Source: Methylobacillus flagellatus KT (lineage in GTDB: Bacteria > Pseudomonadota > Gammaproteobacteria > Burkholderiales > Methylophilaceae). Taken from it: a DNA stretch of 64,000 nt. How positions within the stretch are numbered: the stretch's first letter is position 1; every line of letters begins with the position of its first letter. Location: NCBI RefSeq assembly GCF_000013705.1, contig NC_007947.1:992001-1056000 (forward strand). The letters run 5' to 3'. The position numbers were made by a program, and so were the translations under genes. Shown in pieces: positions 1 to 64,000 of this stretch. The notes under the pieces were generated by a model that was not told the origin of the DNA, did not search any database, and saw nothing but the letters and a program-made list of their open reading frames with translations.

Positions 1-342
1 CAACGACTGCTCATGTGCCGGCGCCTTGAAGCGGAATTCGAATGCCACGCCCCGGAAAATCAATCCCAGCAGCATCAGGATAATCGGCTGGTACAGGGCG
101 CTCAACACCACGGCATATGCGAGCGGGAAGGCTGCCATGAGGCCGGCGCCTCCCAAAACCAGCCAGGTTTCATTGCCGTCCCAGACTGGGGCTACTGTAT
201 TCATCATCACGTCACGGTCATGCTTGTCCTTGACGAACGGGAAAAGGATGCCGATTCCCAGATCGAATCCATCCATGATCACGTACATGGCAATGGCGAA
301 CAGGATGACCAGCAACCATATCATGGGTAAATCAAAATCCAT
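1..342 (-). CDS. cydB: Cytochrome bd quinol oxidase subunit II, N-terminal part (partial)
   Basis: This is the first 114 codons of the second subunit of a bd-type quinol oxidase, an inner-membrane complex that oxidises quinol and reduces oxygen to water. The rest lies beyond the left edge. The translation has hydrophobic transmembrane segments and the family signature WDGNETWLV near residue 60, followed by FRGVAFEFRFK. Its ATG follows the cydA stop after 3 bases, so the two are one operon transcribed cydA then cydB. Identity is secure; only completeness is unknown. Confidence 0.95.
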   Translation of the reverse strand, partial: MDFDLPMIWLLVILFAIAMYVIMDGFDLGIGILFPFVKDKHDRDVMMNTVAPVWDGNETWLVLGGAGLMAAFPLAYAVVLSALYQPIILMLLGLIFRGVAFEFRFKAPAHEQSL

Positions 343-345
343 CGA

Positions 346-1776
346 TTACGATTCCTTAGTGTTTGGTAATTGCGACTCCAGTGAAAAGGACGCATCCGGT
401 GTGGACAGTGGCCGCATAGGCTGCCTGGGCTGGCCCGGGCCGCCCTCTGGCTCCGGCGCTCTATGCTGCACGGGCAGGCGCATGAGATGCATCAGGTAGC
501 TGATGCCGATACCGAAAACAAAGAAGTAGACAATAATAAACAAGGCCAGTGAAGCGGCCAGAGAGCTGATGTCGTGATTGGACACCGCGTCGGCGGTACG
601 CATGATGCCATACACTACCCAGGGCTGGCGGCCTATTTCCGTGGTAAACCAGCCGGCCAGGATGGCGATTACCCCGGCAGGGCCCATCCATAATGTCATA
701 CGCAGGAATCCCTGGTGGCTGTACAAACTGCCTCGGTAGCGTAAACATAAACTCCACAGGCCCAGGGCAATCATCAGCATGCCCAGTCCGACCATGACGC
801 GGAAAGACCAGAAGATGATGCTGGCATTGGGCCGGTCTTCCGGCGGGAAATCCTTGAGCGCCGGCACCTGACCGTCCCAGCTGTGAGTCAGGATCAGGCT
901 GCCCAGATGCGGGATGCCCACGGCGAAACGGGTGGTTTCCGCTTCCATGTCCGGTAGGCCGAACAGCAATAACGGCACGCCGCCCTCATGATGCTCCCAG
1001 TGCCCTTCCATGGCTGCCAGCTTGGCGGGCTGATGTTTGAGCGTGTTCAGGCCGTGCAAGTCTCCGACGACTGCCTGTAGTGGTGCAACCACCACCAGCA
1101 TCCACATGGCCATCGACAGCATGGTGCGGGTTGCCTCCGTCTTTTGTCCTTTCAGGATATGCCATGCGCCGGCTGCCCCGACGATCAGAGCCGTTGCCAG
1201 GAAGGCGGCAATGCCCATATGGACCAGGCGATAGGGGAAAGACGGGTTGAAAATGATGGCCCACCAGTCGACGGGGACCACGACGCCATCCAATATCTCG
1301 AAACCTTGGGGGGTCTGCATCCAACTATTGGATGCCAGGATCCAGGTCGCTGAAATCAGCGTACCCAGGGCTACCATCGCTGTGGAGAACAGGTGCAGCC
1401 CAGGTCCCACCCGACTCCACCCGAACATCATTACGCCGAGAAAGCCGGCCTCAAGAAAAAATGCGGTCAATACTTCGTAAGTGAGCAAAGGGCCGGTAAC
1501 GCTGCCGGCAAAAGCAGAGAAGCCGCTCCAGTTCGTACCGAACTGATAAGCCATGACTAGCCCCGAGACCACGCCCATACCAAAGTTGACGCCGAATATC
1601 TTGAGCCAGTAGTGGTAGAGGTCCTTGTATACTTCGCGTCCGGTTTTCAACCATAAGGCTTCCAGCACGAACAGGTAACTGGCAAGACCGATGGTGATTG
1701 CTGGAAAGATGATATGGAAGGATACAGTGAACGCAAACTGGATGCGCGCCAGGTCCAGTGCTGAAATGTCTGGCAT
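346..1776 (-). CDS. cydA: Cytochrome bd quinol oxidase subunit I, CioA-type
   Basis: This is the large haem-bearing subunit of the bd quinol oxidase, with about nine membrane helices in 476 residues. The N-terminus carries the haem-ligand region SFHIIFPAITIG (His21). The loop that binds quinol is short, as in the cyanide-insensitive CioA branch rather than the longer E. coli CydA (522 residues). It is the first gene of a cydA-cydB pair. The C-terminal tail is proline-rich and probably cytoplasmic. Cyanide insensitivity is an inference from the short loop. Confidence 0.95.
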   Translation of the reverse strand: MPDISALDLARIQFAFTVSFHIIFPAITIGLASYLFVLEALWLKTGREVYKDLYHYWLKIFGVNFGMGVVSGLVMAYQFGTNWSGFSAFAGSVTGPLLTYEVLTAFFLEAGFLGVMMFGWSRVGPGLHLFSTAMVALGTLISATWILASNSWMQTPQGFEILDGVVVPVDWWAIIFNPSFPYRLVHMGIAAFLATALIVGAAGAWHILKGQKTEATRTMLSMAMWMLVVVAPLQAVVGDLHGLNTLKHQPAKLAAMEGHWEHHEGGVPLLLFGLPDMEAETTRFAVGIPHLGSLILTHSWDGQVPALKDFPPEDRPNASIIFWSFRVMVGLGMLMIALGLWSLCLRYRGSLYSHQGFLRMTLWMGPAGVIAILAGWFTTEIGRQPWVVYGIMRTADAVSNHDISSLAASLALFIIVYFFVFGIGISYLMHLMRLPVQHRAPEPEGGPGQPRQPMRPLSTPDASFSLESQLPNTKES

Positions 1777-1934
1777 GGTGGTATTCTAACTCCTTGATAA
1801 ACAACCTGAAGGCATGTCTAACCTAAAAAAGTTGCCTGGAACTCAAGATCGCTAGCTTACGGTGAGTCCTTGCCTCCCAATAGACCCAGATTCATCAAAA
1901 AATATCCATCACAGATGTCATGACAAGTGAAATC

Positions 1935-2462
1935 TCAGGGAGCAAAGCGCGCAGCCTGGGCCTCTATTGTCTCGATCGCCAGATCGAAATCCATGGATTT
2001 GTCGAAGAAATGATCCACCCCCAGCTCATTCGCCATTTGCCGGTATTGCGGATAGGTGTGGTTGGTCAGGATCAGGTAGGTGGGGCGGGGAAATGGGTAG
2101 TCGGGCCGTTGGGTTGCCTTGATGACTTCAAAACCATTGCCTTGGGCTAGTTCGATATCCACGAGCAATAGGTCGAATGGCTGTTTGTAAAGCTGTGCGA
2201 TGGCTTCATCCTGGCTTAACGCGACACCTTTGAAGGATAAGCCACGACAGTCGGACAGGATATCCATGATCGTTTCGCGCAATAGCGACGAGTCTTCGAC
2301 CAGCAATACTTTCATTGTTTTCGTATGCGGCTCCACGCTACTGCGTCTTTCCTTCATGATGATATTCATGGGCTCAAACTCATTGCTTGTGAATTCTATC
2401 GGGCAATATAAAGCACTGCCATCCGCCTTACTCCTACAATCTCTGACGTTGATTGCAGCCAT
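1935..2462 (-). CDS. Stand-alone response-regulator receiver protein
   Basis: This is a receiver domain with no output domain. The domain begins at about residue 50 (MKVLLVEDSS), with the acidic pair ED, the phosphoacceptor Asp in LLLVDIEL, the conserved Thr in LTNHTYP and Lys in FDKSMD. The first 49 residues look unlike protein and lack domain character. The true start may be the ATG at 2315, although neither start has a clear ribosome-binding site. The ATG at 2462 lies 2 bases after the stop of the upstream NarL-type regulator, so translational coupling is possible. It probably relays or buffers phosphoryl groups in the same signalling circuit. Confidence 0.85.
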   Translation of the reverse strand: MAAINVRDCRSKADGSALYCPIEFTSNEFEPMNIIMKERRSSVEPHTKTMKVLLVEDSSLLRETIMDILSDCRGLSFKGVALSQDEAIAQLYKQPFDLLLVDIELAQGNGFEVIKATQRPDYPFPRPTYLILTNHTYPQYRQMANELGVDHFFDKSMDFDLAIETIEAQAARFAP

Positions 2463-2464
2463 GA

Positions 2465-3097
2465 TTATGATATCAACTGATTCTTGATGGCATAGTAAGT
2501 GAGATCTGCATTGGTCTTCAAGCTCATTTTTTCCATGATGCGGGTACGGTAAGTGCTGACAGTTTTCACACTGATGCAGAGTTCTTCGCCGATTTCAGTG
2601 GCGCTCAGGCCGCTGGCAAGTTTGAAGAATACCTGGAATTCCCGGTCTGAAAGCGTTTCATGCAGCAGCTTTTCCGAGGGGTTGCTCAGTTCGTTAGTCA
2701 TCAGCTCGGCAAGTTCGGCCGAGATGTAGCGCTTGCCGTTGGCAACGGTGCGGATCGCCTTGATGATCTCCTCCGAGTCCGCATCCTTTGAAAGGTAGCC
2801 TTTGCATCCGCTGCGCATGAGGTTGAGTGCATATTGTTCTTCGCCGTAGCCACTCAGGATCAGTACGGGCAACTCTGGCGCAACATGTCGCAGGTCGTGC
2901 AAGGTGTCCACGCCGTTCTTGTCTGGCATGGCGATGTCCATCACGATCGCATCATATTGATTGCTGCGTACCAGCTTGATGGCCTCTAGTCCCGAGGCGG
3001 CCTCTCCGGTCACCTCGAGGTCGGATTCCAGTTCAATTAGGTTGCGCAATCCCTGTCGGACAATATTGTGGTCATCAACCAATAATATTTTTTTCAT
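2465..3097 (-). CDS. NarL/FixJ-family response regulator
   Basis: This is a two-domain DNA-binding response regulator of 210 residues. The N-terminal receiver has DD near residues 8-9, phosphoacceptor Asp in VMDIAMPDKNG, and Lys in YLSKDAD. The C-terminal LuxR-type helix-turn-helix runs from about residue 148 (LSDREFQVF...SATEIGEELCISVKTVSTYR). It is transcribed away from the CHASE3 histidine kinase at 3987, the likely cognate kinase, since that kinase has the HisKA_3 type that normally pairs with NarL regulators. The target genes are unknown; the neighbouring stress genes are candidates. Confidence 0.93.
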   Translation of the reverse strand: MKKILLVDDHNIVRQGLRNLIELESDLEVTGEAASGLEAIKLVRSNQYDAIVMDIAMPDKNGVDTLHDLRHVAPELPVLILSGYGEEQYALNLMRSGCKGYLSKDADSEEIIKAIRTVANGKRYISAELAELMTNELSNPSEKLLHETLSDREFQVFFKLASGLSATEIGEELCISVKTVSTYRTRIMEKMSLKTNADLTYYAIKNQLIS

Positions 3098-3215
3098 GTA
3101 TGCTGACGATCCTTGTCATCAAATAATCTATAGTGATTTGAGGATACTAAGATGGCTTGCCGGTCTCTGCAAGCCATCATCCAAGCTTGCCGGTGCGGTT
3201 GGCAATGCCAATGCT

Positions 3216-3629
3216 TCAATCGTCCTTGCCCAGGGCATAGCCCACCAGCACACCCGCTCCCACTGCCAGTGATAATGTGAGCAAGGAAGGCTTACGCAGC
3301 CATTGTCGCGGTTGGATCCGGCTGTTTTTCAATACCTGGGACAACTCCTTGTCCAACGACTCGGACCATTCGGAAAAATTTTCTGAAAGTTGCTCGATTA
3401 CATGCTCTGTGGCGTTACTGTGTGCGTCTGGATCCAGAATGTCCCTGAGGCTTTCGAGCAGAGCCAAGGCTTCCTTCTTGCTGTCCCGGGCCTTGTTTTC
3501 CAGCTTGCGACCCAGCTTGCGTACGGATGCCTTGCCTGCCTTGGCGCTATCGCTCAGGGTTTCCTGGGCCGTCTCCGCTAGCTCGGAAGCCTGGTCTTTT
3601 ATTTCGCTTGCTGTGTTGCTGTTGAACAT
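3216..3629 (-). CDS. DUF883/ElaB-YqjD-like membrane-anchored protein
   Basis: This is a 137-residue protein with a long, charged, alpha-helical region rich in Lys, Glu and Ala, followed by one C-terminal membrane helix (LLTLSLAVGAGVLVGYALG). This is the layout of the ElaB/YqjD family, inner-membrane proteins that bind ribosomes or DNA in stationary phase. The start at 3629 is preferred over a TTG at 3641 because GGAG lies 6 bases upstream. Its position beside DUF1328 and a two-component system suggests a stress or stationary-phase role. Confidence 0.8.
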   Translation of the reverse strand: MFNSNTASEIKDQASELAETAQETLSDSAKAGKASVRKLGRKLENKARDSKKEALALLESLRDILDPDAHSNATEHVIEQLSENFSEWSESLDKELSQVLKNSRIQPRQWLRKPSLLTLSLAVGAGVLVGYALGKDD

Positions 3630-3702
3630 GTCGTGCTCCAATACTGTCTATGAAAAAATCTCACAAAAATCCGCACCGCTCTCCTAAATACCGCGTGGCT
3701 GA

Positions 3703-3870
3703 TCAACGCTTGTGAAAAATACCCGCAACCAAGGAGACGATGGTGATGATCAGAAAAACGAAGAACAGGATCTTGGCAATTTCTGCCGCCCCTGCCGCTA
3801 TCCCGCTAAAGCCGAAAAAAGCAGCGATCAATGCGATGACAAAGAAAATTACGGAATAATGCAGCATCAT
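3703..3870 (-). CDS. DUF1328 small membrane protein
   Basis: This is a 55-residue, very hydrophobic protein with two predicted membrane helices separated by a Gly/Ala-rich turn ([19 protein letters not shown]). This pattern defines the DUF1328 (YtjA-like) family found in stress-responsive loci. An AAGGAGAAA sequence lies directly upstream of the ATG. The role is unknown. It lies between the DUF883 gene and the divergent histidine kinase. Confidence 0.85.
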
Positions 3871-3986
3871 TTTTCTCCTTGGCTGGTCAGTCTACGGTTT
3901 ACACTGTAGGCTTTTGGTCCGTCAGGAATTAGCAGACAGCCACTGAATCGCTTGTCAGAAAATACTTACACGATGTTTGGAATGTC

Positions 3987-5399
3987 ATGAATATCAACGC
4001 CATCGGCAACAAAATGAAGGGGTGGGCAGAGAGTCTGGTCAAGCGGCTCGGGGGAAAGGTATTGGCCATTCTGTTTGCCTCCATGATCTTGGCATTGGTG
4101 TCCGTGATGTTCACCGATGCCTGGCTGGTGGAAATTGAGAAGCAAAACGCCCAGATCGAACAGGTGCAGCGCAATATCACCGTCCTGCAGCAGTTGCGCA
4201 CCAGCCTCAACCTGGCTGAGAGTGCGCAACGAGGATACCTGCTGACCCAGCGCCAGGAGCTGGTTTCCACCTTTAACCAGGAAATCGATGCTGCACGCCG
4301 GCATATCCGCAAGATTGAGGGGTTGTTCAACAGTGAGAAGATCGCTATGCAGGGCAAGCAGGAGCAGAGCTGGCTGATTGCTCTCAATTCGGCCCTGGAG
4401 GCCAAGAATGCGGAGATGAAGCTGGCCATCTCACTGGTGCAGTCCGGCAAGGCGGAAGAGGCGATGCAGGTCATCAAGCTCGATCAGGGCGTCATCGAGA
4501 TGGCCAAGTTCATGCAGTATTCCCAGACTCTGCTGGATCAGCAGCACGAGGCGCAGGCGCAGTTGATGAAAAAGCGCGCGCAGACCATCGTCATCACCCG
4601 TATTGCCCTAGTCGGTACGGCACTGATCCTCCTCCTTCTCGTGATCATGGTGATCCGACAGCTGGTGCGGGAAATGAACAGCCGTGATCATTTGCGCCAG
4701 CAGCTGGCGCGAGACTGTGCGGCCTATGAGGAGCGCATTCGCAGCAACTCCCACATGATGAAGACGCTGGCACTGGATTACCAGTCCGATGTAGAGCGTG
4801 CTCGGCAAAAGCTGGCACGCGACCTACATGACGAGCTGGGTTCGATATTGACTGCCACCAAGATGGATATCTCCTGGACGATACGCCGCGTGAAGGATCA
4901 AGATCCGGAAATCGTGGAGAAGCTGGACAAGACGATGCGCTATCTGAACCAAGGCATTCAGTTCAAGCGGCAAGTCGTGCAAAACCTGCATCCCTCCATC
5001 ATTACCACGATCGGTTTCTGGCCCGCGCTAAGGTCACTGATCGAAGATATGGCGGAGCGCAATGACTGGAATCTCGATCTTATCCTGCCTGGAGAGCAGA
5101 TCGAGCTACCTGAAACCCTGGGTCTGATTGCCTACCGGGTGGTGCAGGAGAGCCTGAATAATGCCAGCAAGTATGCCTATGCCACCAGGGTATCGGTGCA
5201 TATGGTGAATGAGCTGGATTACCTCAAGTTGGAAATTGAGGATAACGGGGTGGGGGTCGACTTGAACAAGACCTCTTCCGCGACCCACGGCCTTTCTGGT
5301 ATTCGCAACCGTATCATGGCGATTGGCGGGCGGGTGGATATCGTCAGCTCTCCCAATCAGGGCTTCCTCCTAGTCGCTATCATTCCCACCAAGCTTTGA
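3987..5399 (+). CDS. CHASE3-domain sensor histidine kinase (HisKA_3 type)
   Basis: This is an inner-membrane sensor kinase of 470 residues. A first membrane helix lies at about residues 25-45, then an extracytoplasmic CHASE3-like helical domain to about 200, a second helix (about 205-225), and a cytoplasmic dimerisation domain with the phosphoacceptor His in LARDLHDELGS (about residue 282). The HATPase domain follows, with the N box VVQESLNNASKYA and G boxes DNGVG and GLSGIRNR. This HisKA_3/NarX-like architecture partners NarL-type regulators, one of which lies at 2465-3097 in the opposite direction. The signal is unknown. Confidence 0.92.
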   Translation: MNINAIGNKMKGWAESLVKRLGGKVLAILFASMILALVSVMFTDAWLVEIEKQNAQIEQVQRNITVLQQLRTSLNLAESAQRGYLLTQRQELVSTFNQEIDAARRHIRKIEGLFNSEKIAMQGKQEQSWLIALNSALEAKNAEMKLAISLVQSGKAEEAMQVIKLDQGVIEMAKFMQYSQTLLDQQHEAQAQLMKKRAQTIVITRIALVGTALILLLLVIMVIRQLVREMNSRDHLRQQLARDCAAYEERIRSNSHMMKTLALDYQSDVERARQKLARDLHDELGSILTATKMDISWTIRRVKDQDPEIVEKLDKTMRYLNQGIQFKRQVVQNLHPSIITTIGFWPALRSLIEDMAERNDWNLDLILPGEQIELPETLGLIAYRVVQESLNNASKYAYATRVSVHMVNELDYLKLEIEDNGVGVDLNKTSSATHGLSGIRNRIMAIGGRVDIVSSPNQGFLLVAIIPTKL

Positions 5400-5422
5400 G
5401 CCCGGGGCTGGGCTCTGCATCT

Positions 5423-6118
5423 CTAGAAGCGCAGGAACAAGGATGTCGAGAACACGTGGTGCATGCGGTCGAAGGTATGGCCGCGGACATACTGGTTGAC
5501 GTAGCCGATCTCGAGCCGGGCATTTGCAGCTGCCTGCCAGGCCAAGCCAGCAAATGCGCGGTTTTGGTCGAAGCCGCTCAGCGCCCCCCAGTCCGTGCTG
5601 CGTGTGCTGACGAACAATTCATCCCATACCAGCCAGTTCAGCGACTCTGTGCCTTCGATCTTTTTGATGGCGCGTACCAGCTGGCGTATGCGGTGGCCTG
5701 TGTCGTTGCCAGTGTCGAAATTGCGTTGCTCCAGCCGGGTGCGGCTAGTAATGACAATGCCGCTTGGGGTAGGAGGAAAGGTATACATGAATTGCTGCCA
5801 CCAACGTTGCTCATGGTTCTTGCCTTGGTCAGTATGTGTCCTGACGTCAGCGTAGCCCAGCCAGATGCTGGCCCGGTCTGAAAGCCAGTAGTTGATGGCA
5901 GGCCTCAAGATGGTCTGGTCATGCTCGCGGCCTTCCTCTTTCAGCCGCGGCTGTACTTCTGCGTACCAGCCGATATGCTTGTCCTCCGATAACATGCCCT
6001 CCATAGTGAGGTTGATCCAGAGCCGTCCGTCCTCTTCAACCTCGGCATGTGCCAGGCAGCTACTGGCACACAATATGGTGGTCAGCAGTGTATGCAATAA
6101 GGGTGTATCAATTCTCAT
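5423..6118 (-). CDS. DUF2490 outer-membrane beta-barrel protein
   Basis: This is a secreted protein of 231 residues with a signal peptide ending near SCLAHA. The mature part is made of alternating polar and hydrophobic strands and ends in FLRF, a C-terminal aromatic residue typical of outer-membrane barrels. The pattern (RLWINLTMEG, YAEVQPRLKEEG, RPAINYWLSDRASIWLGY) matches the DUF2490 family. The start at 6118 is chosen over 6136 because GGAGGAAGG lies upstream of it. The substrate or role is unknown. It is convergent with the histidine kinase gene. Confidence 0.8.
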   Translation of the reverse strand: MRIDTPLLHTLLTTILCASSCLAHAEVEEDGRLWINLTMEGMLSEDKHIGWYAEVQPRLKEEGREHDQTILRPAINYWLSDRASIWLGYADVRTHTDQGKNHEQRWWQQFMYTFPPTPSGIVITSRTRLEQRNFDTGNDTGHRIRQLVRAIKKIEGTESLNWLVWDELFVSTRSTDWGALSGFDQNRAFAGLAWQAAANARLEIGYVNQYVRGHTFDRMHHVFSTSLFLRF

Positions 6119-6347
6119 GCCTTTTCCTTCCTCCAACGCAATCTGCAGCCATCACGGCTGCCATGGCCTGTCATTGAGGGGGTGACTGTAACCCACCCTC
6201 GTGCAAAAGGCGAGGCCAAGGGGATGTATTGTCAGTTGGCTCTGACATGATTTGCAGCCCCATGCTGACGGTCAGAGCTGTCGGAAGACATTACCATGCA
6301 AGCACATCACTGGAATTACTTTCCTAATTTAACTGGAGGAGCACAAT

Positions 6348-6863
6348 ATGCATCGTTCGACCAAGACCAACATCATTTCCAGCGTCATCACCATCCTGCT
6401 GGGGGCGGCTGCAAGCGGCGCATGGGCAGTATCCATTTCGGAAGAGCTCAACCAGAGCCCTGACGTGAAGCAGTTTCATGAATTGGACGTCAACAATGAC
6501 GGTCACCTTACTCAAACTGAGGCGAGCCGTGATAGTTTTTACACCAAGGAGCATTTCAATGCCGCCGACAAGAACAAGGACGGCAAACTGACTCAGCAGG
6601 AATACAGTGACTACAAGACGGCCCAGCAGAAAAAGGAAGTGGGACGCGTTGTGGATGACACTACCATCACCACCAAGGTGAAAGCCAATATTCTGAAAGA
6701 AGAGGGCTTCAAGGGCCTGCAAGTCGGCGTGGAAACCTACAAGGGCGTGGTGCAGCTGAGCGGATTCGTCAGCACCAAGGCACAGATACAGAGGGCCGGA
6801 GAAATCGCCAAGGCGGTAGAGGGCGTGAAATCCGTCAAGAACAACCTGAACGTGAAAAATTAA
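6348..6863 (+). CDS. Periplasmic EF-hand plus BON domain protein
   Basis: This 171-residue protein has a signal peptide (to about AWA, residue 27), two EF-hand calcium loops (DVNNDGHLTQTE at about 45, DKNKDGKLTQQE at about 75) and a C-terminal BON domain (about 100-170; TTKVKANIL, GVVQLSGFV, GVKSVKNNL). BON domains bind phospholipid at the envelope, as in OsmY and DolP. The EF-hand fusion suggests calcium-dependent envelope protection, which is inference. An AACTGGAGGAG ribosome-binding site precedes the ATG. A strong hairpin follows the gene. Confidence 0.85.
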   Translation: MHRSTKTNIISSVITILLGAAASGAWAVSISEELNQSPDVKQFHELDVNNDGHLTQTEASRDSFYTKEHFNAADKNKDGKLTQQEYSDYKTAQQKKEVGRVVDDTTITTKVKANILKEEGFKGLQVGVETYKGVVQLSGFVSTKAQIQRAGEIAKAVEGVKSVKNNLNVKN

Positions 6864-6888
6864 ATCACTGCTGTAATGCATGACCAAA

Positions 6889-6921
6889 GAAGCCCGTGGT
6901 GTTTGACGGGCTTCTCTTTAT
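6889..6921 (+). terminator. Rho-independent terminator after the BON gene
   Basis: A 9-bp perfect stem GAAGCCCGT / ACGGGCTTC with an 8-base loop is followed by TCTTTATTTT. It lies between the convergent BON and lipocalin genes and may work in both directions. Confidence 0.8.
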
Positions 6922-6929
6922 TTTGGCTG

Positions 6930-7499
6930 CTAGCGATGCAAGGTATCCTGGTGGGGGAGTTTCATGCCGGGGGTGGAGTCATGCTCGACAAAAATCAGCT
7001 TGCTGGTATCGAAGCCCAGTTGCTGAGCCCTGGCTATCAACTCGGCCTTAATGGGATAGGATAATTCGGGTGTGCGTGACAGTATCCAGAGGTAATCGCG
7101 ATTGGGTCCCGCCACCAGCGAGAAATTGTAATTGACGTGATCCAGCACCAGGATGTTGTAGGCCCCGTAGAATGGGCCGAAGAAAGATACTTTCAGTTTG
7201 CCTGTATCGGGACCATCGACGAAATACGCTTTGCCTTCCGCTTCTTTCCAAATGCCTTTTTCAACATCGTATCCCCGGTTGATGACTTTCAGCCCGCCGT
7301 CGTCGCGCTTGCTATAGGTCGCGGTGACCTGTTGCAAGCCTCGCTCGAATGAATGATCCAGGCGAGCGATCTCGTACCAGGTGCCCAGGTATTGGTCGGG
7401 CTTGAAATGAGTGACGGGCCTGGTGCCTTCGGGCGTACCGGTGCCGGCGCATGCCAGGAGTATGCATGGAAGGAGGAGCCAGAATAGACGTTTCATCAT
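6930..7499 (-). CDS. blc: Outer-membrane lipocalin lipoprotein
   Basis: This is a bacterial lipocalin of 189 residues. A lipobox (LLAC, Cys16 or so) predicts a lipid anchor. The mature protein carries the lipocalin signature YLGTWYEIARLDHSFE near residue 38 and the third conserved region LWILSRTPEL. Members bind lysophospholipids or fatty acids and are expressed under envelope stress. No strong Shine-Dalgarno sequence is seen before the ATGATG start. It is followed by a yaiI-like gene 8 bases upstream in the same direction, so the two may be co-transcribed. Confidence 0.92.
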   Translation of the reverse strand: MMKRLFWLLLPCILLACAGTGTPEGTRPVTHFKPDQYLGTWYEIARLDHSFERGLQQVTATYSKRDDGGLKVINRGYDVEKGIWKEAEGKAYFVDGPDTGKLKVSFFGPFYGAYNILVLDHVNYNFSLVAGPNRDYLWILSRTPELSYPIKAELIARAQQLGFDTSKLIFVEHDSTPGMKLPHQDTLHR

Positions 7500-7507
7500 G
7501 GTGGTTT

Positions 7508-7960
7508 CTATCCGGATAATGATGTTGCAATGAAGCGGTCAAGTGCCGCTGCGAACGCCTGCCGGTCTGCCTGGCTGAATGAAGCCGGGCCGCCCAGTGC
7601 CACACCGCTGCTGCGCAAGTCTTCCATGAAGTGCCGCATGGCAAGCCGCTCGCCTATGCTGCCCTTGTCATACATTTCTCCGCGCGGGTTGAGCGCGTGG
7701 GCGTCTTTTGCAATCACCTCTGCTGCAAGCGGAATATCTGCGGTAATGACAAGATCGCCTGGCTGAAGTTTTTGCACGATCTCCTTGTCCGCCACATCGA
7801 ACCCATCCGGCACCTGCAAAGCGCGGATATGGGGTGAGGGCGGTACCCGCAGCAGTTTGTTGGCCACCAGTGTGACCATGATGCCGGTCCGGTCTGCAGC
7901 GCGGAACAGGATTTCCTTCACCGCTACCGGACATGCATCTGCATCAACCCAGATATGCAT
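7508..7960 (-). CDS. yaiI: YaiI/YqxD family protein (UPF0178)
   Basis: This 150-residue protein opens with the family signature [15 protein letters not shown]. It also has conserved DxxI and [12 protein letters not shown], and a NPRGEMYD motif. The acidic pattern resembles a PIN/NYN-like nuclease fold, but no biochemical role is established. It lies between recQ and blc on the same strand. Confidence 0.9.
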
Positions 7961-7977
7961 GGCGAGTGTCCTTTGTC

Positions 7978-9813
7978 TTAATGGGCATATTCTTCCAGTA
8001 CTTCGAGGAACGCGTCCCCGTATCGTGCCAGCTTGGCCGCGCCTATGCCGCTGATGCGGCCCATTTCCGGCAGACTGCCGGGTTTCTGGTTGAGTATTTC
8101 CAGCAGGGTGCTGTCGTGAAAAATGACATAGGGAGGCACTTCCTGCTCGCGGGCAAGCTCCAGCCGCTTGGCCTTGAGTGCGAGCCAGAGCGGGTCGTCC
8201 TGCACTTCATTGTAGGCTTCGCGGCTGCGGCTCGCGCGCTCGGCTTTGCTTGAGCTTGCACGCACATCGGGTGGGTCGCTGCGCAGCCAGATTTCCGTTT
8301 CCCCGCGCAGCAATGGTCGGGCTTCCTCAGTAAGACGCAAGCCGCCGTAGCCTTCCATGTCGGTGGAGAGTAGCCCGGACGCCACCAGCTGGCGGAACAC
8401 GCTGCTCCATTGCGCCTGGTTCAGGGCCTTGCCGATGCCGAAGGTAGACAACGACTGGTGGTTGAAGCGCTTGATCTGCTCCGTCGTCTTGCCCAACAGG
8501 ATATCGATGAGGTGGCCCGCGCCGAAGCGTTGACCGCTGCGGAACACGCATGAGAGTGCCATGCGGGCTGCCTCGGTGCCGTTCCAGGTGTCCACCGGGC
8601 TGAGGCAGTTGTCGCACTGTCCGCAATTGCCCGGGTGCTGCTCACCAAAGTAGCGCAAGATGGCTTGGTGGCGGCAGGCCGTGGATTCGCAAAAGCCCAG
8701 CAGGGCGTCCAGCTTCTGCCGTTCCAGGCGCTTTCTCTCCTCCGGCGTGTCGCTGCCGTCGAGCAATTGGCGCATATTGACCACGTCACCCAGGCCATAC
8801 ACCATCCATGCGTCCGCATCCAGGCCGTCGCGGCCAGCGCGCCCGGTTTCCTGATAATAGCCTTCCATACTCTTGGGCAGGTCGAGATGGACGACGAAGC
8901 GCACGTTGGGCTTGTCTATCCCCATGCCGAAGGCTACGGTGGCGACCATGATGATGCCTTCCTCACGTAGGAAGCGCTGTTGGTTGGCCTGGCGCACTGT
9001 GGCGTCAAGTCCCGCATGGTAGGGCAGTGCATCCCAGCCCTGCTCCTTGAGCCAGGCTGCTGTTTCCTCCACCTTGCGGCGCGACAGGCAATAGATGATG
9101 CCCGCGTCGTTGGGGTGCTCGGATTCGAGGAAGCCGAGCAACTGCTTGCGGGCGTTGTTCTTCAGCGCTACGCGGTAGCGGATGTTGGGGCGGTCAAAGC
9201 TGGAAATGAATTGCCGCGCGTGCTCCAGTCCCAGGCGCTCGACAATTTCGTTGCGGGTCGGCGTATCGGCAGTGGCGGTAAGCGCGATGCGCGGTACTTC
9301 GGGGAATTCCTCGTGCAGCACCGTCAACTGACGGTATTCTGGCCGGAAGTCATGTCCCCATTGCGATACGCAATGCGCTTCGTCGATCGCGAACAAGGCA
9401 ATACCGAAGCGCTGCTGGATGTCATGCAGGGTGCTGAGAAAGCTCGGTGTCATGAGCCGCTCTGGCGCGACGTACAACACCTTCAGCTCTCCGCGCATCA
9501 AGGCCTGATAAACATGGCGTGCGGTATCGGCATCCAGGCTGGAATTGAGGAAGGCCGCCTGGATGCCAAGCTGGCGCAGGGCATCCACCTGGTCCTGCAT
9601 CAAGGCGATCAGCGGGGAAACGACAATGCCGACGCCTGGTCGCAGCAGAGAGGGAATCTGGTAGCAGAGCGACTTGCCGCCACCTGTCGGCATGAGCACC
9701 AGCGCGTCGCCACCGTCAACCACATGATTGACAATGGCTTCCTGCTCGCCACGAAAGGCACTATAGCCAAAAGTTTGCTCCAGCAGTTGCTGGGCGGCAG
9801 TGTTTGCCTGCAT
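7978..9813 (-). CDS. recQ: ATP-dependent DNA helicase RecQ
   Basis: This is a 3'-5' superfamily 2 DNA helicase used in recombination and fork repair. It has 611 residues, the usual length. Motif I is [13 protein letters not shown] (about 41), motif II is [19 protein letters not shown], and the aromatic-rich loop is present. Motif VI is [12 protein letters not shown]. The zinc-binding site is Cys-rich (CESTACR, CGQCDNC), followed by a winged helix and a C-terminal HRDC domain. It is 12 bases downstream of rhlE on the same strand. Confidence 0.97.
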
Positions 9814-9825
9814 GCTTGCCAGGTT

Positions 9826-11373
9826 CTAGCGGCGACCCCGGTTGGGGCGCTGCCCAGAGGTATTGTGGAATTGACGCTTGGGTGGCTGTGGCGGCACGAA
9901 CAGCCCGACCTGCGGCATGGCCTGGTGGCGTGCGGCTTCGGACAAGAGCGGTTCCGGTTTTTTCTTGGCTTGAACCGCCTGGCCCTGGCCCTGAGGCTTG
10001 CTGCGTTGCGCTTGTGGCTGAGGCTGGCCTTGAGCCTTGGCCTGGTGATTCCGGCCTTGACGCGGCTTGTTGCCGGAGCGCGGTTCGGCGCTGTTGCCAG
10101 CCGCGTCACTGCGCTCACGCTGGGCTTGCGGACGGTTACTTTTCGTTTGGCGCGCTTGGGCAGGCTGCTGCCTGGGCGGGCGGCTTTCCACGCCTGGTTT
10201 ATCACTGGGAACGAAAGCGCCGGGAATGTCCAGGCGCGGGATTTCACGCTTGATCAGACGCTCGATGCCCTTGAGCAGCTTGATTTCCTCGCCATCCACC
10301 AGAGAGACGGCAGCGCCCGAGCATCCTGCGCGGCCGGTACGGCCAATGCGGTGCACATAGTCTTCCGGCACGTTGGGCAACTCGAAGTTCACCACTTGCG
10401 GCAACTGGTCGATATCGAGGCCGCGCGCGGCAATATCGGTTGCCACCAGGACCGGCAGGGTACCGTTCTTGAATTCGGCTAGCGCCTTGGTGCGGGCGGA
10501 TTGGCTCTTGTTGCCGTGAATCGCGGCAGCGGCGATGCCGTCCTTGCTGAGTTTTTCCGCAAGTCGGTTGGCGCCATGCTTGGTGCGGGTGAATATCAGC
10601 ACCTGCTTCCAGTCGTGGTGGCGGATCAGATGCGCGACCAAGTCGCGCTTGTGCCCCTGGCTGACGAGGTGAACGGCTTGTTCGACCAGTTCGGAGGCCG
10701 TATTGCGTCTGGCCACTTCCACAAAGCCGGGGTTGTGCAGCAGGCCGTCGGCCAGCTCCTTGATCTCGTCTGAGAACGTGGCGGAAAACAGCAGGTTCTG
10801 GCGCTTTTTCGGCAGCAATGCCAGTACGCGCTTGATATCGCGGATAAAGCCCATGTCCAGCATGCGGTCTGCCTCATCCAGGACCAGAATCTCGATCGCG
10901 GACAGGTCTATGGTTTTCTGCGCTGCATGGTCAAGCAGGCGGCCGGGCGTGGCGACCAGAATATCCAGTGGCTTTTTCAGGCGCTCGATCTGCGGGTTGA
11001 TGCCCACACCGCCGAACATCACCATGGATGTCAATTTCAGGTGTTTGCCATAGGTTTGTACCGATTCTTCCACTTGGGCGGCAAGTTCGCGCGTCGGGGT
11101 CAGGATCAGGCAGCGAGGCTGGCCGGGCTTGACCTTGACCGGCTTGGCATGCAACAGGTGAAGCACGGGCAGGGTGAAGCCCGCTGTCTTGCCGGTGCCG
11201 GTTTGCGCACCTGCCAGCAGGTCGCCGCCATTCAATACCAAAGGAATGGCCTGGGCCTGGATAGGGGTCGGGTGGGTATAGCCGGTATCTGCAATGGCAC
11301 GCAGGATGGGTTCTGCCAGGCCGAGATCGGAAAATTGTAAGTTGGAAAGGGTAATGCTTACGTCAGTAGACAA
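9826..11373 (-). CDS. rhlE: DEAD-box RNA helicase, RhlE type
   Basis: This is an ATP-dependent RNA helicase of 515 residues, probably acting in ribosome assembly or RNA decay. Motifs in order are the Q motif ([12 protein letters not shown]), [42 protein letters not shown] and HRIGRTGR. From about residue 390 the tail is low-complexity, rich in Gln, Arg, Lys and Pro, as in RhlE proteins. The start is TTG at 11373, since GGAG lies 7 bases upstream and the nearby ATG is in another frame with an early stop. Confidence 0.95.
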
Positions 11374-11610
11374 GCTGAAACTCCATTATTCAAAGGGTGT
11401 TTTGTCGGCCTGTTACGATGACATAACTCCAATCTAGGCAGACAGCAGGAAGGTATCTGTTAGGATTCAAGACCGCTGCGCGGATTGGATGTAGCGCAGG
11501 GAATAGGGATTATACGGCAAAAACAGGCAAGCTGTGGCCATGCAGTTTGAAAATATCTCTGTCACCATGCTGGCAAGGTGCTGATATCTGTGATGAGCAC
11601 TGCCGGGAGC

Positions 11611-12324
11611 CTATGCCTGCCGCATCGGCGCTACTGCTGCCAGCATCGCTGCATCCAGCCAGCGCCATGCCCCCGGTGCCAGGTCCTCCGGCAAATCAAG
11701 GCTGCCGATGCGGATGCGTTTCAACGCCTCCACCCGGTTGCTAACTGCGGCCAGCATGCGTTTGACCTGGTGGTATTTCCCCTCCGCCAGCGTCAGGTGC
11801 AGCACATGGTCGCCCACTATTTTCGCGGACAGTGCGGCTACCGGCGCCGGTTCGTCAAGCAGTTGTACGCCGCTCAACAGCGAGGTAACTTGCGTTTCAT
11901 CCAAAGGATGCTTGGTGGTGACCTCGTAGACCTTGGGCACCTTCCACTTTGGCGAGCTCATGCGATGGATGAACTGTCCGTCGTCTGAAAGCAGCAGTAG
12001 CCCGGTCGTGTCCTCGTCCAGCCTGCCTATGCTTTGCACCCCGCGTTCCAGCAGCGGCGCAGGCAGCAGGCTGAAAATGCTGGGGTGGTGCTGCGGCTTG
12101 TGCGAGCATTCATAATGCGCTGGCTTATTCAGCATCAAGTACGCTTTTTCCCGGTATGTCCATGTCTCGCCACGCACGGTGAAAACAAGGTGTTCTGGGT
12201 CAAATTCGGTAAAGGGGAAATCACACACCTCGCCATTTACCGCGACCTCGCCGTGGCGGATCATCGAACGGCAAATCTTGCGGGAGCCAAAGCCCTGCGA
12301 GTGCAGGATACGTTCAAGTTGCAT
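11611..12324 (-). CDS. rsuA: 16S rRNA pseudouridine synthase, RsuA family
   Basis: This enzyme isomerises a uridine of 16S rRNA (U516 in E. coli RsuA). It has 237 residues: an N-terminal S4 RNA-binding domain (ERILHSQGFGSRKICRSMI), then the catalytic domain with the Asp in GRLDEDTTGLLLL and the conserved YEV and GKYHQVKRM motifs. Other members of the family (RluE, RluF) are possible, but length and the S4 domain favour RsuA. The 236 bases between it and rhlE hold no gene. Confidence 0.9.
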   Translation of the reverse strand: MQLERILHSQGFGSRKICRSMIRHGEVAVNGEVCDFPFTEFDPEHLVFTVRGETWTYREKAYLMLNKPAHYECSHKPQHHPSIFSLLPAPLLERGVQSIGRLDEDTTGLLLLSDDGQFIHRMSSPKWKVPKVYEVTTKHPLDETQVTSLLSGVQLLDEPAPVAALSAKIVGDHVLHLTLAEGKYHQVKRMLAAVSNRVEALKRIRIGSLDLPEDLAPGAWRWLDAAMLAAVAPMRQA

Positions 12325-12336
12325 AGGGATCAGGAA

Positions 12337-12840
12337 TTAAGGTTGGTCAGTCGGAATATCGGCATCGCAGGCGGAATTCACCCACTTGCCAATGATGGTT
12401 GAGTTCTGGTTGACGGGCAGGCCCTGCGCAATGCCCTGCATGGAGATACGACCCTCGAAAGCGCTGTCGCTAAGCAAGGTCATGTCGAAGCGACCATTGC
12501 CCTGAATTGCGCCATTGCAGCTGATGTCCCCGGTGACTTTGTCGCCGCTGTGCTGGTAATTGCGCACGCTGCAACCGTCTTCCGTTTGCGGCAGCAGCGG
12601 TTGCTTGAGCTTTGCCTGCTCAGGCGTAATGCATTGCTGCGTCACGATTGCATGACCGCCGACAGGCAGTTCGATGCCGAATTGCCGCAACTGTTCCAGT
12701 TGCTCAGGCGCAATCGCGGGCAGGCCTTGTATCGTCACGGAGGTTTCCCACTGGCCCGGCTTGATCTGGTCGATGGCAAGCGCAGTGAAGGGACTGAGGA
12801 GCAAGGCGCAGAGAGATAATCTTGCAATGCGGTTAGGCAT
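12337..12840 (-). CDS. DUF3617 periplasmic protein
   Basis: This is a 167-residue exported protein with a signal peptide ending near ALA (residue 22). The mature region begins with IKPGQWETSVTIQG, the DUF3617 hallmark, and has paired cysteines (QQCITPEQ, CSVRNYQ, ISCNG). Members are widespread in Betaproteobacteria with no known role. It lies just upstream of rsuA on the same strand. Confidence 0.82.
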   Translation of the reverse strand: MPNRIARLSLCALLLSPFTALAIDQIKPGQWETSVTIQGLPAIAPEQLEQLRQFGIELPVGGHAIVTQQCITPEQAKLKQPLLPQTEDGCSVRNYQHSGDKVTGDISCNGAIQGNGRFDMTLLSDSAFEGRISMQGIAQGLPVNQNSTIIGKWVNSACDADIPTDQP

Positions 12841-13027
12841 GGGCTAAGGGAATATTGATCATGAGAAGGCAAGTATAACACCCGGCAGGCAACTACTTCC
12901 GACCGGAAAAACCAACTAGTGGCAGCATGGGGAGTTGGTCCGCAGAGGCGCCCGGTTTCCGGTTTAGAATATGCTTGGATATTCATGCATGTCCATGTTG
13001 TGCGACTCCCCATAATTTTGCGAGAAA

Positions 13028-13312
13028 ATGCCAATGAAACCCTGCATTACCTCTTTCATGATCCTTGTTTTTTGCCAAGTGCTTCCCGCTGGCGCTGGCG
13101 GGAGAAATTGTATCGATGAGGCTGGCAAGCGCCATGCCGACATCCTGGTGGAATGGTGCAAGGCAGTCAGCCCCGCCACGCATCCACCCTGCAATACAGC
13201 AAATAGCTGCGATTTGATCATAGACGAGATTAAGCGCGGCTGCGCCTTCGTCAGGCAAGAAGAAGCTTCGCCTTACTATTGCCAGCTGACCTATCCCCGC
13301 AACTACGAATAA
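13028..13312 (+). CDS. Small cysteine-rich secreted protein, unknown
   Basis: This 94-residue protein has a likely signal peptide (ITSFMILVFCQVLPAGAGG) and a mature part with several cysteines (RNCID, EWCKAV, PPCNTANSCDL, RGCAFV, YYCQL), suggesting disulfides in the periplasm. I recognise no family. ATG at 13028 or 13034 could start it; GAGAAA lies before the first. It stands alone between divergent neighbours. Confidence 0.6.
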   Translation: MPMKPCITSFMILVFCQVLPAGAGGRNCIDEAGKRHADILVEWCKAVSPATHPPCNTANSCDLIIDEIKRGCAFVRQEEASPYYCQLTYPRNYE

Positions 13313-13485
13313 GGCAAGTTAGCCATACCCTTCTTAAGGGGTTGCCTCGGATCAAGACCGCGTGGCTCAAGGGGAGAGGGACGGTAAGTGTATAATAACC
13401 ATGTTGCAGTATTGGTTAATCGGCAATCAGTCACGTGCTGGGGTTTGCCATGCAACATCTTTGTTTAATCCAGAAGTGAGTCAAA

Positions 13486-13824
13486 ATGAGCGAATTACCT
13501 AATTGTCCCCAATGCAGTTCCAGCTATACCTACCAGGATGGCGCCTTATTCATCTGCCCGGGATGCGCGCATGAGTGGACAAGCGAGGACGAAGAGGCGG
13601 CGGGCAGCGATTTCATCGTCAAGGACGCCAACGGCAACCTGCTGCAGGACGGCGACACGATTAGCGTGATCAAGGACCTCAAGGTCAAAGGTTCATCTCT
13701 TGTGGTGAAAGTAGGTACCAAGGTCAAGAACATCCGCCTGGTGGATAGCGACCACAATATCGACTGCAAGATCGACGGCATCGGCGCAATGAAGCTGAAA
13801 TCGGAGTTCGTGAAAAAGGCCTGA
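13486..13824 (+). CDS. yjdM: YjdM/PhnA family zinc-ribbon protein
   Basis: This 112-residue protein has an N-terminal zinc ribbon ([21 protein letters not shown]) and the conserved C-terminal domain ([55 protein letters not shown]). It was once called alkylphosphonate-uptake protein PhnA, but the biochemical role is not established. It sits 3 bases upstream of csaA in the same direction. Confidence 0.92.
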
Positions 13825-13827
13825 GTC

Positions 13828-14166
13828 ATGAACGACATCAGCTTCGAGGATTTTCTTAAGGTGGAATTGCGCGTGGGCGAAGTGGTTTCTGCCGAGATAT
13901 TCGCCGCAGCCCGCAAGCCCGCCTACATATTGCATATTGATTTCGGTCAGGAGATTGGGATATTGAAATCCAGCGCCCAGATTACCGTGCGCTACCAGCC
14001 TGATGACTTGATCGGCAAGCAGGTGGTGGCGGTGGTGAATTTTCCTGCGAAGCAGATTGGCCCGATTCAGTCGCAATGCCTGGTGACCGGGTTCCATGAT
14101 GAGAATGGAGCAGTGGCTTTGTGCGTGCCGGATAAATTGGTGCCTAAGGGGGCGAAGTTGCTTTAG
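13828..14166 (+). CDS. csaA: CsaA-like tRNA-binding domain protein
   Basis: This 112-residue protein is a single EMAP-type OB-fold tRNA-binding domain. The family pattern is clear: FEDFLKVELRVGEV, ILHIDFG, SSAQITVRY, DLIGKQVVAVVNFP and KQIGPIQSQCLVTGF. CsaA is a dimer with export-linked chaperone activity in Bacillus. It follows yjdM closely and is probably co-transcribed. Confidence 0.92.
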   Translation: MNDISFEDFLKVELRVGEVVSAEIFAAARKPAYILHIDFGQEIGILKSSAQITVRYQPDDLIGKQVVAVVNFPAKQIGPIQSQCLVTGFHDENGAVALCVPDKLVPKGAKLL

Positions 14167-14485
14167 ATATGGCTTGTCAATTGAATTGAAGATGCATGTT
14201 CAGAAGTTTTATTGCGATTAATTAGTAAACAAGTTTAGTGCTTATGATAAAAGTCATCTACCTAAATTTTAGATGAGCTAATTGCTTATTCCAAGCCTGT
14301 AATATTGGAGTGGTTGGAAAGAGCATTGACTTAGGTCTTGATGCTTAAATACCATCTGGCTATCTAAAAAACATATTTAGAAGTGCAGTTGACCCGTGGC
14401 CTGTGAAATGTGTCATGCCCTTAATGTTCGGCCTCATTAGCACTACTACCATCCAGAACAATCATCTTTAACAGAGGAAAAACGT
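14167..14485. other. AT-rich gene-free stretch
   Basis: These 319 bases are richer in A and T than the flanking genes. I see no convincing coding frame, tRNA or terminator, only the promoter and leader space of the small reading frame that follows. Confidence 0.5.
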
Positions 14486-14614
14486 ATGCGCTTCAAGTGC
14501 GTTGAGTTTTCTTGGCGTGCAGCCTTTATTGGTCTTTATCTCACCCCAGAACGCGACAAGCTTTGGGTAACGATCGTGCCGTTTTTCCCGCTTTATTTCA
14601 AGAAGTCAACGTAG
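14486..14614 (+). CDS. Possible 42-residue small protein
   Basis: This short frame has a good AGAGGA ribosome-binding site 8 bases before its ATG. It encodes a basic, aromatic-rich peptide with hydrophobic stretches (WRAAFIGLYL, LWVTIVPFFPLYFKK). It lies in a 630-base gap between csaA and dhaK. I recognise no family; it could also be chance. Nothing else is visible in the remaining 184 bases before dhaK. Confidence 0.4.
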   Translation: MRFKCVEFSWRAAFIGLYLTPERDKLWVTIVPFFPLYFKKST

Positions 14615-14798
14615 TATCGAATTGGTTGCTTTTCGCATGCTTCGCTTTCATGCAGCATATCGGTGGATGCAATGCTTAGGCTTAATCTGGCTGTCAGTCC
14701 CAGCTAGTTAGGGTTTATCCGCTTCAGGATCAAGATAAGGATGACCGTTTTTGGTAGATCAGGCCCCGATTGAGGCCGGGTTAATAGTTATATGAGCT

Positions 14799-15788
14799 TT
14801 AGCACTGCCAGCGCAAGGCTGCAGTATGCACCGGACTATCCCAGTGCTGCCTGATTTCATCATCAAGCAGGGTGACGGTGATAGAGGCACCTGCCATGTC
14901 AAGGGCGGTGGTGTAGTTGCCTACCAGTGATCGACTGATGACCAGGCCTTGCGCTTGCAGCAGCTTGGCTGCGCTGTTGTAGAGCAGGTACAGCTCCATG
15001 AGCGGAGTGGCGGCGAAGCCATTGATCAATAGCAGCACCTCGCTGCCCGGTGTCGGCTTGAGGTCTTCCAGGATGGCGGCGACCAGGTCTGCGACGATGG
15101 CATCGGCGTTTCTCATCGCTTCGCGCCTGCGTCCGGGCTCGCCATGGATGCCGACACCCATTTCCAGTTCAGTGTCGCCAATATCGAAGGTTGGCCGGCC
15201 CGCTGCGGGCACGGTACAGCTGGTGAGGGCGACGCCCATGGAGGCGGTGCGGCTGTTGACCTTGTCGCCGAGCGCCTTGCAGGCGGCGAGGTCGGCTCCG
15301 GTCTCGGCGAGGCTGCCGACGACTTTCTCCACGATCATGGTGCCAGCCACGCCGCGACGGCCGGTGGTGTAGGTGGAGTTCTCCACCGCGACGTCGTCGC
15401 TGGTGAGCACGGTGGCGTTCTCGAACGTCAGCATCTCGGCCGCCATCTCGAAGTTCATCACGTCGCCAGCATAGTTCTTGACGATGAACAGCACGCCCTT
15501 GCCTGCATGTACGGCTTCGGCTGCGGCAAGCATCTGGTCGGGGGAAGGGGAGGTGAACACGTGGCCTGGGCAAGCGGCATCCAGCATGCCGTAGCCGACA
15601 TAGCCGCTATGCAGCGGCTCGTGGCCCGAGCCGCCGCCGGAGATGATGGCGACCTTGTTTTCTGCTTTCTGCCTGCGGGTGAGGAAGTGCGGCTCCAGAT
15701 TGAGGCTGACGATGTCCGTATGCGCCGCAGCAAAGCCACTCAGGCTTTCGGTGAGGATGTCGTCGACGTTGTTGATGAATTTTTTCAT
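14799..15788 (-). CDS. dhaK: Dihydroxyacetone kinase, substrate-binding subunit DhaK
   Basis: This subunit binds dihydroxyacetone covalently and presents it for phosphorylation. It has 329 residues, the usual length. Motifs are GGGSGHEPLH near residue 55 and the substrate-binding His in MGVGIHGEPGR (about 220). The start at 15788 is chosen over an upstream extension because GGAGGAAGAGG precedes it. It lies 28 bases after dhaL in an rpiA-dhaL-dhaK operon. No DhaM phosphotransferase gene is adjacent. Confidence 0.95.
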   Translation of the reverse strand: MKKFINNVDDILTESLSGFAAAHTDIVSLNLEPHFLTRRQKAENKVAIISGGGSGHEPLHSGYVGYGMLDAACPGHVFTSPSPDQMLAAAEAVHAGKGVLFIVKNYAGDVMNFEMAAEMLTFENATVLTSDDVAVENSTYTTGRRGVAGTMIVEKVVGSLAETGADLAACKALGDKVNSRTASMGVALTSCTVPAAGRPTFDIGDTELEMGVGIHGEPGRRREAMRNADAIVADLVAAILEDLKPTPGSEVLLLINGFAATPLMELYLLYNSAAKLLQAQGLVISRSLVGNYTTALDMAGASITVTLLDDEIRQHWDSPVHTAALRWQC

Positions 15789-15816
15789 GTTTTCCTCTTC
15801 CTCCTTTGCGCTGGCA

Positions 15817-16452
15817 TCAGACGGCCTGCTGCTTTGCCAATTCGGCAATGGTATGGATGATGATCTGGCTGCTGCGTGCGCCGGGATCGATATGGCCGAT
15901 GGCGCGTTCGCCGAGGAAGGCGGCGCGGCCTTTGGTGGCGACCATGTCCTTGGTGGATAGCATGCCTTGTTCGGCAGCCTGCTGAATGGCGTCGAACACC
16001 TGGGCCGGTTCGGCATTGACGGCTGTGAGGCGGCTGAAGGTGTCAGCAACCGGGATCAGGGTATCCAGCAGGGTTTTTTCGCCAGCATCGGCCTTGCCAC
16101 GCTGCTTGATGGCCTCGACGCTGGCATGGAAGGCGGCGGCAATTTCGGCCAGGCTGTTGAGGTCGCCGGCTTTTTCCACCTTGGCCATGGTCATGAAGAA
16201 GGTCGCGATCAGCGGGCCGGATGCGCCGCCTATGGTGGAAAGCAGTTTCATGCCGATGCGCTGCAGCACGTCGGCAGGCGGTAGCGGTGCGAGCTCGTCA
16301 CGCATGGCGAGCAGGGCGGCACAGCCGCGCTTGAGATTGATGAAGTGGTCGCCGTCGCCGATCTCGCGGTCCAGAGACTCCAGTTCGGCCTCGCTGTTGA
16401 GGACGGCGTCATTGACCGCGGCGATGGCTTCAAGGATGAATGCGGTTCTCAT
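15817..16452 (-). CDS. dhaL: Dihydroxyacetone kinase, nucleotide-binding subunit DhaL
   Basis: This is the ADP/ATP-binding partner of DhaK, 211 residues, all helical. The magnesium-nucleotide-binding aspartates are in EIGDGDHFINLKRG (about residue 30), with the conserved GGASGPL (about 80). It starts directly after the rpiA stop codon with no gap. In E. coli DhaL carries bound ADP and is rephosphorylated by DhaM; in other bacteria an ATP-dependent enzyme is known. The local absence of DhaM leaves the phosphate donor open. Confidence 0.95.
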   Translation of the reverse strand: MRTAFILEAIAAVNDAVLNSEAELESLDREIGDGDHFINLKRGCAALLAMRDELAPLPPADVLQRIGMKLLSTIGGASGPLIATFFMTMAKVEKAGDLNSLAEIAAAFHASVEAIKQRGKADAGEKTLLDTLIPVADTFSRLTAVNAEPAQVFDAIQQAAEQGMLSTKDMVATKGRAAFLGERAIGHIDPGARSSQIIIHTIAELAKQQAV

Positions 16453-17145
16453 TTAAATATTTCCAGGCCTCTTCCAGATTTCTTCCACCTGGCCGTTGTC
16501 GGCCACGAATACGGCATCGGCAAGCTCGTCGAACACGCCATGCTCGACAATGCCCGGGATGTCGTTCAGCAGCCGGTTGAGCTCATCGCTCTTGAAGGTT
16601 TTCGGCAGCGTGAGCTCCAGTACCAGGCTGCCGTGGGAGGTGATGGCCCAGCCATCCTTGGCGGCATTTTGCCGCAGGCTGCTTGCGATGCCCAGTTGTT
16701 GTAATGAGGCCTGGACCAGTTGCCATGCGAACGGGATGACTTCTAGCGGGATGGGGAATTTTTCGCCCAGGTGGCCCACCAGCTTGCTTTTGTCGACCAG
16801 CACGATGAAGCGCTCGCTGGCGCGGGCCAGCAGCTTTTCGCGCACGAGGTCGTAGCCGCGCCCCTTGAGCAGGGCTAGGTTGGTGGTGACCTCATCGGCG
16901 CCATCCACGTAGAGGTCGAGCCTACCAAGATGCTCGAGCGCCACCAACGGCAAGCCATGAGTCTGCGCCTGGATGGTGCTGGCTACGGAGCTCGCGGCTG
17001 CGGTGATATGCAGACCTTCGTCGCGGTGGCGCCGGGCCAGTTCCTCGATGAAGTAATTGGCGGTCGAGCCGGTGCCCAGGCCAACCACCATGCCGTCCTG
17101 CACGTGCTGTGCCGCCTGTATGGCGACGAGTTGCTTGTCGTTCAT
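16453..17145 (-). CDS. rpiA: Ribose-5-phosphate isomerase A
   Basis: This enzyme interconverts ribose 5-phosphate and ribulose 5-phosphate, a step shared by the pentose phosphate and ribulose monophosphate pathways. It has 230 residues with GLGTGSTANYFIEEL, the catalytic-region DLYVDGADEV, LLKGRGYDLVREK and IVLVDKSK. The start at 17145 (MNDKQL) is chosen over 17220 because CGGAGGAGAAAACC precedes it. It heads the rpiA-dhaL-dhaK operon and is divergent from a truncated methyltransferase gene. Confidence 0.95.
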   Translation of the reverse strand: MNDKQLVAIQAAQHVQDGMVVGLGTGSTANYFIEELARRHRDEGLHITAAASSVASTIQAQTHGLPLVALEHLGRLDLYVDGADEVTTNLALLKGRGYDLVREKLLARASERFIVLVDKSKLVGHLGEKFPIPLEVIPFAWQLVQASLQQLGIASSLRQNAAKDGWAITSHGSLVLELTLPKTFKSDELNRLLNDIPGIVEHGVFDELADAVFVADNGQVEEIWKRPGNI

Positions 17146-17237
17146 CGGTTTTCTCCTCCGTGTAGCGGGTGTTTTACGCGAGCTGTGAGCGATGAATCGA
17201 GTAAAATGGTCCGGTCTCAAGCTGCGTGCGATTTTTC

Positions 17238-17387
17238 ATGACATTTAAACATATCACCTCCCGCGATAACAGCCTGTTCAAGCAATTGAAAAAACTGGCC
17301 GACAATGCACGAGAGCGGCGCAAACACAATGAAACCCTGCTCGATGGGCCGCACTTGCTCACGGCCTATATGGAAGCCTTTATATAG
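17238..17387 (+). pseudogene. 5' fragment of a TrmH/SpoU-family RNA methyltransferase
   Basis: Forty-nine codons match the start of a 2'-O-ribose RNA methyltransferase (ITSRDNSLFKQLKKLADNAR, then ETLLDGPHLLTAYMEA), the substrate-binding domain that precedes the SpoU catalytic domain. The frame then hits TAG and similarity ends. The normal protein is about 250 residues, so more than 80% is missing, and the remainder is not found at the far side of the prophage. It marks the left junction between host and prophage. Confidence 0.75.
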
Positions 17388-17547
17388 AAGTTCCGCTAGA
17401 TAGACAAGGTAACGGCCAAGCAACAGGCGGCACTTTTGAAGATAAAAGCACCGAGGCATCTTGCCATAGCAAACCCGTTGCAAAAGGCATCGCCAATATA
17501 GATTGCATGGTTTTCATCGACAATGAAAAGACCGTCACCCTTACGTT

Positions 17548-17625
17548 TTAACGCTTGATAAAACGGCCTGTACGCTTCGAACGTGCAGGCTTTTTTGTTG
17601 CCTTACGCTTTTTTCTGGTAGCCAT
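17548..17625 (-). CDS. Prophage 25-residue highly basic peptide
   Basis: This very short frame encodes a peptide of which more than half is Lys or Arg (MATRKKRKATKKPARSKRTG, then RFIKR). AAAGGG lies 9 bases upstream of the ATG. It overlaps the end of the preceding 54-residue gene by 23 bases in another frame. The composition suggests a nucleic-acid-condensing or packaging peptide, comparable in style to small basic core peptides of other viruses; that is inference. It is the last gene of the late block. Confidence 0.6.
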   Translation of the reverse strand: MATRKKRKATKKPARSKRTGRFIKR

Positions 17626-17767
17626 ATCTAACAACCCTTTCCAGTGAATCTATACGACGATGTGCTGTATCAACATCCCTGCGCAGGTATTTGATATGCA
17701 CTCCGATGGCGGCATAACTGCCCACGAATGAGCAGAGCGCCGCCAGCCCTGGCATCAGCCAATCCAT
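17603..17767 (-). CDS. Prophage holin-like small membrane protein
   Basis: This 54-residue protein has one N-terminal membrane helix (LMPGLAALCSFVGSYAAIGV) followed by a charged helical tail (HIKYLRRDVDTAHRRIDSLE). This single-helix plus coiled tail is common in phage holin or spanin-like lysis proteins. Its ATG overlaps the stop of the previous gene (TAATG). The frame stays open for 62 codons after the stop, to 17417, without a start codon. Confidence 0.6.
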   Translation of the reverse strand: MDWLMPGLAALCSFVGSYAAIGVHIKYLRRDVDTAHRRIDSLERVVRYGYQKKA

Positions 17768-17904
17768 TACAGAATAGCCATTACCACAGCGCCTACCGCA
17801 TTCACGGTATTTGCTGCCTGCTCACCAAAGATCGCACCAGCAGCAACGCCGATTGCGGCCCATGTACTACGCGCATCAAAGAGCGCTTTCAATTTCTCAC
17901 GCAT
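17767..17904 (-). CDS. Prophage 45-residue membrane protein
   Basis: This short protein has a basic N-terminus (MREKLKALFDARS) and an Ala/Gly-rich hydrophobic remainder (WAAIGVAAGAIFG ... VGAVVMAIL). A GGGGGG tract lies just before the ATG. It could be a virion membrane peptide or part of the lysis cassette. No family is recognised. Confidence 0.6.
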   Translation of the reverse strand: MREKLKALFDARSTWAAIGVAAGAIFGEQAANTVNAVGAVVMAIL

Positions 17905-17916
17905 ATTCCCCCCGAG

Positions 17917-18309
17917 TTACCAAGAACCGGTAGCACCATGCCCACCGAATGAGCCGCCACCGCCTATAAAATCAACCTGCCCACTGGTGAACAAGTCATT
18001 AAATTGCCATGCGATAAAATCGCCCGCATCGCAATATCTTGAAGCGTCCCAAGAATTACCTAGACGCTTTGCCATTTCGCATTTGCTCTCATTGGTGCGA
18101 GGCACCCCCAGCAGGTCGCCAACACCCACCACCACCCCGCCCCCAACGCTCCCAGCGAGACTACCAACACCGCTAATTGCACCCGCAACCGCATCTTGTG
18201 CCGCTGCCGCCACACTGCCTTTTTTTATGATGTACAGAGCGACCCCCGCCGCGCCCAACATCCAGAACCAAGGCGGGATTGCATCCAGTGCTTTCAGCGC
18301 CTTATACAT
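17917..18309 (-). CDS. Prophage membrane protein with Gly-rich C-terminus
   Basis: This 130-residue protein has an N-terminal membrane helix (PPWFWMLGAAGVALYIIKK), an Ala/Gly/Val-rich middle and a glycine-rich tail (GGGGSFGGHGATG). Two cysteines (KCEMAKRL, RYCDAGD) lie in a compact soluble part. The start at 18309 is preferred over 18336 because GGGGTC precedes it and it overlaps the stop of the upstream gene. It is probably a virion membrane component; no homologue is recognised. Confidence 0.65.
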   Translation of the reverse strand: MYKALKALDAIPPWFWMLGAAGVALYIIKKGSVAAAAQDAVAGAISGVGSLAGSVGGGVVVGVGDLLGVPRTNESKCEMAKRLGNSWDASRYCDAGDFIAWQFNDLFTSGQVDFIGGGGSFGGHGATGSW

Positions 18310-18481
18310 TGATGACCCCGTTGTTATTTGTCGCATTGTTGCCCGTTATATTGTCCGACCATGACGGCGCGTATTGCGTGGGCCAGAACAAAGCCTGTTC
18401 CGTCTTTTTCTGGTAGCGCGTCAGCAGCAGGAATGCACCAACGCCAAGGCCAACCACGGCCAGAATCTGAATTGTTTTCAT
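18302..18481 (-). CDS. Prophage 59-residue one-helix membrane protein
   Basis: It starts with a hydrophobic helix (IQILAVVGLGVGAFLLLTRY) followed by KK and a polar, Asn-rich tail (NITGNNATNNNG). This fits a small type of virion-membrane protein with the tail on one face. It overlaps the next gene by 8 bases. Function unknown. Confidence 0.6.
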   Translation of the reverse strand: MKTIQILAVVGLGVGAFLLLTRYQKKTEQALFWPTQYAPSWSDNITGNNATNNNGVINV

Positions 18482-18490
18482 ACGTTCACC

Positions 18491-19126
18491 TTATGCAAGA
18501 AACAGCGCCCGCTCATTGGCACGGCGCTTGACCAAACCGGCCATGACAACGCCGCCAGACATGCGCCACGCCGGGAATTGATTCGCGGCCCCCTGATAGT
18601 CCCCGGCATTCAGCAGCTTGAGCAGTGTTGAGCGGCTGAAAGCGCCTGAACCTACGTTGAACACGAATGACACCAGGGCGTCATATTGATTTTGCGTCAG
18701 CGGCACCTTTACCAAGCGATTGACGGCGGATTCTGCATCAACCAGATCAGATACCAGCAAGCGCGTTGCTTCCGCTTCCGTGATCGTCCATAAATCCTCA
18801 AACGTCCCGAGCTTATGGCCGTACCCGATTGTTGGATAACCTTTCGCCTTTTGCCCCCTGGCAAGCGGCTGGCCTGTTGCATCGTCATATCTGACAAGCT
18901 TTAAGCCCTCTTCTTGTTTGATTTTTGCCAGCCCGTTAAGGCTTATGCGCATTCCAGATGCTGGCATTACTGTATTGCTCATTTGAAGAAAATCCCCCGT
19001 AATTCCATCAAGCCAGCCCGTACCCTCGCCGTCCGGCGTTGTTACAGTGTCGCTATTGTTGAGATAGCGCCAGATCATATAACCGCCGAACCCCAAGGCA
19101 AGGCCGGTAATGATGTTTTTAAGCAC
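18491..19126 (-). CDS. Prophage membrane-anchored GH24 lysozyme (endolysin)
   Basis: This enzyme cleaves peptidoglycan for virus release or entry. It starts with GTG at 19126, since AAGGGG lies 7 bases upstream and the GTG overlaps the previous stop. That gives 211 residues: a Gly-rich N-terminal membrane helix (IITGLALGFGGYMIW), a linker, and a T4-type lysozyme domain from about residue 60. The catalytic triad is visible as Glu73 (KQEEGLKL), Asp82 (RYDDATG) and Thr99 (YPTIGYGH). The weak hydrophobic anchor suggests a signal-anchor-release endolysin or a virion-associated enzyme. Confidence 0.9.
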   Translation of the reverse strand: MLKNIITGLALGFGGYMIWRYLNNSDTVTTPDGEGTGWLDGITGDFLQMSNTVMPASGMRISLNGLAKIKQEEGLKLVRYDDATGQPLARGQKAKGYPTIGYGHKLGTFEDLWTITEAEATRLLVSDLVDAESAVNRLVKVPLTQNQYDALVSFVFNVGSGAFSRSTLLKLLNAGDYQGAANQFPAWRMSGGVVMAGLVKRRANERALFLA

Positions 19127-19340
19127 CGGCCAGCCCCTTGATGATGGTTTGCGCCTGGAGTAAGTCATCTGGCGACATATCGACAACGAGCATTGGCAGA
19201 TGGACGGCCAATTGCGCGGCGCTGATGCTGCGCGATGTTTCTTGCTCTACTTCTTGCGATTCGCCGCCACCCTCCACAACTACGGTAACAACTTCACTCA
19301 CTGTTAAATTGCCGTATTCATCGAAAGTAAAAGTTTTCAT
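19119..19340 (-). CDS. Prophage 73-residue acidic protein
   Basis: This is a small soluble protein beginning MKTFTFDEYGNLTVSEVVTV with a Glu/Gln-rich middle and a C-terminal helix. The start at 19340 is chosen over an ATG at 19352 because GAGGAA lies 7 bases before it. It overlaps the lysozyme GTG start. Function unknown; it could be a small virion or spike-associated protein. Confidence 0.55.
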   Translation of the reverse strand: MKTFTFDEYGNLTVSEVVTVVVEGGGESQEVEQETSRSISAAQLAVHLPMLVVDMSPDDLLQAQTIIKGLAGA

Positions 19341-19348
19341 TTTTTTCC

Positions 19349-19708
19349 TCATAAAAGCGAGTAAATAACCTGCATCATTCCACCATCCCGATTTTTGTTA
19401 CTGATGAAATACACCCCCAAACCAGCTGGCACAAAAAATTCCCTATCCAGCTTCAAAATATCGGCATCGCTGTTTGTGAAAGCAGAATATCCAGATGTAA
19501 TTGCCAGCGCCTGACCATCAAAAATATTTGCCGGCGCACTAGTCTTTACAATCAATGACGAAAGAACCGCCGGCCCCCGCACCATGGATGCAGCTGCATG
19601 AATGATGCAGCCCCTTGCATTTGCGGCAGGTGAGATGACTTCTTGAGCCACATTTACCCCAGCAACTATGCCAGCCAACCAGCATGCGCCGTATCGAATT
19701 GGCCTCAT
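19349..19708 (-). CDS. Prophage 119-residue candidate virion surface protein
   Basis: After an N-terminus that resembles a short hydrophobic segment (YGACWLAGIVAGVNVA), the protein is beta-rich (VLSSLIVKTSAPANIFDG, FFVPAGLGVYFISN, GGMMQVIYSLL). The end pattern resembles that of the preceding 199-residue protein, where a beta region also ends the chain. The two could be related surface or spike domains. This is inference from pattern only. Confidence 0.5.
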   Translation of the reverse strand: MRPIRYGACWLAGIVAGVNVAQEVISPAANARGCIIHAAASMVRGPAVLSSLIVKTSAPANIFDGQALAITSGYSAFTNSDADILKLDREFFVPAGLGVYFISNKNRDGGMMQVIYSLL

Positions 19709-20307
19709 CAGTAGCTACCCTCCCACACCATGACATTCGGATTGCTGGCAGCATTACCTATGGCGATCAAGACGCCAGTGAACACGGCACCGCCTATAAA
19801 TTCGATGCTTTCACCCGGCCCCAATTCCCAACCATTGCCCACGGATACCGAGCCAGAGGAAACCCAAATAGTGCCGACCTCATCCTGATTTTTTATAGAT
19901 ATAAATGCCCGGTTCGGATTGACCGCGGCCAGCTCCCCGGCTGATGTTGTAATCGTCCGGCGCACAAGGTTACTATTGCCAACTTGCACCGCACTACGCA
20001 GATTGTTGACATTCACCCCACCCGGCACCGAGACTCCCCCGGATACTTTGGCAGAGCCGACACGCGCCCCGCCGGTGCCGACAAACAGGCGTATTTCCTC
20101 TTCCCCTACCCCACCATGCCCCAATATCAGTCGCTTGAATTCGCCGATATTGGCCTCTTCCCCTTCATCTAAGGTGAAGTCATCGCCGTTTTCCGTGCGG
20201 ACGCGCACCGGGACAAGGGCTTTTTCAATGCGGATATAGTCGCCAGTCAAAGCCGGTATTTCTTCCCCGCCCGCCTGGACTTTAAACGTATAAAGTTTGA
20301 GACTCAT
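19708..20307 (-). CDS. Prophage 199-residue candidate spike/vertex protein
   Basis: This soluble protein has an N-terminal domain (about 1-80, charged, beta-rich), a Gly/Val linker (GGARVGSAKVSGGVSVPGG) and a C-terminal beta domain (ITTSAGELAAVNPNRAFISI, ELGPGESIEF). A glycine hinge between two beta domains is a layout expected of spike or receptor-binding proteins of tailless viruses, such as PM2 P1 at the vertices. No sequence match is claimed. It lies among structural genes and shares one base with the next gene. Confidence 0.55.
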   Translation of the reverse strand: MSLKLYTFKVQAGGEEIPALTGDYIRIEKALVPVRVRTENGDDFTLDEGEEANIGEFKRLILGHGGVGEEEIRLFVGTGGARVGSAKVSGGVSVPGGVNVNNLRSAVQVGNSNLVRRTITTSAGELAAVNPNRAFISIKNQDEVGTIWVSSGSVSVGNGWELGPGESIEFIGGAVFTGVLIAIGNAASNPNVMVWEGSY

Positions 20308-20308
20308 T

Positions 20309-20773
20309 TCAGCGCTTCCGATTGAAGTAGAAATAGAGCGCGGCCAGCCCGGCCACTACCCACAGTGTTTTGTTTGTCAGCTTTTCTTGCGTCAGCTCGG
20401 GATTGGTGGAATCAGAGACGTATTGCATGGCCTGATTGCCTGCCTTTTCTGCAAAGCCGAGTGCCTGAATATTGGCCTGCTGTACCGCATCCAGAAACTT
20501 GACCGTCAACCCGGCCACGGTATCGACGGATTTACCAGCAAGATCAATCGCGCCACCGTCCAGAAAGCTGATTACAGAATTTGCCCCCGCCGAAAAATTT
20601 CCGCCAAAGAAGGTTCCATCCCCGATATTGACGCCCTTGCTACCCGCGACATTGTTCACAGCCAGAGGCGTATCAATATCTTGAAGGGTTAGAGGCGCCT
20701 GGATATTTTCGTTAAATGTGGCACTGGCTGACCCCTTGTAACCCGTTAAACTCACCGATTCAGGCATTGCCAT
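20309..20773 (-). CDS. Prophage 154-residue membrane-anchored structural protein
   Basis: The N-terminal two-thirds is polar and Gly/Asn-rich (GSKGVNIGDGTFFGGNFSAG). A helical part follows, then a single C-terminal membrane helix with a positive end (LWVVAGLAALYFYFNRKR). It is probably anchored in the internal virion membrane. It abuts the preceding gene without a gap. No family recognised. Confidence 0.6.
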   Translation of the reverse strand: MAMPESVSLTGYKGSASATFNENIQAPLTLQDIDTPLAVNNVAGSKGVNIGDGTFFGGNFSAGANSVISFLDGGAIDLAGKSVDTVAGLTVKFLDAVQQANIQALGFAEKAGNQAMQYVSDSTNPELTQEKLTNKTLWVVAGLAALYFYFNRKR

Positions 20774-21124
20774 TTACAGCCACCCTCTCTTTTTTGCATA
20801 TACAAACCCCAGCCCGATCGCCGCCAGCACGGCGATATGAATCGGGTTTTCGAGATCAATCAGCGGCTTGTTATAGACTGGTGCACTGGTGTTTGTCGGT
20901 GCAAACGCGCCCAGCCCCGAATATGCCGCGCTGGAATTGGTTTCCGTATCAGAACCGAACAAACCGCCACCCCCACCTAATAAAGCCAGCCCGGCAAGCC
21001 AGGGATTGCCAGAGGCGAGCGCACCCGCTCCGGCTGCACCTGTTGCGCCTGCCGCCCCGCTGGCATAACCGCCCCCGACCGACCCCCACGAACCCGGAGC
21101 CACAAGGCCAGCAATTCCCGCCAT
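20774..21124 (-). CDS. Prophage Gly/Ala-rich membrane-anchored protein
   Basis: This 116-residue protein has long Gly/Ala-rich runs (GGGYASGAAGATGAAGAGAL), a polar stretch, then a C-terminal helix with basic end (HIAVLAAIGLGFVYAKKRG). The same C-terminal anchor plan is seen in its two neighbours, suggesting a set of proteins linking capsid and membrane. Its ATG overlaps the stop of the 92-residue gene by one base. Confidence 0.6.
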   Translation of the reverse strand: MAGIAGLVAPGSWGSVGGGYASGAAGATGAAGAGALASGNPWLAGLALLGGGGGLFGSDTETNSSAAYSGLGAFAPTNTSAPVYNKPLIDLENPIHIAVLAAIGLGFVYAKKRGWL

Positions 21125-21402
21125 TACTTACCACGCAGCAGCATGAAGCCCACAAGGCCAGCACCGGCAATCACGGCCACCCATAACAGGCGGTTATTGC
21201 TGGCGCTGGTGTTTGCTTGCAGGGCTTGTGCCTGCATTTGCGCTTGCAGTGTGAGCAACGAGGCTTGGTTCTGCCATTCGGCCTGCTGCTGCGTGGTTTT
21301 TGCCACGCCTTTGGCGATTTCTTGCTGGTTCCAGAAGGCGGCAATATCCAGCGCATCCTTAATGCTGAACGCTTTTAAATCGTCCCATAGCTGTAGCGCC
21401 AT
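21124..21402 (-). CDS. Prophage 92-residue coiled-coil membrane protein
   Basis: A helical, Gln/Ala-rich body (TTQQQAEWQNQASLLTLQAQ, then MQAQALQA) leads to one C-terminal membrane helix (LLWVAVIAGAGLVGFMLLRG). It lies directly downstream of the capsid gene, 9 bases away. It is probably a minor virion component at the membrane. Confidence 0.6.
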   Translation of the reverse strand: MALQLWDDLKAFSIKDALDIAAFWNQQEIAKGVAKTTQQQAEWQNQASLLTLQAQMQAQALQANTSASNNRLLWVAVIAGAGLVGFMLLRGK

Positions 21403-21411
21403 GATGCCCCC

Positions 21412-22218
21412 TTAAGCCCAAACGGCCAGTGTCTCAGCGACGATATTTGCCAAACCGGCAGTATCAAATGTCATTTTGAGTCGCAGATCGGACACGCCGC
21501 GCGTATTCAGCAGGTCGCCCGCATCGCCTTCAAGCAGGAAGTCAATATGTGTTGCCTTGCCTGTTTGCGGTACGCGTGGCACCGGATAGACGTTTTTCTG
21601 AGCACGCTCAAGAATCGGCTTGGTAGCATCGATCACCTGGACGCCATCAACCAGCAATTCCACATTGCTAATATCAGACTTGAAGATATGGATAGCCTTG
21701 TACACGTCACCAGACTTCGGCAATTTGTCGTTTTCGACTACGCCAGATACAGCGCTTGAAATGCCGTAATCGCGGATTTGGGTATATACGCCCAGCTTTT
21801 GCGGCACGGTATCAATGAACGCTTGTGCCTTCATGGTGATGTCCGCAGGCGCACCGGCTGCGAGTTCCAATTCCACAGTGAAGGTTTGCAGATCATCAGT
21901 ACCGAACGCTGGCGCTCGCTTGTAGGCAAGCTGATCGTAGGCGTTATCCGTGAAATGAATCATGAACTGATTCACGGTATCAGGGCTGCGGCCATAGTAG
22001 GCATTCAGATCAAACAGGCGTTGCAGGCTGGCAAAAGTTTGTACTTCCTTGCCATTGGCGAGAACGCGAATTTTGCCGATGTCGGTTACGTCCAATCCTG
22101 TACCTGTCACAGAAAACAGGATGTTGTGATATGTGGGCTTGATTGGAATCTCAAGCACGGCAGTGCTACCAGCAACAACACGGCTGATAGAGGGCAGTTT
22201 GATATGCTTTTTAGCCAT
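21412..22218 (-). CDS. Prophage major capsid protein, PM2 P2-like double jelly roll
   Basis: At 268 residues this matches the length of PM2 P2 (269), the double-jelly-roll capsid protein of corticoviruses. From memory of PM2 P2, the same landmarks occur in the same order: an N-terminal LPSISRVVAGSTAVLEIPI, a KIRVLANGKEVQTFASLQ strand pair, a mid-protein YKAIHIFKSDISNVELLVDG that opens the second jelly roll, and a C-terminal HIDFLLEGD followed by DLRLKMTF and a final VWA. No alignment could be run. It heads the structural block after a 59-residue membrane protein. Confidence 0.85.
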   Translation of the reverse strand: MAKKHIKLPSISRVVAGSTAVLEIPIKPTYHNILFSVTGTGLDVTDIGKIRVLANGKEVQTFASLQRLFDLNAYYGRSPDTVNQFMIHFTDNAYDQLAYKRAPAFGTDDLQTFTVELELAAGAPADITMKAQAFIDTVPQKLGVYTQIRDYGISSAVSGVVENDKLPKSGDVYKAIHIFKSDISNVELLVDGVQVIDATKPILERAQKNVYPVPRVPQTGKATHIDFLLEGDAGDLLNTRGVSDLRLKMTFDTAGLANIVAETLAVWA

Positions 22219-22227
22219 GATGCCCCC

Positions 22228-22407
22228 TTATGCAGCCAATGCGGTGTTGACGTATGGAATTTGACGGGCAACGATCATGCCCAGAACGCCAAGCGCAGCG
22301 CCCTTTACATGATTACCCGGCGCGAACTTGTAAACAGCAAAAGCGATGCCCGCACCGATGGCGATAGTAACCCACTTGCTATTTGCTGTTGTGGTTGTGG
22401 AATCCAT
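22228..22407 (-). CDS. Prophage 59-residue two-helix membrane protein
   Basis: This short protein has two hydrophobic segments (WVTIAIGAGIAFAVYKF and GAALGVLGMIVARQIPY) and a good AGGGG site before the ATG. It is the first gene of the late block and lies 9 bases upstream of the capsid gene. It is probably a virion membrane protein. Confidence 0.65.
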   Translation of the reverse strand: MDSTTTTANSKWVTIAIGAGIAFAVYKFAPGNHVKGAALGVLGMIVARQIPYVNTALAA

Positions 22408-22473
22408 TTAAAACCCCTGTTAGTTAGAAATAAGTTATGACAGGGCGAAGATTGCGACGAAAGCCGCGCCGCG

Positions 22474-22500
22474 TATATAGGCGGTAACGGTTACGGTTAC
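22474..22500 (-). promoter_or_regulatory. Candidate prophage late promoter with GTAAC/GTTAC repeats
   Basis: Between the ATPase terminator and the first late gene, the minus strand reads a TATATA box (22474-22479) just downstream of three GTAAC/GTTAC units in 17 bases (22484-22500). The repeats lie where a -35 box would be, and no good -35 is seen, so activator-dependent transcription is plausible. The prophage zinc-finger protein is a candidate activator. Confidence 0.4.
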
Positions 22501-22503
22501 AGG

Positions 22504-22529
22504 AAAAAGGGCCATTTTTGGCCCTTTTC
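22504..22529 (-). terminator. Terminator ending the prophage early block
   Basis: A 9-bp stem (AAAAGGGCC / GGCCCTTTT) with a 6-base loop lies 23 bases downstream of the ATPase stop codon. On the minus strand it ends in TTTTTCC. It separates the early genes from the late structural genes. Confidence 0.75.
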
Positions 22530-22551
22530 TTTACAAACTTTTACACTTTTT

Positions 22552-23178
22552 TCATCGAAAAGTGAGTTTTGACCCTGTTACCTGGCCCGTCAATGCGTCC
22601 TTATGCAGGTATTCCAGCGGCTGCAAGTGAGCAATGCGCTCCCTAGGCAGGCCGGTTTTCTTTGCCATGTAATCGACATCCGACCCGGTAGCAGCGCGGA
22701 ACACGTAGAAATCTGTGGCGTTGCCTATGGCAGTCTTATCTGCCTCTGCCCAGCGCTGGGATATGGGGAACAGACTGATACCCCGCTTCAGGCCGCGCCG
22801 CACCAGGATGCCCCAGCCCTCGGGTGCCTTGCTCATGGTTGTCACGTCTGCCAGTTCTTCCAGCACAGCGGCACACTCGCCGAAGTACGAGCCGTAATGA
22901 AACACAGCCCGGCAGAATCTATCGAAGTCTGCCTTCATGTCGCCCTGGCTGACGTAGGCATATTTGCCCGGCTTGCCTTTCTTGACCACTTCCAACAGAT
23001 CGGCAAATGCAGTAATGCGCTTATAGCCCTGCAACTTGCTCCACTGGTCCTCAATGTCCCACACGAACACGGCCTTGAATTTGCCCTGGCGCACGAGGCG
23101 CACCGTCATGGCCGTTTTACCCGACCGGCTGGCCCCGGACATGATGCATAGCCGTCCGTCCCTTGTCGCCAACGTCAT
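22552..23178 (-). CDS. Prophage DNA-packaging ATPase (FtsK/HerA-like, P9 type)
   Basis: This is a 208-residue P-loop ATPase, close to PM2 P9 in size. The Walker A is GASRSGKT at residues 15-22, followed by a strand and VWDIEDQW. Walker B is AAVLEELADV near residue 95, with the acidic pair. A later conserved ISQRWAEADK resembles the sensor region with Gln and Arg. In tailless membrane-containing viruses this enzyme drives genome packaging. It overlaps the preceding gene by 4 bases and closes the early block. Confidence 0.85.
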   Translation of the reverse strand: MTLATRDGRLCIMSGASRSGKTAMTVRLVRQGKFKAVFVWDIEDQWSKLQGYKRITAFADLLEVVKKGKPGKYAYVSQGDMKADFDRFCRAVFHYGSYFGECAAVLEELADVTTMSKAPEGWGILVRRGLKRGISLFPISQRWAEADKTAIGNATDFYVFRAATGSDVDYMAKKTGLPRERIAHLQPLEYLHKDALTGQVTGSKLTFR

Positions 23179-23663
23179 GACGCGTACCTATCCACGTCTG
23201 CCGCGCATTCATCCGCCGGGACTGGCTCGTATTGCGGCGCTGGCTCTGCTGGCTTTTCTGGCTCTTTTTCCGGTTCCGGCTTTTTCAAATCCTGCTGCAC
23301 GGCGTTGACTGTTGCCATGGTGAGCGGCATTGCCACGGCGAACAGCGCCATTTCCTCGACACCGGCGCCGGATTCCAGAAAGGCCAGCACCCTGCCGCCC
23401 CATGGGTATTTGCGCAGCACAGGCACGGCGGCACCGGCAAAGGCGTTGCATGAATCTTGATTCCAGACGGCGGCGGTATTGCGCATGCCGCCAGCCAGCA
23501 AGGCCAAATGTCCGATTTGCAGCAACCCGGCAAGGCTTTGTTCGGCGCTGATTTGTGGCACCGGCCCGGCTTCCTGCCCCGGCTCCGCTGTTTCTTGTAC
23601 AGGCTCATCCGCCAGCATTTCAAGCTGGGTTTCCGATGCGATTTGTTCAGGTGTTTTTTCCAT
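23175..23663 (-). CDS. Prophage 162-residue membrane protein
   Basis: An acidic, Glu/Pro-rich N-terminus is followed by two hydrophobic segments (AGLLQIGHLALLAGG at about 45-60, and MALFAVAMPLTMATVNAV at about 105-123) and an acidic Pro/Glu-rich tail (KKPEPEKEPEKPAEPAPQYE). Both ends probably lie on the same side of the membrane. It sits directly upstream of the packaging ATPase, so a role as ATPase partner or membrane-assembly protein is possible. No family recognised. Confidence 0.6.
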   Translation of the reverse strand: MEKTPEQIASETQLEMLADEPVQETAEPGQEAGPVPQISAEQSLAGLLQIGHLALLAGGMRNTAAVWNQDSCNAFAGAAVPVLRKYPWGGRVLAFLESGAGVEEMALFAVAMPLTMATVNAVQQDLKKPEPEKEPEKPAEPAPQYEPVPADECAADVDRYAS

Positions 23664-23665
23664 GA

Positions 23666-23986
23666 CTAGAACTCCAATGAGAAACCGGCTTTTTTCTGCG
23701 CTGGCTTCGTTTCAGGTATCGGCGCGGGCTTGTTTTCCGGCACCGGCGTTGCTGTTACGGTAACAGGCGGTTTTTCCTGTTTCGGCTGCATGGCCTGGGC
23801 AATGTGCGGATACTGTTTCAGGAACGCATCCACGCGTCGGGCTTTTCCGCCTACCCGCAATTGGCCGTCACATGACGCTTCACAGAAGCCGAACGGCGCA
23901 CCGTTTTTGTCGGACGTGATACGCATGCCATTGGCCGTGCCGCAATATGGGCAATTGATATGCCCTAGAATGGATTTTTCAGACAT
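23666..23986 (-). CDS. Prophage zinc-finger protein, candidate transcription activator
   Basis: This 106-residue protein has an N-terminal four-cysteine zinc motif (CPYCG ... FCEASCDG) and a Pro/Lys-rich C-terminal tail. The start at 23986 has GAGGTG 4 bases upstream. PM2 encodes a zinc-finger transcription factor (P14) that activates late genes, and this protein holds a comparable place in the early block. The functional link is inference; a topoisomerase- or primase-type zinc ribbon is an alternative. Confidence 0.65.
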   Translation of the reverse strand: MSEKSILGHINCPYCGTANGMRITSDKNGAPFGFCEASCDGQLRVGGKARRVDAFLKQYPHIAQAMQPKQEKPPVTVTATPVPENKPAPIPETKPAQKKAGFSLEF

Positions 23987-24143
23987 GCAGCACCTCAAGA
24001 TCATCGGGGTTCACCCAGCGAATTGAGCCGTTGACCATGATGCCCACGTTGCCTTTGCCGCTGACCTGGCGCACCTGGCCGACTATTTCCGGCCTACTCA
24101 CCACGCGCACCAATTGGCCGCGCACTATCTCTTCAAGCGTCAT
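23979..24143 (-). CDS. Prophage 54-residue small beta protein
   Basis: This short frame (MTLEEIVRGQLVRVVSRPE ...) has an alternating pattern (GQVRQVSGKGNVGIMVNG, IRWVNPDDLEVL) resembling an SH3- or KOW-like beta barrel. AGAGGGAAAA precedes the ATG. It overlaps the zinc-finger gene by 8 bases and the 69-residue gene by 11. It may be a small DNA- or RNA-binding protein; no match is claimed. Confidence 0.6.
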   Translation of the reverse strand: MTLEEIVRGQLVRVVSRPEIVGQVRQVSGKGNVGIMVNGSIRWVNPDDLEVLHV

Positions 24144-24342
24144 TTTTCCCTCTCATTTCCAACTTTGTGACAATCTCAGCCAGCAACTGCACCTGAAAAT
24201 CATGCAGCACCATGACAGCCGCCCCCAATTCCTCTACTGCTGGCACCTTTTGAAACATCGGCGCGTGCTTCGCTTTCTCTGAAAGCACTTCGACCACCCG
24301 CATTTGGCGCTGCAAACGCGCCATTTTCTCTACCATCGCCAT
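24133..24342 (-). CDS. Prophage 69-residue helical protein overlapping rep
   Basis: This frame encodes a helical, amphipathic peptide (MVEKMARLQRQMRVVEVLSE, LHDFQVQLLAEIVTKLEMRG). It shares 143 bases with the 3' end of the replication gene in another frame. The overlapping end of Rep is low-complexity, so this frame may be the constrained one. Function unknown. Confidence 0.5.
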   Translation of the reverse strand: MAMVEKMARLQRQMRVVEVLSEKAKHAPMFQKVPAVEELGAAVMVLHDFQVQLLAEIVTKLEMRGKNDA

Positions 24343-25891
24343 TCCCCCGGTTACAGTTATTTACAGAACTCCAAGCGGGCCTAACGGCCCTCTTTAAAAC
24401 CCACTCGCGCAAGCGAGTTTTGACGTAATCGCCCCAGCGCGTTTCCAATCCTTCAACCCTCTCCATCCCCGCCCCGTCATAGCGCGTCATGGCCTCATCA
24501 AACCAGACCCGGCGCACCTTCACGGCGTGAAACCTGCGCTTTGCAAATGCCCCACCCATCAGCGCCGTATAGCCTGCCCAATCGCCCGCATCAGCCGCCG
24601 CCACAAGATCAGGCAGAATTCCGCCCATCTGATCGTCGCCAGCATCGCCAAGGCGACGAAGCTCACGCCATACGCCCACCCCTGCACCGCCGATTTGCTG
24701 GAACTGCCGAATTCCCCAGCAAGCAGCCCAAGCGTCAACCCGGACAGCATTGCCAGTAACAGAACCACCCTCAAAGTCATCAGCATCCTCAAGCCCTTTT
24801 CCATTGATATTTTTTGATATGTACTTAGCCAGATAGCCCACCGCAGACCCCTTTTTGCGATCAATAGGCTCAAACTTGAAACGGTGTTCAGACGCGCCGA
24901 ATTCGTCGCCATCCTCACGCAGGGCATAATGACGCAACACCTCGCGCACTCGCTCGACGTGCGCAGGCTGCATAAACAGCACCATATGCCAGTGCGGCGT
25001 TCCATCATGGTGCGGTTCGACCACGCGGAACCCGTAGACCTTAATACCCTCTTTTGCCAGCGCGGCGCGTGACAATGCCCAGCCCTTGCACAGGTGCGCT
25101 TGCGCCTCGCGTGGTGTTTCCGCCTTGTATTTGGGATTTGGTTTGCCATCAGACCGGACGGCGTGAAAACGGCTAGGGGCCGTGATGGTGTAGAACTCTG
25201 CTGCATGACCGTGAGTGCGTGAGTAGGAATCAAACCCGGCCATGCGCGCCATCAATTCCATGCGCCTAATTTCAGGATTGGAGACGCCCAGCGCGGAAAG
25301 CTGGGCAAGTGTGTATTCCTGGCCCTCATCATTGACGGCGAGGATTGTTTCCAGCAAGGCCGCATTGCGCCGCCGCTGGCCCTTGCGCCGCGCTACGGTT
25401 TCATCGCTGGAATAGATACCGGCCCGTTTGCTGACCATGCCAAGGTTGATTGCCGCAGCTTCGACCTGACGCCCCACCACCTTGCGCAACTGCCGCCGCC
25501 ACCACAATTCGCAGCACAACCGCGCCCGCTGGCCGGACTTCTCGACACCCTTGAATTGCGGCTTGATGCCGTACTTTTCTGCAAGCCCAATCATGGCCCT
25601 GAGCGCTAAATCGGCATCTTTCCAGTACCCGGCCAGCCTAAAGCACTCATCCGCCCGCGCCTTGGCATAAGCGCATATCTCATCATCGCTTGCAGCCAGC
25701 AGCGCTTTGTTTCCGCCGATGGCTTCCGTGATGTCAAGCAAGGCAAGGTTTGCCGCCGCCCTGCCCTCTCGCTGGTAAAGCTCTACATACCGCCTATTGA
25801 TCGCAGGCTTGAACCGCTTGGGATATTTGGCGAAATGGGCGCGGATATGCTTGTGATCCAACCACTCGCCGGTTACTTCAATTGCCAGCAT
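24200..25891 (-). CDS. Prophage rolling-circle replication initiator (HUH endonuclease)
   Basis: This 563-residue protein nicks the origin and primes rolling-circle replication. Near residue 300 the HUH motif reads HWHMVLF, and near residue 355 the tyrosine motif reads YLAKYISKN, with two tyrosines four apart. That places it in the phiX174 gpA / P2 A / PM2 P12 superfamily. The N-terminal 200 residues are helical with RRK-rich segments. The last 60 residues are Gly/Asn/Arg-rich and look disordered. It shares its first base with the upstream gene's stop. The genome ends or nick site were not found. Confidence 0.88.
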   Translation of the reverse strand: MLAIEVTGEWLDHKHIRAHFAKYPKRFKPAINRRYVELYQREGRAAANLALLDITEAIGGNKALLAASDDEICAYAKARADECFRLAGYWKDADLALRAMIGLAEKYGIKPQFKGVEKSGQRARLCCELWWRRQLRKVVGRQVEAAAINLGMVSKRAGIYSSDETVARRKGQRRRNAALLETILAVNDEGQEYTLAQLSALGVSNPEIRRMELMARMAGFDSYSRTHGHAAEFYTITAPSRFHAVRSDGKPNPKYKAETPREAQAHLCKGWALSRAALAKEGIKVYGFRVVEPHHDGTPHWHMVLFMQPAHVERVREVLRHYALREDGDEFGASEHRFKFEPIDRKKGSAVGYLAKYISKNINGKGLEDADDFEGGSVTGNAVRVDAWAACWGIRQFQQIGGAGVGVWRELRRLGDAGDDQMGGILPDLVAAADAGDWAGYTALMGGAFAKRRFHAVKVRRVWFDEAMTRYDGAGMERVEGLETRWGDYVKTRLREWVLKRAVRPAWSSVNNCNRGNGDGRENGAFAAPNAGGRSAFRESEARADVSKGASSRGIGGGCHGAA

Positions 25892-26175
25892 CAGGCCGCA
25901 ACCCTCGCACCTTTTGGCGGCTCAATGCCCCAAAAAAGAGGATCATTCAACAGTTCGGAAAACGCGATTAATTCCGCCTCGTTATACCGCCTGCCCTTCA
26001 ATTGTGTAGGCTCAAACAGATGCAACTGCCCCGAACCGTCCCGCACGTCCCACAGCTCGACAAAGACCAGAACAACATGCGTTTGATCGCATATTCTGAC
26101 GTCCCGCACCCTGCCGAACCGGCCAGCCTTGGAACCTTCGCAGACGTTTACCAGCGTCCCGGCCTTAATGAACAT
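25891..26175 (-). CDS. Prophage 94-residue protein, unknown
   Basis: The N-terminal half is beta-rich with a small-barrel look (GTLVNVCEGSKAGRFGRVRD, HVVLVFVELWDV), followed by a helical end (NEAELIAFSELLND). It overlaps the 68-residue gene by 11 bases. It may be a regulator or replication accessory protein. No family is recognised. Confidence 0.55.
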   Translation of the reverse strand: MFIKAGTLVNVCEGSKAGRFGRVRDVRICDQTHVVLVFVELWDVRDGSGQLHLFEPTQLKGRRYNEAELIAFSELLNDPLFWGIEPPKGARVAA

Positions 26176-26371
26176 CGGCCATCACCATGCGCACAGGTGC
26201 CAGCTTTTTAGCTGCCTTGCAGCACTGTTCCTCGTTGCGAATTGCGCCGTTCAGAATGTCGGCAAGGTATTCAGAGAAGGAGATTTCAGCGCCGGTAAAG
26301 GCTACGTATTGCAGGCGGCATGCCTCAATACGTTTGCGCTGCATTGCGGATAGTGGAAATTCATAGACCAT
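26165..26371 (-). CDS. Prophage 68-residue first gene, possible regulator
   Basis: This small helical protein (SAMQRKRIEACRLQYV, FSEYLADILNGAI, CCKAAKKLA) has GAGGG 6 bases before its ATG. It is the first gene after the early promoter region and could be a ribbon-helix-helix or other small DNA-binding protein acting on the palindromes upstream. That is inference from size and place. Confidence 0.55.
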   Translation of the reverse strand: MVYEFPLSAMQRKRIEACRLQYVAFTGAEISFSEYLADILNGAIRNEEQCCKAAKKLAPVRMVMADVH

Positions 26372-26387
26372 TTCAAGCCCTCGCAGT

Positions 26388-26400
26388 TGGTTGTCAACCA
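26388..26400. promoter_or_regulatory. Palindrome in the prophage early leader
   Basis: A perfect 6+1+6 inverted repeat (TGGTTG T CAACCA) lies 17 bases upstream of the first prophage ATG. It could be an operator or a leader hairpin. Confidence 0.35.
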
Positions 26401-26415
26401 GCGAGAAATTGAAAC

Positions 26416-26442
26416 GTTATAGACAGTGTGCAGATTGCACAC
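26416..26442 (-). promoter_or_regulatory. Candidate early promoter with operator palindrome
   Basis: On the minus strand a TATAAC box (26416-26421) lies next to a perfect 7+3+7 inverted repeat, GTGTGCA GAT TGCACAC (26426-26442), which covers the -35 position. No strong -35 is seen. The arrangement suits a repressor-controlled early promoter driving the 68-residue gene and Rep. Confidence 0.45.
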
Positions 26443-26490
26443 CGGGTAAAAGGTTAGATTGTTGTAAATTAAGAGATTAGTTAGCTAAGT

Positions 26491-26518
26491 CACTGATTCA
26501 GTGTATATTATGTAAAAT
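26491..26518 (+). other. dif-like XerCD recombination site (candidate attR)
   Basis: TGTATA (26502-26507) followed by TTATGTAAAAT (26508-26518) matches the centre and XerD arm of the proteobacterial dif site at 16 of 17 positions. The left 11 bases (CACTGATTCAG) do not match the XerC arm. Such half-degenerate sites are what phages integrating through host XerCD leave on the virus side. No second copy was found at the left end. Confidence 0.65.
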
Positions 26519-26559
26519 CTGATCGGGCCTCTTTCCGACAAATTAATGAGCCAGGAGGC

Positions 26560-27813
26560 TTGGGAGGACGATCAGAAATGGATCGATGCCCAGGTGTTGT
26601 AGCGACAGAAGCAAATTCTGCTCAATGTGGCGGTCGCTGGCGTCCTCGAGAGTTCGAGTATTGGGGAATTGAGCCAAGGTTAGATATTAGTCACAACTTA
26701 TTTGGAGTAGAAAGTGATGCAGTCCTTGGCTTGCGCTACCATAGGGAGACCCAAGATCGAAATCAATTTAGAGGAGCGGATCCTCGATTTCAAAGTTTAA
26801 GTTATGCAGAAAGTTTTTATGGAGTAAATGGGGGAACTGGACACAGAGAACAAGTAGATATTGATGTTGAAGCTAAGTCTTACTATGCACAAAATACCTT
26901 TTATCTCGGTAATTGGTCATTAACACCAGGCATTCGTGTAGAAGATATTAGAATTTCTACAAATGTGAAACGTGCCGAAGGTCAGCCACAAAATAATCCT
27001 GAGTCTGACCTTACTAACAATCAGACTAAGGTGTTACCAGGTTTTGGTGTGGCATGGAGTGGTATCGAAAACACGACTGTATTTGCAGGTGTTCACCGAG
27101 GGTTTGCACCTCCACGGCCTGATCGTGATATATCTGCTGGTGGCGCTAATACTGCAGTTGTTGCTAAAACAAAACCTGAGGAGAGTACCAATTGGGAGTT
27201 AGGTATTCGGTCTAATTATTTAAAAGGGATTAGCTATGAAACCACCCTTTTTCATACTCAATTTGATGAAATCGTAATCAGCGATGGTTTTGGCTCATTC
27301 AGAAATGGAGGGGAGTCTCAGCATTCTGGTATCGAGGTGGGCGGACGTATTGACTTTGGTACCATCTACAATACTTCTCATAACTTCTATATCAGTGGAG
27401 CATATACGAATCTCTTTACTGCTAAGTTCAAGAAGACTAGCCTTGATGATGACATTCGCAGTGGTGATCGTCTTGCCTATGCACCCAAGCATATTGCTTC
27501 CCTGAGCTTTGGTTACGAGCACCCGATTGGTTTTAATGCACGTATAGGTGTGGATTACGTGAGTGAACAGTATGAAGATGTGCCCTTCCGTGAGGGACGT
27601 AGTGAGTATGATCCACTCAGTGGACAGAGTGGCAAGATTCCATCTTACACACTGGTTAACGCTTCTCTCAGCTACCGTCCAATAGGCAGCAAGGCAACCT
27701 TCTTCGTCAGCGGGCATAACCTGGGTGACAAGGAGTATCTGGCAACCCGTGTCGATGGCATGCATGCTGGTCGTCAACGCCAGGTGTTCGGCGGTGTCCG
27801 TTACGATTTCTAA
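26560..27813 (+). pseudogene. TonB-dependent receptor, 3' fragment
   Basis: About 415 codons match the C-terminal barrel of a FecA-like TonB-dependent siderophore receptor: RWRPREFEYWGIEPRL, FAGVHRGFAPPRPDRD, ESTNWELGIRSNYLKG, NASLSYRPIG and a terminal Phe (VRYDF). The plug domain, TonB box and signal peptide are missing, since family members are 700-800 residues. Only a TTG at 26560 could start it, and no ribosome-binding logic supports it. Codon use is AT-rich up to about 27480 and then resembles the host. It marks the host DNA right of the prophage. Confidence 0.8.
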
Positions 27814-27862
27814 TCCTTAACCGCATCCTTCCTCTGGCTTTTTGCTGGAGTAGTTGTACTTG

Positions 27863-27887
27863 CGCCCCGTTATCGGGGCGTTTTTTT
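27863..27887 (+). terminator. Terminator after the receptor fragment
   Basis: A 7-bp GC-rich stem (CGCCCCG / CGGGGCG) with a 4-base loop is followed by seven T residues. Confidence 0.85.
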
Positions 27888-27975
27888 GCATGGAGAGCAT
27901 GATCGTGGCGGCGTTATAATCAAGGTTTGTGATGATGTGCTGGCGCTGGCCGGCAAGCATGAACGGGCAATCAAT

Positions 27976-30540
27976 TTGACTAAGTTAGACAATACCTTGG
28001 AACAACATACCCCGATGATGCGCCAGTATCTTGGTATCAAGGCGCAATATCCCGATATGCTGGTGTTTTATCGCATGGGGGATTTCTACGAGTTATTCCA
28101 TGATGATGCGGAAAAAGCATCGCGCCTGCTCGGCATCACGCTGACCAAGCGTGGCAGTTCCAACGGCGAGCCTATCCGCATGGCAGGTGTGCCTTATCAT
28201 GCGGCGGAGCAGTATTTAGCCAAGCTTGCCAAGCTGGGGGAGGCGGTTGCCATCTGCGAGCAGGTGGGCGACCCTGCCAAGAGCAAGGGGCCCGTGGAGC
28301 GCCAGGTCACACGTATTCTGACCCCGGGGACGTTGACCGACGCGGCCTTGCTGGACGATACGCGTGACAACCTGCTGCTTGCCATTGCACATGGCGAAGG
28401 TGTATTAGGGTTGGCACGCATCAATCTTGCTTCAGGCCGGTTCATTCTGAGTGAAATAACGCCCGGACTATTGGCGCAGGAGTTGGAGCGCATCAGTCCG
28501 GCTGAAATTCTTTATCCCGATGATTTTTACCATATGGCGCTGGAGCAGGTGAAATGCCCAAAGAAGCGTCTGGCGCCTTGGCAGTTCGACCTGGATTCAT
28601 CCATCCAGACCTTGACCAAGCAGTTCAGCACCTACGATCTGGATGGCTTCGGCTGTGCTCATATGCTGGCCGCCATCATGGCGGCTGGCGCCTTGCTTGA
28701 TTATGTCAAGCATACGCAGCGTACGAGCCTGCCACATATCCAGTCCCTGATGGTTGAGCAGGGAAGCCAGTTCATCCAGCTGGATGCTGCGACACGCCGC
28801 AACCTGGAAATCGACCAGACCTTGCGTGGTGAATCTTCGCCCACGTTGTACTCTTTATTGAATACCACCGTCACTGCCATGGGTGCGCGTTTGCTGCGCT
28901 CTTGGCTGCATCATCCTTTGCAGCATCAAGCAGATATTCAGGCACGCCTGCAGGCGGTGAAGGTTTTGCAGGCGCAATATGATGGATTGCGCCCCTTATT
29001 GCGCAATGTCGGGGACATCGAGCGCATGGCAGCAAGGGTGGCTTTGAAAACGGCGCGACCCCGGGATTTGTCCGGTTTGCGCGACAGTCTGCAACAGCTT
29101 CCCGCACTGCAACGAGTGTTGCGGCCTGAAGATTCCGCACTGTTGCACTCCTTGCAACAACAACTGGATGTGCCACAAGCAGCGCTTGATATGCTGATTG
29201 CTGCGATCAAGGATGAGCCGGCTGCTGTGCTGCGCGAAGGCGGCGTGATCGCCGATGGTTTTGATGCCGAGCTGGATGAGTTACGCGCCATACAGAGCAA
29301 TTGCGGGGAGTTTCTCCTTCAGTTTGAAGCGCAGGAGCGCGAGCGCAGTGGTATCAGCAACCTCAAGGTAGAGTACAACAGCGTGCATGGCTTTTACATC
29401 GAAATCAGCCGTGCGCAATCTGAGAATGTACCGGCCGAATACCGCCGTCGCCAGACGTTGAAGAATGTCGAGCGCTATATCACCCCTGAGCTGAAAACCT
29501 TCGAGGATAAAGTACTGTCCGCCAATGAGCGTGCCTTGGCGCGTGAAAAGTTCTTGTTCGATGAATTGTTAGGGAATTTGCAACCCGCATTGGCTGCCTG
29601 GCAACGCAATGCAGAGGCTGTGGCGCAGCTGGATGTGCTGGCAACGTTTGCCGAGCGCGCAGATGTTCTGAAGTATGTTGCGCCTCAGTTCAGCAGCGAA
29701 GCCGGATTGGATATCGTGGATGGTCGCCATCCCGTGGTGGAGCAGCTTGCCCAACCTTTCATTGCCAATAGTGTTTCATTATCGCCTTACCGTCAGCTTT
29801 TGCTGATTACTGGTCCGAATATGGGCGGTAAGTCAACCTATATGCGGCAGACGGCTTTGATCGTGCTGCTTGCACACTGTGGATGCTTTGTTCCGGCGAA
29901 ATCGGCGAGGATAGGACCTATAGACCGTATTTTCACTCGCATCGGCGCATCAGACGATTTGGCCGGGGGGCGCTCTACTTTTATGGTGGAAATGACCGAG
30001 ACAGCGAACATCCTGCACAATGCCACTGAGCGCAGCCTGGTGCTGCTGGATGAGATTGGACGCGGTACCTCGACATTTGACGGGTTATCCCTGGCATGGG
30101 CAGTGGCCCGACAGTTGCTGGAGAAGAACCGTAGCTATACCTTGTTTGCCACCCATTACTTCGAGCTAACCAGAATCAGCGAAGAGTTCAAGCATGCAGC
30201 CAATGTGCATCTGGATGCGGTTGAGCACGGTGATGGGATTGTGTTCCTGCATAATGTGGAGGAAGGGCCAGCAAGTCAGAGCTATGGTTTGCAGGTGGCC
30301 CAGTTGGCAGGCATTCCACGCACTGTGGTGAATGCCGCCAAGCGCAAACTGGTGCAGCTTGAGCAAAGCCAGGTCATGCAACAATCATTGGCGGGGCAGG
30401 GCGATATGTTTGTTGCTGCCAATGTCGAGCCAGAGCCCGCCACACATCCGGTGGTATCCGAGTTGGAAAGCATCGATCCTGACAGCCTCACCCCCAGGCA
30501 GGCACTGGATGTTTTATACAAATTGAAAAAATTAATATAA
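27976..30540 (+). CDS. mutS: DNA mismatch repair ATPase MutS
   Basis: MutS recognises mismatches and recruits MutL. The start is taken as TTG at 27976, which leaves 14 residues before the conserved MMRQYL, close to the E. coli form; ATG at 28015 is the alternative. The mismatch-binding Phe-x-Glu motif is [12 protein letters not shown]. The ATPase has Walker [14 protein letters not shown] and [12 protein letters not shown], then ATHYFEL. The length of 854 residues is normal. A TATAAT box at 27915-27920 may be part of its promoter. Confidence 0.95.
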
Positions 30541-30640
30541 GAATCAGACATATTTTTGAAACAACTGCCTGCCAGAATACACAACATAGTCCTTACCGGG
30601 ACTCCCGTTTTGTTACTTTAGAAAATCCCAAAAGGAAGAT

Positions 30641-30889
30641 ATGGTTGTCGAGTATTTCATCAAAATAGTGATTCCAGTAGTATTTGCGTCCTTTGTGGCC
30701 ATGATAGGCTGGTTTGTCGGCGAGAAGCCGGGCGCAATGATCGCTGGGGGCGCTTCTCTTGCCCTTTCATTCGGCTGGACCAGTTATAGCTGGGCATTGT
30801 CTGTGCGGCAATCGCGCATCAATGCGCGATTGGCCAAACGCAAGCAGGCCAGGGCCAAGAAGACAGTGCGCCGAGTGTCTTGCGCATAA
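30641..30889 (+). CDS. Small two-helix membrane protein, unknown
   Basis: This 82-residue protein has two hydrophobic segments (IKIVIPVVFASFVAMIGWFV and GAMIAGGASLALSFGWTSY) and a strongly basic tail (RLAKRKQARAKKTVRR). AAGGAAGAT precedes the ATG. I recognise no family. It follows mutS by 100 bases and ends before a bidirectional terminator. Confidence 0.65.
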   Translation: MVVEYFIKIVIPVVFASFVAMIGWFVGEKPGAMIAGGASLALSFGWTSYSWALSVRQSRINARLAKRKQARAKKTVRRVSCA

Positions 30890-30934
30890 TGCATGCATGA
30901 GCGGCTCTCTTGAGTTGGCAGCCGCACTGAATAC

Positions 30935-30960
30935 AAAAAGGCAGCCTAGGCTGCCTTTTT
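30935..30960. terminator. Bidirectional terminator
   Basis: A 26-base perfect palindrome (AAAAAGGCAGCC TA mirrored) has A-run and T-run ends. It serves the gene at 30641 and the convergent slyD-like gene. Confidence 0.85.
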
Positions 30961-31007
30961 CATTGATCACAAGATGGCTGAGTTGAGCTCATCAACTCGC
31001 AATGGGC

Positions 31008-31487
31008 CTAATGATGGTGACCACCTGCACCATGTACATGCCCGTGATCGATTTCTTCCTGGCCTGCTGGACGCACGGCGGTCACAGATGCCTTGAACAA
31101 TACGCGCTCTCCGGCCCAGGGGTGATTACCGTCGACAATGACCTTGCCATCTTCAATATTGGTAACGGTATACAGTACGATGTCGCCAGTTTCGTCTTCG
31201 CCCTCAAATTGCATCCCGACCTTCAACTCTTCCGTCGGGAAGGCGGAAACAGGTTCTATCTGCACGAGTTCCTCATCATATTCGCCGAAGGCATCAGCTG
31301 GTTCCAGCGTCAGTTCGATAGAGTCGCCCACAGACTTGCCATGTAATTCCTCTTCTACTCGCGGGAAAATATTGTCATATCCGCCGTGCAGGTAGCTGAC
31401 GGGATCCTTGCTGGCCTCCAGAATATTTCCATCGCTATCGCGTAATTCATAGGTGATGGTGACAACAGTGTTCATGGCGATCTGCAT
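31008..31487 (-). CDS. slyD: FKBP-type peptidyl-prolyl isomerase, SlyD-like
   Basis: This 159-residue proline isomerase and chaperone has the FKBP core split by the insert-in-flap domain (YLHGGYDNIFPRVEEELHGK, TLEPADAFGEYDEELVQ) and a short His-rich end (HGHVHGAGGHHH) that may bind nickel. The start at 31487 has AGGA 6 bases upstream; an in-frame start further up at 31538 is less likely. It lies 13 bases after the bcp gene on the same strand. Confidence 0.93.
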   Translation of the reverse strand: MQIAMNTVVTITYELRDSDGNILEASKDPVSYLHGGYDNIFPRVEEELHGKSVGDSIELTLEPADAFGEYDEELVQIEPVSAFPTEELKVGMQFEGEDETGDIVLYTVTNIEDGKVIVDGNHPWAGERVLFKASVTAVRPAGQEEIDHGHVHGAGGHHH

Positions 31488-31500
31488 GAAAGATCCTTCT

Positions 31501-31962
31501 TTAAAGTGATTTGATAAATTTGAGTATTTCTGCGGCATGGCCTTTGGCCGTTACCCCATATTGTGCCAAGCGTACCACTCCAGTCCGGTCAATGACAAAT
31601 GTGGAGCGGACTATGCCCATTTTTCTGATCCCGTCCTTCTCTTTTTCCTGCCACACACCATATTGCCTACATACCTCTCCATCCTCGTCGGATAGCAGGC
31701 AGACTGCCAAGCCGTGCTTGTCTCGAAAGGTGGCGTGGCTGATGCAGTCATCCCGGCTGATGCCGATCACGATCGTATCGTGGCGCTTGAATTCGTCTTC
31801 CAAGTCGCTGAACTCTATTGCCTGCAACGTGCAGCTGGGGGTGTTATCTTTGGGATAAAAGTAAAGTACTACATTGTGACCGCGTAGCGCGGAAAGGGTA
31901 ATGGGCTCAATATCTGCATCTAGCAGGGAGAAGTCAGGAGCTGGTGAATTGGGTTGCAACAT
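31501..31962 (-). CDS. bcp: Thiol peroxidase, Bcp/PrxQ family
   Basis: This peroxiredoxin reduces hydroperoxides with thioredoxin. It has 153 residues with the peroxidatic Cys in PKDNTPSCTLQAIEF. The usual Gly before this Cys (PGCT) is Ser here. The second Cys of the alpha-2 helix, five residues later in many PrxQ proteins, is absent, which implies a 1-Cys mechanism. It pairs with slyD on the same strand. Confidence 0.93.
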   Translation of the reverse strand: MLQPNSPAPDFSLLDADIEPITLSALRGHNVVLYFYPKDNTPSCTLQAIEFSDLEDEFKRHDTIVIGISRDDCISHATFRDKHGLAVCLLSDEDGEVCRQYGVWQEKEKDGIRKMGIVRSTFVIDRTGVVRLAQYGVTAKGHAAEILKFIKSL

Positions 31963-32203
31963 GGCTTGAATATACTTTAGAAAAGAGATTGCTCATGTTT
32001 TTATCCTACTACGGTGTTTTGCCAAGTAGGGGCAAGGCGAGAATTGTCAGCATGATGAGCATTGCCTGCGGATCACATCTTGAACGAGCATGTGTTGCGG
32101 CCATGCGTATGCGATGAAATGACATTGGACTGACTTCAAGAAAGGATGGGGAAGATTCTAACCTAATTTCTTGGCAGCGTAAGCAATGCGCTATCATGCA
32201 CGC

Positions 32204-33364
32204 ATGAAAAATAAACAAAATTCACTAGATGGCCGGCTTGCTCTGCTCGGCGGGCTGAGTGCAGCACAATTTCTTGCTGAATACTGGCAGAAAAAGCCTT
32301 TATTGATTCGTCAGGCGATCCCAGGATTCAATGGATTGCTAAGCCCAGATGAGCTGGCAGGGCTGGCTTGCGAAGAAGATGTACAGTCGCGCTTGGTTTC
32401 ATTAAAACGCGGACGCTGGCATGTTGAAAACGGGCCGTTCGACGAAAAGCGCTTTGCCAAACTGCCTGAGCGTGACTGGACCTTGTTGGTGCAGGGGGTT
32501 AATCACCACTTGCCGGAAGCCGCAGAGTTATTACAGCAGTTTGCTTTTATCCCGTACGCCAGGCTGGATGACCTCATGGTGAGCTTTGCGCCCGACCAGG
32601 GTGGGGTGGGGCCACATTTCGACTCATATGATGTATTTTTGCTGCAAGGGGAAGGCCAGCGCTTGTGGCGGATCAGTGAGCAGGACGATCTTGCCTTGGT
32701 CGAGGGTGCACCACTGCGCATCCTGCAAAATTTCAATACTGAGCAGGAATGGGTCCTCGAGCCGGGAGACATGCTTTATTTGCCGCCACACGTTGCGCAC
32801 TGGGGTATTGCAGTGGGCAATGCCATGACATATTCGATTGGCTTTCGGGCGCCTTCGGTGCAGGAGCTAGTCAGCGAGTTCCTCAATGATCTGCAGGACA
32901 GGCTGCAAATACCTGGAATGTATGCAGATCCGGATTTGCAACTGCAGCGACATCCGGCGGAAATTGGTACACAAATGCTGAACAAAGTGGGCGCCATGCT
33001 GGATCAGATCCGTTGGCAATCCGAGGATGTATCCAGTTTCCTGGGACGGTATCTTTCTGAGCCTAAGCCGCACATTATCTTTGATGAGAATACGCCGCTA
33101 GACCTGCCGCGATTTGTGCAACAATTGCCAAGATGCGGTATTGCCTTGGCTGCCAAGAGCCTGATGCTATTCCATGGCAATCGGTTTTTCATGAATGGGG
33201 AGCAATTCACGGCAACGGAGAAGCAGCAGCACCTGCTGACGGCCTTGGCAGATGATCGTCGGCTGGAGGGAGCTTGTTTTGATTCCGCCATATTGCAAGA
33301 GACAGTATTGATGCAGCAGCTCCATGACTGGTATCTGGCCGGTTATTTGCATTTCATGGAGTGA
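32204..33364 (+). CDS. roxA: Cupin-fold ribosomal protein hydroxylase, RoxA/YcfD type
   Basis: This iron(II)/2-oxoglutarate oxygenase of the JmjC class hydroxylates an Arg of ribosomal protein L16 in E. coli. It has 386 residues with the iron ligands visible as HFDSYDVFLLQ (His-x-Asp) and the distal His in LPPHVAHWG. The tail forms the winged-helix dimer domain. ATG at 32204 is chosen over 32186 but neither has a strong ribosome-binding site. It is divergent from bcp. Confidence 0.9.
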   Translation: MKNKQNSLDGRLALLGGLSAAQFLAEYWQKKPLLIRQAIPGFNGLLSPDELAGLACEEDVQSRLVSLKRGRWHVENGPFDEKRFAKLPERDWTLLVQGVNHHLPEAAELLQQFAFIPYARLDDLMVSFAPDQGGVGPHFDSYDVFLLQGEGQRLWRISEQDDLALVEGAPLRILQNFNTEQEWVLEPGDMLYLPPHVAHWGIAVGNAMTYSIGFRAPSVQELVSEFLNDLQDRLQIPGMYADPDLQLQRHPAEIGTQMLNKVGAMLDQIRWQSEDVSSFLGRYLSEPKPHIIFDENTPLDLPRFVQQLPRCGIALAAKSLMLFHGNRFFMNGEQFTATEKQQHLLTALADDRRLEGACFDSAILQETVLMQQLHDWYLAGYLHFME

Positions 33365-33477
33365 TCGCGTAGCTTACACAAAAGCAATACGCCAGGTTGA
33401 GTGGTCTACCTGTCATGAGTGGCAGCACATTTGCCACCTTAATCAATTGGGAGCTTGCCTTGGCCAGGAGTGAAATC

Positions 33478-34272
33478 ATGCGTACCTTGTTGATCACTTT
33501 GCCTCTGATCTGTTTGCCTGTCCAAGCGTCAGCGCTGGATTTCAAGATGATTACGCTGCAGCACCGCTTTCCGCAAGATATTCTGCCAGCGGTAGAGCAG
33601 CTCGTCCTTCCGGAAGGCTCGGTGACCGCAATAGATCATCACTTGGTCGTGCGTGCTACAGCCGACAAGATGAGTGAAGTTGAGGCCTTGGTTGAAAGAC
33701 TAGATACCGCGCAGCGCAATGTACGGATTGCAGTTCGTCATGAAGATCATGCAATGCAGGACAATAGCGCCATAGGCATTGATGGAAGACTGCGACATGG
33801 CGCCCCCGAAATGAGGGGATGGTTCGAAGAAGGTGTGCGTTTTGGCATCGATGACAGCCAAGCCACGAGCCGTCGCAGCGGGGAGCAGTTTTTGACAGTC
33901 ATGGATGGTGAGCGTGCTTTTATCCAAGTGGGGCAATCCGTGCCTTTTACCCAGCAATGGGTATTATTGACTTCGCAATATGCCAATATCCAGCAGACTA
34001 TCGAGTTTCATGACGTTACGACTGGTTTTGCCGTCAGGCCACGTTATATCGGTGATCAAGTTGAGGTGGAAATCACGCCGCGCATCTCACGCATCAATGC
34101 AAGGGGCTTCATCGATTTCGAGCAGTTGTCGACCACGGTTCGTGCTCCGCGGGGCGAGTGGCTGGACATCGGTGGCATCATGCAGAATCACGATGAAGTC
34201 AGCCGTGCCATTCTCTTGCAAAGCCAATCTGCGACCGGAAAAAACACCCGTTTGCAAATCAAGGTTGATTGA
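33478..34272 (+). CDS. Exported secretin-domain protein
   Basis: This 264-residue protein has a signal peptide (TLLITLPLICLPVQASA), an N1-like domain (about 25-85; DILPAVEQLVLPEGSVTAID, VEALVERLDTAQRNVRIAV) and a short secretin-type domain (about 135-264; DGERAFIQVGQSVPF, RPRYIGDQVEVEITPRIS). It is far shorter than a full secretin and lacks the C-terminal assembly region, so it probably does not form a pore by itself. AGGAG precedes the ATG. Confidence 0.75.
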   Translation: MRTLLITLPLICLPVQASALDFKMITLQHRFPQDILPAVEQLVLPEGSVTAIDHHLVVRATADKMSEVEALVERLDTAQRNVRIAVRHEDHAMQDNSAIGIDGRLRHGAPEMRGWFEEGVRFGIDDSQATSRRSGEQFLTVMDGERAFIQVGQSVPFTQQWVLLTSQYANIQQTIEFHDVTTGFAVRPRYIGDQVEVEITPRISRINARGFIDFEQLSTTVRAPRGEWLDIGGIMQNHDEVSRAILLQSQSATGKNTRLQIKVD

Positions 34273-34449
34273 AGAATTTGACCTCTGTGTTTTTGCACGA
34301 TAATTGACAGAGTATTGTGTAAAACAAGGCTGGCAGCCAAAAAACAGTGGTATTTTTTATCGGAAATGGTAGAATTTTTGACACTCGGTTGGTTTTACCG
34401 TAACTGGTTTTCAAATTTATTGTCTACACACATCTTTAAGGGATAAAAA

Positions 34450-34671
34450 ATGACACGTTCTGCTCTGCTTGCCGCTCTGCTCGCACTTGCTTTGACTGCT
34501 TGTGGTCAAAAAGAAGAGGCACCTGCTGAAGCTCCTGCTGTTGAAGAAGCCGCTCCTGCTGTTGAAGAGGCACCTGCTGAAGCTCCTGCTGTTGAAGAAG
34601 CCGCTCCTGCTGTTGAAGAAGCACCTGCTGAGGCTCCTGCAGAAGAAGCACCAGCTGAAGAAGCTAAGTAA
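34450..34671 (+). CDS. Small Ala/Pro/Glu-repeat lipoprotein
   Basis: This is a 73-residue lipoprotein with lipobox LTACG (Cys18). The mature part is almost entirely Ala, Pro, Glu and Val in a tandem 17-residue repeat (EAPAEAPAVEEAAPAVE). It has an elongated, acidic, disordered character like proline-rich periplasmic spacers. No catalytic domain is present. A strong terminator follows. Confidence 0.8.
   Translation: MTRSALLAALLALALTACGQKEEAPAEAPAVEEAAPAVEEAPAEAPAVEEAAPAVEEAPAEAPAEEAPAEEAK
34516..34671 (+). repeat. 51-bp tandem coding repeat
   Basis: Two full copies (34516-34566 and 34567-34617) identical or nearly so, and a degenerate third, encode the 17-residue unit of the lipoprotein. Expansion or contraction by 51 bases keeps the frame. 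Confidence 0.85.
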
Positions 34672-34714
34672 TTGATAAGCTGGCTTTGATGCCAGCCATC
34701 AATTATCTGTACCG

Positions 34715-34740
34715 AAAAGCCGGCATCGCCGGCTTTTTGT
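34715..34740 (+). terminator. Terminator after the repeat lipoprotein
   Basis: A 9-bp stem (AAAGCCGGC / GCCGGCTTT) with a 3-base loop is followed by TTGTTTTTTG. Confidence 0.85.
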
Positions 34741-34782
34741 TTTTTGCTGTGTAGTGCGTTTAAAGTTTTCAGGATATTGGTT

Positions 34783-35556
34783 TTATTTTATTTGGCGCCA
34801 GTCGAAGCCTTCTTGCTGGCTGGCAATCCCGATCCAATGTTCTTCACAACCCAGAGTGCGACTTAATGCGGTATTGACCAGGGCCGGATGATTATTTTTC
34901 TCGCTCAGGTGTGCCGCGACGATATGCTGTAGCTTGCGATTATCGAGTTTGCCTAGCAGGGTGGCCGCGCTCTCATTGTCCAGATGTCCAAGGCGGCCGC
35001 CTACGCGTTGTTTCAGGGAGCGTACGTAGGGGCCGTTGTGCAACATGTCTACATCATGGTTACATTCCAGCACCAATGCGTCACAGGCGCTCAATGTGGC
35101 TTCGATGTGTGGCGTCGAGGTGCCTGCATCAGTGAGTACGCCGAGCTTGTGCTTGCCATCTTCGAAAGTGAACTGCACTGGCTCGCGTGCATCGTGGGGG
35201 ACAGGATAAGGCTGGATTTGCAAGTTGCCGATGCTGAAAGGTTGATGGCTGTCGATGATGTGCAAGTCAAATTCGAGTTCCTTGGGCATGAGTTTCTGAC
35301 TTGTGATATATGTGCCGTAGGTCAACCAGACCGGGATGCGGTAGCGGTTGGCTAGTTTGAAAACTCCGCCTGTATGGTCATCGTGTTCGTGGGTGACAAG
35401 AATGCCATTGATCTCTTCTGGTTGAAGGCCTAGCCTGGCGATGCGCCGGATCGCGTCGCGCAACCCGAATCCGCAGTCTAGCAACAGGCGGGTTGAGTCT
35501 TGCTCAATAACCAGTCCGTTGCCTGTGCTGCCGCTGCCGAGGGAGGCAAATCGCAT
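34783..35556 (-). CDS. Metallo-beta-lactamase-fold hydrolase, YycJ/WalJ-like
   Basis: This 257-residue enzyme carries the metal-binding motif LVTHEHDDHTGG (about residue 54) and GSGSTGN at the N-terminus. Further ligands are in VLTDAGTSTP and AAHLSEKNNHP. YycJ-like proteins are suggested to be DNA-processing nucleases, with a conserved place beside bamC-dapA in Betaproteobacteria. The substrate here is not shown. It lies downstream of bamC with a 69-base gap. Confidence 0.88.
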   Translation of the reverse strand: MRFASLGSGSTGNGLVIEQDSTRLLLDCGFGLRDAIRRIARLGLQPEEINGILVTHEHDDHTGGVFKLANRYRIPVWLTYGTYITSQKLMPKELEFDLHIIDSHQPFSIGNLQIQPYPVPHDAREPVQFTFEDGKHKLGVLTDAGTSTPHIEATLSACDALVLECNHDVDMLHNGPYVRSLKQRVGGRLGHLDNESAATLLGKLDNRKLQHIVAAHLSEKNNHPALVNTALSRTLGCEEHWIGIASQQEGFDWRQIK

Positions 35557-35625
35557 ATCAGCAAATATTGCTCAAGGGCGATTGCGATTTTAATGAAACC
35601 AAATCAACAAGCGCCCTGATGTTAA

Positions 35626-36834
35626 TTATTTGAGCTGCTCGAAGAGCAGGTTGATGATGCGGTTTGCCGTGCTGGTGCGCTCGCGCTGCCCATCCTTGTC
35701 TGTGATGGTAATCAAGGAGCTGCTGGAGCCTGAACTTTCTACCCGGACCTGGTATTGAGTGTCCCCTGATTTGCGCTTTTGGTTGCCATCCTTGTCAGCC
35801 TTGTCTTTCCCCCAGAACTTCAGGGTTTCCAGTAGGCCCTTCTTTTCCTTTGGTAATTCATCAATGTCATTATCCGTGTAACGGACATAGAAGATACCGC
35901 TCGACCGGTCGCGATCCTCGACGACGAAGCCAATACGATCCAGCGCCAGCCCTACACGACGCCATGCTCGGTCAAAGGCATCATTGGTGCTGAGGCTGAG
36001 TGTGCCGTCGCTTTCCTTGTTGATGCTGGCACGCAATTCTGGGGAGGCATTGGCAATAATGCTGCGGGATCTCTTTTCTTCTACGCCAAGACGTACCATC
36101 AATCTACGTAATAGCTCCGCATCAATGTCCTCCGCAATGGCGCGGGATTCTTCCGAACCTGTGCGCTTTGTCTTGGTGGGAGCGTAACCCATTTCGACTT
36201 CCCCGGCGATGGTGCGTACCTTGATCTTGCCGTCGTCTGGCACATTGCTGACGGCACGATGGCTCATATAGATTTCAGTCGTACCAGGCTCTACCCCACG
36301 ATCGATACGCGTGCGGAATTTTTGGCGGTTTTGCAGGCTGTTGAGCTTGTCAAGCCAGCCCTGGAATTTTTCTAGGTAAGTCTTATCATTAGGGTCCAGT
36401 GAGCTGGGGTCAACCCATTCAGTCTCCATGACACCGGTTTGCGGGTTTTCTATCTGGACGGCAAATCCAAGGTCAGTCCAGAATTCACGGATGACGGGCC
36501 AGACTTTTTCTGGTTCGGCATTCACTACCAGCCATCTTTGCGCGCCTGCACGCTCCATGCGGACGCCGTCTGGGTTTGGCAACACTTTATCCTGCTCGTT
36601 TTCTATTTGACCGCTTTCATTCAGCGACTGGCTGTAGTCCGAATAGTTGGTGGCGGCACCGGGAATGGCGTAAGCGTCACTGGCCGAAATGTTGGTCAGG
36701 TCGGGTGGCACTTCCAGAGGGCGCGCGCGTCCTGCGGCTTTGTAATCTGAGCTGGTGTCGAGGAATGGAATGGAGCACCCGCTGATGGTCAGCAATGTAG
36801 CCAATAAAACAGGTTGGAGTGTGAGTCGATTCAT
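35626..36834 (-). CDS. bamC: Outer-membrane assembly lipoprotein BamC
   Basis: BamC is a lipoprotein of the BAM complex that inserts outer-membrane proteins. With a start at 36834 it has 402 residues and a lipobox (LLTISGCS). An unstructured N-terminal segment (PLEVPPDLTNIS) binds BamD in E. coli, followed by two helix-grip domains (about 110-200 and 260-330). It lies 29 bases downstream of dapA, the standard pairing. Confidence 0.92.
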   Translation of the reverse strand: MNRLTLQPVLLATLLTISGCSIPFLDTSSDYKAAGRARPLEVPPDLTNISASDAYAIPGAATNYSDYSQSLNESGQIENEQDKVLPNPDGVRMERAGAQRWLVVNAEPEKVWPVIREFWTDLGFAVQIENPQTGVMETEWVDPSSLDPNDKTYLEKFQGWLDKLNSLQNRQKFRTRIDRGVEPGTTEIYMSHRAVSNVPDDGKIKVRTIAGEVEMGYAPTKTKRTGSEESRAIAEDIDAELLRRLMVRLGVEEKRSRSIIANASPELRASINKESDGTLSLSTNDAFDRAWRRVGLALDRIGFVVEDRDRSSGIFYVRYTDNDIDELPKEKKGLLETLKFWGKDKADKDGNQKRKSGDTQYQVRVESSGSSSSLITITDKDGQRERTSTANRIINLLFEQLK

Positions 36835-36863
36835 GGTTTCTCTATGACTGAATAACTGTGACA

Positions 36864-37736
36864 TCAAATGGCAGCTTGCTTCATGGCGCTGCGCAATGTG
36901 TCATGAAATTGGGATGATAGTGGCACGAGTGGCAGGCGAATGCCACCTTGGATCAAGCCCATCTGTTGCAGTACCCACTTCACCGGGATTGGATTGGCTT
37001 CGATAAACAGTTTTTGATGCAATGCGAATAGCTTGGCATTGGTACTACGGGCAGTCTTGAGATCGCCTGTCAGTGCGGCAGCACACATCTCATGCATCAG
37101 CCTGGGAGCGGCGTTTGCCGTCACCGAGATGACGCCGCGTCCGCCGAGCAGCAATAATGCAAGGCTACTGGCATCATCACCACTGTAAACTGCAAATCCT
37201 TCAGGTGCGCGCAGGATCAGGTCAGTGCCACGTTCGATATTACCGGTGGCATCCTTGATGCCAATGATATTCTCTATTGCAGCAAGGCGCAGTACGGTTT
37301 CATTATGCAGGTCGCAACCTGTCCGACCCGGAACGTTATAAAGAATCTGTGGAATATCTACAGCTGCGGCAATGGCCTTGAAGTGCTGGTACAGGCCTTC
37401 CTGCGTTGGTTTGTTGTAATAGGGGGTAACAAGCAGGCATGCATCTGCCCCCAGCGCTTTTGCTTTACGGGTAAGCGCAATGGCTTCGCTGGTGGAGTTG
37501 GCCCCTGTGCCAGCGATGACCGGGATGCGTCCGGCACTGTGTTCAACTGCGGTTTTGATCAGCAGGGCATGTTCATCAAAGTCGACCGTGGGAGATTCCC
37601 CTGTTGTGCCCACGACGACGATACCATCGGATTTTTGCTCGATATGGTAGTCGATGAGTGAACGTAATGCCTGGATATCCAGGCTGCCATCATCGTGCAT
37701 GGGGGTGACGATGGCAACGAGACTGCCTTGCAGCAT
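36864..37736 (-). CDS. dapA: 4-hydroxy-tetrahydrodipicolinate synthase
   Basis: DapA condenses pyruvate and aspartate semialdehyde in lysine and peptidoglycan synthesis. It has 290 residues, the usual length. The active-site Tyr is in [11 protein letters not shown] (about 133) and the Schiff-base Lys in [11 protein letters not shown] (about 161). The start is the ATG at 37736 with [17 protein letters not shown] next. It begins the dapA-bamC operon. Confidence 0.97.
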
Positions 37737-37921
37737 GGTTATGCGACCTGATAATGATGAAACCCGCCTATTTTAACTGAAACCAAGGGGATAATAATAT
37801 GATTTTATGCGCTTTCAGGGTGCTCACTCATTGCAGGAAAAGGTGGTTTCACAGCGGAAAAGCCTAATGGGGATATTATTTTCCTATAATATTCGCCAAT
37901 ATTTTCACAAGCGACAGATTG

Positions 37922-38659
37922 ATGAAGCCTGATGCAATAACCATACCAACCATGGCTGCGGTGGCGAGCTTATTTTCTGTATTGTCCCATGCGAATGATG
38001 CAGCATTGAGCAGTGAGCAGCCTTCTATTCCAGAACCCATGCTATTTGACCTGGTGCGACCGCTGGGTTCTCCCAGGGGGGAGCTGGAGGTAAACAATCT
38101 GGCAGAGCATTCCCTACGTCATGGTGATATCCAGTGGGCTCCGGAAATCGAATATGCGTTTGCGGACGGATATGCCATCGAGGTTGAGCTGCCGTTCGAG
38201 AATTCATCATTGTCAACATATAAGCTGGCATTGCAAGGCACGATGGACTCTCATTCAAGTGATCGAATGGTTCATGGCTGGCAGGTAATTGCCCGTCGCC
38301 AGGCGGATGAGGATGTGTATTCTGCGGATGCATTGTATTTGCATGGATACCGTTTTAACTCCAGGTGGAGCACATTCAATATGTTGGGTATGCGGCGTAC
38401 TGAATTTGGTGGTGATGGTATGAATACGGTACTTTCCAATAACAGCCTGTTCTATAGATTTTCCAGCAAGCTTGTGCTGGGGCTGGAAGTGAACAATGAA
38501 ATTGACCATCACATGAAGTGGCGATATCGCATCACGCCACAGATGCATTATAACTTCGACAAACATCGTACTTTGCAATTTGGCCTCGGCCCTTCAAGGC
38601 TTGACGATGACATGAGGACAGAGTGGCTGGCTTCCTGGCGGCTGATCTATGCTTTCTGA
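37922..38659 (+). CDS. Exported beta-barrel protein, unknown
   Basis: This 245-residue protein has a probable signal peptide (TMAAVASLFSVLSHA) and a beta-rich mature part (WAPEIEYAFADGYAIEVELP, LYLHGYRFNSRWSTF, TPQMHYNFDKHRTLQFGLG), ending in an aromatic residue (LIYAF), typical of an outer-membrane barrel. The start is ATG at 37922; a TTG just before it is possible. No family is recognised. Its end overlaps the convergent esterase gene by 13 bases. Confidence 0.65.
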   Translation: MKPDAITIPTMAAVASLFSVLSHANDAALSSEQPSIPEPMLFDLVRPLGSPRGELEVNNLAEHSLRHGDIQWAPEIEYAFADGYAIEVELPFENSSLSTYKLALQGTMDSHSSDRMVHGWQVIARRQADEDVYSADALYLHGYRFNSRWSTFNMLGMRRTEFGGDGMNTVLSNNSLFYRFSSKLVLGLEVNNEIDHHMKWRYRITPQMHYNFDKHRTLQFGLGPSRLDDDMRTEWLASWRLIYAF

Positions 38660-39222
38660 TGCCCAGCGTCTTCGGGCGGAAGCATATCCCGAATGCAGGC
38701 CGCAATGAGGTCGGTTCGGGCAAAGCGGTGATGGCCGCCACCGGGCAGTATCAGCTTGGCTTTGCCGGAGAAATTCACGACGCTTTCCATATATGGAATT
38801 AATTCATCGCCTTGCTCGTGGAGCACGGTAAGCCTGCTGGGCTGGCCGTTGACACGGTAAGCAGCATATTTTCCCAAGTGGGCCTCGGTCAACCAGCCTT
38901 GTTCGTGTGAGTAGAAATTCTCCACTTTGCCGATATAGCGCTGCAGGCTCAATTCAGGATGCATGCAGGGATTGATCAGCAAACAGGGTTGCCGATAGCG
39001 GCATGCAAACTGATAGGCCCAGAAGCCGCCGAGTGATGAGCCTGTGAGCAGGACACCCTGGTTCAGCAATGGCAGGATGGCTTGTTCGAGCTGTATATAG
39101 GCAATATCGGGATCCCAGCTGTTGTATTCGGGAATGGTGACCAGGGGGAAATGTTGTCGTAGTAGTGATGATTTTTCACTTGCCGGGCTGGAGTTGAAGC
39201 CTGGCATGTAAAGTATGTTCAA
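38647..39222 (-). CDS. YqiA-like alpha/beta hydrolase (UPF0227)
   Basis: This 191-residue esterase-fold protein starts with MNILYMPGFNSSPAS and has the nucleophile Ser in LLTGSSLGGFWAYQFA (about 63), a conserved NPCMHPE and the acid/base region with DELIPY and GGGHHRF. E. coli YqiA hydrolyses short acyl esters; the natural substrate is unknown. It lies 21 bases downstream of a HAD phosphatase gene. Confidence 0.85.
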   Translation of the reverse strand: MNILYMPGFNSSPASEKSSLLRQHFPLVTIPEYNSWDPDIAYIQLEQAILPLLNQGVLLTGSSLGGFWAYQFACRYRQPCLLINPCMHPELSLQRYIGKVENFYSHEQGWLTEAHLGKYAAYRVNGQPSRLTVLHEQGDELIPYMESVVNFSGKAKLILPGGGHHRFARTDLIAACIRDMLPPEDAGHQKA

Positions 39223-39243
39223 ACGATATTCTCCTGCGTCGTA

Positions 39244-40026
39244 TCAGTCACGCAATCCTAGCAGCGCAGGCAGGTCGGCGATAGAGTCTATTATCAGGTC
39301 TGGCGTGACTGATGAGGAGGCAAGATATTCTTCGCGAAACTTGCCGGTGCGCACCAGTACCCCGCGAATGCCTGCTTTTTGTGCGCCTCCGATGTCCGAG
39401 TCGACATCATCTCCAATCATTAGCACTTCAGATGCCGGGAGCTTGAGATCTGCGAGGGCGATCTGAAAGAACTCGGTGGCAGGCTTGCCGATGATCATGG
39501 CTTGTGTGCCTGCTGCATACTCAAGCCCGGTGATGAATCCACCGATATCTATCTGCAGTCCAGCCTCGGTTTGCCAGAATCGGTTCTTGTGGATGGCAAT
39601 CAGCTTTGCGCCGTTCTTGAGACAGTTGAAGACCTCGTTCATGATGTCGTAGGTCCAGGCTTGGCCGATATCACCAACGACAATGTATTCAGCGGAAGTG
39701 TTGGACTGACGGAAATGCGAGAAGTCCTTCTTGACATCATCCGCCAGCAGAAAGCGGCAGATGGGATTGCCGAGTTGTTCGAGGTATTTCAATGCGGCTT
39801 CAGGGGCACTGATGATTTCCTCCGGCGCGATATAGAATCCCATGCCCAGGATTTTCTGATGCAAGGAATGGCGCGAAAGCGTGCTGGTGTTGGTGACAAA
39901 ACGACAGCCCAGGCCTTGCCGGCGTAACAAATCTATTGTTTCTATCGCGCCTGGAATCGGGCTGTTGCCTATATGCAGGACGCCATCCAGGTCGAACAGG
40001 ACGGCGTTGACAGATGAAGTGTCCAT
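39244..40026 (-). CDS. HAD-family phosphatase (HDHD2/NagD-like)
   Basis: This 260-residue hydrolase has the HAD nucleophile motif VLFDLDGVLH, the Thr in FVTNTST, the Lys in IIGKPATEFFQ and the acidic motif MIGDDVDSDIGGAQKAG. A C2-type cap is present, as in NagD and HDHD2. The substrate is a sugar phosphate, nucleotide or similar and cannot be told from sequence. It is followed by the YqiA-like gene. Confidence 0.9.
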   Translation of the reverse strand: MDTSSVNAVLFDLDGVLHIGNSPIPGAIETIDLLRRQGLGCRFVTNTSTLSRHSLHQKILGMGFYIAPEEIISAPEAALKYLEQLGNPICRFLLADDVKKDFSHFRQSNTSAEYIVVGDIGQAWTYDIMNEVFNCLKNGAKLIAIHKNRFWQTEAGLQIDIGGFITGLEYAAGTQAMIIGKPATEFFQIALADLKLPASEVLMIGDDVDSDIGGAQKAGIRGVLVRTGKFREEYLASSSVTPDLIIDSIADLPALLGLRD

Positions 40027-40073
40027 GATGTGTACCTCCTGGAAAGTCCACTATGGGACAAGCAAGCCTTGTG

Positions 40074-40102
40074 CCGAAAAAACAACGGAGGCAAATGCCT
40101 CC
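40074..40102 (-). terminator. Terminator after the membrane cytochrome gene
   Basis: A 7-bp stem (GGAGGCA / TGCCTCC) with a 2-base centre is followed on the minus strand by GTTGTTTTTTC, 45 bases past the cytochrome stop. Confidence 0.65.
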
Positions 40103-40147
40103 ATCGCTTAACTTAAATATTCAGTCTTGTTTGCGTGGTGCAAACCT

Positions 40148-40924
40148 TCAATTCCTCAAATCTGCTTCCCAGGCATTGCCATAGGTTTTGCCGTTGCGAG
40201 AGAGGATCAGCATTTGATACATGCTGGTCACCCACATGAATGTGGACGCGATACTGTAGCCGATCCCGCCAATGATCGTCAGCCAGGCGAACCCAGGGTT
40301 GAGCTTGGTCAGCCACCACGAGAGCACGTCAAGGATCAAGAACGCGAATGGGAAGGCAATGGCCAGTATTTTCAGGATGCGAGGCACATTCACGGCAAAA
40401 CTGAAAATGAAAGCCATGAGGAAGAAAATGAAGCAGATCCCGAACAAGTGGATATGGGAAACTCTTGTCAGGCTCTGAATCGTGGCGCCCTCATTGACGG
40501 CAGATACTTGTTTTACGCCTTCATAGGTTGTGTAGTCTGGGATGCCGGGAATCACGCTGTGGCACATGACACAGTGTTTGGCAAATACGCCCTTGAAGTG
40601 GTTTTCCCATTGATCTTCAGGTGCGCCATTGCGCACCCACTTGATGATGTCGAGGCGTACCTCAGGAGGTGCATGCGGTTTCATCGAGCCGTTAAGTTTG
40701 CTTTCCAGCTTGCTGCCGCTGCGGTCCCCGTAATAGCTGTAGACGATATCATCCTTGGACAGCCCCAACTTGCCATCAGCCATGCCGTGCGTCAGCATGA
40801 TCTGTAGCCCTGCCATGCAAAGGCCGACGCCGATGACCAGCAGGTAGCCTATGAACAAGACCTTGATCGACATGGGAAGATTGGGGAGGTTTAGCCAGGG
40901 AAGGCTGGAGGGTGTTTCTTTCAT
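40148..40924 (-). CDS. Membrane-bound mono-haem c-type cytochrome
   Basis: This 258-residue protein has an N-terminal membrane helix, a periplasmic domain with one haem c site (HCVMCHSV, CxxCH near residue 122), and at least four more helices after about residue 155 (IHLFGICFIFFLMAFIFSF, AFPFAFLILDVLSWWLT, GIGYSIASTFMWVTSMYQML). The start at 40924 is chosen over 40990. The electron partners are unknown. It may feed a periplasmic respiratory or methylotrophic chain; the neighbouring genes do not settle this. Confidence 0.75.
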   Translation of the reverse strand: MKETPSSLPWLNLPNLPMSIKVLFIGYLLVIGVGLCMAGLQIMLTHGMADGKLGLSKDDIVYSYYGDRSGSKLESKLNGSMKPHAPPEVRLDIIKWVRNGAPEDQWENHFKGVFAKHCVMCHSVIPGIPDYTTYEGVKQVSAVNEGATIQSLTRVSHIHLFGICFIFFLMAFIFSFAVNVPRILKILAIAFPFAFLILDVLSWWLTKLNPGFAWLTIIGGIGYSIASTFMWVTSMYQMLILSRNGKTYGNAWEADLRN

Positions 40925-41060
40925 GGTATTCTCGTCTAGCGTAAAAAAAATACAAGCAACGCAAGCATACCTCAATTTGAGATATAGCACCTAGTTTTAG
41001 TAGGGTTATTGCAAATGAAAAGTCTTACTGTCGTAGTAAGGCTTGCATCGGTGCAATAAG

Positions 41061-41201
41061 TCAGTGCGATGAGGCGTTTTTCCGCTCCTTGCGGGCGTTC
41101 AGTATGCAGAATCCAATCCAATAGCTGATGACGATAATGGTCAGGATGATGGTGCTGATCGATGCAATGCCCACCCACGAACCAAACAGTACTTTAAGCA
41201 T
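41061..41201 (-). CDS. Small membrane protein (DUF3149-like)
   Basis: A 46-residue frame starting MLKVLFGSWVGIASISTIIL has one membrane helix and a basic tail (ARKERKN). The MLK-LFG-xxVG start pattern resembles DUF3149 proteins, though I did not confirm it. It lies 136 bases upstream of the cytochrome gene on the same strand. The 238 bases up to the PilZ gene hold no gene. Confidence 0.6.
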   Translation of the reverse strand: MLKVLFGSWVGIASISTIILTIIVISYWIGFCILNARKERKNASSH

Positions 41202-41439
41202 AGTGGTCTCCTTATTATCGTTGTCGTGGTTAAAGATTAATAACCATGATAATTTTATGGATATGCTACGCTTTTGCTAGGAAGAGTAAAGACCTTTATC
41301 AAAAAATGGTTAAATTTTCTTCTGCCGCATCGGTGTTGTCTTGTCTCGCTATCTGACATCAGCAATAATCCGGCGGATAACATGAGCAGACAGACCATGG
41401 TTTTGCCCCGGACAATAAGCGCAATAAGAACAGGCCATC

Positions 41440-42153
41440 ATGACAACCATTGAGAATCAACCCGAGGCGGGAAGCGGGGTGCAGGGAATGATCGGGTTTG
41501 AGGAACTCAACCTGCAACCGGGGACCAGACTGCAGTTAATGCGGCACCGGGGCCGTACTCCCGTACAATACCTTTCCACCTTTATCGGCATGGAGCGCAA
41601 TGAATACCTGCTGTTGCGTTTGCCGAAGGCGCAGGGCACCTTCCTGACCTTTTACGACGGGGAGAAAGTCACGGTTCGCGTCTTTTCCGGGGTCATGATC
41701 AGTAGCTTTGACGCCAGCGTGATCCAGACGATCCATCATCCCTTGAATTGCTTGTGCATTTCCTTTCCCCATGCCATCCAGGTGAAGAAAATCCGTAGGG
41801 AAATGCGGATCAAGGTCGATATCGAAGGGCGGCTGGGGTTGCAGGATAGAACTATTTTGCCAGTAAAGTTGACCAATATCAGCGCCACCGGATGCCAGAT
41901 TCTGGTTGATCGCGATATCGGCAAGGTTGACGGCCAGGTGGTCTTGAATTTCAACATTGCCCAATTGCACGACGATGAGACTTCCGCCATGACTCTGGAG
42001 GCCAAGGTGCGCAACGTGGTGCCAGCAGGTCTGTCAGGCGGTGCAAGCTTTCTTGCCGGCCTTGAGTTTGTGGCACTGGAAAGCAACGTGCAATTGCTCG
42101 TGCGCCATTATGTCTACGAATGCCTAGTCGATAGGCGGCAGAACTTGGTCTAG
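41440..42153 (+). CDS. YcgR-like flagellar brake / PilZ domain protein
   Basis: This 237-residue protein has an N-terminal YcgR-like domain (about 20-115) and a C-terminal PilZ domain (about 120-235). The c-di-GMP binding residues are visible as RREMRIKV (RxxxR) and the later DRDIGKVDGQ with NISATGCQILVD (a D/NxSxxG motif). YcgR binds c-di-GMP and slows flagellar motors; PilZ proteins also control exopolysaccharide. No flagellar genes are adjacent. Confidence 0.88.
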   Translation: MTTIENQPEAGSGVQGMIGFEELNLQPGTRLQLMRHRGRTPVQYLSTFIGMERNEYLLLRLPKAQGTFLTFYDGEKVTVRVFSGVMISSFDASVIQTIHHPLNCLCISFPHAIQVKKIRREMRIKVDIEGRLGLQDRTILPVKLTNISATGCQILVDRDIGKVDGQVVLNFNIAQLHDDETSAMTLEAKVRNVVPAGLSGGASFLAGLEFVALESNVQLLVRHYVYECLVDRRQNLV

Positions 42154-42293
42154 GCACTAACCAATGGAAAGGAAACGCATACCGATCTAAATCGCTATAC
42201 GGAAATCTGTTTTTTTACATAGAATCGCGTTGGGATACAGCTAGAGGTTCGTAGTCACTTTAACAATGAAGTAACAACCTGCCGGGAGATCTC

Positions 42294-42827
42294 GTGAAGA
42301 AAATAGCATTTGCGTTACTAGCATGCTGTACTTTGAATAATACTGCCAATGCGGTGGACGGTATTGCGTTCACAGGCGGGCACGGCCCCGATGCCAATAT
42401 GGTCGCTGTTTCGCTGACCTGGGATTGGGGGAAGCGTTGGTTCACAGAGGGGGATTGGCACCTTGGAGGATATTGGGAGTTGACTGGTGCTGCCTGGAAA
42501 GGCGACGGGCCATCTCCTGAAAAAGAACTGTATGCGATCGGCATAGCGCCGGTGTTCCGTTTGCAGCGCTTCACACCATCAGGGTGGCTCAATCCTTATG
42601 CGGAAGCTGGCATAGGCGCCTATCAGTTCTCTGGTCGGCGCGTGCATGGAAGCCTCAGCATGGGAACTCGCTTCGAGTTCGGCAGCCATGTCGGCTTGGG
42701 CGTCACGTTCGGCGACCAGCAGCAATATGATCTCAGCTATCGCTTTCAGCATTTCTCCAATGCGGGCATCACCAGCGAGAACCCGGGAGTCAATTTCAAC
42801 GAAATCCGTTTCGGATATCATTTCTAA
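42294..42827 (+). CDS. Lipid A 3-O-deacylase, PagL-like
   Basis: This 177-residue outer-membrane barrel has a signal peptide ending near ANA (residue 20). The catalytic His-Ser pair of PagL is visible in RFQHFSNAGI near residue 155, followed by NPGVNFNEIRFGYHF with a C-terminal Phe. PagL removes an acyl chain from lipid A, lowering its endotoxicity. GGGAGATCTC precedes the start GTG/ATG region. Confidence 0.85.
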   Translation: MKKIAFALLACCTLNNTANAVDGIAFTGGHGPDANMVAVSLTWDWGKRWFTEGDWHLGGYWELTGAAWKGDGPSPEKELYAIGIAPVFRLQRFTPSGWLNPYAEAGIGAYQFSGRRVHGSLSMGTRFEFGSHVGLGVTFGDQQQYDLSYRFQHFSNAGITSENPGVNFNEIRFGYHF

Positions 42828-42902
42828 CTTACCCGGATAAAGCAGATTCATCATATCGGGTGGCGGTTATAATTCTGTTATTCCTTCATAACGGACGACA
42901 GA

Positions 42903-43553
42903 ATGATCGAACTTGCAGATCGCATAGACGCCATATTGCCCCAGACCCAATGTACGCAATGTGGATATGCTGGCTGCCGTCCATATGCCGATGCGATTGC
43001 CAAGGGAGAGGCAGCCATCAATCAGTGCCCGCCTGGCGGCGAGGCTGGGATTCGTGCATTGGCACAGCTGCTTGGTCAGCCATATGTGCCTTTGAATCCA
43101 TTTCACGGCGCCACCCGACCCAAGATGCGTGCTGTCATCGATGAGGCCCGTTGCATCGGGTGTACTTTATGTATCAAGGCATGTCCTGTGGATGCCATCC
43201 TGGGGGCGCACAAGCAGATGCATACGGTGATTGCGGATGAATGTACCGGTTGCGAATTGTGTTTGGTGCCTTGTCCTATGGAGTGCATCGACATGGTGCC
43301 CCTGATAGAGCAGGATTGGGATTACACGCGTCCGGAAAGCCATGCGCGTCAGGTAGCCGATGCAGCCCGCACACGGCATCTAGCACGTTTGCATCGTCTC
43401 GAGCGGAATGCGTCAAAGCGATCAGGCGTAGCGACTCCGCAGGGCTCTGATCGTCAGGTGTCCAACCCTGTAGAGGCAAAGAAAGCGGCGTTGGCTGTTG
43501 CCATGGCCCGTGTTCGCGCCCAACGAAAAATCACAGACCCGGAAAAAGCATGA
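42903..43553 (+). CDS. RnfB-like electron-transport ferredoxin protein
   Basis: This 216-residue protein starts with an Fe4S4 domain ([21 protein letters not shown] at about residues 18-48) and carries two 4Fe-4S ferredoxin motifs ([32 protein letters not shown]). This is RnfB/RsxB without its N-terminal membrane anchor. RnfA, C, D, E and G are not adjacent, so it may act alone as a soluble electron carrier. Nth follows with a 4-base overlap, as in E. coli rsx operons where nth is the last gene. Confidence 0.9.
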
Positions 43554-44209
43554 ATCCAGAAAAATGTAGAGAGCTGTTCCGCCGGCTCAGTCTTGCCATT
43601 CCAGAACCGACAACCGAACTTGTGCATGCGAGCACGTTCGAATTACTGATTGCCGTCATTCTTTCCGCTCAAGCAACCGATAAGGGCGTGAACATCGCGA
43701 CAGCGAAGCTGTTCCCTGTTGCCAATACGCCCCAAGCAATTCTTGATCTTGGTATCGAGGGCCTGGAAGGCTACATTAAGACGATAGGGCTCTATCGCAG
43801 CAAGGCCAAGAACATCATGGCAACCTGCCGCCTGCTGGTGGAGCGATATAATGGCGAGGTTCCTAATACGCGTGAAGCATTGGAAAGCTTGCCGGGCGTC
43901 GGGCGCAAGACGGCCAATGTGATATTGAACACAGCATTCGGTCACCCCACTATCGCGGTCGATACGCATATCTTTCGACTCGGCAACCGTATTGGGCTCG
44001 CACCAGGCAAGACACCGCTTGAGGTGGAAAACAAGCTGATGAAAGTAGTGCCCAAGGAGTACCTGCGTGATGCACACCATTTGCTGATCCTTCACGGGCG
44101 ATATGTGTGCGTGGCGCGCAAGCCCAAGTGTGGCGAGTGTGTCATTTACGACCTGTGTGAGTTCAAGGCCAAATCGACGCCAGCGTCTGCTGCCGTGGAG
44201 GCCATTTGA
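43550..44209 (+). CDS. nth: Endonuclease III
   Basis: Endonuclease III removes oxidised pyrimidines and cuts the abasic site. It has 219 residues. The helix-hairpin-helix is [13 protein letters not shown] with catalytic Lys, the catalytic Asp is in [11 protein letters not shown], and the [4Fe-4S] cluster ligands are in [17 protein letters not shown] (spacing 6-2-5). It overlaps the RnfB-like gene by 4 bases. Confidence 0.96.
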
Positions 44210-45306
44210 AAGTTGGGACAGGACTCACACGCGGGCGTCAGCCGCTGCCAGGGCTTGCGGTACAAGCTGTTAGGCAAGCGATGGATCAAGCAGGTCTCGA
44301 TATTGCCAATAGCGTGTTGCTGTTCTTGAGCGAGAATTTCGCGCAAAATCCGCAACCAGCCCTACGTGCTGCCGCGAAGGCGGCGAGCACCACTCAGGTT
44401 AGCGGTTGTTCCGCGCCTGGCATTTTTACCCAGGATGAATGGGTGCTGGACGGCTCTGCAGCAGCAGCGCTGGTGCTGGGCGATGATGCTGCCATCTCTC
44501 TGGCGAGAGGCCGAAAGGATGAAATACTGTTGACATTGGCCGCCCCAAACGCATTCAACTCGTCTTGGATGATGTCACCTGGCATATGCTTCGGCGGAGT
44601 GGCAGGAGATGCAACTGGGCAAGGCCGGTTCTCAGTCTGGAATAATGGTAAAGCCTCGTCGGCTGGACATTGTCAACTGATCTTGGAGGGAGCGGCAGGC
44701 GTGGTCGATGTCGCCCATGCTGTCAAGCCGATGAGTGTGCCGCAACGCATCGAACAGGCCAGCCGGCATGACTTGCTTGTATTGTCTAGTCAATCCGGCC
44801 CTCGCCAATCCGCATGGTCGAGCCTGACCAGCGCGCTTGGTGGTCAAGATATCGACGATCACGCGGGGATGCCGTGCCGTCGTGTGATGCTGATGCTGGC
44901 TGAGCATGAGGCAGAATTGTTGCGGAGGGAATGCCAGCTTATTCCTATCGTGGGGGCCGATGCCGTCGCGCAGTCAGTCACGCTGACTAAGAAAGCTGTG
45001 CCCGGCAATTGGTGTGCCTGGGGGGTGTTGGATCGTGATGCCGCGCAGCAGCATCTTGACGCCAAGATCGTCTCCATGGGCGCCCGCTTGCGCGATGAGC
45101 CCGCTTTTGGTTTGATGTTCTCCTGCCTGGCGCGCGGGCCACATTTTTATGATGGGGTAGATCAGGATATAGCGCTGTTGAAACGCTATTATCCCAGCAT
45201 GCCGGTGATCGGGTTCTATGGCAATGGTGAAATCGCCCCGCTCAATGGCCGCAATGTGTTGTGGCAAAATTCCGTCGTGCTGGGATTATTTACTGCTGAA
45301 AGTTGA
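44206..45306 (+). CDS. FIST N and C domain protein
   Basis: This 366-residue protein has the FIST_N fold (about 1-200; SVLLFLSENFA, STTQVSGCSAPGIFTQDEW) followed by FIST_C (about 210-360; GLMFSCLARGPHFYDGVDQD, MPVIGFYGNGEIAP). FIST proteins are small-ligand sensors, possibly for amino acids, usually fused to signalling outputs; here it stands alone. The start is TTG overlapping the nth stop codon by 3 bases, so translational coupling is likely. Confidence 0.85.
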   Translation: MKVGTGLTRGRQPLPGLAVQAVRQAMDQAGLDIANSVLLFLSENFAQNPQPALRAAAKAASTTQVSGCSAPGIFTQDEWVLDGSAAAALVLGDDAAISLARGRKDEILLTLAAPNAFNSSWMMSPGICFGGVAGDATGQGRFSVWNNGKASSAGHCQLILEGAAGVVDVAHAVKPMSVPQRIEQASRHDLLVLSSQSGPRQSAWSSLTSALGGQDIDDHAGMPCRRVMLMLAEHEAELLRRECQLIPIVGADAVAQSVTLTKKAVPGNWCAWGVLDRDAAQQHLDAKIVSMGARLRDEPAFGLMFSCLARGPHFYDGVDQDIALLKRYYPSMPVIGFYGNGEIAPLNGRNVLWQNSVVLGLFTAES

Positions 45307-45309
45307 ACG

Positions 45310-46176
45310 ATGAATGCATCATTGTTGTTGAATGCCGCTAACCGTTATCCACGCGTGCTTTCCATCGCGGGCTCGGACAGCAGCGGGGGAGCAGGCATAC
45401 AGGCCGACCTCAAGACATTTTCCGCCCTGGGCTGCTATGGCATGACTGCCATTACTGCCTTGACAGCGCAGAATACCCAGGGAGTGCGCGCCATTCATAG
45501 CGTTCCACCCGAGATGCTGCGTGACCAGATTGATGCCGTCGTGGAGGATATTGGCGTAGATGCCGTCAAGATCGGCATGTTGCATTCACCGGAAGTCGTG
45601 ATGACTGTTGCGGAAGCGCTGGACACGCACGGCCTGGAGCACGTGGTGCTGGACCCGGTCATGGTGGCGGCCAACGGTGCCAAATTGATTTCGGACGAAG
45701 CCATCTCGGTGCTGGTAAAAGAACTTTTCCCCCGGGCGCTCGTGGTTACCCCCAATCTCGACGAAGCCGCATTGCTACTAGGCCGATCATTGACCGGAAC
45801 CGATGAGCTGGAGCAGGCCGCGCAGGATCTACTCGGCCTGCGCGCTCAGGCCATCTTGCTCAAGGGCGGGCACCTGCCCGGGCATGACGTCCTGGATATC
45901 CTGGTACAAGCCAATGCGGCAGGTCAAGTAACCGAGCTGCACAAACTACATTCACTGCGCATTTCCACCCATAACCTGCATGGAACGGGATGCACCTTGT
46001 CCTCTGCGATTGCGGCATATCTGGCATTGGGTTTTAGTCTGCCAGATGCGGTGCAGGCCGCCAGAATTTATGTGCGTTCCGCCTTGTATGCGGGATCTAA
46101 CGTCAGAACGGGCGCAGGCATCGGTCCGCTGAACCATGGCTTTGCTCCGCAAGCGATGAAAGTGTGGGAGGCCTGA
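45310..46176 (+). CDS. thiD: Hydroxymethylpyrimidine phosphate kinase
   Basis: ThiD phosphorylates HMP and HMP phosphate in thiamine synthesis. It has 288 residues with the ribokinase-family signatures SIAGSDSSGGAGIQADLKTF (N-terminal), VLDPVMVAANG and HGTGCTLSSAIAAYLA with the catalytic Cys region near residue 220. It starts 3 bases after the FIST gene stop and overlaps the DUF1841 start by one base. Confidence 0.95.
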   Translation: MNASLLLNAANRYPRVLSIAGSDSSGGAGIQADLKTFSALGCYGMTAITALTAQNTQGVRAIHSVPPEMLRDQIDAVVEDIGVDAVKIGMLHSPEVVMTVAEALDTHGLEHVVLDPVMVAANGAKLISDEAISVLVKELFPRALVVTPNLDEAALLLGRSLTGTDELEQAAQDLLGLRAQAILLKGGHLPGHDVLDILVQANAAGQVTELHKLHSLRISTHNLHGTGCTLSSAIAAYLALGFSLPDAVQAARIYVRSALYAGSNVRTGAGIGPLNHGFAPQAMKVWEA

Positions 46177-46613
46177 TGGCCTTGTTCCACCCCAGTCGCG
46201 ATCAGGTGCGCCAGTTTTTCTTCGATGCCTGGGCCAAGTTCCAACAGCAGCAAGCCTTGACCGACCTCGAGACCATTGCTGTCGACATCATCCAGGCACA
46301 TCCTGAATACCATCATGTCTTGGAGGCGCCTGAGCAATATCTGGAGCAGTCCTATTTCCCCGAAATGGGGGAAACCAATCCCTTTCTCCATATGAGCCTG
46401 CACCTTTCCGTACTTGAGCAAGTGTCCATTGACCAGCCTCCTGGTATCCATGCCGCTTACCATGCTTTGGCGCGCAAGTATGGCAGTGTGATTGAAGCGC
46501 AGCATGCGCTGATGGATTGCCTGGCTGAGGCGATCTGGCAAGCTCAGCGCAGTAGTACCGGTCTTGATGCACAGGCTTACGCCGCTTGTATCGAGGCCAA
46601 GGCAAGAGGCTAG
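46176..46613 (+). CDS. DUF1841 protein
   Basis: This 145-residue soluble helical protein has the conserved family pattern (SRDQVRQFFFDAWAKFQQQQ, DIIQAHPEYH, ETNPFLHMSLHLSVLEQVSI, DQPPGI). Members are common in Betaproteobacteria and of unknown role. Its ATG overlaps the thiD stop (TGATG). A linkage to thiamine metabolism is possible but unproven. Confidence 0.88.
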   Translation: MALFHPSRDQVRQFFFDAWAKFQQQQALTDLETIAVDIIQAHPEYHHVLEAPEQYLEQSYFPEMGETNPFLHMSLHLSVLEQVSIDQPPGIHAAYHALARKYGSVIEAQHALMDCLAEAIWQAQRSSTGLDAQAYAACIEAKARG

Positions 46614-46643
46614 CCGCGTAAGCGGATATCTTGCTGTACCGGA

Positions 46644-48260
46644 TCAGTGGTGTTCGTGTCCATGCTGGCTGTCCAGCAAGCTGTAATAGTTTGAGGGCTC
46701 CAGCACGGTAGGTACGGCTTCCTCCGCCAGGAACGGGTAATCCTTGCTGTAGTGCAAGCCGCGGCTTTCCTTGCGCTCCATGGCGCTCTTCACGATAAGT
46801 TCCGCAACCTGCAACAGGTTGCGCAATTCGATCAGATTGTTGCTGATGCGGAAATTGCTATAAAACTCGTGCACTTCGTCGCGCAGCAAATGAATGCGGT
46901 GCAATGCGCGTGTCAGGCGCTTGTTGGTGCGGACGATGCCGACATAATTCCACATGGTGCGACGTAGCTCGCTCCAATTGTGGGTGATGATGATTTCCTC
47001 GTCCGCATCGGTGACGCGGCTCTCATCCCAGTAGGGCAGGATGATTTCCGGCATCTGAGGCTGCCTGAGGATGTCCTGCGCTGCTGCCTGGCCGAATACC
47101 AGGCACTCCAGCAGCGAATTGCTGGCAAGGCGGTTGGCGCCGTGCAGGCCGGTACAGGCTGTCTCCCCGATGGCATATAAGCGCGGAATGTCTGTGCGAC
47201 CAATATGGTCGGTCATGATGCCGCCGCAGCTATAGTGTGCTGCAGGCACGACGGGAATGGGTTCGCGCGTGATGTCGATGCCCAGCTCGAAGCAGCGGCG
47301 GTAAATCGTGGGGAAGTGGGAAAGGATGAAGTCTGCTGGCTTGTGGGATATGTCGAGGTAGACGCACTCCAGGCCGCGTTTTTTCATTTCAAAATCAATT
47401 GCGCGCGCCACGATGTCGCGGGGCGCCAATTCGGCGCGCTCATCATGCCAAGGCATGAAACGTGTACCGTCCGGCAGCTTCAGTATGCCGCCCTCACCCC
47501 TGATAGCCTCTGAAATCAGGAACGATTTTGCTTCTGGGTGGTAAAGGCAGGTAGGATGGAACTGGATGAATTCCATATTGGCGATTCTGCAGCCTGCGCG
47601 CCAAGCCATGGCAACGCCGTCGCCAGAAGCGACATCCGGGTTGGTGGTATAGAGGTAGACCTTTCCTGTTCCGCCGGTGGCTAATACGGTATGCTGCGCA
47701 CCAATCGTGAGCACCTTGCCAGTCGTATTGTCCAGTACATAGGCGCCCAGGCAGGCGCTGCCTTCCATGTTGACTTTGCCAGCAGTGATGAGGTCGACTG
47801 CAATATGCTCTTCCAAGACGGTGATGTTGGGGTGCTTGCGCACTTTTTCGGCAAGGGTTTTCTGGACGGCATGTCCAGTGGCATCGGCTGCATGAATGAT
47901 GCGCCGATGGCTGTGACCGCCTTCGCGGGTAAGATGGAAACCACTATTGTCATCTTCACGTGTGAAAGGCACGCCTTCTGCAATCAGCCACTCGACTGTT
48001 TCCCGGCCATGTTCTGCAACCAGGCGGGTAACGGCAGCATCGCATAAACCCGCGCCAGCGATAAGGGTATCTTGAATATGCGCCTCTGTTGAGTCATCAT
48101 CTGCAAGCACGGCAGCAATGCCGCCTTGCGCCCAGTTGCTTGAGCCATCGTTGATGCTGCGTTTGCTGATCAAGCAGACTTTTTTACTTGCCCCGACCTT
48201 GAGGGCGAGAGTGAGGCCTGCTAAGCCGCTGCCGATGATAAGGACGTCGTATTGCTGCAT
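46644..48260 (-). CDS. nadB: L-aspartate oxidase
   Basis: NadB oxidises aspartate to iminoaspartate for NAD synthesis. It has 538 residues with the FAD-binding [14 protein letters not shown], the substrate region [26 protein letters not shown], and the later [10 protein letters not shown] and [17 protein letters not shown]. It ends in a His-rich tail. It is divergent from the rpoE operon. Confidence 0.96.
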
Positions 48261-48454
48261 AAGAACCTAGAAATGGATGAACTTTAGCGAGTGTAGCGCT
48301 GTCTGTAGCACTAAGCTAGTCATGAAAATACAAAGGGAAGGTCATGATCAAGACAAATAATTTCGAGGAATTTTCGCGCATGAGCTTCGTCGACACGGGA
48401 GTGCGCGGGTATACTCCATCTGTCAAGAAAACACAGTCAGGGAGCGTGGCCGCA

Positions 48455-49072
48455 ATGGCAGTAACCCCGCCAGCGGGTAATCGGGAGCTAGACCAGCAGT
48501 TAGTTGAGCGCGCACAAAGTGGTGATAAGCGTGCGTTCGGGTTGCTGGTGGATAAGTACCAGCGCAAGCTGGGACGATTGCTTTCGCGCTTGATCAGGGA
48601 TCCCGCCGAAGTTGAGGATGTCGTCCAGGAATCCTTCATCAAGGCTTACCGGGCCTTGCCCAGCTTCCGTGGTGATAGTGCGTTTTATACCTGGTTGTAC
48701 CGTATTGGCATCAACACTGCGAAGAATTACCTTGTCGCGATGGGACGCAGACCCCAGGCCACAGGGGATATCGAGATCGAAGACGCAGAAAATTTTGATG
48801 ATGGCAATGAATTGCGCACCATGGATACCCCTGAGACGGAATTGATGGGCAAAGAGATTGCCCAAACTGTGAACGACACCGTCGCTATGTTGCCAGAGGA
48901 ATTACGTACTGCGATTACCTTGCGCGAGATAGAAGGCCTTAGCTACGAGGAAATTGCCACCATGATGGACTGCCCCATAGGGACGGTACGTTCTCGTATT
49001 TTCCGTGCTCGTGAAACGATTGCCCAGAAGTTGCGTCCTTTATTGGACACCCCCGAAAACAGGAGATGGTAA
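48455..49072 (+). CDS. rpoE: Extracytoplasmic-stress sigma factor RpoE
   Basis: This ECF sigma factor controls the envelope-stress regulon. From the start at 48455 it has 205 residues, close to E. coli RpoE (191). Region 2 reads DVVQESFIKAYRALPSFRGDSAFYTWLYRIGINTA (quoted as position 55-90), and region 4 includes LREIEGLSYEEIATMMDCP and GTVRSRIFRAR. An upstream in-frame start at 48344 would add 37 residues of poor protein character. TATACT at 48410-48415 is a possible -10 box. The stop TAA overlaps the next start. Confidence 0.94.
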   Translation: MAVTPPAGNRELDQQLVERAQSGDKRAFGLLVDKYQRKLGRLLSRLIRDPAEVEDVVQESFIKAYRALPSFRGDSAFYTWLYRIGINTAKNYLVAMGRRPQATGDIEIEDAENFDDGNELRTMDTPETELMGKEIAQTVNDTVAMLPEELRTAITLREIEGLSYEEIATMMDCPIGTVRSRIFRARETIAQKLRPLLDTPENRRW

Positions 49073-49530
49073 TGAAAAGTCAAATTTCAGCGCTGATGGA
49101 TGGCGATATGGCGCTTGAGGATGCAGAGTATCTGTATACGACTTTGAAGTCTGGCGGTGAGTCTGCCCAGGCGTGGTCTGATTATCATTTGATTGGTGAT
49201 GCCATGCGTGGCAACCCTGTTTTTAAGCCTGATTTTACCGAACGCCTGATGGCAGCGCTTGAGGAGGAGCCTGTGCTTTTGGTGCCTGCTGTCAAGCGTA
49301 AACAGGCCGTGCTAAAGAACAGCAGGTTTTGGTCTGTAGCCGCTTCGGTTTCTGCGGTTGCATTTGTTGGATGGGTTGTGTTGCAACAACAAGTGCAGAG
49401 CGATCTTGACGATGACGCAACGCCAATGGAGATTGCCCAAAGCTTGCCGGCTGACTATTGGCTTGCTCATCAATCCCAGGCCTCCAACAACTCTGCCTAC
49501 TATATCCAGCCAGCCAATTACTCGGAGTAG
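49072..49530 (+). CDS. rseA: Anti-sigma-E factor RseA/MucA
   Basis: This single-span inner-membrane protein sequesters RpoE until stress-induced cleavage. It has 152 residues: an N-terminal cytoplasmic sigma-binding domain (QISALMDGDMALEDAEYLYT, WSDYHLIGDAMRGN), a membrane helix (FWSVAASVSAVAFVGWVVL at about 84-102) and a periplasmic tail. The start at 49072 has AGGAG 6 bases before it and overlaps the rpoE stop. Confidence 0.92.
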   Translation: MKSQISALMDGDMALEDAEYLYTTLKSGGESAQAWSDYHLIGDAMRGNPVFKPDFTERLMAALEEEPVLLVPAVKRKQAVLKNSRFWSVAASVSAVAFVGWVVLQQQVQSDLDDDATPMEIAQSLPADYWLAHQSQASNNSAYYIQPANYSE

Positions 49531-49537
49531 TGGGTAG

Positions 49538-50488
49538 ATGAAGCGTTTTCTGCTGGCTTGGTTGCTGGCAACTCCGTTTGTGGCTGCGCATGCTGAATCT
49601 GAAGACCCTTGGCTTGTCCTGCAAAAGGCTGCCCGCGCAGCGCATGAGCTTAGTTACAAAGGAGTATTCATCTACCAGGCGGGCGATAATATCAAATCCG
49701 TCCAAATTACCCATACGAATTCAGGCCAAGGCGAGTATGCGCGCATGGTGGTGCTGGATGGCGCACCGCGCGAAGTGCTCAGCCAGGGTGGGGATGTGGT
49801 CATCTTCAGCTCCAAGAATGAGAAAGTCATCATGGAAAAGCGTCGGGCGCATAACCTGTTCCCCGCTGTTCTGCCTGATGACATGGAGCTTCTCAAAGCC
49901 AATTATCAGGCTCGGATTGGCGGAACGGAGCGCATTGCCGGCCGCGCCGGTCGTGTAGTGTTCCTAGATCCGCGTGATGGCCTGCGCTATGCCTACAAGT
50001 TCTGGGCGGATTGCGAGTACGGCTTGCTGCTCAAGTCCCTGATGCTGAGCGAGCAAAAACAAATGCTGGAGCAAATGGCCTTCAGCCAGCTTAATATGAT
50101 GGAAGAGCAGGGAATGGACTGGTTCCACCCTAGTGTCGATCATAGTAAGCATTATATTCTCGAAGAGGCTAATGCACAGCTGGTACAGGAGGCTTCGAAC
50201 TGGACGGTTGGGGCCTTGCCGGTAGGCTACCGCAAGGTTGAGCAGGTGACCCGCTTGGTTCCTGGAAAAAGTGCGCCTGTTACACAAGTCATTTTCACGG
50301 ATGGATTGGCTTCTGTCTCTCTCTTCATTGAACCTTTATCCAAGGGTGTTCGTCCTAGAATCGGCCAAACATCTAAAGGGGCTACCCACTTCTATGCCAA
50401 TGTCAGCAAGGGGCATCAGATACTGGTGGTTGGCGAGGTTCCTGCTGCGACTGTAGCGCAGATAGGCAGCGCAGTCAGTTTCAAATAG
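49538..50488 (+). CDS. rseB: Sigma-E regulatory protein RseB/MucB
   Basis: This periplasmic protein shields RseA from cleavage and senses lipid or LPS. It has 316 residues: a signal peptide ending near AHA, a large N-terminal LolA-like domain (ELSYKGVFIYQAG, MVVLDGAPREVL) and a C-terminal domain (about 215-316). It belongs to the rpoE-rseA-rseB-mucD operon. Confidence 0.93.
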   Translation: MKRFLLAWLLATPFVAAHAESEDPWLVLQKAARAAHELSYKGVFIYQAGDNIKSVQITHTNSGQGEYARMVVLDGAPREVLSQGGDVVIFSSKNEKVIMEKRRAHNLFPAVLPDDMELLKANYQARIGGTERIAGRAGRVVFLDPRDGLRYAYKFWADCEYGLLLKSLMLSEQKQMLEQMAFSQLNMMEEQGMDWFHPSVDHSKHYILEEANAQLVQEASNWTVGALPVGYRKVEQVTRLVPGKSAPVTQVIFTDGLASVSLFIEPLSKGVRPRIGQTSKGATHFYANVSKGHQILVVGEVPAATVAQIGSAVSFK

Positions 50489-50651
50489 CTCGTCAGTGCC
50501 TGAAGCACAGTGATTTTTAAAGTATGGATTGGCCTTGCAGCATGCAAGCTGTGAGGTGCGCATTTTCATGGTTCATGAATGATGGTGTGTGAGTTTGCTG
50601 CTACAAAGTTCTTGGCAGCGTATGAGTGTGACGTGTTAACGAGGTGACGCA

Positions 50652-52085
50652 ATGTTTAAAAAGCTAATTGCCATGTCAGCAATTTGTTTATTTGTTGGTA
50701 TGGCGGGGGCAACGCCGGTTTTAGCCAAGGAATTGCCCGATTTTACCGAGCTGGCGGAAAAGCAGGGAGCGGCAGTGGTCAATATCAGCGTGACCCAGGT
50801 CGTACAGTCTGGAATAGGTGGATCTCCTTTTCCCGGATTCCCCGAAGATGAGGCATTGAATGAATTCTTTCGCCGTTTTGGCATTCCAGGGTTTCCGGGT
50901 GTGCCGCGCGGACAAGGTGGTCCACAGCAACCTGAATTTAAATCCCAGTCCCTCGGGTCAGGATTCATCATTAGCAGCGATGGTTATATCCTGACGAATG
51001 CCCATGTAGTTCGCGAAGCCGATGAAGTGATCGTCAAGCTGAATGATAAACGTGAATTTCAGGCCAAGATTGTGGGGGTTGACCGCCGCACGGATGTCGC
51101 GCTGCTTAAAATTGATGCGACAGGGCTGCCGAAGGTCACCATTGGCAATCCTGAGCAACTGAAGGTAGGGGAGTGGGTGGTGGCAATTGGCTCCCCGTTT
51201 GGACTGGAAAGTACGTTGACCGCCGGTGTGGTCAGTGCAAAAGGCCGTGCCTTGCCACAGGAAAATTTTGTGCCTTTCATCCAGACCGATGTTGCCATTA
51301 ACCCTGGCAATTCTGGCGGACCGTTATTCAACCTCAAGGGTGAGGTGGTAGGCATTAACTCCCAGATATACAGCCGAACTGGCGGTTATATGGGGTTATC
51401 GTTCGCCATTCCGATTGATGTGGCCATGGATGTTGCCAATCAGCTCAAGATTTCCGGTCGCGTAGCGCGTGGCTGGCTTGGGATCGGTATTCAGGAAATG
51501 ACCAAGGAGCTGGCTGAGTCGTTTGGTATGAAGAATACCAAAGGGGCTTTGGTCGCCGGCGTGGAAAAAGGCAGTCCTGCTGAAAAGGGCGGCCTGGAGC
51601 CAGGTGATGTCGTAATCAAGTTCGATGGCAAGGATGTCAATGTTTCTTCCGATTTGCCGCGTATCGTTGGTTCCACCAAGCCTGGCAAGAAGGTGCAGGT
51701 CGAAGTCTTGCGCAGGGGGGCTAGCAAGACCTTGAATATTACACTGGGTGAAATGCCGGCCGACAAGGATGAGGTTGTGCCAACTGCGCAGCCCGATGCC
51801 AAGCCAGAGTCCAATCGCCTGGGGTTGACCCTACGCGAGTTGACGCCACAGCAGCGTCGTAGCCTCAATGGTCGCAATGCGCTGGTCGTGGTTGATGCGC
51901 AAGGTGCTGCTGCACAGGCAGGCATCCGCAGGGGAGATCTGATCCTAGCCCTGAACAATACGGAGGTGCAAAGCCTGGAGCAGTTCACCAAGCAGGTAAA
52001 TGCGGTGCCTGCGGGTAAGACAGTGGCGTTGCTCGTGCAGCGGGAAAACAATACCCTGTACGTACCAGTCAAGGTTGGCAAGTAA
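50652..52085 (+). CDS. mucD: Periplasmic serine protease MucD/DegQ
   Basis: This HtrA protease clears misfolded envelope proteins. It has 477 residues: a signal peptide, catalytic His in LTNAHVV, Asp in DRRTDVALLK, Ser in NPGNSGGPLF, then two PDZ domains (about 280-370 and 385-475). A pro-rich loop (FPGFPEDEALNEFFRRFG, PGVPRGQGGPQQPE) precedes the protease core. Its position after rseB fits MucD rather than DegP, a distinction of naming. Confidence 0.93.
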   Translation: MFKKLIAMSAICLFVGMAGATPVLAKELPDFTELAEKQGAAVVNISVTQVVQSGIGGSPFPGFPEDEALNEFFRRFGIPGFPGVPRGQGGPQQPEFKSQSLGSGFIISSDGYILTNAHVVREADEVIVKLNDKREFQAKIVGVDRRTDVALLKIDATGLPKVTIGNPEQLKVGEWVVAIGSPFGLESTLTAGVVSAKGRALPQENFVPFIQTDVAINPGNSGGPLFNLKGEVVGINSQIYSRTGGYMGLSFAIPIDVAMDVANQLKISGRVARGWLGIGIQEMTKELAESFGMKNTKGALVAGVEKGSPAEKGGLEPGDVVIKFDGKDVNVSSDLPRIVGSTKPGKKVQVEVLRRGASKTLNITLGEMPADKDEVVPTAQPDAKPESNRLGLTLRELTPQQRRSLNGRNALVVVDAQGAAAQAGIRRGDLILALNNTEVQSLEQFTKQVNAVPAGKTVALLVQRENNTLYVPVKVGK

Positions 52086-52154
52086 GGCAGGCCAAGTAAA
52101 ATATGTTGAGTGCCGGTATTTCCTGTAAAATCCGGCTCAATTAGAGTGTTGTAA

Positions 52155-52178
52155 AAGGGCGCTTCGGCGCCCTTCTTT
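52155..52178 (+). terminator. Terminator between mucD and lepA
   Basis: An 8-bp stem (AAGGGCGC / GCGCCCTT) capped by a TTCG tetraloop is followed by CTTTACTT. Confidence 0.8.
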
Positions 52179-52203
52179 ACTTGGCTTAATCTAGAATAAC
52201 TAC

Positions 52204-53997
52204 ATGAAGAATATTCGCAATTTTTCTATTATCGCTCATATCGACCACGGCAAGTCCACGCTGGCCGACCGTATCATCCAGTTGTGCGGTGGGCTGTCCG
52301 ACCGTGAAATGGAGGCCCAGGTACTGGACTCCATGGATATTGAGCGTGAGCGCGGCATTACCATCAAGGCACAAACGGCGGCATTGGAATATAAGGCGCT
52401 GGATGGGCAGGTCTATAACCTGAATCTGATCGATACTCCCGGTCACGTCGATTTTTCCTACGAGGTCAGCCGCTCTCTCGCTGCCTGCGAGGGCGCATTG
52501 CTGGTCGTGGACGCTTCGCAAGGCGTAGAGGCGCAAAGCGTGGCGAACTGTTATACCGCGATTGACCAAGGTGTCGAGGTGGTTCCTGTTCTCAATAAGA
52601 TCGATTTGCCTGCAGCAGATCCGGAACGCGTGATGCAGGAGATCGAGGATGTGATCGGCGTGGATGCTTCCGAGGCCGTGCGTTGTTCCGCCAAGACTGG
52701 TGTCGGGGTGCAGGATGTGTTGGAAACCATGATTGCCAAGATACCCCCGCCGGTAGGCGACCCGGAAAAACCCTTGAAGGCTTTGATTATCGACTCATGG
52801 TTCGACAATTATGTGGGCGTCATTATGCTGGTGCGGGTGGTGGACGGCGTGCTCAAGCCCAAAGACAAGATCCGCATGATGGCGACCAAGGCAACTTACC
52901 TTTGCGAGCAGGTCGGTGTCTTCACACCCAAGTCCCGCCCGCGTGCCTCGTTGTCGGCGGGTGAGGTGGGATTCATCATCGCGGGCATCAAGGAGCTGAC
53001 CAGTGCCAAGGTCGGCGACACTGTCACCCTTGCAGACAGGCCAGCCAGTGAAGCCTTGCCAGGCTTCAAGGAAGTCAAGCCACAGGTATTTGCCGGCTTG
53101 TATCCAGTGGAATCGAACCAGTTCGAGGCCTTGCGCGAAGCGCTGGAAAAGTTGCGCCTCAACGATGCTTCGCTGCAATTCGAGCCAGAAAACTCCAGTG
53201 CGCTAGGCTTCGGCTTCCGGTGCGGGTTCCTTGGCCTGTTGCACATGGAAATCGTGCAGGAGCGCCTGGAGCGCGAGTACGACATGGATCTCATCACCAC
53301 AGCGCCGACTGTGGTGTATGAGCTGTTACTCAAGAGCGGGGAGGTGGTGCAGATCGAGAACCCGTCGCGCCTGCCTGAGCCGTCGCGCATTACCGAAATC
53401 CGCGAACCCATCATTACCATCAACCTGTTGATGCCGCAGGATTACGTTGGCCCGGTGATGACCTTGTGCAATAACAAGCGCGGCGTGCAACGCAACATGC
53501 AATATATGGGGCGGCAGGTGATGCTGAGTTACGAGATGCCGCTCAATGAAGTGGTATTGGATTTCTTCGACAGGTTGAAATCGGTGTCACGTGGTTATGC
53601 TTCCATGGATTATGAGTTCCTTGAGTTCCGTGCCGCGGACCTGGTCAAGCTCGATATCATGGTCAATGGTGAACGCGTCGATGCATTGTCGTTGATTGTG
53701 CACCGTTCAAACAGCGTTTACCGTGGCCGGGAACTGGTATCCAAGATGCGCGAGCTGATTCCGCGCCAGATGTTTGATATTGCAGTGCAGGCTTCCATCG
53801 GCGCCAATATCATTGCCCGTGAGACGGTGAAAGCGATGCGCAAGAACGTCCTGGCCAAGTGTTATGGTGGCGACATCACCCGCAAGAAGAAACTTCTCGA
53901 AAAGCAGAAAGAAGGCAAGAAGCGTATGAAGCAAGTTGGTAATGTTGAAATTCCACAGGAAGCATTCCTGGCTATTTTGAGGGTTGAAGACAAATGA
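52204..53997 (+). CDS. lepA: Elongation factor 4 (LepA)
   Basis: This ribosome-binding GTPase back-translocates stalled ribosomes. It has 597 residues: G1 AHIDHGKST at residue 10 onward, G3 DTPGHVDF, G4 NKID, the EF-G-like domains and the LepA-specific C-terminal domain. It heads lepA-lepB-DUF4845-rnc-era, and its stop overlaps the lepB start (ATGA). Confidence 0.97.
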
Positions 53998-54740
53998 TGT
54001 TTGCATTGTTTATGTTGGCGGTGCTGGTCATCACTGGGGCGATCTGGCTGCTGGACAGCTTGTTCTGGCGCAAGAAGCGTGCTGCAGATGCGGCAGACCC
54101 TGTGATCGTGGAGTACTCCAAAAGCTTCTTCCCCGTAATCCTGGCCGTATTCCTGATTCGTTCCTTCATTGTGGAACCATTCAAGATTCCTTCCGGCTCC
54201 ATGATGCCGACCTTGCTGGCCGGGGATTTCATCTTGGTGAACAAGTTTTCCTACGGTCTGCGCGTACCTATCCTCAACAAGACTTTCTTTGAGATCGGGC
54301 ATCCGCAACGCGGGGATGTGTTTGTGTTCCACTATCCGCCTGATCCCTCGATTGACTACATCAAGCGCGTGGTTGGCGTGCCAGGGGATCGCATTGCCTA
54401 TCGCAACAAGCGCCTCTATGTGAATGGCCAGGCGGTGCAGACTGAATATGTCGATGATTACAAGTATGTCGGCTCCGGCCTTAACATGATTGTGACCAAA
54501 CGCTATCAGGAGCAGCTGGGCGATACCAAGCACGATATCCTAATCGAGGAAAACGGCATGGCGTTCGATGGCGAGGTCGAGGTGCCTCCAGGTCACTACT
54601 TCGCCATGGGCGACAACCGGGACAATAGCAAGGACAGCCGTGTCTGGGGCTTCGTCCCCGAGGATAACCTGGTTGGCAAGGCATTCCTGATCTGGTGGAA
54701 TTTTGACGACTTTGGCAGAATTGGCACCAAGATCAAATAA
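53994..54740 (+). CDS. lepB: Signal peptidase I
   Basis: LepB cleaves signal peptides of exported proteins. It has 248 residues: two N-terminal helices ([20 protein letters not shown] and [18 protein letters not shown]), catalytic Ser in [15 protein letters not shown] (about 65) and Lys in [11 protein letters not shown] (about 120), then [11 protein letters not shown]. The start overlaps the lepA stop. Confidence 0.96.
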
Positions 54741-54755
54741 TTGGAGGGAGCCAGC

Positions 54756-55121
54756 ATGAAAAAGCAGCAAGGCATGTCATTCCTGAGCCTGGTGGTCGTC
54801 ATCGCAGTGGGTATATTTTTTGCTGTATTGGCAATGAAGCTTGCGCCTTCCTATATCGAATATTTTGCTGTCAAGAAAGCGATTAGCCGCATTGCCCATG
54901 ACCCAGGGTTCTCCAGCATGAGCAAAGCGGACATGATTGCTGCTTTCCAGAAGAGCGCCACCATCGACGATATCCGCAGCGTCGAAGCCCGGGACCTGAC
55001 CTTCCTGCGTGATGAGAACGGCAAGACGGCGCTTTCGGTCGATTACCAGGTCGTGGTGCCCTTGTTTTCCAATATCAGTGTCTTGCTGGACTTCGAGGCA
55101 TCTACCGACAATGCCCGTTGA
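54756..55121 (+). CDS. DUF4845 membrane protein
   Basis: This 121-residue protein has one N-terminal membrane helix (GMSFLSLVVVIAVGIFFAVL) with a pilin-like start and a periplasmic domain (IAHDPGFSSMSKADMIAAFQ). It is found in this place between lepB and rnc in many Beta- and Gammaproteobacteria; its role is unknown. GGAGG lies 8 bases before ATG 54756. Confidence 0.85.
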   Translation: MKKQQGMSFLSLVVVIAVGIFFAVLAMKLAPSYIEYFAVKKAISRIAHDPGFSSMSKADMIAAFQKSATIDDIRSVEARDLTFLRDENGKTALSVDYQVVVPLFSNISVLLDFEASTDNAR

Positions 55122-55196
55122 TCGTCAATCTTGCCCTGGCCGTGTGGCTTGCATGGCTTTTTCAATGCTGCATGTATCCCGTGGCGGGCTGCCGTT

Positions 55197-55877
55197 TTGA
55201 GCCAGAACAGCCTGGTACGCCAGCTTGCGTACGAATTCAAGGATAAAGGCCTGCTGACGCTGGCGCTCACCCATCGCAGCTATTCTGGAAGCAATAACGA
55301 GAGACTGGAGTTCCTTGGAGACGGCGTGCTGAATTTCCTGGTGGCACATCAGTTGTTCCTGCGTTTTCCAAAATTGCCCGAGGGCGATCTCAGCCGGTTG
55401 CGTGCTCAGCTGGTCAAGGAACAAACCTTGAGCGAGATTGCCACAGAACTGAGTGTGGGGGAATTCCTCCGTCTTGGCGAAGGCGAACTCAAGAGCGGCG
55501 GCTGGCGGCGCCCCTCGGTGCTGGCCGATGCTATGGAAGCCATCATCGGCGCGGTTTTCCTGGACGGGGGCTACCCGGCTGCCGAGGCGCTGGTGAAGCG
55601 CTTGTTCCTGCCGCGCATGGAGGGCATAGACCCGAAGGCAATCGGCAAGGATGCCAAGTCCCTGCTACAGGAATTCCTGCAAGGGCGCAAAATAGACCTG
55701 CCCGAATACAACGTCTTGGCAACCGAGGGCGAAGCGCATTGCCAGACATTCCGGGTGAGCTGCCATATCACCAAGTTCCAGATTACCACCGAGGGCAAAG
55801 GCTCCAGCCGACGTGCGGCTGAGCAGCAGGCCGCCCAGCTGGCTTACGAGCAATTGCTCGAAAAAGGAAAGAAATGA
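55197..55877 (+). CDS. rnc: Ribonuclease III
   Basis: RNase III cuts double-stranded RNA in rRNA and mRNA maturation. The signature [16 protein letters not shown] carries the catalytic acids, with [15 protein letters not shown] next, and a C-terminal dsRNA-binding domain (about 155-226). The TTG start at 55197 gives 226 residues, the same as E. coli, with GGCGGG upstream; a start at 55131 would add 22 residues unlike the family. Era follows with a 4-base overlap. Confidence 0.95.
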
Positions 55878-56764
55878 CATCATCCAACGCTTTTCGTTGT
55901 GGCACCGTCGCCATCGTCGGCCGTCCCAACGTGGGCAAGTCCACCTTGCTCAACCATATCCTCGGCCTCAAGCTGAGCATTACGTCACGCAAGGCGCAAA
56001 CCACGCGGCACCGCCTGCTGGGAATACATACCACGGAAGATACGCAATTCCTGTTCGTGGATACGCCAGGTTTCCAGCAAAAGCATATCAATGCGCTCAA
56101 CCGCAACCTGAACCGCACCGTCACCCAGGTGCTGAGCGAGGTGGATGTGGTGTTGTTTGTGATCGAGCCCATGCACCTGGGAGATGCGGACCGCAAGGTG
56201 CTGCAGCTGCTGCCGAAGAATCAGCCAGTATTCCTGGTCGTCAACAAGGCTGACCTGATGGGCGACAAGGGGAACCTGTTGCCGTTGATTCAGGATTTCG
56301 ACCTGGAGTTTCCATTCACCGGCATCATTCCCGTAAGCGCCAAGAAAAATCTGTATCTGGATGAGCTGCTGGCTGCCGTCCGTGAACACCTGCCTGAACA
56401 GCCGGCGATTTATGGCGAGGATGAGCTGACGGACCGTAACGAGCGCTTCCTGGCGGCAGAAATGCTGCGTGAAAAGATATTCCGTTTGCTGGGGGACGAA
56501 GTGCCGTATTCCGTAGCGGTGGAGATCGAGAAGTTCGAGCAGGAAGGCAATTTGCGCCGTATCCATGCCGCCATCATTGTCGACAAGGATAGCCAGAAGC
56601 CGATGCTGATCGGCAAGGGCGGCGAAAAGCTCAAGCGCATTTCCACCGAGGCGCGCCAAGATATGGAAAAGCTGTTCGGCGGCAAGATCTGGCTCGAGAC
56701 CTGGGTGAAGGTCAAGAGTGGCTGGGCGGACGACGAACGCGCCTTGAAATCCCTGGGCTACTGA
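55874..56764 (+). CDS. era: GTPase Era
   Basis: Era is a GTPase that assists 16S rRNA 3'-end maturation and 30S assembly. It has 296 residues with G1 [13 protein letters not shown]3 DTPGFQ, G4 NKAD, and a C-terminal KH domain ([15 protein letters not shown]). Its stop codon directly precedes an inverted-repeat element. Confidence 0.97.
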
Positions 56765-57011
56765 GAGCCTGTTCACAATTTTTTCATAGGGTACGCATGG
56801 CTCCAAAACGTGTCTGGTCAAGGCCCAGTGTGCAGGTAATGCTGCAACGCGGCGGACGTGTTTTAGGGGCATGCCCTCCGGGTTGCTCCGGCAGCGCAGC
56901 CGCTGCTGTGTTGCAAATCCTCGCCGGGCAATGAGCCCGTCTGTGGTTTGCGCCTTGCTTCGACTACACTGCCGGAGCAACGTACCTCATGAAAAAATTG
57001 TGAGCAGGCTC
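56765..57011. mobile_element. 247-bp MITE-like inverted-repeat element
   Basis: The two ends form an inverted repeat of about 31 bases with 28 matches. The left end starts GAGCCTGTTCACAATTTTTT; the right end reads GAGCCTGCTCACAATTTTTT on the other strand, both followed by CAT-GG-TACG. The 170-base interior holds no gene and no transposase. It fits exactly between the stop of era and the stop of the convergent pagP. Target duplication is not clear. Confidence 0.7.
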
Positions 57012-57565
57012 TAAAAGCCGACCCTGGACCAGAAGAACAGGATATTGCCGTTGCCCCGGCCGCCAGGCACATAACTGGTGTTCACCGAGTATTGCCTGTA
57101 GTTGAGCGACGCAATCGGCAGTACGCCAGGGATGGGGATGTTCTTGTAGATATCGGCACGCGAAGTGAGGAATGCCGTGTAGCCGACGCCGGCATGCAGT
57201 CCCGACCGAGGTCCCATCATCCATTGGTGTCCATAGCCCAGCATAGGTTGCACATTGCTGTGCGAGTCCGAGAATGCCATCAAGTAAACACCTTCCCAAT
57301 TGCCTGCGGCATTGTAGCGGCTGCGTCCGTATCCCAGGCCCCAGGTGAATTCACGGAACGAGTCGATCTTGTCGTTATCGTAGGCAAAGCGCAAGTGGTG
57401 GGTCCAAAGCGGAATGTAGAGGTCATGATCGCCGTTTTTCCAGGTATCCGAGATGCGCTCGCATGACTTGTCTATCCATGAGTAGTCCGTGTTGCACGCG
57501 GCCTCTGCCGCCAGTGGGACGAGCATGGTGCTGCTCATCGCGATGATGCCGTGCCTGATATTCAT
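57011..57565 (-). CDS. Lipid A palmitoyltransferase, PagP-like
   Basis: This outer-membrane enzyme transfers palmitate from phospholipid to lipid A. It has 184 residues: a signal peptide ending near AEA, an amphipathic N-terminal helix (SWIDKSCERISDTWKNGDHD), LYIPLWTHHLRFAYDNDKID with a conserved His, and the barrel (EFTWGLGYGRSRYN, PMLGYGHQWMMG) ending in Phe. The TAG stop is formed partly by the edge of the MITE-like element. Confidence 0.85.
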   Translation of the reverse strand: MNIRHGIIAMSSTMLVPLAAEAACNTDYSWIDKSCERISDTWKNGDHDLYIPLWTHHLRFAYDNDKIDSFREFTWGLGYGRSRYNAAGNWEGVYLMAFSDSHSNVQPMLGYGHQWMMGPRSGLHAGVGYTAFLTSRADIYKNIPIPGVLPIASLNYRQYSVNTSYVPGGRGNGNILFFWSRVGF

Positions 57566-57694
57566 AAGCCTATACCTTAACCATCTGCTAGACCTGACAG
57601 CAGAGCATGAGGAAAGGTTTCTCCACTGCGCTGATATGGGCGAGGAAACCTGAGATAAAATGCGTGCTGGTTCTTAATCTAACATAAAGTTTGC

Positions 57695-58429
57695 ATGGCA
57701 CTCAGTAACATCCACCGCCAAGACAATCAGCCTGTGTATGTGCTGCATACCTATCCGTTCAAGGAAACCAGCCTGGTGGTCGAGTTGTTCAGCCGCGAGT
57801 TCGGCCGGGTGGCGGCCGTCGCCAAGGGCGCGAGGCGTCCGCGTTCTGCCATGCGCGGCATGCTGCAGGCTTTTCAGCCACTGCAGGCGACATGGTCAGG
57901 CAAGGCCGAGCTCAAGAACCTGCACAGCATGGAGTGGGGAGCGGGTTTGCTCCTGCTGCGCGGCGAGGCGCTGATGTGCGGCTTCTACCTCAACGAGTTG
58001 CTGTTGCGCTTGCTGCCGCGCGAAGATGGGCATGACGCATTGTTCGACTACTATAGCCAAACCTTGCGCATACTTGCGCAGGACCAGGTGCCGGTGGCGA
58101 CTACTTTGCGTCGCTTTGAGCTCAGGATGCTGCAGGAGCTGGGCTATGCCGTGCCGCTCGAGTATGACGAAGCAGGCAATGCCATCAAGCCTGAGCATAT
58201 GTATTCCTACGTTGCCGAACAAGGCGCTGCCCCTACAAGCCAGCATGTAGCGCCGCCAAATGGCGTACAATTATCCGGCAAGACATTGCTTGCCATGGCG
58301 CAGGATGACTACAGCGATGCGCTGACCCAGCAGCAAAGCAAGCAATTGATGCGTGCCTTGCTCGCGCACTATCTGGGAGATAAACCTTTACATACCCGAC
58401 AACTACTCATGGATCTGCAGGCATTATGA
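57695..58429 (+). CDS. recO: DNA repair protein RecO
   Basis: RecO anneals DNA and loads RecA with RecR. It has 244 residues: an N-terminal OB fold ([39 protein letters not shown]) and a helical C-terminal domain, with zinc ligands absent as often in proteobacterial RecO. PdxJ follows with a 4-base overlap. Confidence 0.94.
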
Positions 58430-59148
58430 AACTAGGCGTCAATATCGATCACGTGGCCACCCTGCGCCAGGCGCGCGGCACTCAATACCCCAGTGTGGTG
58501 CAGGCCGCCCTGCGCGCCGAAGAGGCGGGGGCGGACAGCATCACCATTCATTTGCGCGAGGACCGGCGCCATATTCAGGATGCCGATGTTTTTGCGTTGC
58601 GTCCGTTGCTGCAGACGAAAATGAATCTGGAAATGGCGGTAACCGACGAAATGGTCGGCATCGCCCTTCAGGTGAGGCCGCAGGATGTCTGCCTGGTGCC
58701 TGAGCGCCGCGAAGAGCGCACGACCGAGGGCGGTCTGAACGTGATCGGCAACCTAGGCGCTATCAAGGGCGCCTGCAAGACGCTGGGAGATGCTGGAATT
58801 CGCGTTTCCTTGTTTATCGGGCCGGAGCTGGAACAAGTCGAAGCTGCCAAGGCGGCAGGCGCGCCGGTCATTGAAATTCACACAGGGGCATTTGCCGACG
58901 CCGGTACCGAGGCAGCAAAACATGCTGAATTGCAGCGCATTCGCATGGCAGTGGACCATGGGCTGGCACTGGGCCTGACTGTCAACGCCGGGCACGGCCT
59001 GAATATTCACAACGTGCATGAGATTGTCAGCATTCCCGGTATCGAGGAACTCAATATCGGCCATGCGATCGTGGCCCACGCCCTGTTTGTCGGCTGGGAG
59101 TACGCAGTGCGCGAAATGAAGGCGCTGATCGTGCAGAAGGCGACCTAA
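58426..59148 (+). CDS. pdxJ: Pyridoxine 5'-phosphate synthase
   Basis: PdxJ forms pyridoxine 5'-phosphate from 1-deoxyxylulose 5-phosphate and aminoacetone phosphate. It has 240 residues with [31 protein letters not shown], the Glu of [15 protein letters not shown], and GHGLNIHNV. It overlaps recO and is followed by acpS after 19 bases. Confidence 0.97.
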
Positions 59149-59167
59149 GCTTCGGTAACTCTCCAGC

Positions 59168-59548
59168 ATGATTTATGGGATAGGTACCGATATCGTCGAA
59201 GTGGTGCGCATTGAGGAGTCACTCAGCCGCTTTGGTGACGCATTCGCCCGGCGTATTCTCAATGCTGCCGAGTGGCAGGAATACGAGGCGAGCCGGGTCA
59301 AGGCCAGGTTTCTTGCCAAGCGCTTCGCTGCCAAGGAGGCATTCGCCAAGGCGTTGGGCACAGGCATACGCGGCGCAGCCAGTTTCGAGAATATCGGTAT
59401 CGGGCATGACGCCCTAGGCAAACCGGAGTTTCGGTTGGCGCCGTTGTTGCAGGCGTGGCTGGAGGAAAAGGGCGTAGGCAGCCTGCATCTTTCCCTCAGT
59501 GATGAGAAAGCCATCGCTGCCGCATTCGTGGTTTTGGAGCGCGCCTGA
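59168..59548 (+). CDS. acpS: Holo-acyl-carrier-protein synthase
   Basis: AcpS attaches phosphopantetheine to acyl carrier protein. It has 126 residues with GIGTDIVEVVRIE, FLAKRFAAKEAFAKALGTG and LSLSDEKAIAAAFVV. It is the third gene of the recO-pdxJ-acpS group. Confidence 0.96.
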   Translation: MIYGIGTDIVEVVRIEESLSRFGDAFARRILNAAEWQEYEASRVKARFLAKRFAAKEAFAKALGTGIRGAASFENIGIGHDALGKPEFRLAPLLQAWLEEKGVGSLHLSLSDEKAIAAAFVVLERA

Positions 59549-59551
59549 ACC

Positions 59552-60487
59552 ATGCATCGTAAGCTGTGGCTCGCCTGCCTGCTATTTGCAGGCGCTGTAA
59601 TGAGCGCTGAGCAGTGGGAGCTGGCGGGGGAAAGCAGCGTCGGCAAGCATTATATCGACCAATCCAGCGTGGTGCGCAATACTGCAGATCAGAAAGTGAC
59701 CGTGCAGACCAAGGTGGAACAACCTGATGCCAGTATCTGGGTGACGACCATGCAGGTGGATTGCCACACCAGGCGGTTCAGTTATCTCAAGGGGTTCCAG
59801 CTCAAGGACGGCAAGCAAGTGGTCAGGTTCGACGCTCCACGTGCGGAAGAGCCAATCAGCCCGGGTTCACTCCCGGATCAGCTGGAACAGCGCTACTGCG
59901 CCGCTCGCGTTGCGCCGATTTCCGCACCGGTACCCAGCTGGGAGATCGTCAGCAACAGCAACGCGGGCGAGGTGGCGATTGACCGTGCTTCCTTGCAGGC
60001 GCTGCCAGGTCAGGAGTTCAAGGTCAATACGCGAGTGAGGTTGTTCAACAAGAATGAGCAAACACTGAGTTCGCTGCAATTCAATTGTGGCAAAGGCACG
60101 TTCAGGATACTGCAGTCGCAGAGATTGCGTGACGGTCATGCCGAGTTTCTGTTTGACAAGCCGCAGCCCGATGTGCCGGTAAGCAAGTCGGCGACCACAC
60201 AGGAGCTTGCCAAGACAATCTGCACTCCGGCCGCCAAGCCTGCACGCACACCATTTCAGGAAGATGCCTGCAAGGCGACATTGCATGATTTGCAGGGGCT
60301 GGAAACCCGCGTGCAGGCTGATGTCGATGCCCACGCCCTGTATTGCGACACCATGCAGAACTACTTGGACCACCTCGCAAAAATTGCCGACGAGGTGGAA
60401 AAAAACCACTGCGCTATCCACGGTCTGGACCAATACCAGCGCGAAATCCGTGCTGTTGGGTGCGAGGACCCGGTAAATGGACAATAG
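59552..60487 (+). CDS. Exported protein with two repeated domains, unknown
   Basis: This 311-residue protein has a signal peptide (WLACLLFAGAVMSA). Two similar segments follow: residues about 22-120 (WELAGESSVGKHYIDQSSVV ... MQVDCHTRRFSYLKG) and about 127-220 (WEIVSNSNAGEVAIDRASLQ ... LQFNCGKGTFRILQS), each with one Cys in matching place. The pattern recalls surface-adhesin protein E domains but this is not confirmed. A helical C-terminal end has four cysteines. It overlaps the tcdA start by 11 bases. Confidence 0.75.
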   Translation: MHRKLWLACLLFAGAVMSAEQWELAGESSVGKHYIDQSSVVRNTADQKVTVQTKVEQPDASIWVTTMQVDCHTRRFSYLKGFQLKDGKQVVRFDAPRAEEPISPGSLPDQLEQRYCAARVAPISAPVPSWEIVSNSNAGEVAIDRASLQALPGQEFKVNTRVRLFNKNEQTLSSLQFNCGKGTFRILQSQRLRDGHAEFLFDKPQPDVPVSKSATTQELAKTICTPAAKPARTPFQEDACKATLHDLQGLETRVQADVDAHALYCDTMQNYLDHLAKIADEVEKNHCAIHGLDQYQREIRAVGCEDPVNGQ

Positions 60488-61280
60488 CATAGAGATGGAT
60501 TGGGAGCGCAGGTTCGGCGGTGTGCGCAGGCTGTATGGCGAGTTGGCGCTACATAGGTTTCGTCATGCACATGTAGCCGTGATCGGCATGGGCGGCGTGG
60601 GTTCATGGGCGGTGGAGGCCTTGGCGCGTAGCGCGATAGGCAAGTTGACGCTGGTTGATCTCGACAATATCGCCGAATCCAATGTCAATCGCCAGTTGCA
60701 CGCTGTCGAAGGGGCTTTCGGCCTTGCCAAGGTCACGGCCATGGCGCAGCGCGTGCGAGAGATCAATCCCTTGGCTGAGGTGCGGGAGGTTGAGGATTTC
60801 ATTGCATCGGATAACCTTGATGTATTACTGGACAGCAGTGTTGACGCGGTGCTGGACGCGATAGACGATGCGCGGGCCAAGGTAGCCTTGGCCGCATGGT
60901 GCCGCAAGCTCGGGATTCCGCTGGTGATGGCAGGCGGAGCGGGGGGGCGCGTCGACCCGACACGCATCCGGGTGGCCGACTTGGCAGACGTGCATGGCGA
61001 CAGGTTGCTGGCAAAAGTGCGCAATCAGTTGCGGCGCGACCACGGCTTCCCGAAAGGATTGGACGGAAACAAGCCAGGCAGTAAAAAGAAATTACCAACA
61101 TTCGGTATCGCCTGTGTTTATTCTGACGAACCTGTACAGCAGCCGGAAACAAGTTGCAACGTAGAGGCCGGCAGCATCACGGGTTTGAATTGCGCAGGCT
61201 ATGGCTCATCGGTTGCCGTGACTGCCTCATGCGGCATGATTGCCGCGGCGGCAGTGCTCAAGCGTTTGGCGGTGGGGTGA
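60477..61280 (+). CDS. tcdA: tRNA threonylcarbamoyladenosine dehydratase
   Basis: This E1/ThiF-family enzyme (CsdL) forms the cyclic ct6A at tRNA position 37 using ATP. It has 267 residues with the nucleotide-binding GMGGVGSWAVEALARS, LVDLDNIAESNVNRQLHA, DAIDDARAKVALA and the C-terminal SCGMIAA. The start at 60477 overlaps the preceding gene's stop region; an internal ATG at 60495 is the alternative. Confidence 0.9.
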   Translation: MDNSIEMDWERRFGGVRRLYGELALHRFRHAHVAVIGMGGVGSWAVEALARSAIGKLTLVDLDNIAESNVNRQLHAVEGAFGLAKVTAMAQRVREINPLAEVREVEDFIASDNLDVLLDSSVDAVLDAIDDARAKVALAAWCRKLGIPLVMAGGAGGRVDPTRIRVADLADVHGDRLLAKVRNQLRRDHGFPKGLDGNKPGSKKKLPTFGIACVYSDEPVQQPETSCNVEAGSITGLNCAGYGSSVAVTASCGMIAAAAVLKRLAVG

Positions 61281-61545
61281 ACGCTTGGGCGATGGTGCGC
61301 TCGTATTCCGGAAAATAGCGCGAGATCACGGAAAGGTCGAAGCTGCGCAGAATGCTGGTGTTGGGTTCGCGCTCCAGTAGAAACTCGAAAGAGCGCCGGA
61401 TCAATACTTCATTGTCGAAGCGCCCTTGGCTGAGCGTGTTTGCATAGTCTGGCGCTATTGTCACCCGGTGCGTAGTCGCCGAATTTGCCTCGATGGCAAC
61501 CTCGAACGTATGTTCATCTAGTTTGTTGACGGTGATTTTCGTCAT
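61258..61545 (-). CDS. Conserved-looking 95-residue protein, unknown
   Basis: This small soluble protein starts MTKITVNKLDEHTFEVAIEA and has a beta-rich N-terminus and a helical C-terminus (FEFLLEREPNTSILRSFDLS, ISRYFPEYER). It overlaps the 3' end of tcdA by 23 bases in the opposite direction. I recognise no family. The frame, length and codon use look real. Confidence 0.65.
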   Translation of the reverse strand: MTKITVNKLDEHTFEVAIEANSATTHRVTIAPDYANTLSQGRFDNEVLIRRSFEFLLEREPNTSILRSFDLSVISRYFPEYERTIAQAFTPPPNA

Positions 61546-61633
61546 CGCAATCCCCTTTGATGATTAGGGTATAGTGTAGCTCGAAATGTAGCCGTGTAAC
61601 ACTAAATTAGCCACATGTTAAGGCATTTGCCGA

Positions 61634-64000
61634 TTAGAAATCGTAGCGCAGACTGGCGCCTATCGTACGCGGCTGGCCGGCCGAACCGACATAGAGGTTG
61701 CTGCCTGCGTTGGTGAGGCCGAGAAAGTAGCGCTTATCCAATACATTCTTAGCCCATAGCGAGAAGTCCCAGCGATGCTTGCCGCTGGTTACCCGCAAGC
61801 CGGTGCTGACATTGAGGATGCCGTATCCGGCAATCTTCGAGTATTCCGAGTTGTTGACGTCGCCATAGCTTTCGGAGCGCCAGCTGTATTGTGCATTGGC
61901 ATAGTGTTCAAGGTTGTCGGCAGGGTTCCAGCGCAAGTGGGCGCCGCTACTGAATGCCCAGCGCGATGCGCCGTTCACCTGGTTGCCTGCAATGCTGCGC
62001 GTTCCTTTGCCATAGCCGCTGTCACTGGTACCGCCAGGACCATTGAATTCCTCGGCCGGGGTGGGAGCCGTGCCGCGGTCAAAGCTGGCATCGGTGTAGG
62101 CCCCGCTCAGGCTGAGGCTGAGATGCTGGCTGACCCTGGCACGCAAATCCAATTCCATCCCTTTGCTGCTCAGGTCGCCCACATTGGTAAGCAGTCCTGC
62201 ATAGGTGCCGTTGATCGATGTCCCGGTGATGGCCTGGTAATCCTTGACCCTGGTCAGGAAGACGCTGGCGTTGGCGACCAAGCGCTGATCCAGCCAGCTC
62301 GACTTGATGCCGAATTCGAGATTGTTGGCTTTTTCCGGGTCAATGTTCAAGGCCTCGGTGCCCAGCACCGCGCCTGGTGAAGCCACGCCATTGGTGTTGA
62401 AGCCGCCGGATTTTTCGCTGGATGAGTAGGTGGCATAGCCAAGCACACGGTCATTCAGCCAGTAGCTTGCGGTCAGCAGGCTGGAAAGGCTTTCATCCTT
62501 CTGGTGTTGCACGCCGGTATCGTAATGATCAAGCAAGGGGGAGAGGATTGGTGGCAACGGGGTAATCTGGTCTTGCACCACTCGCGCTTCTTTTTTCTCC
62601 ATGGTGGCGCGCAGGCCTGCGGTCAGGTCGAGTTTTTCCGACAGGTGCCAGGTGCCTTGTCCGAATAACGCATAGCTGTGGGTCTTGGCGTAGCCGGACC
62701 CGGAAAACGCCGAATTGTCGGGGTAGATGGTGGTCAGCGCGAAAGCATCCGGCCCGGTCATGTACTGCTCGCGGTTGGAAACGTCTTGATAGTAGTAGTA
62801 GACGCCCGCTACGTAGTCGAATACATCGCTCAGGGGTGAGGCCAGGCGGATTTCTTGCGAGTATTGCTTATGGCGGGCATCGACGCCGCCGTTGACCGCA
62901 AACAGATCGGTACGGTCGAGATCGTTGTCTGGCTTGAATTGCCATTGCCGCCAGGCGGTGATCGAGGTGAGGGTGTAGCCATTGAAATGCCAGTTGGCCT
63001 CAGCCGAGAGGGCATCCTGGCTGGTACGGGTACGTTGCCTTCCGTCCAATGTGACCTTGTAGTCCTTGGGGTCATAGGCGCGATTTGATGCACCCAGGCC
63101 GTTGGCGTGGGTGATGGCGTCGGTCGCGTTGGAACCTGGAGTGCCAGCAGGCAGGTTACTGGAATAATCAGGGCCGAAAACCGGCTGGCCTGTTACCGGA
63201 TGTATCCCTAGAAACATGAATGCATTGGGTGTCCATGGCCCATACCGATAAGGCACCAGGGTGCCAGTGCTGGAATCTTCCTCGTTGTGCTCGGCAATCA
63301 GGCGCAGGTCAAACGATTCGCTGGGTTGCAGCAGCAGTTGCCCACGTGCGCCAGTACGGTTGATTTCGTTGAGGTTCTTGCCGTCGTAGGTGTTCTTTAC
63401 CCAGCCGTCATCATGGGTTTTATAGGCGGCAATGCGCAATGCTGCCATCTCATTGATTGGCTGGTTGAGCATGACCTTGTATTGCTCAAAGTCGCGCGAC
63501 CCGTAACTCGCTTCCGCCGAATATTCCGGTTTGAAAACCGGCTTGCGGGTGGTGATGTTAAGCACGCCGGCAGTGGTGTTCTTACCGAATAGTGTCCCTT
63601 GCGGGCCGCGCAGCAGTTCGGCCTGCTCGATATCCAGCAGGTCGAACACGGCCAGGCCGGGGCGGCCGAGGAATACGTTGTCGAGATAGATACCGGCGCT
63701 GCCTTCCAGCCCCTCGTTGGCCGGGTTGTTGCCTATGCCGCGGATGGCGATGCTGGACTGGCGCGGATGCAGGAATTGCGCCGTGAGGCTGGGCATGAGC
63801 TGCGGCAGGTCCTGCAATTGGTAAATCCTGCCGGCTTCCAACTGATTGCCTTTGACTACCGATACGGTGGCAGGGACGTCCTGCTCTTTCTCCAGGCGCC
63901 GTCTGGCAGTTACGCTGGTGGTCTCGAGTTTCTGGATTCGCTCTGTTGAGTGTAAAGGTAATTCATCATGGGCATGGCTGGGGCCGGATGTGGCGATGAG
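61634..64000 (-). CDS. TonB-dependent outer-membrane receptor (5' end beyond window)
   Basis: This receptor imports a ligand with TonB energy. The visible part is 788 codons: the tail of a signal peptide, the TonB-box and plug region (TTSVTARRRLEKEQDVPATV, RGPQGTLFGKNTTAGVLNI) and a full 22-strand barrel ending in VRYDF-like LRYDF. The internal ATG at 63841 is not the start, since the frame runs unbroken to 64000. It resembles pesticin/vitamin B12 or substrate-catechol receptors; the ligand is unknown. Confidence 0.93.
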   Translation of the reverse strand, partial: LIATSGPSHAHDELPLHSTERIQKLETTSVTARRRLEKEQDVPATVSVVKGNQLEAGRIYQLQDLPQLMPSLTAQFLHPRQSSIAIRGIGNNPANEGLEGSAGIYLDNVFLGRPGLAVFDLLDIEQAELLRGPQGTLFGKNTTAGVLNITTRKPVFKPEYSAEASYGSRDFEQYKVMLNQPINEMAALRIAAYKTHDDGWVKNTYDGKNLNEINRTGARGQLLLQPSESFDLRLIAEHNEEDSSTGTLVPYRYGPWTPNAFMFLGIHPVTGQPVFGPDYSSNLPAGTPGSNATDAITHANGLGASNRAYDPKDYKVTLDGRQRTRTSQDALSAEANWHFNGYTLTSITAWRQWQFKPDNDLDRTDLFAVNGGVDARHKQYSQEIRLASPLSDVFDYVAGVYYYYQDVSNREQYMTGPDAFALTTIYPDNSAFSGSGYAKTHSYALFGQGTWHLSEKLDLTAGLRATMEKKEARVVQDQITPLPPILSPLLDHYDTGVQHQKDESLSSLLTASYWLNDRVLGYATYSSSEKSGGFNTNGVASPGAVLGTEALNIDPEKANNLEFGIKSSWLDQRLVANASVFLTRVKDYQAITGTSINGTYAGLLTNVGDLSSKGMELDLRARVSQHLSLSLSGAYTDASFDRGTAPTPAEEFNGPGGTSDSGYGKGTRSIAGNQVNGASRWAFSSGAHLRWNPADNLEHYANAQYSWRSESYGDVNNSEYSKIAGYGILNVSTGLRVTSGKHRWDFSLWAKNVLDKRYFLGLTNAGSNLYVGSAGQPRTIGASLRYDF

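Follow-up and report, generated by a model that had tools for sequence, protein, structure and literature searches.

A left-truncated second copy of a putative tailless PM2-like prophage in Methylobacillus flagellatus KT

Described relatives and earlier reports

PM2, a phage of Pseudoalteromonas (Corticoviridae), resembles the prophage of Methylobacillus flagellatus KT in genome size, coat protein, packaging ATPase, family of the replication initiator (Rep) and gene order, and also in a DUF3653 gene and a dif-like core on the same side. The KT prophage differs in having its own endolysin-type lysozyme, no recognizable P1 spike, no detected counterpart of the HTH gene orf c, and a coat protein only 27-29% identical. 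By coat protein, the closest isolated phages are the Vibrio phages NO16 ('Asemoviridae', PMC9966536) and PG21 (33-35%), which are likewise small (10-10.6 kb) and carry a DUF3653-type gene, whereas they give no Rep match at the cut-off used and their best dif-like cores are weaker. Integration by the host Xer system is proposed for NO16 in the available part of PMC9966536. According to the accessible text of PMC10589892, the Rhodobacter phage Jorvik, like the KT prophage, is tailless, lacks an integrase and has dif-like sites (attP/attB) away from the true dif; its sites are variable, and its replication, regulatory and lysis genes are different by description, not by sequence comparison. Against Xer insertion, integrases are described as frequent in tailless prophages at dif, and the use of host Xer is called inconclusive, in the available portion of PMC11630473. 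TLCphi was dropped as an example of a phage with an XerD-only site, being contradicted by the available section of PMC5357621.

The window, that is, the whole stretch of 64,000 nucleotides analyzed here, comes from the methanol-using M. flagellatus KT and, judging from its sequence, includes a tailless PM2-like prophage that is the second of two copies and is truncated at its left end. The element is not new, since both copies were described by Krupovic and Bamford in 2007 (PMC1950889), whose available text reports two identical PM2-like elements, lysozyme included, in strain KT; host, number of identical copies, P2/P9 block and lysozyme identify these as the same element. The novelty proposed in the initial annotation is thereby not supported, and a new class is rejected. 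That text, as far as available, is silent on the duplication and on the truncation of one copy, and names neither the receptor gene nor the attachment site; the location of the prophage, its probable entry route and the reason for its two copies are what the present analysis adds.

A separate genus, as had been suggested, is plausible from a coat protein identity of 24-39% to 12 aligned homologues and from the long KT branch in a 17-row tree, evidence that concerns the coat protein. In this tree, where some forks are open, a 96/94 branch separates the one autolykivirus from the prophage, and grouping by coat protein does not appear to place the prophage in the Autolykiviridae. No close coat-protein relatives were found in genome_contigs or viral_contigs, searches that may leave out records near the window. 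In whole genomes, the coat protein was detected in 1 of 187 from the family (KT itself) and 7 of 399 of the order, and Pfam P2_N in 4 of 369 of the class (itself included in both counts). Order and class searches gave ten places outside the KT genome, nine of which were extended, the partial match L025 being left out. The Rep query of viral_contigs returned 36 loci, none of which matched other KT proteins at 1e-3; yet at a cut-off of 10 the coat protein matched L057 at 8e-13, so the searches disagree.

Coat protein, ATPase, Rep and neighboring genes

The element is assigned to PM2-like prophages because its coat protein, ATPase, Rep and gene order agree with those of PM2, which bears out the initial annotation. 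Open reading frames (ORFs) are tightly packed on the minus strand from 17603 to 26371, as first described, and 21 were selected from the ORF list. The major coat protein (21412-22218, minus strand; 268 residues) is predicted to form the P2-type double jelly roll of the PM2 group and Corticoviridae (order Vinavirales): the profile search suggested in the initial annotation recovered both PM2 P2 domains in Pfam far above the cut-off (P2_N, 1.3e-41; P2_C, 1.1e-28), and PDB sequences matched as well (9t9v, 3.7e-35; PM2 P2 2vvf, 9.5e-13). The packaging-type ATPase (22552-23178, minus strand; 208 residues), also called previously, is 33% identical to the NO16 ATPase (1.5e-25) and 29% identical to PM2 P9 (8e-16); in the PDB it matched kinases only, at 3e-4 and worse. 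Given the P9 match and a 59-aa ORF between the ATPase and coat genes, at the place of PM2 gene VII (22228-22407, minus strand), the arrangement is consistent with a P9-type ATPase in the IX-VII-II block of the PM2 group. The replication protein (24200-25891, minus strand) belongs to the Phage_GPA family (Pfam, 2.2e-88) and is 42% identical to PM2 P12 over 435 aligned residues, as expected of a P12-type rolling-circle Rep, a trait not universal in the PM2 group. The complete copy measures 10,120 bp between its attachment sites, compared with the circular genomes of about 10 kb in this group.

Pfam and PHROGs scans of the 21 ORFs revealed no tail, portal, HK97 coat or integrase gene, and the prophage does not appear to belong with the tailed phages. 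The labels to the contrary were judged misleading, and the earlier statement that tail, portal and terminase genes are missing holds: 'terminase large subunit' (PHROG 2666, 3.3e-23) designates the ATPase and is also given to P9 in the PM2 record, the lysozyme domain has weak tail-lysozyme PHROG matches (9.3e-07 and weaker), and a 92-aa ORF is labeled 'Neck1' at 0.073.

At the late end, four small ORFs (54, 45, 139 and 59 aa; 17603-18481, minus strand) correspond by position only to the PM2 VI-k-l region, and relatives of the 54-aa and 139-aa proteins are present in other loci. They are followed by the lysozyme gene (18491-19186, minus strand), correctly recognized before (Pfam Phage_lysozyme, 2.8e-42), whose product has a hydrophobic N-terminal stretch, and by a 77-aa ORF without assigned function (19119-19352, minus strand). 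Two spike proteins had been proposed here, a call that finds no support: the 119-aa ORF (19349-19708, minus strand), a candidate by position only, has no family in Pfam or PHROG scans, and the 199-aa protein (19708-20307, minus strand), also a candidate by position, matches nothing in the phage collection and a single function-unknown PHROG (6.5e-06), and has a model with a mean pLDDT of 49 that is too weak to use, its N-terminal 80 residues being beta-rich. Three small ORFs (154, 116 and 92 aa; 20309-21402, minus strand) adjoin the coat gene at the position of the PM2 III-IV-VIII-j region, the 154-aa ORF matching PM2 orf j at only 0.032.

On the early side, a 162-aa ORF (23175-23663, minus strand) occupies the position of PM2 orf h and has a weak relative in L037 (7e-4). 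The adjacent Cys-rich 112-aa protein (23666-24004, minus strand) is probably, by position, the counterpart of PM2 P14. Similar proteins lie near Rep in five of the nine related loci, in keeping with the early zinc finger annotated initially, although no Pfam family exceeded its cut-off (best zf-tcix, 0.0021). The ORF list and scans add two small overlapping ORFs (54 and 69 aa; 23979-24342, minus strand) and two early ORFs (94 and 68 aa; 25891-26371, minus strand). Among 24 proteins tested for membrane helices (mean Kyte-Doolittle value of 1.6 over 19 residues), four reached the threshold, and 'many one-helix membrane proteins', the wording used earlier, is soft.

For virion form and phage activity, we infer a cycle carried over from PM2, in which Rep would start rolling-circle replication, the Cys-rich protein would help switch on the late operon, P2 would build the capsid around a membrane, the ATPase would serve packaging and the lysozyme would open the cell.

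Insertion site and dif-like ends

The complete copy (865,356-875,475 in the genome) interrupts a TonB-receptor gene, whose 5' part lies to its left (L003 8370-9355) and whose 3' part is repeated beside the window copy (26508-27813, plus strand). Once joined, the flanks of the complete copy form one open frame with no inner stop. Of seven receptor relatives outside the KT genome, six show open frames between 747 and 802 aa in length, that of L046 being shorter (512 aa). A protein motif across the insertion site is the same in three receptor relatives of one genus (L046, L048 and L050) among the eight loci searched, one of which (L045) is the 3' part of the KT receptor gene itself; L047, L049, L051 and L052 did not fit the pattern, despite open frames of 747-790 aa.

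The right attachment site (26491-26518, plus strand) is dif-like, with an odd XerC arm, a TGTATA center and the XerD arm TTATGTAAAAT. This arm occurs at both ends of the complete copy, while the window copy has the right site alone. The sequence TTATGTNAAAT has five exact sites in the genome, three at prophage ends and two at the ends of an inovirus at dif; a reversed-pattern control gave four sites, so the count alone proves nothing and the positions carry the argument. Only the XerD half of the dif-like sites is good, the host site, as deduced, has a poor center (GTTTTA), and no site in the window passed a strict dif search that tolerated at most 3 mismatches over 26 bases. In the deduced phage site, 17 bases of dif recur, and between its orf a and orf c PM2 carries this core with a single mismatch; the best sites of NO16 and PG21 differ from it at 4 and 5 places, respectively. 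Three of the nine related loci have a pair of dif-like sites, spaced by 10.9-11.8 kb, that flank the coat gene; three others have a single site and three have none. L036 and L038 are short contigs and L039 starts near a contig end, so a site missing there may reflect a missing end.

Host XerD and XerC genes score above NCBIfam cut-offs, and no tyrosine recombinase (PF00589) was matched inside the element. Dif-like sites at both ends (in the complete copy only) and no integrase of its own would fit an element using host Xer (IMEX). The dif-like site in the early control region, together with the lack of an integrase, makes insertion by host XerC/XerD, a route proposed for both NO16 and Jorvik, the best explanation and the most likely one. 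Homologous exchange or another recombinase acting at the short shared TATTATGTnAAATC, independently of Xer, is improbable: the ends have only about 14 bases in common and the genome encodes other tyrosine recombinases, including an integron integrase, but what they share is dif's XerD arm, the deduced phage site contains 17 bases of dif, and comparable sites are similarly placed in PM2 and in several related prophages. The finished genome of KT, a harmless methylotroph, combines a complete copy with both sites, a copy that has lost one, and the true dif, occupied by a different Xer user; it could serve as a clean test case for the chromosomal entry of tailless phages that lack an integrase.

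Tandem duplication and the truncated copy

The initial annotation bounded the element at 17388 and 26518; the right boundary is the exact end of the dif-like arm (26508-26518), while 17388 is no phage end. The two copies diverge at 17370-17371 (unstranded), where the 5' piece of an rRNA-methylase gene of SpoU/TrmH type (17226-17371, plus strand) abuts the prophage interior. This left edge is the joint, with a 2-bp overlap (AT), of a 143,032-bp tandem duplication, and the intact 264-aa methylase gene (Pfam SpoU_methylase, 1.2e-36) closes the second repeat unit (L006 6258-7052). Because the joint lies inside the prophage, the window copy (at 1,009 kb) lacks 982 bp of the complete copy, comprising the left attachment site, the DUF3653 gene, a 61-aa ORF and most of a 124-aa lipoprotein-like ORF.

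The copies lie 143,032 bp apart in one contig. To the right of the joint, 17,663 of 17,663 bases are equal between the copies, and the host DNA before the joint equals that before the intact methylase gene at 6,403 of 6,403. That the same phage inserted twice independently, the second time into the methylase gene, would account for the different left neighbors of the copies; it is rejected as extremely improbable, since to their right the copies share thousands of bases of host DNA, the host DNA preceding the joint likewise occurs twice, and the left end of the second copy lies 982 bp inside the phage with no attachment site. An assembly error is very improbable. The 24,066 bases compared, at the unit ends only, show 0 differences, as such an error would produce, but the genome is one contig, and the sequence at the joint is new, both of its partners existing whole at other places. 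A repeat of about 143 kb is reportedly described in the KT genome paper. Two elements had also been counted already in 2007 (PMC1950889).

A single Xer insertion followed by tandem duplication is the reading we favor, with a probability of about 0.85. A PM2-like phage, temperate and tailless, whose genome measured 10,120 bp, would have entered the TonB-receptor gene once, joined by host XerC/XerD to a sequence that by chance offered an XerD arm. The 143,032 bp from the prophage interior to the methylase interior would later have been duplicated in tandem by illegitimate joining at the 2-bp overlap. The second copy would so have lost its left 982 bp and, with them, an attachment site, and should therefore be unable to leave by Xer recombination. 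Two identical prophages can thus arise from one insertion when a large piece of the host chromosome is duplicated, and what looks like a phage end may be the joint of a rearrangement.

That the element is a decayed, functionless remnant instead of a working phage is considered unlikely: the window copy has lost 982 bp and the genome and viral contig searches yielded no close relative, but the reading frames of the core genes are undamaged and nothing is missing from the other copy. More speculatively, the phage may normally target dif, XerC/XerD having used a chance dif-like site in the receptor gene here, perhaps with dif held by the inovirus; the duplication might then have frozen a non-excising second copy that acts as a deregulated or helper copy for the complete one.

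The lipoprotein-like ORF is whole in the complete copy (L003 10145-10519), where it weakly matches a PHROG of the Cor superinfection exclusion protein (9.2e-05), and its 3' remainder occupies 17372-17538 (plus strand) in the window. The window copy keeps the whole late operon, without the DUF3653 gene and the lipoprotein.

Gene content and relationships of the element

Closely packed small genes occupy the minus strand between window positions 17603 and 26371, represented here by 21 ORFs chosen from the ORF list. The coat protein (268 aa, 21412-22218, minus strand) matched the Pfam domains P2_N (1.3e-41) and P2_C (1.1e-28), both far over the cut-off, and the PDB coat proteins 9t9v (3.7e-35) and PM2 P2 (9.5e-13). 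The 208-aa ATPase is 33% identical to that of the Vibrio phage NO16 (1.5e-25) and 29% identical to that of the Pseudoalteromonas phage PM2 (8e-16), the 563-aa Rep shares 42% identity over 435 residues with PM2 P12 (3e-104), and the lysozyme gave a clear Pfam match (2.8e-42). Genes are ordered rep, Cys-rich protein, 162-aa ORF, ATPase, 59-aa ORF, coat protein, small ORFs, two candidate spikes, lysozyme and small ORFs; the PM2 map shows a like order, in which the equivalence of several genes is one of position alone. Together, the coat protein, ATPase and Rep matches and the gene order bear out the initial annotation, which had recognized a PM2-like prophage, and the majority of its components, from the nucleotide sequence alone.

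The element itself is already published: excerpts of PMC1950889 report thirteen PM2-like prophages in eleven genomes, including two absolutely identical elements in M. flagellatus KT with a phage-type lysozyme, and the window shows a truncated copy. Against the available text of that paper, the present analysis adds how the two copies are arranged, which gene the insertion interrupts and that the ends are dif-like. The coat protein is 24-39% identical to 12 homologues, and a 17-row tree, with some forks open, groups the element, on a long branch, with two related loci (L038, L039), NO16, the Vibrio phage PG21 and the PM2 clade (96/94); coat identity and tree figures suggest that the element likely represents its own genus. 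One genome from the same order, G322, harbors two different PM2-like elements (L032 and L037), whose coat proteins are both far from that of M. flagellatus.

Two copies within a tandem duplication

The KT genome is a single contig of 2,971,517 bp, with identical coat genes at genome positions 870,383 and 1,013,415, spaced by 143,032 bp. Rightward of window position 17370, all 17,663 of 17,663 bases are equal between the copies, while the leftward sequences are unrelated. A 5′ piece of an rRNA-methylase gene adjoins this joint (window 17370-17371) on the left, and the 6,403 bases before it recur before the intact gene (SpoU_methylase, 1.2e-36) near genome position 1,152,400; the joint partners share a 2-base overlap, AT. 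Compared on both sides of the joint, these flanks indicate that a 143,032-bp unit, running from the prophage interior to the rRNA-methylase interior, is present twice in tandem (genome 866,338-1,009,369 and 1,009,370-1,152,401). The 24,066 bases compared, at the unit ends only, show no difference between units.

The complete copy (genome 865,356-875,475) extends 982 bp beyond the joint point. This stretch holds the 5′ part of a 124-aa lipoprotein-like ORF, with a weak PHROG match to a Cor superinfection-exclusion protein (9.2e-05, chiefly over the signal-like start), a 61-aa ORF and a DUF3653 protein (4.2e-20). In PM2, orf a is labelled with the same domain as the prophage protein. The prophage protein is also matched, at 1e-6 to 8e-6, by genes in NO16 and PG21 (L018 3558-3989 and L019 1-417) that are annotated as S-adenosylhomocysteine hydrolase, a label that may be wrong.

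Interrupted receptor gene and dif-like ends

The element splits a TonB-dependent receptor gene, with the 5′ part (plug domain) left of the complete copy and the 3′ part (barrel) right of both copies; joining the flanks at the XerD arm restores a single open frame. Full open frames of 747-802 aa occur in six of seven receptor loci outside the KT genome, and the predicted protein motif across the insertion site is present in three same-genus receptor loci.

Read as XerC arm, centre and XerD arm, the sequence is CTTAGTACACA GTTTTA TTATGTTAAAT at the left end of the complete copy and CACTGATTCAG TGTATA TTATGTAAAAT at the right ends of both copies. Exchange at the centre/XerD-arm border gives a deduced phage site, CACTGATTCAG TGTATA TTATGTTAAAT, which matches dif exactly in its final 17 bases. 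The pattern TTATGTNAAAT has five exact genome sites, namely the three prophage ends and two flanking the inovirus at dif; a reversed-pattern control found four, and the argument therefore rests on place, not number. Inside the element no tyrosine-recombinase match was found, and the KT XerD and XerC genes score over curated cut-offs. Insertion was probably effected by host XerC/XerD, which would exchange strands at the centre/XerD-arm border. In the accessible portions of the papers, host-Xer integration is proposed for NO16 (PMC9966536), and a like mechanism, also away from dif, for the Rhodobacter phage Jorvik (PMC10589892). Against this reading, a strict dif search of the 64-kb window came back empty, the deduced host site has a poor centre and only its XerD arm is fair, the dif-like cores of NO16 and PG21 are weaker, and PMC11630473, as excerpted, does not settle whether tailless prophages use the Xer system of the host.

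PM2 carries CGTGCTTACGA TTTATA TTATGTTAAAT at 747 on the minus strand, inside the small orf b and with orf a and orf c on either side, a site named presumptive dif in the seen part of PMC9966536. Among nine related loci, dif-like sites flank the coat gene in three, a single site occurs in three and none in three; the two-site loci have spacings of 10.9 to 11.8 kb, each with one normal and one odd XerC arm.

Other Xer-associated and recombinase loci

An inovirus-like prophage of 8,985 bp, bounded by XerD arms and encoding Zot (4.8e-13), secretin (5.6e-23) and Rep, lies at the true dif (genome 1,564,640-1,573,652; about 4640-13652 of the retrieved stretch L016). The dif that the consulted section of PMC2731167 gives for KT is the sequence found here at the same place, and is thus the left, hybrid site of the inovirus. 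M. flagellatus also has an integron integrase gene (L091 1102-2106, genome about 417 kb; TIGR02249, 2.4e-146). A tyrosine-recombinase match at genome 1,393,753-1,394,199 falls into two adjoining pieces (L092, L093), one with an internal stop, and looks like a broken gene.
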